From positions 1-21,343 of the IMG/VR virus record IMGVR_UViG_3300042305_000185: a stretch of DNA of 21,343 nt. One strand, written 5' to 3'. Below the pieces are notes generated by a model. That model had not been told where the DNA came from. It did no database searches and was given only the letters and a program-made list of their open reading frames with translations. A program made the translations under genes and the position numbers. This document shows positions 1 through 21,343 of the stretch, piece by piece (positions within the stretch are counted from its first letter, which is position 1; every line of letters begins with the position of its first letter). Origin of the DNA: a virus.

Positions 1-2
1 AT

Positions 3-161
3 TACACTGCATTCGCAGACCTGACGAAAGCGCAGGTACAGGGATGGGTAGTTGCTTCTTTAACCCAGCCTGTTGTCGATCAGTATGACGCAAGTTTGGC
101 TGCTGACATTGAGCGGCAGAAGAATCCGCCGACCATTCCTTTACCTCCACCTTGGAAATAA
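3..161 (+). CDS. 3' end of a small conserved phage protein
   Basis: The window opens inside a reading frame that runs from base 3 to a TAA at 159-161 (about 52 residues visible, 5' end missing). The visible part includes FADLTKAQVQGWV and a segment ASLAADIERQKNPP, and it ends in a proline-rich tail finishing PPPWK. From memory, this order (FADLT-x-AQV-x-GW, then a short helix with IE-x-Q-KNPP, then a Pro/Trp tail) matches a small protein found near tail and lysis genes of many aquatic phages, probably DUF7936; its function is unknown. The next gene starts 3 nt after the stop, so it belongs to the same plus-strand operon. The coding frame is well supported, but the family name is recollection only. 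Confidence 0.6.
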   Translation, partial: YTAFADLTKAQVQGWVVASLTQPVVDQYDASLAADIERQKNPPTIPLPPPWK

Positions 162-164
162 ACT

Positions 165-536
165 ATGGCAAAGCCTCAATCTGATTTGATCTCTAAGCTG
201 CTGCACGGCGTGACGGCAGCGCATATGTTGCATCTCCAGGCTAAAGGCCCTGGGAGCTTTGCAGCGCACAAGGCATTGGGAAACCTTTACGAAGAGCTTG
301 GAGAATTGACGGATTCTCTAGCGGAAGAGTGCATGGGAGTGCATGGAGTGATTGACTCCTTCCCGGCTGAGAAGTTTACTCCTCCGAAGAACGCTGTTGA
401 TTTCGTAGAGGAACTGTATCGTTACGTCACAAACAATCGTAGCCAAATCGGTAGCGAAAGCCACTTGCAGAATACCGTAGACAGCATTCTGTCTCTTCTT
501 GCTTCTACCCTTTACAAGCTAAAGAATCTTTCTTAG
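165..536 (+). CDS. Ferritin-like (DUF5856/Dps-like) small phage protein
   Basis: The 123-residue protein is mostly helical and has no signal peptide. Residues 15-60 carry a His/Glu pattern: H20, H23, H35 in AAHKALGNLY, E43/E44, D50, E54/E55, followed by a GxxG-like turn. This order (HxxHL, then HKALxxxYxxLxxLxDxLxEE) is what I recall for DUF5856, a phage family related to the Dps/ferritin four-helix fold. Dps proteins bind iron at dimer interfaces and protect DNA, but no iron or DNA binding can be claimed for this copy. It starts 3 nt after the upstream stop with only a weak purine run (GGAAA) ahead of ATG. It lies 7 nt before the next gene, so it is probably co-expressed with late structural genes. 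Confidence 0.6.
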   Translation: MAKPQSDLISKLLHGVTAAHMLHLQAKGPGSFAAHKALGNLYEELGELTDSLAEECMGVHGVIDSFPAEKFTPPKNAVDFVEELYRYVTNNRSQIGSESHLQNTVDSILSLLASTLYKLKNLS

Positions 537-543
537 GAGTCTT

Positions 544-861
544 ATGTCCTTCAAGTCTTTTGCGAAGAAGCTGTTCTCTCGTAGTGCTGCTACCAAGTTC
601 TTGGATTATGTGTCTGTCGTCTATCCGATTGTCGAAATTGCTGCGGTGTATACCCCAAACAAGTTTGACGATGAGATCATCGTTCTTGCAAAGCAGTGGG
701 GAGTGCAAGCGATGTTGGACGGATCCAAGAGCAAGGGAGAAGTGATAAAGGACATTGCTATCCAGCAGGCGCAACGGCGTCTTCCTCAGGTGCCGAAGGA
801 AATTATTGGTCGCGCCGTGGAAGTAGCGTATCAGCAGATGAAGGCAGTAGCCAAGCTGTAG
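544..861 (+). CDS. Small phage protein of unknown function, holin-like at best
   Basis: The 105-residue protein has a clear AGGAG ribosome site (536-540) 5 nt before ATG. The N-terminus is basic (KSFAKKLFSR). A moderately hydrophobic stretch follows at residues 18-37 (YVSVVYPIVEIAAVY), then two charged amphipathic helices ending in AVEVAYQQMKAVAKL. One hydrophobic segment plus a long amphipathic helical tail loosely recalls LLH-type phage holins, and a holin near late genes would fit. However, the segment contains D21 and E31 and is a weak membrane span. It could equally be a small soluble structural protein. The reading frame is well supported by its ribosome site and tight spacing; the function is not known. 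Confidence 0.55.
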   Translation: MSFKSFAKKLFSRSAATKFLDYVSVVYPIVEIAAVYTPNKFDDEIIVLAKQWGVQAMLDGSKSKGEVIKDIAIQQAQRRLPQVPKEIIGRAVEVAYQQMKAVAKL

Positions 862-877
862 TAGTAGAATGTAGAGT

Positions 878-1096
878 ATGAATCCAGATCAATTCATCTA
901 CATTGACAACGAACGAGTATTCATGAGTGAGCTAAATGATCGTCAGAAGTACTTGGTGTCTCAGATTTCTGACCTTCAGGCAAAGCTGACGCAAGTTCAG
1001 TTTAGCGCCGATCAGTTGAATGTGGCGCTGAAGTTCTTCTCTGAGGAACTGAAGCAAAGCCGAAAGAAAGAAGAGCTTGAACCTGTAGTTGCCTAA
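878..1096 (+). CDS. Small coiled-coil protein, DUF6447-like
   Basis: The 72-residue protein opens with a short beta-like segment (QFIYIDNERVFMSELND), followed by one long amphipathic helix over residues 22-63 (KYLVSQISDLQAKLTQVQF and onward) and an acidic tail. The order (IDG-like turn, then LSD-like, then a Leu/Gln-rich helix) is what I recall for the phage family DUF6447, whose role is unknown. I prefer the start at 878 because the IDNE turn lies upstream of the internal ATG at 923. The ribosome site is weak (TAGAG). Its TAA is 3 nt before the next ATG, so translation may be coupled to the large hub gene. A small coiled coil could act as an assembly partner, but that is speculation. Confidence 0.55.
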   Translation: MNPDQFIYIDNERVFMSELNDRQKYLVSQISDLQAKLTQVQFSADQLNVALKFFSEELKQSRKKEELEPVVA

Positions 1097-1099
1097 TGT

Positions 1100-3007
1100 A
1101 TGCCTCTGGTAAAAATCCAACCTAAACCTGGGATCGTCAAGGACGTTACCGAATACTCTTCTGAAGGGTCTTGGTACGACTCAGACAAGATTAGGTTTAG
1201 GCTGGGTTTCCCGGAGGTGATTGGTGGATGGCAGGCATATGCAGATGCTGAAACCATCTACGGTACTTGCAGGTCGATGATTCAATGGACCTCTCTCTCG
1301 CTAGAGAGGTTTATTGGTTTAGGAACAAACCAGAAGTATTACATCGAAGCTGGTCAATACATTAACGACATCACCCCGATTAGAGCAACGATTGCTTTAG
1401 GAAGCAATCCTTTCCAGACGCAGGAAGTAGGCACCGGGAAGATGAAGGTGACAACTCCTACGGGTCACGATGCAATCGAATGCGATTGGGTAACCTTCTC
1501 TGGCGCTACTGGATTTGATGGCTTTACGGCAGATCAGTTGAATGTAGAAGTACAGATAACTGAGATTATTGACGCCACCAATTTCTACGTTGTTTTCCCT
1601 GCTGGCGCTACGATTACTCCCTCTACTTCTGGAGGTGGTGCTAGCGTCAGTGCTGCTTTCCAGATCAATGTTGGCTTGAACACTCAAGTCTATGCTACCG
1701 GATGGGGATCAGGCCCTTGGGGTCGTGGCCCTTGGGGTAGCGCATTTGCGCCAATCAGTCCTACAGATAATCTTAGGTTTTGGTCGAACTCTAACTACGG
1801 TCAGGACTTGGTCATCAACCCCAGGTATGGAGACATCTACTACTGGACTGCTAGTGGGGTTGACCCTCTTAATACGAGAGCGGTGTCTTTATCCTCTATT
1901 GCTGGCGCTAACGATGCGCCTACGGTAGCGTCTCAGGTACTTGTCTCTGACGTTGACAGGCATTTGATTGCCTTCGGATGCAACGAGATAGGATCTTCAA
2001 GCCAGAACCTTTTGCTGGTTCGTTGGTCTTCCCAGGAAGATTATCTGGACTGGGAACCCAGGACGGACAACACTGCTGGAGGTTTCACCATCTCCAACGG
2101 TTCTGAGATCGTTTCTGCTATTCCTACCCAACAGCAGATCCTTGTCTTTACGGACAAGGCGCTGTTTGCGATGGCATATACGGGACCGCCCTACACCTTT
2201 AGCTTCACCCGGATTGGCGAGTCTGTCTCGATTATCGGGCCTAAGGCTGGCGTAGACGCCAGAGGCACAGTGTACTGGATGGACAACAACAACTTCTATA
2301 TGTACAGCGGAAGTGTTGTTAAGATGCAGTGTCCTGTGTTGAGCTATGTGTTCTCAGACTTGGAATGGTCGCAGAAGCAGAAGGTAGCTGCTGGAGTAAA
2401 CGCTCAGTTCAATGAGATCTACTGGTGGTATCCCAGTGTTACAGATGGAACTGGAGAGAATAGTCGATACGTTTGCTATAACTACGTTGAGAACCTGTGG
2501 ACGATAGGAACGATGGATCGTACTGCATGGTTGGATCTGGCTACGGATGGATTTCCTATTGGCGCTATGCCGAATGGAGATTTAACAGAGAAGAATACTA
2601 CGACTAGCCTCTACCAGCACGAGTACGGATATACTGCTGATGGATCTAACATTGTTGCTCACGTTACCTCTGGCCCTATCGACATCGAAGATGGGGAGCA
2701 GTTCTCCTTCATCAGCAGGATTATCCCTGACGTCCAGTTTGTTACCGATCCAAGGGTGAGTGCTGCTGGAATTACGAAGAAGGTGAATGTGCAGGTGTAC
2801 GGTGTCAATTATCCGATGAGCCAATCAGGGTATCAGACAAACACTGTGCTTGTGCAGGGAGAGATCCCAACTTCTACGCAGAAGAATTTGCGTATTCGGG
2901 CGCGACAGATTGTATTGAAGGCAGAGTCTTTCACGGGTGGAGATCCTGTGTACAAGTGGAGACTTGGGTCTAACCGTCTTCAGATTCAACCGGACGGCAT
3001 GAAATGA
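1100..3007 (+). CDS. Tail hub / packaged-DNA stabilisation-like protein
   Basis: The 635-residue protein begins MPLVKIQPKPGIVKDVTEY and soon has WYDSDKIRFRLGFPEVIGGW (about residues 26-45). This opening is typical of a large phage family annotated as stabilisation (P22 gp10-like) or tail-hub protein. The body is beta-rich with many aromatic residues, as expected for a propeller or plug at the head-tail connector. Residues about 200-219 hold a Gly/Trp loop (GWGSGPWGRGPWGSAFAP) that I also associate with this family. In P22 such proteins close the portal after DNA packaging and form part of the tail machine. Length fits the usual 500-700 residues. ATG at 1100 has no strong ribosome site but lies 3 nt after the upstream stop. 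The stop overlaps the next start as ATGA. The role is family-based inference; the gene itself is certain. Confidence 0.8.
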   Translation: MPLVKIQPKPGIVKDVTEYSSEGSWYDSDKIRFRLGFPEVIGGWQAYADAETIYGTCRSMIQWTSLSLERFIGLGTNQKYYIEAGQYINDITPIRATIALGSNPFQTQEVGTGKMKVTTPTGHDAIECDWVTFSGATGFDGFTADQLNVEVQITEIIDATNFYVVFPAGATITPSTSGGGASVSAAFQINVGLNTQVYATGWGSGPWGRGPWGSAFAPISPTDNLRFWSNSNYGQDLVINPRYGDIYYWTASGVDPLNTRAVSLSSIAGANDAPTVASQVLVSDVDRHLIAFGCNEIGSSSQNLLLVRWSSQEDYLDWEPRTDNTAGGFTISNGSEIVSAIPTQQQILVFTDKALFAMAYTGPPYTFSFTRIGESVSIIGPKAGVDARGTVYWMDNNNFYMYSGSVVKMQCPVLSYVFSDLEWSQKQKVAAGVNAQFNEIYWWYPSVTDGTGENSRYVCYNYVENLWTIGTMDRTAWLDLATDGFPIGAMPNGDLTEKNTTTSLYQHEYGYTADGSNIVAHVTSGPIDIEDGEQFSFISRIIPDVQFVTDPRVSAAGITKKVNVQVYGVNYPMSQSGYQTNTVLVQGEIPTSTQKNLRIRARQIVLKAESFTGGDPVYKWRLGSNRLQIQPDGMK

Positions 3008-3300
3008 ACCGCAACACTCCAATACAGACGCTCCCCAAGCCTCCATCAGAATACGATCAGACATACTTCGACTCTCTTGTTAAGAACCTTGGAATCCACA
3101 TATACAATCAACGGGTTCCTGGAGAAATGGTTGGAGCATCCATCATGCTCCTGCAATGCCCACGAAGTGGATATGGGCTTAGAGATGGCATGGTGTGGGC
3201 AGATGGAGATGGCGTATTAAGGATTGTCGTGCAAGGACAAGTGTTCGCACCAACGAACAAGATAAAGATTAAACTGGGTACGGTGACAGTAACGACATGA
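3004..3300 (+). CDS. Small structural-module protein, function unknown
   Basis: The 98-residue protein is joined to both neighbours by four-base ATGA overlaps (3004-3007 and 3297-3300), which strongly suggests translational coupling in one operon. The first 25 residues are polar and proline-rich (TLPKPPSEYDQTYFDSLVKN). The rest looks like a compact beta-rich domain, including a GYGLRDGMVWADGDGVLRIV hairpin and an alternating IKIKLGTVTVTT C-terminal strand. There is no signal peptide or membrane span. Proteins of this size after the hub gene are common in aquatic podovirus-like genomes, where they are listed as hypothetical. A minor virion or head-tail joining role is possible on position alone; I recognise no named family. 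Confidence 0.65.
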   Translation: MNRNTPIQTLPKPPSEYDQTYFDSLVKNLGIHIYNQRVPGEMVGASIMLLQCPRSGYGLRDGMVWADGDGVLRIVVQGQVFAPTNKIKIKLGTVTVTT

Positions 3301-4472
3301 GCAAAGGTATTGCGTCTCTTGCAAAGCAGGTTGCTTCGGAAGGCAGGGGTGGAGATTCCACCCTTTTGCATATTCACCCTAGCGAATTAGCTGGGATCGA
3401 AGCGATCCTTCGACAGTTGGACCCGGATGTAAAGATCACCCTTAACCCGGAGACGGGGATGTACGAGGCGTTCTCGCTAAAGAAGTTGTTGGGCGCGATA
3501 GGGCTGGGCGCTGCTGCGGTTGGTATTGCTGTAGGCACTGGCGGCGCTGGATCAGGGCTTAGTGCAAAGCTGGCTGGACTTGCTGCAAAAGTTGGAAGCT
3601 CTCTTGGGATAAAAGGTTCTGCTGCCCTTGCCACTAAAGCTGCTGCTGCTGGTGCGGGTAAAGCTGCTACTGCTTCCGGCCTTAGCAAGTTTCTTGGTTC
3701 TGTAGCTGTCCCTGCTCTCGTTAGTAGTGCTGCTAGTCAAGGAGTCGGTGCTTTAATGCCTGATCCTAAAAACAAAGGGCAGCAAATTATGAGCGATGTA
3801 GCCAACTACAAACAGAATCTCTTCGCACCAGACTATGCTCGTCAGCGATTTGCTATCTCTGGTCCTTCTGTTGTTCCTATTTACGGACAGCCTCAACAGC
3901 AACAGCCTGTACAGCAAGGCCCTCAGCCTCAAGGGATTGTTTCAACTCTAGGCATGGGGACTCCGTCATTAAATCCTCCCGACGAAGAAGAGGATGCAAT
4001 CCGTTCCGCGCAAGGTGGCAAGCTGGAGCCTGAAGAAGAGAAGGCGCAGAAGATTATCCGCGATGCGATGGATGCGATTCGAGGAGAGGGCGCAGACCCT
4101 GAAGGCGCATTGAATACCTATATTGCTTACTACGGCAAGGACGCCCTACAGGATCTCTACAAGCGGATGTCTGGGGAAGAAGAGGAAGTTCCAGAAGAAG
4201 AGGAATACACCCCTCCTGAGGGCATGATAAAGGGTCCGGGCAACGGCATGGACGACATGGCTACCGCTCGTATGGCACGAGGGGGGCAGAAGGTTCTCCT
4301 GTCGAACGATGAATTTATTATTCCTGCTGATGTTGTCTCCGGGTTAGGAGATGGAAGCAGCGAAGCTGGTGCAAGGAAACTGTACGCGATGATGGATCGA
4401 GTGCGGAAGGATCGTACCGGAACAACGAAACAACCTGGAAAGGTAAAGGACAGCAGGGTACTTCCTGCATAG
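3297..4472 (+). CDS. Virion protein with Ala/Gly-rich core and conserved ends
   Basis: The 391-residue protein has three parts. Residues 19-60 carry DSTLLHIHPSELAGIEAIL followed by LNPETGMYEAF, a module I recall from many marine phage structural proteins (D-TxL-HI-P-E, then NP-TG-PE). Residues 65-155 are Ala/Gly-rich with two hydrophobic stretches (LGAIGLGAAAVGIAVG and FLGSVAVPALVSSAAS) that could insert in a membrane. An acidic Glu-rich linker follows (about 245-305). The C-terminal third has ARMARGGQKVLLSNDEFIIP, then ADVVSGLGDGSSEAGARKLY and MMDRVRKDRTG, another recurrent phage tail module. The order suggests an internal virion protein that may help form the ejection channel; this is inference. 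The start overlaps the previous stop (ATGA). Confidence 0.65.
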   Translation: MSKGIASLAKQVASEGRGGDSTLLHIHPSELAGIEAILRQLDPDVKITLNPETGMYEAFSLKKLLGAIGLGAAAVGIAVGTGGAGSGLSAKLAGLAAKVGSSLGIKGSAALATKAAAAGAGKAATASGLSKFLGSVAVPALVSSAASQGVGALMPDPKNKGQQIMSDVANYKQNLFAPDYARQRFAISGPSVVPIYGQPQQQQPVQQGPQPQGIVSTLGMGTPSLNPPDEEEDAIRSAQGGKLEPEEEKAQKIIRDAMDAIRGEGADPEGALNTYIAYYGKDALQDLYKRMSGEEEEVPEEEEYTPPEGMIKGPGNGMDDMATARMARGGQKVLLSNDEFIIPADVVSGLGDGSSEAGARKLYAMMDRVRKDRTGTTKQPGKVKDSRVLPA

Positions 4473-4480
4473 GAGCAGAT

Positions 4481-7400
4481 ATGGCAGATCCACTTCAGAC
4501 TAACGTAGAAAATCGGGATATTCCTGAGTATCTAAGGGATTACCGTGCTGCTCTCATGAACGCAGCGTTTCTTTCTGTTTTTAATGAACCTTACCTGCGC
4601 CAACAGTTTCCTAAAGGGCAGTTCTCTCAATTGCCTGGACAACCTCCTCCTACCGCCGCTGCCACCGATCAACCACCAAGCGGTGGTGGCGGCACCCCTC
4701 CAGACAACACTCGCACCGGAGAATCTCCAGATCAGCAGGGGATTGCCGCTGCTCTTCAGTCTTCTCGCTCTCGCTTGCCTAATCTCTTAGGGATGGTCTA
4801 CGATCCGAAGACTCGTACCTATATCCCTGAGGCGTATCAGTTTATAACATCCACAAGGATGGCAGGTGGAGGTTCTCCTGATGACGAGTTTGAACAGCTC
4901 TTGGAAAAGTATGAAAAGATCAGGAAGAATGTTCCTGTTGGGCTGACAGAGAGTCTTTACGATTCTCAAGATAAGTCCAAGCCTGATGCATTGACTGGTG
5001 CTGTTACCGCACCCGCACGAAAGAATCCTTTTGGGGACTTGATTGGCCCTGCCCAGACTTCTCTTTACACGACTGGTTCCAGTTTCGGTACTGCGTTAGA
5101 TCGGTTTAACCAACCGCCGGATATAACTCCTGCGCCGACTCCTCCTATCGGCACTGGGGTTACTGCTCCACCTGCTCCAGAGAGATTTTCTCCTCCATCT
5201 TCTCCTTCTACTCGTCCTCCTTCTACCGGGACTTCTTCTTATCGTCCTCCTAGTGCGAGTTCTCCTTCTGCCCCAGGAGCCTCTAGTTATTCTCCTTCAG
5301 GGATTTCTGGCCTTACAGGATCTACGCAAGCTGTTGTGCCGATCTATTCGCCTGGGCTTGCTGGAACAACACAGGCTCCAGCGGGGTATAACCCTGCACA
5401 GTATGCTACCGATGCTCAAGCGCAGGGCATTGCAAAGCTTCTGGGCGGCACTACGGCTGCGACGAATGTCGGTGGACCCAATGCCCCTCCCTCTCAGAAT
5501 CTAATCAACCTGGGCGGTTCTGATGCGTTTAATGCAGGGCTGGTACAGCAGCGTCTTCGTGCTGGGCAAACTCCTAGCGAGATGACTATGTCTCTTCAGA
5601 TGATGAGAGACGAGGTTGCTCGTTCCGGGGGGAACACTGCTGAGATTGATCGGATGATCGAGCAGAACAACCGCGCCTATGCTGCTGGCGCTAAGACTTC
5701 TCCTGTTGGAATGGCGGGTGGCGGTAGCCTTGCTCAATTTGATATTGGAGATGATGGCAAGGTAAGGAACTACCGTAAGGGTGGTGCTATCAGAAAGCAA
5801 CTTGGTGGTGGCTTTGATTCTGGTATCAAAAAAGATCCCGATGTTTTTACAAGCATGGGGACTGTTAATAAAACCACCAGTGTTCCTGCTGCCGGAACCG
5901 CTTCTTCAGCTACTTCACCTTTTTTCTCTGGTCCTAATATAAGTGGGTTTGGTGCTGCTACCCAGCCTTCTATGGGTGGGTTCCAGAATTTGTTTGCTGC
6001 TGCAAACCCGAATGTTAATACTTCTGGGATCCCAAACATTTTTAATCCTCCTCCTGTATACGGACAGCAGAGGATTATGCAGTTCGGAACAACTCAGAAT
6101 CCTCTTGAGTTTGGGCAATATGCTCCTGGCGTTGGTTTCAAAGCAAGCGACATGACGCTGAATGCTTTGCGCGGAGCTGGTGGTCTCCCCAGTATCTTTA
6201 CTCCCGAAGGACAGATCAGCGCCGGGACTGATTTTGGTAAAGGTGTAAGGAGCATCAACTTTGCTACCGACATCGCAGGGGAATCGGCTGCTGCTGGTAG
6301 AGATTTCCTTGGGCAGACAATGGCTTCGCCGGAACAGCAAAGCTATCTGATGAGCCTGATGCCTGGGATTAAGGATATGGGATTCAAGGGTCCAATCAAA
6401 ATAGATCCTTTGATGGCACCTACCTTACAAGCTCCCACCGGGGTAACTGCCGCAGGGCTGAAAGATTATCAGATAGCTGAACCCATAGGTGTATCTGGAG
6501 AGAACATTGACATCCTGGGCAGGTTGGGTGGAGTTAATGCGGCACAGGTTGAGGGTGTTCCTCAGGTAGAGAAGTTCCAGATGAGTCCAGCAGAAAGAGT
6601 TGCTGCTGAACGTACAAAGGTAGATGCCTTCGGTCGGCCTCAGGCTGAACAGTATATGTCTCCGTACATGGATGCTGTAACGGAGGCACAGAAGCGAGAG
6701 GCTACTCGTCAAGCGGCAATGCAGAAAGCTGGTCGTAGTGCTGCTGCTGTTCGTGCTGGTGCCTTCGGAGGTAGCCGTCAGGCTATCCAGGAAGGCATGG
6801 CAGAAGAGGCTCTCCAGCGTCAGATTGGAGACATCGAGGCAGTAGGTAGGCAGAAAGCATTTGAGAATGCTCAAGCGCAATTCGAGAGAGATCGTGCTGC
6901 TTCTCTTGCTTCGCAGCAGGCTAACGTACAGTCTGGCTTGCAAGCCGCTCTTGCGAATCAACAGGCTGGTGTTACGACAGGCAGAGAGAATCTGGGTGCT
7001 TTGCTTGCTACTCAACAGCTTGGCACTCAAGCTGGTCTTCAGGCTGCTCTCGCTAACCAACAGGCACGGCAGCAGGCAGGGCTTACGCAGTACGGTACAA
7101 CGGCAGACATCCTTCGGGGTCAGTCTGCTCAGAACCTCCAAGCGGCTCTTGCGAATCAGCAGGCGGGTCTTACCGCAGGACGAGAGAACCTTGCTGCTCG
7201 CTTAGGAACGCAGCAGCTTGCTGCACAGCAGGCCCTACAGGCCCAGCTAGCGAATCAACAGGCAGGGTTGACAGCAGGACAGGGCAACCTGCAATCTGCT
7301 CTTGCTACCCAGCAGTTGGCAACACAAGCTGGATTGGAAGCTGCGAAGGCTTCTCAGTCTGGAGATCTGGCAACGTGGCAGATGCAGTTAGATGCAATTA

Positions 7401-7810
7401 AACAGGCTTCTGCGGAGCAGGAAGCTGCTCGTCAGCGTGGCTTCCAGAATCGGTTAGCAGCGATGCAGCAGGCTCAGGCTGGTGCTGCTGGGCTTGCTGG
7501 TCTGGGAGGTACAATGATGGGTATTCCTGGCATGGCGCAACAGCTTGAACTCCAGCGTCTTGCTGCGATGCAGCAGGCTGGAGGAGCGGTTGATGCTCGT
7601 ACCCAGCAGGCTTTGGATCTTGCCTATCAAGACTTCATCAATCAGCAGAACTTCCCCTATCAGCAGATGAACTTCTTGACGGGTATCATGAATCAGATGC
7701 CGACAGGTATGCAGGTAGAAGGCGTTCAGTTCCAGCGCCCTGCTGCTGGTGGGTTGAGTGGTCTGGTTAGCGCAGGTGCTGGTTCTCTCCTCAACTATTT
7801 GAACAAGTAG
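4481..7810 (+). CDS. Large Gln/Ala-rich virion protein with 33-residue repeats
   Basis: The 1109-residue structural protein follows an AGGAG ribosome site 6 nt before ATG. Regions in order: a polar N-terminus; MAGGG motifs at residues 127 and 411; a Pro/Ser/Thr-rich linker at about 215-280; a Gly-rich middle; and a conserved block at about 720-800 with SPYMDAVTEAQKREATRQAA, then AGAFGGSRQAIQEGMAEEAL. I recall that block from other aquatic phage structural proteins. Residues 820-960 hold an exact 33-residue repeat of Gln/Ala-rich helix, and the C-terminus ends in a small Gly-rich segment. It has no enzyme motif. Position before two further large proteins suggests an internal virion/ejection protein or long rod-like tail component. 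The gene is certain; its role is inferred from context. Confidence 0.75.
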   Translation: MADPLQTNVENRDIPEYLRDYRAALMNAAFLSVFNEPYLRQQFPKGQFSQLPGQPPPTAAATDQPPSGGGGTPPDNTRTGESPDQQGIAAALQSSRSRLPNLLGMVYDPKTRTYIPEAYQFITSTRMAGGGSPDDEFEQLLEKYEKIRKNVPVGLTESLYDSQDKSKPDALTGAVTAPARKNPFGDLIGPAQTSLYTTGSSFGTALDRFNQPPDITPAPTPPIGTGVTAPPAPERFSPPSSPSTRPPSTGTSSYRPPSASSPSAPGASSYSPSGISGLTGSTQAVVPIYSPGLAGTTQAPAGYNPAQYATDAQAQGIAKLLGGTTAATNVGGPNAPPSQNLINLGGSDAFNAGLVQQRLRAGQTPSEMTMSLQMMRDEVARSGGNTAEIDRMIEQNNRAYAAGAKTSPVGMAGGGSLAQFDIGDDGKVRNYRKGGAIRKQLGGGFDSGIKKDPDVFTSMGTVNKTTSVPAAGTASSATSPFFSGPNISGFGAATQPSMGGFQNLFAAANPNVNTSGIPNIFNPPPVYGQQRIMQFGTTQNPLEFGQYAPGVGFKASDMTLNALRGAGGLPSIFTPEGQISAGTDFGKGVRSINFATDIAGESAAAGRDFLGQTMASPEQQSYLMSLMPGIKDMGFKGPIKIDPLMAPTLQAPTGVTAAGLKDYQIAEPIGVSGENIDILGRLGGVNAAQVEGVPQVEKFQMSPAERVAAERTKVDAFGRPQAEQYMSPYMDAVTEAQKREATRQAAMQKAGRSAAAVRAGAFGGSRQAIQEGMAEEALQRQIGDIEAVGRQKAFENAQAQFERDRAASLASQQANVQSGLQAALANQQAGVTTGRENLGALLATQQLGTQAGLQAALANQQARQQAGLTQYGTTADILRGQSAQNLQAALANQQAGLTAGRENLAARLGTQQLAAQQALQAQLANQQAGLTAGQGNLQSALATQQLATQAGLEAAKASQSGDLATWQMQLDAIKQASAEQEAARQRGFQNRLAAMQQAQAGAAGLAGLGGTMMGIPGMAQQLELQRLAAMQQAGGAVDARTQQALDLAYQDFINQQNFPYQQMNFLTGIMNQMPTGMQVEGVQFQRPAAGGLSGLVSAGAGSLLNYLNK
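6938..7363 (+). repeat. In-frame 99-bp repeats, 33 residues = 3 x 11
   Basis: Leucine-led units begin at 6938, 7037, 7136, 7235 and 7334, exactly 99 bp apart, giving four full copies and a partial fifth. The lead peptide is LQAALANQQAG or a close variant in the first four. Each unit divides into three 11-residue parts (for example LQAALANQQAG, LTAGRENLAAR, LGTQQLAAQQA). Codons differ between copies, so the peptide pattern rather than the DNA is conserved. An 11-residue period is the mark of right-handed (hendecad) coiled coils, which suggests an extended helical rod. Confidence 0.85.
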
Positions 7811-7817
7811 GTAGCGT

Positions 7818-9137
7818 ATGAATCTCGTAAAAGCAGCAGATGATTTAAAGAACCTTTCTGACCAGCAGCTAATGATGGCTGGTCAGAATCCTGTGGTAGT
7901 GCCTCCTTATCTGGTGCTTGCAGAGATGAAGCGCAGAGAACAGTTGAGGGCTGAGTACGCTAAATCTGCACAGGCGCAGCAGCAGCCTACGGTAATGCAG
8001 CAGGTTACGCAGAATCTAGTGCAGCAACCGCAACAGCAGCAGCCTCAGCAACAGCAGCAGCCTCCTCAGGCACAGGGGATTATGCAGGCTGCGCCTCCTC
8101 AGGTAGCTGCGATGGCAGGAGGAGGACACGTTGCTAGGTATGCAAACCAAGGCAGGGTGACTACTCCTTCTCTTATTCAGCAGTATCAAAATGAAGCGGC
8201 TAGATCTATGCAAGAGTTGCAGAATTTATCCAACGCTCCTGTTCGGATGGCAGACACTTCGATGCTGGGCATGGACCCTAACCAGATCAAGGGTCAATTT
8301 GCGCCCAAGCCTTTCGAGGATTACCTTTCTCAGTTAAGCCAATTGCAAGGAGAAACTAATTACGGATCTGCTGAGAACCTTGTGCGCCAGCAGATGCAAC
8401 AGGCTCAGGCTCGTCGTCCCAGGATTGGGGATGCCCTGATTGCTGCGGGTGCTGCTATGGCATCCAACAGGGATAATCGAGTAGGGCTGGCTAATCTCTT
8501 GGCGCAAGCTATCGGGGTTGGATCGCAGACCTACGATACGGCTAAACGAGAGCAGCAGAAAGAATTGAATGCCGCGATGATGGCGCAGGTAGCTCTCGAT
8601 AAGATGAAGCAGGAAGAGAGGCAGCGCAGAGGCGCTGCTGCAATGCAGCTTGCCCAGTTCGACCAGAACAAGCTGCTCGAGGCTTACAAGATTGCTCAAC
8701 AGAATCAACGAACTCTTATAGAAGAACGGAACAAGGCACTCAGGGAACAAGACAAGAGAATCATAGACGCACAAATTGAAAAGAATAAATCCAATCTGGA
8801 TATATTAAAAACAACCCTTGGGTATAAACAGCATCTAGACACGCTTGCATCTAATGAAGCTACAGCCAGAATCAGAGCGTCTTCCGGAGAAGGTGGGCAA
8901 ACTAAACTTGGGCTTTCTGGATTGCAAGATCAGCAAAACTTAATTTTGAAAGAATTAGAAGCAACTCAGAAGCAAATGGAGCTGGTTCGTCCTGGGACTC
9001 CAGAGGCAGATGCTTTAGGAAAGAAGTATCTAAGACTGGAGCAGGATATTCAAATGCTTCGAGGTGTTGCTATTCCAGCCGTGCTTCAGCAATTAAACAT
9101 TCCTGTAATCCCTAGAATAACCAGCACAAAGAAATAG
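7818..9137 (+). CDS. Gln-rich coiled-coil virion protein
   Basis: The 439-residue protein has ATG preceded by AGGTAG. The N-terminal 50 residues are helical (LKNLSDQQLMMAGQNPVVVP, then LVLAEMKRREQLRAEYAKSA). Residues about 52-92 are almost pure Gln/Pro/Ala, encoded by CAG/CAA runs. A MAGGG motif follows at residue 99 (MAGGGHVARYANQG). The middle holds RRPRIGDALIAAGAAMAS, then LANLLAQAIGVGSQTYDTAK, a conserved helical block I recall from aquatic phage structural proteins. The last 200 residues are a long charged coiled coil (KREQQKELNAAMMAQVALDK and onward). It has no catalytic motif. Placed between two giant structural proteins, it is probably part of the ejected internal complex, comparable in position to podovirus internal virion proteins. 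No named family is assigned. Confidence 0.7.
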   Translation: MNLVKAADDLKNLSDQQLMMAGQNPVVVPPYLVLAEMKRREQLRAEYAKSAQAQQQPTVMQQVTQNLVQQPQQQQPQQQQQPPQAQGIMQAAPPQVAAMAGGGHVARYANQGRVTTPSLIQQYQNEAARSMQELQNLSNAPVRMADTSMLGMDPNQIKGQFAPKPFEDYLSQLSQLQGETNYGSAENLVRQQMQQAQARRPRIGDALIAAGAAMASNRDNRVGLANLLAQAIGVGSQTYDTAKREQQKELNAAMMAQVALDKMKQEERQRRGAAAMQLAQFDQNKLLEAYKIAQQNQRTLIEERNKALREQDKRIIDAQIEKNKSNLDILKTTLGYKQHLDTLASNEATARIRASSGEGGQTKLGLSGLQDQQNLILKELEATQKQMELVRPGTPEADALGKKYLRLEQDIQMLRGVAIPAVLQQLNIPVIPRITSTKK

Positions 9138-9162
9138 ATTATTATATTCATCAGGTGACAGC

Positions 9163-12100
9163 ATGGCCGTAAAGCAAGTATATGTTCAGGGCTTCGGCCT
9201 TGTTGAAGTTCCTTCTGAATTGCAGGGAGATGATCTGATTCGGTATGCGAATGCAGAAGCCGATAGGCTTTCTGCTGCTACTGCCGCTGTCCCTGAACGT
9301 CCTAAACCTCAACAAGCAAAACCTTCTCCCGGTATTCTTTCCCAAGCTGGTGCCTTTCTAGGCAGCATCCCTGAAGGCATCGCGCAAGGCGTTGGCAGTA
9401 CCGTATCAGGCATTGGCGCTCTCACTACGATTGACGCTTTAAAGCAGGCAGGTCAAGGCATCTCTCAGTTCGGGGAGGACATATCCAAAGAACTGCTTGA
9501 CGAAGAACAGCGCCAAAGCCTGGGGGGTGCTGGAGGTCGTCTTGTCGGTAATCTTGCTACCTACCTCACCCCAGGCGTATTTGCTAAGGTTGCAGGGCTT
9601 GGTGGTCGTGCTGCTCTTGGCATTGGTTCTGCTGTATCGGGATTAAGCGGAGCGGGGGAGCAGTCTCAACGGATTGCACAAGCGAGAGAAGCAGGCAAGC
9701 AGATCTCCGAAGCGGAAGAGGCAGGTCTGTCTGCTTTGGCTGGTGCAGGTTCTGCTGCTCTGGAAGCCCTTCCCTTAGGGAAGATGCTTGGATCTCCTGT
9801 CGCGCAGAAGCTACCTCTCGTTGGGCGCTTGTTTAGAGAGGCAGGAGAACTGGCTCCTGATGTTGTTAAGGGCATCGAGAAAAGATTTGCAGGAGAAGCG
9901 CCAGAAGTAGCCGCTGTGAAGATAGCAGAGGAGTTGGCGCGTCAGAAAGACAGTCTTATTGCCAACCTTGGGACGGGTGCCAGGGTAAAGTCTGCGCTCC
10001 AGGCTGGAGCCTTAGAGTCTCCGGTAGAAGGGTTGCAGAATACTCTTCAGAATGTAATCACCAAGTACGCATACGATCCTGAGCAGCAGATTACTGAAGG
10101 GCTGAAAGAGTCTTTGATTGCCGGAGGGTTGGGTGGTACTGCAATTCAGGGCGGGATAGAGATCTTCCAGGCCAAGCAGGCTAAGTCTGCGAATGAAAGG
10201 GCAATGGCAAGAGCGAATCGAGAACTATCGGCTCCTCCTACCGCGCCAGAGACTGCGGCACAGACTACGGTATTCATTGATCCTGTCACAGGAAAGCAGC
10301 GTGTTGTAGACAGGGAGACGCCGAAAGAGAAAGGCGTAAGGAAGATTGAAGAGTCTATTTCCAAAGCAGGAGAAGTTCCTGAGGGCATAAGAGGATTACT
10401 CCCTCCCGGTGGGCCTGTCCGTCAGTTGGATACAGAGGTAGGGAGTATCACCGTCCCATCGGACGCCACTCCTGAACAAATCAATCAAATCATTGAAGAC
10501 ATAAAGCAAGGTCGTAGGGAAAGAGAAGAGGCTGGGGCTGCTGCTACTCGGGATTACATACAGAGACAGCAGGCAGAAAGGGAAGCGACATTCCAGAAGC
10601 AGCTACCTCCTGGTGGAGAATACACGCAGGTTGTGGCTCCTTCCAGTGGTTTCCCCGTGGCTGCAATCAATTACGAGAAAGTCGAGGCTCCTTCCGGGAG
10701 AATGATTACTCTCCCTGCTGGAGCTACGCAGCAGGATATTGACTTTGCTGATAAGCAACTCCAAGAACTAGAAGAACAAACTCAAAGATCCAACGAGGCT
10801 TCTCGTCTTTTTTACGAAAAAGGCTTGGAGATTAAAGCTAAGAAGGATCTGAAAGACGCTACTAAGTTTGTCAATCAAAACCCTGAGGTAGCAGATACTG
10901 TCTTCTCTCAGATGGGTATTGAGTCTTTGGCTGACGTAGAAGCTAAAGACATCCCTACGTTTGTCGATCTCATGCTGGAGGAGACGTACAAGCGCCAAGA
11001 GAAACTGACTGCGGCCAACAAGAACATTCAGGATAACTACCCAATAGCTTCTTATCTGGCTCGGGAGGAGCTAAATAAATCTCTCGGCAAGCTGAACGAT
11101 AACCAGAAACTTGAACTGTCTGCTCTCGTCGATACTCAGGTTCAACTGAACCAGAAAGAATATCAAGACGCTGTAGAGGAAGCTGAGATCCGTACCGCAA
11201 TGGGGGTAGAGGGATCTAGCGTTGAGCCTGTAGGCGTAAGGCAGAAACGTGCAGCGCAGGCAATCTACGGGAAGCCTCTTGAGAAACTCAGCACTCCTAG
11301 CTTCTTTCCTTCGGCTACTCCCTCTGTCTCAGAACTGGAGACTGTAGGCAAGTTAGTTGATGAAGGAGACATTAGAAGCCTCCAGATAACTCCAGAAGAA
11401 ATGCTGGAGCGCAAGCAGTTTGAAGGGATGCCCTTCACTACAGCTAAATACAGACAAGTATTGGATGTGTTGCAGGCTAACCCTGACACTCCTGTTACCA
11501 CGAATTATATTAAAGAGACGTTTGATCTCCCTGCCCCTGCTGCTAATAGCATGATGGCGTTGTTGCGGAAGCGTGGAGATCTTAAAGAAGTAGAGGGCAA
11601 AGGAGCGCCAAAGTATTTTGTTGAGCCTAAGGCTGAAGGCCCTCTGTATGAAATGGTTGAACCCACTCCTCAGCCTCAGCCTACTGGGGAACAGTTGTTC
11701 AACATTGCACAAACTACGACAACGCAACCTGAGTTCGATGAGAAGATTGCAGCGCAGTATGCGCCGGATCTTGTTGCGGCGCTGAAGAAGCGCAAGGCTG
11801 AGGATCTATTTCTTCTCGGCATTTCTAATGCGTTGCTTGATGCGAAGGGGAATGTTCAGCCAGCAAATGGTCAATACCTGAATCGAGTTATCTATCTTGC
11901 ATACTCCCCTGAAGGCAAGGTTCGCACTAAAGAGGACATGATAAAGACCCTTGACCATGAAATTATTCATGGCATGAAGGCATTGAATCTGTTTTCCGAT
12001 GCTGAATGGAAGATGCTGACTACCCGATTCAAGATCTCGTACTTGGGAGAAGAGAGAGAGAAGGCTTATCGGAATCGTTACGCTAGCCGAAAAGACTTGA

Positions 12101-15100
12101 ATAGCTTGTTGCAGGAAGAAGCAATTGCTAAAGCTGCTGCTGATTTCTCTAACGTAGATCCTAAACGGTTGGACCCTGTAGCGAAGAGCCTCGTCAAAAA
12201 AGTCGAAGCATTTCTTGGGTTTGGTCGCACTGCTGCACAGATGGGGTATGCCTCGGCTGAGGATGTGCTGGCTGCTGTCAAGTCTGGAGAGATTGGAGGC
12301 AGGCGCTTTACCCCTTTCTACGAGCAGACGATTACCGGGAAAGAGATCTCTGCGCCAAGAGAGATAAAGATTCCAGCGGCGGGGAAGGTTGCTGAGTTTG
12401 TTCGCCCTGCACCTGAGCCAGTAGCTACCGAAAAACTTAAAGCTGCTAAAGGTAAAACTAAACAGCAGAAAAACAAATCAACCGAAAAGAAAGACGAAGC
12501 CGTAGAAGAGGCTTTGTACGCATTTCTTGGGGAGAATGCTTACGAGGCAGACCCAATAAAATCAGCAACGATGGCATATCGGAAGGCTGCTGCTTCGCAA
12601 ATGGAAGCCGAAGGCAAGACCCCTGAGCAAATTAGACTCGCGACTGGCTGGTTCAAAGGCCCATACGACAAGAAGCTGAGGTTTGAGATTGAAGACAAGT
12701 CAGCAAGACTGACCGATGATTTTCTCAAAATGCCCTCGCGCTCACAAGGCGAAACAGATCCCTATTCAGCTTTTGGAAGTATTACTCTCGCAGAGGCATT
12801 AGATCATCCTGAATTGTTTGATGCTTACCCAGAGCTGATGAACATCAAGGTTTTCAAGCTAAATGATATTGACGCAATGGGTTTTTTTGTTCCTGATGCA
12901 AGTGCTATCGTTATTAACCCAAGCCAGTCTGCTGCACAGCAGAGATCAACTCTCATGCACGAAGTGCAGCATTGGATTCAGGACAAAGAGGGGTTTGCAA
13001 GTGGTGGCAACAATGAAGTAGCTGTTGAGTTTGCCCCCGACAGGCTAATCAAACTTACCGCAACCTCAATGCAGAGAAGGCTTAATGAGGATATACGCAG
13101 TTTGGAAGATCGTGTTGATTTCTTAACGCCAGTCCAGACTATGCTTCTTTCATTCAAGAAAGAAATATCTGATGTCTCTAATAGCTACGATTCTTCTTTG
13201 GGAGTCTCGTCATCAGATGCTGCATTAAATCCTCTCTTGCCATATGCAAAAGGCGTTCTTGATTTATACGGTTACAAGGCGGGTAACCGCGAATATCAGC
13301 GTTTCTTGGCAGAGCAAGTTTTGGGTGCATTCAAAAAAATTGATAGTGGAGATCCTTTTTCTGCGGGACCATCTGACACTTACGATGACAGAGTAAAGAA
13401 ATACATATCATCTAGGCGATATGATTTGGAAAACGAAATCGCAACGGCATCAGACCAGAGAAGTATTCTTCGTGGGTCCAACATCCAAGATATAAAAAGA
13501 GTATTGAAGAAAAGCCCGGAGTCTTGGCATTTGTACAATAGGCTTGCCGGGGAAATTGAGTCTAGAGATGTAGAATCTAGAATCAACTTTTCTCCGGTAA
13601 GAAGGAAAGAAATTACTCCTTTTTCATCTTCATTACTTAAACCTGAGTTTGCTATTACCTATAGTGGTAAAGGCTCTCCTTCTTCGTCTAAAGATATTAT
13701 GTATTCTTTAGCAGAGGATGAGGATTCTGCCTCAAGTTCTTCTTCTGTTACTCCTGATGGGTTGGTCCGGGCTTTCTCTCCTCGCTCTAAAGAGAACTTG
13801 GTAGACAAGATCTACAACTTCTTCTCGATTGATCGTCGTTCCTCTTTCCGGCAGAAGTTCTTGGATCGGTATGATCCTGTAAAGGAATGGGCAATTAAAG
13901 CATACGAGCAAACGGGTGACAGGAAGTACCTTGCTGCTGCATCCGGTGCTTATCAGGCCCTCCTGTTCTCCGATAAGGCGCAAGACATTGCGATGGCAGG
14001 TTTGGAGTTTGGCGGCTTCTCTTATGACGGAAGTATCTTTCGTGCTGTAGAGAATGAAAAGAACTCTCCGATCAAACTCTTTGGAGAGTTGGCTGCTATG
14101 CCTGCATCTCAATCTGGGTTTGCTAACAAGCTGGAAGAGTTCTTTGAGGCAGCATATGCTCGGCGCTACCTGGATCTTGCGGAAGGACAAAACAGAGATC
14201 CTGGTGGCGTAGTTAAGATTGAGGATGTCAGACGCACATGGGATGCTTTTAAGGACGATAAAGTCATCGACGATGCAATGAAACGCTTCAAGGCATTCAA
14301 CGATAACTTGATTGATGTCTTAAGGAAGAGTGGTTTCATTGACAAAAAAATGGCAGAGTCGTGGAAGCAATCCTACTACATTCCTTTCTATCGTTTGCCT
14401 ACTGTCAAGACTCAGGATGGAGACGTTGAAACGGGAGAGGTAGACGCGCCGAAGGTTGGGACAAAGGCGACAAACCTAGCTGCTGCAAAGTCATTGTCTG
14501 GGCGCAACCTCCGTGTCAACGATGCCATGGAGAACATCATCTACAACACCTACTTCATGATCGGCACTGCTATGAAGAACGTAGCAGGTGAACGAATCGT
14601 AAGGGATGGCATTACAACTGGGTATATAAAAGAACTACCTATCGACGAGAAGACTAAACGTCGCGCCAAGGAAGATCCTGGGTCGAATGTCATCAGCATT
14701 CGAGAGAACGGTGTCAAGAAGTTCTATCAGGTTGATGATCCGCTGGTGTACGATGCCGTTGCAAAGTCTACTATCCCGGTGCAGGATGCGCTGAAGATGA
14801 TGGGATCGTTTACTACAGCACTTCGGCGCGGGGTTACTACGACTCCTTCGTTTATTCTAAAAAATCCAATTCGAGATACTTTACAGGTATGGATGCAGGG
14901 CGGCTTTGGATCTGACCTTACGCCTCCTGTTGGCGAATACGTTAAAGGCATTACTTCTGTGTTGCAAAACTCTCCTGAATACCGTTCGCTGCAAGGTGCT
15001 GGTATTGCTGGGTCTGGCATTCGAACTCAAAACATTGCATCTGCTGCAAAATCAATTCGAGAAAAGATTGGAGTTGAGCAGAGAGCTTTCTATAAAAAGT

Positions 15101-16377
15101 TCTACGACATACTTGAGAATGCAGCAGATAAGTCTGAAGGGATCAGTCGTGTTCAGGCATACAAAAATGCATTAGAAAAGACTGGAGATGAAGCGGAGGC
15201 TTTGTTCGCCGCGATGGAGACTATTAACTTCTCTCGGCGTGGCACATCTCGTGGCGCGCAGGTAGCGATTGCTTTGCTGCCATTCTTTAATGCTCGGCTC
15301 CAGGGTTTAGATGTTGCTTATCGCACCCTGAAGGGCGACAAGATGATCCCTACTGAACTGACAGGAAGTTCAAAGAAAGCGGTCTATACCCGAATGGCTT
15401 ACGTCTCTGCTCTTTCGGGGGTTTATGCTGTTTTAATCTCAGGCACTAAGGCTTGGCTGAATGCAACAGATGAAGAGCGAGATAGTAATATCTTTGTTCC
15501 TATAGACTGGATTCCTGGAATAAAAGAGGGGACTGCCTTAAAGTTTCCCATCCCTCAGGAGCTTGGCCTTGTTACTAAGATGTTCCCTGAGAGATTGGTT
15601 TCCTACTATAGGGGCCTGGATGATGGCCCAGAATTAGTAGATGCAATGGCTCGTGGATTGCTTGCTACGTTAAGCATGAACCCTATCCCTCAAATTTTTC
15701 GTCCGTACTTTGAGCATACTGCCAACTTTGATATGTACACTCAGAAGCCTATCGAGAACGCTTATCTTCAACGGCTTCTTCCTGAAGAGCGTTACACCGA
15801 ATACACTTCTGAGGTTTACAAGATGGCAGGTCAAGCTATGGGTGTATCCCCAGTAAAGCTGGATCATTTGATTCGTGGTTATACGGGATCTCTTGGCGCT
15901 ATGACCGCTGATATTATCGGCATGATTCTCGAAGAAGGCAAAGCTGCTCCTAAGCCTGAGCGTATTCGCTTTAGCGAACCGTACCTTCTTCCTGGGATCG
16001 GTCAGCTATTCCGCAGTGCTAATGGACGCAAGGCTGTCGAGGATCTGTACGAGCTGGATGAGGCTGCGAATATGGCAGTAGCCACTCTGAGAGCAGTATC
16101 CAGAGGGCAGAGGGAGATGTCTCCTGAGCGCCAGGATGAGCTTCGCTCTATGCTGTACATCGACAAGGCTATTCAGCCTACCCTGAAACGGGTTCAAGCA
16201 TTGAACCGCATGAAGCGTACTGTTCTTGCGGCTGAAGATATGTCTCCAGAACAGAAACGAGACGAACTCAACTCTATTCAAGAAGAGATCGTCTCGCTTT
16301 CTTCTGAGATCAAAGATCTCAAATCAGAGTTGCCGCTTCGTTTTCGAGTTGGTCTATCAAAACTTCTCGGGTTTTAA
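9163..16377 (+). CDS. Giant polyvalent internal virion protein (LPD23/LPD38-like)
   Basis: The 2404-residue protein follows an AGGTGA site before ATG. Visible parts: an N-terminal VQGFGLVEVP module (residues 5-36), with looser copies near 426 and 512; Ala/Gly-rich hydrophobic segments at about 125-200; a winged-helix-like region at about 757-822; and a first HExxH, H932-E-I-I-H936. An LPD23-like block at about 1115-1500 includes TGWFKGPYDKKLRFEIED, a second HExxH (H1266-E-V-Q-H1270 in LMHEVQHWIQDKEGF) and YNRLAGEIESRDVESR. A block of unknown function (1535-1680) precedes an LPD38-like region (about 1690-1960, with LRRGVTTTPSFILKNPIRDT). A possible membrane span is at 2080-2098 and a coiled coil ends the protein. 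Such polyvalent proteins are injected with phage DNA. The HExxH motifs suggest zinc peptidase activity, but the third ligands are unassigned. Domain names are from memory. Confidence 0.8.
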   Translation: MAVKQVYVQGFGLVEVPSELQGDDLIRYANAEADRLSAATAAVPERPKPQQAKPSPGILSQAGAFLGSIPEGIAQGVGSTVSGIGALTTIDALKQAGQGISQFGEDISKELLDEEQRQSLGGAGGRLVGNLATYLTPGVFAKVAGLGGRAALGIGSAVSGLSGAGEQSQRIAQAREAGKQISEAEEAGLSALAGAGSAALEALPLGKMLGSPVAQKLPLVGRLFREAGELAPDVVKGIEKRFAGEAPEVAAVKIAEELARQKDSLIANLGTGARVKSALQAGALESPVEGLQNTLQNVITKYAYDPEQQITEGLKESLIAGGLGGTAIQGGIEIFQAKQAKSANERAMARANRELSAPPTAPETAAQTTVFIDPVTGKQRVVDRETPKEKGVRKIEESISKAGEVPEGIRGLLPPGGPVRQLDTEVGSITVPSDATPEQINQIIEDIKQGRREREEAGAAATRDYIQRQQAEREATFQKQLPPGGEYTQVVAPSSGFPVAAINYEKVEAPSGRMITLPAGATQQDIDFADKQLQELEEQTQRSNEASRLFYEKGLEIKAKKDLKDATKFVNQNPEVADTVFSQMGIESLADVEAKDIPTFVDLMLEETYKRQEKLTAANKNIQDNYPIASYLAREELNKSLGKLNDNQKLELSALVDTQVQLNQKEYQDAVEEAEIRTAMGVEGSSVEPVGVRQKRAAQAIYGKPLEKLSTPSFFPSATPSVSELETVGKLVDEGDIRSLQITPEEMLERKQFEGMPFTTAKYRQVLDVLQANPDTPVTTNYIKETFDLPAPAANSMMALLRKRGDLKEVEGKGAPKYFVEPKAEGPLYEMVEPTPQPQPTGEQLFNIAQTTTTQPEFDEKIAAQYAPDLVAALKKRKAEDLFLLGISNALLDAKGNVQPANGQYLNRVIYLAYSPEGKVRTKEDMIKTLDHEIIHGMKALNLFSDAEWKMLTTRFKISYLGEEREKAYRNRYASRKDLNSLLQEEAIAKAAADFSNVDPKRLDPVAKSLVKKVEAFLGFGRTAAQMGYASAEDVLAAVKSGEIGGRRFTPFYEQTITGKEISAPREIKIPAAGKVAEFVRPAPEPVATEKLKAAKGKTKQQKNKSTEKKDEAVEEALYAFLGENAYEADPIKSATMAYRKAAASQMEAEGKTPEQIRLATGWFKGPYDKKLRFEIEDKSARLTDDFLKMPSRSQGETDPYSAFGSITLAEALDHPELFDAYPELMNIKVFKLNDIDAMGFFVPDASAIVINPSQSAAQQRSTLMHEVQHWIQDKEGFASGGNNEVAVEFAPDRLIKLTATSMQRRLNEDIRSLEDRVDFLTPVQTMLLSFKKEISDVSNSYDSSLGVSSSDAALNPLLPYAKGVLDLYGYKAGNREYQRFLAEQVLGAFKKIDSGDPFSAGPSDTYDDRVKKYISSRRYDLENEIATASDQRSILRGSNIQDIKRVLKKSPESWHLYNRLAGEIESRDVESRINFSPVRRKEITPFSSSLLKPEFAITYSGKGSPSSSKDIMYSLAEDEDSASSSSSVTPDGLVRAFSPRSKENLVDKIYNFFSIDRRSSFRQKFLDRYDPVKEWAIKAYEQTGDRKYLAAASGAYQALLFSDKAQDIAMAGLEFGGFSYDGSIFRAVENEKNSPIKLFGELAAMPASQSGFANKLEEFFEAAYARRYLDLAEGQNRDPGGVVKIEDVRRTWDAFKDDKVIDDAMKRFKAFNDNLIDVLRKSGFIDKKMAESWKQSYYIPFYRLPTVKTQDGDVETGEVDAPKVGTKATNLAAAKSLSGRNLRVNDAMENIIYNTYFMIGTAMKNVAGERIVRDGITTGYIKELPIDEKTKRRAKEDPGSNVISIRENGVKKFYQVDDPLVYDAVAKSTIPVQDALKMMGSFTTALRRGVTTTPSFILKNPIRDTLQVWMQGGFGSDLTPPVGEYVKGITSVLQNSPEYRSLQGAGIAGSGIRTQNIASAAKSIREKIGVEQRAFYKKFYDILENAADKSEGISRVQAYKNALEKTGDEAEALFAAMETINFSRRGTSRGAQVAIALLPFFNARLQGLDVAYRTLKGDKMIPTELTGSSKKAVYTRMAYVSALSGVYAVLISGTKAWLNATDEERDSNIFVPIDWIPGIKEGTALKFPIPQELGLVTKMFPERLVSYYRGLDDGPELVDAMARGLLATLSMNPIPQIFRPYFEHTANFDMYTQKPIENAYLQRLLPEERYTEYTSEVYKMAGQAMGVSPVKLDHLIRGYTGSLGAMTADIIGMILEEGKAAPKPERIRFSEPYLLPGIGQLFRSANGRKAVEDLYELDEAANMAVATLRAVSRGQREMSPERQDELRSMLYIDKAIQPTLKRVQALNRMKRTVLAAEDMSPEQKRDELNSIQEEIVSLSSEIKDLKSELPLRFRVGLSKLLGF
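16305..16321. repeat. Perfect 7-bp inverted repeat at the convergent gene ends
   Basis: TGAGATC and GATCTCA are separated by AAA. The right arm ends on the stop codon of the minus-strand gene (16319-16321), and the element lies inside the plus-strand 2404-residue gene. It sits where the two transcription blocks meet. Neither strand has a T-tract after it, so it is not a classical intrinsic terminator; a weak pause or chance occurrence is equally possible. Confidence 0.4.
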
Positions 16378-16828
16378 GAGGGGTGACCAGGATGACGACC
16401 TTTCTCCGGTCTGTCTTGTTGTGTGTCATCTCGACAGACTTTACGCTAGATCCTGTCATGCAGTCGATTACTCCAGCCCTCCAGAGGATGCGAACGCAAA
16501 CATCTAGGAACGCACTGTAGTCCTGGATGCCGTATGTATCCTCTTTGACGATGGATAGTTTAACTGCCTTTAGGGGGAGGAACTTGAGACTGGTGGAGAT
16601 CGTTGCAGCGATGCGATACATCGCTGCGCTAGCATCTCTCTTCTGTACGATTTCTCCATGCTCCCCTTTAGCCGTCATGCTTTCCGGCATAAAGGGATCG
16701 TTGATTATGATCCTGATCGGTTGTCCTTTGCGGGGGAGGATGCGTTCCTCAGGTTCTTCTGCGATAGCGTCAGGGTTTCCCATCTGCCATCCCACTGGGT
16801 ACTTGTCCCGTTTCTTAGATACTGCCAT
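16319..16828 (-). CDS. Last gene of the leftward block, possibly RusA-like
   Basis: I choose ATG at 16828 (169 residues) because AGGAG lies 7 nt upstream; the frame remains open further upstream without support. The N-terminal 35 residues are charged and polar. From residue 36 an alpha/beta pattern follows: IRIIINDPF, a helix, LKAVKLSIVKEDTYGIQDYS, a helix with LDVCVRILWRAGVID, then VKSVEMTHNKTDRRKVVILV. A strand, then a helix ending in GVID, then a basic segment and a VVILV strand resembles RusA-family Holliday-junction resolvases. The usual DxDN motif is absent; D103, D109 and D122 are the only nearby acids, so the assignment is weak. The gene starts inside the last 124 nt of the endolysin gene and ends 59 nt into the opposite-strand virion gene. 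Confidence 0.55.
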   Translation of the reverse strand: MAVSKKRDKYPVGWQMGNPDAIAEEPEERILPRKGQPIRIIINDPFMPESMTAKGEHGEIVQKRDASAAMYRIAATISTSLKFLPLKAVKLSIVKEDTYGIQDYSAFLDVCVRILWRAGVIDCMTGSSVKSVEMTHNKTDRRKVVILVTPLKTREVLIDQLENEAATLI

Positions 16829-17169
16829 CTTGTTCTCCTGTCTCGTGTGTCGCAATGTATGAAGTTCCCTTGGATAGAAACTCCTACCCCTTGGAACTTT
16901 CCAAACCTCTCTACTTCTCTGTAGAGATCTTGTAGGTTTAGTTCTGGGCAGAACCAATCTACTGCTACCCCTAGAGTGTGTCGTCCAGGGGCTGCGCCCT
17001 TTGCCTTTTCAATGGGGTGATCGGGGCAACGGTATGCGCTGGTTACGGTAAGAGGCTTCCCCAGGAAGTCTCTAAACTCTTGCATGACAGAAAGAAAGGC
17101 GGGGGTGATCCCCGCCTTTTTGCAATGTCTGCACATCAATTCGTTGCTGGAGAAGTTCTTAGACTGCAT
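16705..17169 (-). CDS. Endolysin, M15 (D-Ala-D-Ala carboxypeptidase-like) peptidase
   Basis: The 154-residue protein has the full M15 zinc signature: TSAYRCPDHP (residues 43-52), GRHTLGVAVDWFCP with H64 and D71, and NFIHCDTR with H105 and D107. It is probably a peptidoglycan peptidase that cuts the peptide cross-bridge and lyses the host late in infection. It has no signal peptide, so it would need a holin. The N-terminal FSSNELMCRHCKKAGI is a common opening of phage M15 enzymes. The start shares one base with the dUTPase stop (TAATG). Family members usually end soon after the RRTRWQY segment (residues 111-117). Here about 37 further residues, rich in polar amino acids, are read through the start of the next gene. 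A strong terminator-like hairpin covers codons 17-25. Confidence 0.88.
   Translation of the reverse strand: MQSKNFSSNELMCRHCKKAGITPAFLSVMQEFRDFLGKPLTVTSAYRCPDHPIEKAKGAAPGRHTLGVAVDWFCPELNLQDLYREVERFGKFQGVGVSIQGNFIHCDTRDRRTRWQYLRNGTSTQWDGRWETLTLSQKNLRNASSPAKDNRSGS
17095..17121. terminator. Intrinsic-terminator-like hairpin inside the endolysin gene
   Basis: The stem GGCGGGG (17098-17104) pairs perfectly with CCCCGCC (17110-17116) across a GTGAT loop. It is lengthened by AAA (17095-17097) pairing with TTT (17117-17119). On the plus strand the stem is followed by TTTTT (17117-17121). On the minus strand it is followed by TTTCTTTCT. It therefore has terminator form in both directions. It lies within endolysin codons 17-25 on the minus strand, about 740 nt past the end of the plus-strand structural genes. 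It may stop rightward read-through, attenuate lysis expression, or both. Confidence 0.7.
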
Positions 17170-17618
17170 TAGGCTCCGGTCGAACCGAAGCCTCCTGCTC
17201 CTCTGTCGGTAGACGATAGTGCTTCGGCGGTTTCAAACTCGATCTCTTCGTATTGTGCCACTACCATCTGAGCGATGCGAGTTCCCTTCTCGATCATCAA
17301 CGATTGATTGCCGACCTGCTTGTACCCGTTCCACAGAAGGATGACGCCGATCTCCCCCCGGTAGGAGGGGTCAATCGTGCCAGGAGCATTTAGGACAATC
17401 ACTCCCTGCTTCAGTGCCATGCCTGAACGAGAGCGGATCTGCGCCTCGTAGCCTGGAGGAAGTTCGATAGAGAGGCCAGTCTTTACCAGCAACGGTTCGC
17501 CAGGAACAAGGTATACCGTCTCGTCGGCATAGAGGTCCATGCCTGCATCTTCGTCAGCGCCGTGTGCGTAGATCGGGATGCGAACAGATGCGTTTGAGGT
17601 CTTCAGTTTAATTTTCAT
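17169..17618 (-). CDS. dut: dUTP pyrophosphatase (trimeric dUTPase)
   Basis: The 149-residue protein converts dUTP to dUMP and pyrophosphate, keeping uracil out of phage DNA and supplying dTMP precursor. All five motifs of the trimeric family are present: AGMDLYA (25-31), RSRSGMA (62-68), GTIDPSYRGEI (80-90, with the catalytic Asp), GTRIAQMVV (112-120) and RGAGGFGSTG (139-148) at the flexible C-terminus. Length matches the usual 140-155. I place the start at ATG 17618 because the family begins near this MKIKL strand; the frame is open further upstream without support. AAGGAAAG lies about 11 nt before it. The start overlaps the end of the 59-residue gene by 11 nt. The stop shares one base with the endolysin start, so the two are probably coupled. 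Confidence 0.95.
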   Translation of the reverse strand: MKIKLKTSNASVRIPIYAHGADEDAGMDLYADETVYLVPGEPLLVKTGLSIELPPGYEAQIRSRSGMALKQGVIVLNAPGTIDPSYRGEIGVILLWNGYKQVGNQSLMIEKGTRIAQMVVAQYEEIEFETAEALSSTDRGAGGFGSTGA

Positions 17619-17787
17619 TCTTTGTTTTGCTTTCCTTTGCGTAGCGAGTAGCCAGATCGAATACCCTAACGAGTTCACGTTCAACGTGTTCCGGCATGAG
17701 TTGGTTGGACAGCACCAGATCGGCGAGTGTTTTCATAGACTTGCCAATCAGCTTCTGCTTTCGTACTTGTGTTGTTACCTTCTTCAT
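17608..17787 (-). CDS. 59-residue basic protein, function unknown
   Basis: The start at ATG 17787 is supported by AAGGAG 7 nt upstream; a TTG two codons earlier is less likely. The protein is helical and basic at the N-terminus (MKKVTTQVRKQKLIGKSMKT), then LADLVLSNQLMPEHVERELV and a charged C-terminus (RYAKESKTKNEN). It has no cysteines, no membrane span and no recognised family. It starts inside the last 107 nt of the preceding membrane-protein gene, whose Lys-Glu codons encode its ribosome site, and it overlaps dut by 11 nt. Small basic helical proteins in early phage blocks are often host-takeover or DNA-associated factors, but nothing here shows that. Confidence 0.6.
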   Translation of the reverse strand: MKKVTTQVRKQKLIGKSMKTLADLVLSNQLMPEHVERELVRVFDLATRYAKESKTKNEN

Positions 17788-17998
17788 GTTCAATCTCCTT
17801 CAAGATCTGTTGTTTGAGTTCTTTGTCCCGCCGCTCTCTCAGAAGAGCGGCTTCATAGTTTGCTTTCGCACGGGCAGCGATTATCCCCCATGCGTATGCT
17901 CTTCCATACTGTCGCAGGGATAGCCATAGGATTATACCAACTCCCATGACCATCAATGCGATGAATCCAATCATTCCTTCAGTCATGCTTATCGTCAT
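17681..17998 (-). CDS. Small single-pass membrane protein (possible spanin or holin)
   Basis: The 105-residue protein has one hydrophobic segment at about residues 9-28 (MIGFIALMVMGVGIILWLSL), followed by RQYGRAYAWG and a charged helix over about 40-72 (ANYEAALLRERRDKELKQQI). The tail is polar. A short N-terminus, one span and a helical tail fit an inner-membrane spanin (Rz-like) or a type III-like holin, and the endolysin is three genes downstream. No lipobox partner (Rz1) was seen, so neither is proven. The start at 17998 is supported by AAGGA 5 nt upstream; MTEG at 17986 is an alternative. The start overlaps the ruvC end by 20 nt. The last 107 nt overlap the next gene, and that part of the protein looks unstructured. 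Confidence 0.6.
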   Translation of the reverse strand: MTISMTEGMIGFIALMVMGVGIILWLSLRQYGRAYAWGIIAARAKANYEAALLRERRDKELKQQILKEIEHEEGNNTSTKAEADWQVYENTRRSGAVQPTHAGTR

Positions 17999-18467
17999 GT
18001 TCGTCCTTGTTGATTTGGGTTAGGGCAACACCGATAGCAGCCCACACGTCCTTCGATACCTTGTAGAGTGGGCCACCCTTTTTTGTCACATCGGTGGATT
18101 GTTTAGTTTGATACGAGTCGATGATGGCTTGACGGACGTTTGCGTCCTTTGCTTTCATCGACCCGCACATAGCGATCTTCACTTCGCGCCGGAAGATTCG
18201 GGAGACGTTGTCAGCGCCACAAGATTCCAGGTGCTGCATAATTCTCCCGATCCACACGCACGTCTCGAACACCTCTGCCCCTACTGCCATACCGTAGGAG
18301 GCAATCATTTCGATTGCCACATCAGCAGGCAGTAGTTGCTCTAGGCGTTGCAGAAGCTCTTGGTTATTGCAGATTCCGAAGGCATAGAGATGCCTGTCTT
18401 TGCGCCTTACGAGGGCATAGGCGGTCTTGACGGGGCCGGGATCTATTGCCAGTACGGAATCGTGCAT
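17979..18467 (-). CDS. RuvC-family Holliday-junction resolvase
   Basis: The 162-residue protein has a RNase H-like fold pattern. The first strand carries D9 in SVLAIDPGPVKTAYALV. The second acid is E53 in DVAIEMIASYGM. KAKDANVRQAIIDSY (about 105-119) gives the helix seen in phage RuvC proteins. SKDVWAAIGVALT (138-150) carries D140, matching the last catalytic position of the family, where DA-rich helices are usual. It would cut four-way junctions made by recombination or replication and so debranch DNA before packaging. Length fits RuvC (about 160-175). ATG at 18467 comes 3 nt after the upstream stop. The neighbours (ERF and exonuclease) support a recombination role. Confidence 0.85.
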   Translation of the reverse strand: MHDSVLAIDPGPVKTAYALVRRKDRHLYAFGICNNQELLQRLEQLLPADVAIEMIASYGMAVGAEVFETCVWIGRIMQHLESCGADNVSRIFRREVKIAMCGSMKAKDANVRQAIIDSYQTKQSTDVTKKGGPLYKVSKDVWAAIGVALTQINKDEHDDKHD

Positions 18468-18470
18468 CGT

Positions 18471-18755
18471 CTATTCCCAGGGGTTCTTAGCGGCCTTCGG
18501 GGCAGAGACGATAGCGGATTCCTTCGGGGTGAAGGGAGCGGAGACTTTGACGCTGACAAAGGGTTTCCCCGTCTTCGTCTTACGGTTCCACCCTGCGAGG
18601 GCAACCTTGGGGCTGTTGCCTTTCTGGCATTCCCCGTAGAGATGCATGACGAGATCGGTGCTGAACTCGACATCGCCCTTCCAGTCGGGAGCCTTTTCAT
18701 TCTGCTTGCGGTCGTTCAAAAAGAGAGCGCCGGAATCTAAAAACTTGTTTTCCAT
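18471..18755 (-). CDS. DUF736-like small protein
   Basis: The 94-residue protein has a beta-rich layout: DSGALFLNDRKQNEKAPDWK at residues 7-26, then GDVEFSTDL, a segment with GNSPKVALAGWNRKTKTGKP and a FVSVKVSAPF strand. The order (G-x-LF-x-N, P-D-W/Y-x-G, then xLAGW-x-R, then G-K-P/F-x-S-x-K-V) is what I recall for DUF736 and similar small phage proteins that sit beside recombination genes. Their role is unknown; an OB-like nucleic-acid binding fold is sometimes assumed but not shown. It starts 9 nt after the ERF stop. Its stop is 3 nt before the ruvC start. Context suggests a helper in DNA metabolism. Confidence 0.65.
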   Translation of the reverse strand: MENKFLDSGALFLNDRKQNEKAPDWKGDVEFSTDLVMHLYGECQKGNSPKVALAGWNRKTKTGKPFVSVKVSAPFTPKESAIVSAPKAAKNPWE

Positions 18756-18764
18756 GTTGGTCCT

Positions 18765-19475
18765 TTACTTGAGTTTATTTGCTGCGGTGATAAACATCTG
18801 GGTCAGTTCCTGCTCCCGGTTAGGAGCTTGGAGTTTGACTTGATTGATCTGTTGGTTGTAGCGAACCCATACTTGTCGGGCCTCTTCCTTCGAGGAGCAG
18901 TGTTCCAACTCGTCCTGGATCTGCGCCATCAGAGCATCGACATCGGTTGGCTCTGCTTCGGGGGCAGGAGTGGGTTTAGCCTTGGGGGTAACCTTGGCTT
19001 TCGGTTGCGGGGTAAACTCTGCGATCTGGTTCTCGTCGCGTTCGGGATCGTCTCCCGTTTCAAGCTGGAAGGTCTTCAGCAGGAAGTACTTGTTGGCTCC
19101 GGTCAGGGCTTTGTACAGACCCTTGTCTCCGATTCCGTTCTTGTTCTTGTCGTTGCCGCATCCGAAGAAGTTGCAGGAGATCTCTCCTCCCATCTCGTGG
19201 ATGATCCGGTAGTTGACCTTAACAGTGGTGTTGCCGTATTCGTCTGGGCCTACTACATTCAGGACATCGGAGATGATGATGAGTCCGTTCTCGATCAGAT
19301 GAGGACGCAGTGCAGCGAGAGCATCTCCCTCCGTTGCGTACTTGTATCCGTGGAACTCGTTCTTCCCAGCTTTGTGTACAAAGCTAATGCCTGCCATCGT
19401 CTTGCCGATAGCAGCGATCACCTGTAGTTTATCTACAGGTACTGTCTCGATTGCCTTATCAGTTAATGTTTCCAT
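18765..19475 (-). CDS. ERF-family single-strand annealing protein
   Basis: The 236-residue protein anneals complementary single-stranded DNA during phage recombination. The ERF core covers about residues 16-146: IAAIGKTMAGISFVHKAG, then GYKYATEGDALAALRPHLIE, a strand pair ending NYRIIHEMGGEIS, and the signature GIGDKGLYKALTGANKYFLL (114-133) followed by KTFQLETGDDPE. The last block is typical of ERF proteins. A Lys/Pro-rich linker (about 150-178) joins it to a small C-terminal helical domain. The start shares one base with the nuclease stop (TAATG), so exonuclease and annealing protein are probably made together, as in lambda Red-type pairs. Length and motif order agree well with the family. 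Confidence 0.9.
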   Translation of the reverse strand: METLTDKAIETVPVDKLQVIAAIGKTMAGISFVHKAGKNEFHGYKYATEGDALAALRPHLIENGLIIISDVLNVVGPDEYGNTTVKVNYRIIHEMGGEISCNFFGCGNDKNKNGIGDKGLYKALTGANKYFLLKTFQLETGDDPERDENQIAEFTPQPKAKVTPKAKPTPAPEAEPTDVDALMAQIQDELEHCSSKEEARQVWVRYNQQINQVKLQAPNREQELTQMFITAANKLK

Positions 19476-20401
19476 TACTTCTTCCTCTTTAGTTTGGTCT
19501 TGTTTGCTTGAACGATATTAATCAGTGCTTCTGATACTTCTTTCCTGCGTTGGTCGCAGTTCTTGTTGACGCCGCAGTAGTTGCCTTCGCAACGTCTGGC
19601 GGTTCCGGTGCGGATCTCTACCCATCCGCCTCGAATCTGTGCGGCTTTCTGTTCCGCTTCTTCTTGCGTATCGAATACGCGATGCGCTCTTGTTGCATCG
19701 GGACTCATAACAGCGAAGCGGTCAGGGGTGCGCCACTGTTCCTGATCGGTGCAGTAGGGGAGAGGATCTCCGAAGGCGTGTGCCTCCTCTGCTTTCTGGT
19801 GTTCTCGTACTCGTTGGGTAAGGTATTCCTCCTGTTGTTGGTCTGCCCATAGACGCACGTCTAGGATCTGAATCGGTGGCTTCTGCTCAGGGTTGAACGG
19901 GTTGCGACCGTGATCCCTGGTGATGGCAACGATCTTTGCTTGGCTCACTCTGCGCCCAGTATTCTGGCGCACGATGTGGGCATAGGAGTTTAGCTGTGCC
20001 TCCCATTCTGCTGGCACTCCCTTCTCAATCTTGGAGGTCGTGGTTACCTTCCAGTCGTAGATACAGTATGTATCGTCAGGAAGGGGAACGAGGATGTCGA
20101 TTTGTCCGGTGACTACCCACCCGTTTATGGTATGGTAGTACCGCTCTTCGACGATGTACTCGTCGGTATACGGTTGTAGAGCCTCTTCGGCGAACGCATG
20201 GAAGGCAGTCCCGACAGAACTCCAAAGCCTGTCGATGATGTCCTCCTCTGTGCCAAGGGTCTTAAGTATCCTGATCCGTGGAGGTTGGATCAGTCCGGTG
20301 ACGCTGATGTGGCTGTTCCCTCTGTTGTACCCATCGTAGGCCAGCACCGCTGCTACTGGGTCCGGTAGGTTGTGTCTGTTCCAGAATGTTTTCGATGGCA
20401 T
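19475..20401 (-). CDS. Cas4/RecB-like PD-(D/E)XK exonuclease with Cys cluster
   Basis: The 308-residue protein has the nuclease core in order: H68 in SSVGTAFHAFAEEAL, D102 in VVTGQIDILVP, D116 and K118 in CIYDWKVTT, and Q136/Y140 in WEAQLNSYAH. This matches the RecB/Cas4 branch of PD-(D/E)XK enzymes. The C-terminus has C271, C276 and C282 (RRCEGNYCGVNKNC), with C217 in PYCTDQEQW upstream. These four cysteines could hold a 4Fe-4S cluster, as in Cas4 and AddB. It probably resects DNA ends for the ERF protein. NLPDPVAAVLAYDGYNRGNS near the N-terminus fits phage homologues, so I keep ATG at 20401. GGAG is 11 nt upstream, a long spacing. The start lies inside the last 140 nt of the RHH gene. Confidence 0.85.
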   Translation of the reverse strand: MPSKTFWNRHNLPDPVAAVLAYDGYNRGNSHISVTGLIQPPRIRILKTLGTEEDIIDRLWSSVGTAFHAFAEEALQPYTDEYIVEERYYHTINGWVVTGQIDILVPLPDDTYCIYDWKVTTTSKIEKGVPAEWEAQLNSYAHIVRQNTGRRVSQAKIVAITRDHGRNPFNPEQKPPIQILDVRLWADQQQEEYLTQRVREHQKAEEAHAFGDPLPYCTDQEQWRTPDRFAVMSPDATRAHRVFDTQEEAEQKAAQIRGGWVEIRTGTARRCEGNYCGVNKNCDQRRKEVSEALINIVQANKTKLKRKK

Positions 20402-20498
20402 CCGTGACTAAACTCCTAATGGTCGTTTCATTTTCTACTGCTTTAATCTTTAGTCTTCGATGCAGATCGCTCGTAGTGGTAATGGTGATCCGTGGCAT
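20262..20498 (-). CDS. Ribbon-helix-helix regulator (Arc/CopG-like)
   Basis: The 78-residue protein starts at ATG 20498. Residues 1-43 form a complete ribbon-helix-helix domain: MPRITITTTSDLHRRLKIKA (strand plus first helix), then a short turn ENETTIRSL and helix two VTDAIENILEQ. Such proteins dimerise and insert a beta ribbon into the major groove, usually as repressors. The tail (44-78) is polar, Ser/Pro/Arg-rich and probably disordered; it is read in the 140 nt shared with the nuclease gene. I reject the longer frame up to 20678 because it crosses the promoter and the opposite gene. AGAGG abuts the ATG directly, so there is no normally spaced ribosome site. It is the first gene of the leftward block and a candidate repressor of the divergent region. 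Confidence 0.75.
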   Translation of the reverse strand: MPRITITTTSDLHRRLKIKAVENETTIRSLVTDAIENILEQTQPTGPSSSGAGLRWVQQREQPHQRHRTDPTSTDQDT

Positions 20499-20519
20499 CC
20501 TCTGTAGAGCATACACATT

Positions 20520-20548
20520 TTTACATTTGCACACAAGTGCATCGTCAA
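20520..20548 (-). promoter_or_regulatory. Sigma70-like promoter for the leftward block
   Basis: On the minus strand, TTGACG (20548-20543) is a near-consensus -35 box. After exactly 17 nt comes TGTAAA (20525-20520), a 4/6 match to the -10 box. Transcription would begin near 20512, leaving a leader of about 14 nt before the RHH gene. The position and spacing are good; no experiment supports it. Confidence 0.6.
20528..20541. promoter_or_regulatory. Dyad operator candidate between -35 and -10
   Basis: TGCAC (20528-20532) and GTGCA (20537-20541) form a perfect 5-bp dyad around ACAA. It fills most of the 17-bp spacer of the minus-strand promoter, where a bound repressor would block RNA polymerase. 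RHH dimers commonly bind short dyads of this kind, and the RHH gene is the first gene transcribed. Binding is inference. Confidence 0.5.
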
Positions 20549-20550
20549 GG

Positions 20551-20555
20551 TAGGA
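20551..20555 (+). promoter_or_regulatory. Ribosome site that sets the GTG start of the primase
   Basis: TAGGA lies 7 nt before GTG at 20563. The TAG of this site is also the in-frame stop that limits the primase frame upstream, so no earlier start is possible. No in-frame ATG precedes the zinc-binding cysteines, which makes the GTG the natural start. Confidence 0.65.
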
Positions 20556-20562
20556 TGGGCAG

Positions 20563-21343
20563 GTGCCAACATTCGAGGATCTTGCAGCGCAGTTCCTGCG
20601 TAGTGGCCGTGGGTCGTGGCGTTCTCTTTGCCCGGAGTGCAGCCACACTAGACGAGGAGCGAACTCCAAGATCCGCATCTTAGCGTGGTCGCATGGAGAT
20701 GCTGGCCCCGTCTACTACTGCCATCACTGCAACGCATCTGGTGTCGTGCGAGAGGAGGAAGACTGTTTGAATTTAAATGACTTGGAAGAATACTTTGCAG
20801 CGCCGATCCCGGTAGCGCAAGTACCTGAAGAGATTCCGGCGCGTCCTGCTGAGCCTGTGCGCTTGCAAGCGGCACATCTGGAGTACTTGTCTAAGCGAGG
20901 GATCTCGCAGGAGACTGCGAATCTAGGCAAGCTGTACAGCGCCAGGAAGTTCTTCCGTACGGGAGGAGAGCAAGACTGTATTGCCTTCCCCTTCTACGAT
21001 ATGGATGGCGAGATCGCCTCCAGCAAGTACCGGAGTACAATCACCAAAGCCTTTAGCCAGGATCAGGGGGCAGGAGGTTTGTTATTCGGTCTGCACCAGA
21101 CATTTGACACATCCAGGCCTCTCATCATTTGCGAAGGAGAGATGGATGCTTTATCTGTTGCGGAAGCAGGGCATCCGAATTGGGTGTCCGTTCCTGCTGG
21201 TGCGCCAGCGAAGAAAGAAGAAGGCAACAGTCTGCGCTTCTCGTGGATCGCTGAACTCGAAGAGTTCCTGTCCAAATTTAGACAGTTCGTTCTGTGTGTA
21301 GACTCCGATACTCCAGGCAAGCAGCTTGCAGAAGAGATCGCTC
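20563..21343 (+). CDS. DNA primase-helicase (TOPRIM), 3' end outside window
   Basis: The frame opens at GTG 20563 and is still open at the window end (260 codons visible). The N-terminus has a zinc ribbon: C23 and C26 in LCPECSH, then C53 and C56 in YYCHHCNASG, as in T7 gp4-type primases that read the template. A linker and a SARKFFRTGGEQDCIAFPFY segment follow. The TOPRIM core carries E191 in LIICEGEMDALSVAEAG and D247/D249 in FVLCVDSDTPG, the acidic residues that bind catalytic metal. A DnaB-like helicase domain is expected beyond the edge but not seen. It would make primers and probably unwind DNA at the phage fork. It is divergent from the leftward block across a 64-bp region. Confidence 0.85.
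   Translation, partial: MPTFEDLAAQFLRSGRGSWRSLCPECSHTRRGANSKIRILAWSHGDAGPVYYCHHCNASGVVREEEDCLNLNDLEEYFAAPIPVAQVPEEIPARPAEPVRLQAAHLEYLSKRGISQETANLGKLYSARKFFRTGGEQDCIAFPFYDMDGEIASSKYRSTITKAFSQDQGAGGLLFGLHQTFDTSRPLIICEGEMDALSVAEAGHPNWVSVPAGAPAKKEEGNSLRFSWIAELEEFLSKFRQFVLCVDSDTPGKQLAEEIA

Follow-up and report, generated by a model that had tools for sequence, protein, structure and literature searches.

Polyvalent proteins, as described by Iyer et al. 2017 (PMC5512222), are very large multidomain proteins that carry LPD domains, and their MPTases are three-stranded zincins in which the HExxH helix is followed by a later helix with a Glu. One to five MPTases occur in 36% of polyvalent proteins, and more than one in about 8% of the polyvalent proteins that bear any (PMC5512222). 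Self-processing by these zincins was proposed in the same study from phage P1 DdrB. In the N4 virion RNA polymerase, a giant ejected virion protein, a C-terminal zincin domain with HExxH lies in a region needed for packaging, yet the protein is packaged uncut (PMC5512222); the N4 structure preprint (PMC12633501) mentions the motif, and a term search of that text found no report of peptidase activity. A DarB-like giant protein was found by mass spectrometry in the virions of phage JC1 (PMC9144972). The Pseudomonas phages F116, 8P and AF each encode a protein with two HExxH motifs, in which LPD23 is followed by HE[LV]QH and AGEVEAR.

The window analysed here is a stretch of 21,343 nucleotides of viral DNA from IMG/VR, and its protein of interest resembles these systems in its very large size, its LPD domains and its two zincin-like domains, hereafter D1 and D2 (Table 1). 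The ORF is intact and codes for 2404 residues. Analysis of the upstream region revealed that ORFs 1100-3007, 3004-3300, 3297-4472, 4481-7810 and 7818-9137 are all on the + strand and overlap or are separated by short gaps, and that the first large gene, 1100-3007, matches a head-and-packaging virion family. The two ORFs adjoining the polyvalent gene (4481-7810 and 7818-9137) had no match among phage records; ORF 4481-7810 codes for 1109 residues in the window and for 1479 at the corresponding place of locus L001. From the gene's place at the end of this compact late-type operon, from the virion-family match of the first large gene and from its relatives, we infer that the product is a virion protein, probably a large phage-type polyvalent protein that travels in the head and is ejected along with the DNA; the DarB-like protein of JC1 virions supports packaging by analogy only. 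The composition of the protein includes eight His, four of which fall in the two HExxH motifs, and no Cys, the latter in 2404 residues being possibly linked to tail passage. Elsewhere in the window, a convergent early-type region on the - strand (16705-20401) codes for endolysin-like, dUTPase, Holliday junction resolvase, Erf annealing and exonuclease proteins, while upstream of the structural genes (165-861) lie ORFs with similarity to a holin and to a starvation-inducible regulator (DUF5856).

Table 1. Features of the polyvalent protein gene, with positions in the window.
Feature	Position	Strand	Basis or remark
Large polyvalent protein gene, 2404 aa	9163..16377	+	last gene of closely packed late-type operon
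N-terminal region, residues 1-340, constant backbone part	9163..10182	+	43-70% identical in L011-L015
Possible winged-helix segment (weak), residues ~757-822	11431..11628	+	MarR_2 sub-threshold
D1 zincin-like domain, residues 855-1047	11725..12303	+	75-sequence alignment; AlphaFold; Foldseek
HEIIH, residues 932-936, D1 putative catalytic helix	11956..11970	+	inside model helix 85-102
E985-E986 (EEAIA motif), D1 third zinc-ligand candidates	12115..12120	+	invariant in 75; model helix 141-159
D2 module, residues ~1108-1505: LPD23 and second zincin with helical insert	12484..13677	+	junctions, presence/absence
LPD23, residues 1139-1183	12577..12711	+	Pfam PF18838, 44.7 bits vs cut-off 27
HEVQH, residues 1266-1270, D2 putative catalytic helix	12958..12972	+	DUF6782 and M78 matches; model helix 154-173
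Long helical insert between D2 active-site helices, residues ~1290-1450	13030..13512	+	model helices 190-346
AGEIESR, residues 1462-1468; E1464, D2 third zinc-ligand candidate	13546..13566	+	model helix 359-369
C-terminal backbone, residues 1540-2404	13780..16374	+	53-72% identical in L011-L015
LPD38, residues 2097-2261	15451..15945	+	Pfam PF18857, 113 bits vs cut-off 27

The first-pass annotation had described two HExxH motifs about 330 residues apart, and both are present, HEIIH at 932-936 and HEVQH at 1266-1270, with a start-to-start distance of 334 residues. When the sequence was shuffled 5000 times with its composition kept, at least one HExxH arose in 0.2% of cases and two arose in none (expectation 0.002). 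Searches with HMMs of the LPD families placed LPD23 and LPD38 above the Pfam curated cut-offs, the latter downstream as had been noted. The second motif had been placed inside the LPD23-like block; it sits just after LPD23, in a match to DUF6782 that is above the curated cut-off, and Peptidase_M78 also exceeds its cut-off there when the D2 domain is searched alone. D2 thus resembles DUF6782 and Peptidase_M78 (IrrE-like) over its HExxH helix, but the match spans only about 50 residues and the third ligand candidate of D2 lies far downstream, past the helical insert. No Pfam family covers the first motif; D1 is without a Pfam model, a difference from the system of Iyer et al. 2017. The winged-helix-like segment of the earlier description stays a weak candidate: Pfam gave only a sub-threshold match to MarR_2 at 763-805 (E=0.1, 13.2 bits against a cut-off of 27), and the segment is only partly conserved among orthologues, being alignable yet divergent in L015. 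NCBIfam searches gave nothing above curated cut-offs, phmmer found no PDB match for the complete protein, and, unlike in the N4 protein, no RNA polymerase domain was found in the window protein.

Starting from an alignment built on Ruegeria phage 45A6, we collected IMG/VR relatives of D1 that are about 20-76% identical, while a scan of genome contigs for D1 recovered a single relative. Alignment of 75 sequences, which were filtered for HExxH and not for the E985/E986 pair, revealed that H932, E933, H936, E985, E986 and A989 are invariant. The AlphaFold model of D1 (pLDDT 82.9, pTM 0.79) shows helix 18-38, strands 46-50, 65-68 and 71-75, the HExxH helix and then the EE helix, which is the order given for the MPTases of polyvalent proteins (PMC5512222). 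Foldseek comparison with the PDB returned mostly zincins as top matches, each of them weak (best E=0.17) and most of them protein-cleaving; the strong matches were to phage proteins alone (best E 1.5e-6), and a profile search against the PDB gave nothing significant. D1 is under strong purifying selection (window versus L011: dN 0.18, dS saturated above 1).

The D2 model, covering residues 1104-1510, was also confident (pLDDT 85.2, pTM 0.80) and has strands 126-130, 137-140 and 145-148, the HExxH helix, the insert and the helix of E1464, the insert being about 155 residues longer than that of F116. Across relatives GExE[AS]R lies 32-217 residues downstream of the D2 HExxH and is present in every untruncated member examined; with a looser search, the members missed by the strict pattern proved to have it as well, apart from one that is truncated. 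Alignment A4 of D2 was preselected for GExE[AS]R, and the invariance of the motif within A4 is no independent evidence. A profile search of D2 against the PDB gave no significant match, the best being IrrE (E=0.18), while helical bundles that resemble the insert dominated the Foldseek matches, which included a single zincin, selecase 4qhf. Compared with hhalign, the profiles of the two domains match each other at the HExxH helix (E=2.6e-5), so D1 and D2 are probably distant relatives. Residues 1117-1290 (window 12511-13032) are identical to L001 in their DNA and the adjacent insert differs at 32 bases, a pattern that suggests recombination; a dN/dS comparison of D2 between the window and L001 was uninformative because of this identity.

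The secondary structure of both modelled regions agrees with that of the polyvalent-protein zincin fold, and in each the histidines are conserved and a conserved third-ligand candidate was found. Because each domain has an HExxH helix and a downstream helix with such a candidate, both could bind zinc, and we are highly confident that each has a zincin fold and conserved ligands. The suggestion that the protein carries two zinc peptidases therefore stands as regards two conserved zincin-like domains, while their peptidase activity is predicted from sequences and models.

Comparison with relatives indicated that D2 is present or absent as a block. In five orthologous loci (L011-L015), whose proteins are 1884-2004 residues long, the D2 module of about 400 residues is missing as a block, with junctions at about 1108 and 1505 within low-complexity linkers, while D1 is 51-76% and the C-terminal region 53-72% identical to the window. 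The N-terminal region was weakly detectable in L026, L028 and L032, and relatives of the C-terminal region occur in many phages at 24-30% identity. A tree of the C-terminal region showed the D2 carriers as one group nested among non-carriers, which favours a single gain of D2 in the window lineage over repeated losses, although with few lineages and an uncertain order of L014 and L015. In remoter relatives that have D1 and LPD38, other predicted domains lie between the two, namely ART-PolyVal (an ADP-ribosyltransferase) and DUF7178 in L019, GP88 in L025 and an L5 gp82-like domain in L026. Given the absence of the D2 block in L011-L015 and the differing domains at this place in distant relatives, the protein seems to be built on a constant chassis, made up of D1 and the C-terminal region, that offers a slot for cargo; D1 belongs to the fixed backbone, and D2 is probably an exchangeable module that was inserted.

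We propose that the N-terminal region, D1 and the LPD38-bearing C-terminal region are the constant parts, and that the stretch separating D1 from the C-terminal region, flanked by low-complexity linkers at about 1050-1110 and 1500-1535, is a cargo slot that would here be filled by D2. Since D1 is part of the backbone, its most likely job would be tied to its own protein, such as releasing the cargo by cleavage of the linkers, perhaps as self-processing, or a structural role in packaging; D2 would most likely be an exchangeable cargo acting on another protein, or else a helper of D1. Zinc binding, activity, packaging and the order of action of the D1/D2 protein are putative in this proposal, and the domains may, as had been suggested, take part in virion maturation or act against a host target. 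Taken as a whole, a chassis zincin D1 with D2 as cargo is a reading to which we give even chances.

Two HExxH motifs in one virion protein had been thought unusual, which is not borne out by the up to five MPTases counted by Iyer et al. 2017, by phages F116, 8P and AF, or by the LPD23-zincin ORFs of the IMG/VR set: a phage protein with two zincins is of a known kind. Of the 52 distinct LPD23-zincin ORFs that reach 1500 residues or more, gathered from one collection with two peptide patterns, 49 carry an extra HExxH or HExxxH (3.8 expected by shuffling), versus 20 of 84 D1-family ORFs, and their partners, judged by eye, seem to be zincins of several types. In F116, 8P and AF the partner is a zincin of a different type located about 195-200 residues after D2, while in the window a partner of the D1 type precedes D2 by 334 residues. 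These counts and the variety of partners would fit a working pair, in which LPD23-zincins need another zincin on their own injected polypeptide in order to function, the two perhaps processing step by step or activating each other; the pairing would then have arisen repeatedly with differing partner types, as a two-peptidase processing or activation system in virions. The partner may, however, merely be the common backbone zincin of such proteins, only part of the partner motifs judged by eye were tested as zincins, and the loci come from that one collection and pair of patterns, and we consider a dependent pair unlikely.

A further reading is that both zincins act as effectors on host proteins after joint delivery, the latter as the first-pass annotation had proposed. 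The resemblance of D2 to IrrE/M78 fits it, through the Pfam match and a PDB profile match of E=0.18 only. Studied members of the IrrE/M78 family cut regulators. Effector roles of zincins are known from other conflict systems (Iyer et al. 2017, PMC5512222). Against such a role, D1 is retained throughout the backbone family irrespective of cargo, a pattern more in keeping with a function in the biology of the protein itself than with a host-specific one, and joint delivery of two host effectors appears improbable to us. It is very improbable that either domain, or both, lacks peptidase activity and is a structural zincin fold or an HExxH enzyme of another kind, for although the N4 virion RNA polymerase keeps its HExxH domain in a packaging-needed region yet is unprocessed (PMC5512222), and the weak fold matches of D1 include an alpha-ketoglutarate HExxH oxygenase domain, the general-base and third-ligand glutamates of D1 are both invariant, which a purely structural role would not require. 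Wall passage, also put forward for one of the domains, was rejected: neither domain resembles a cell-wall peptidase, the weak neighbours of D1 being mostly protein-cleaving zincins as noted, the protein has no cell-wall domain, and a separate endolysin-like ORF lies on the other strand.

What is new here is the anatomy, namely a constant backbone zincin together with a D2 that is present or absent as a block. Zincins are the commonest domain of polyvalent proteins, and they may serve self-processing or attack on the host. The recurrent pairing of LPD23-zincins with a further zincin is the most interesting lead, and the natural orthologues with and without D2, which have D1 in common, make the two roles separable by direct experiment.
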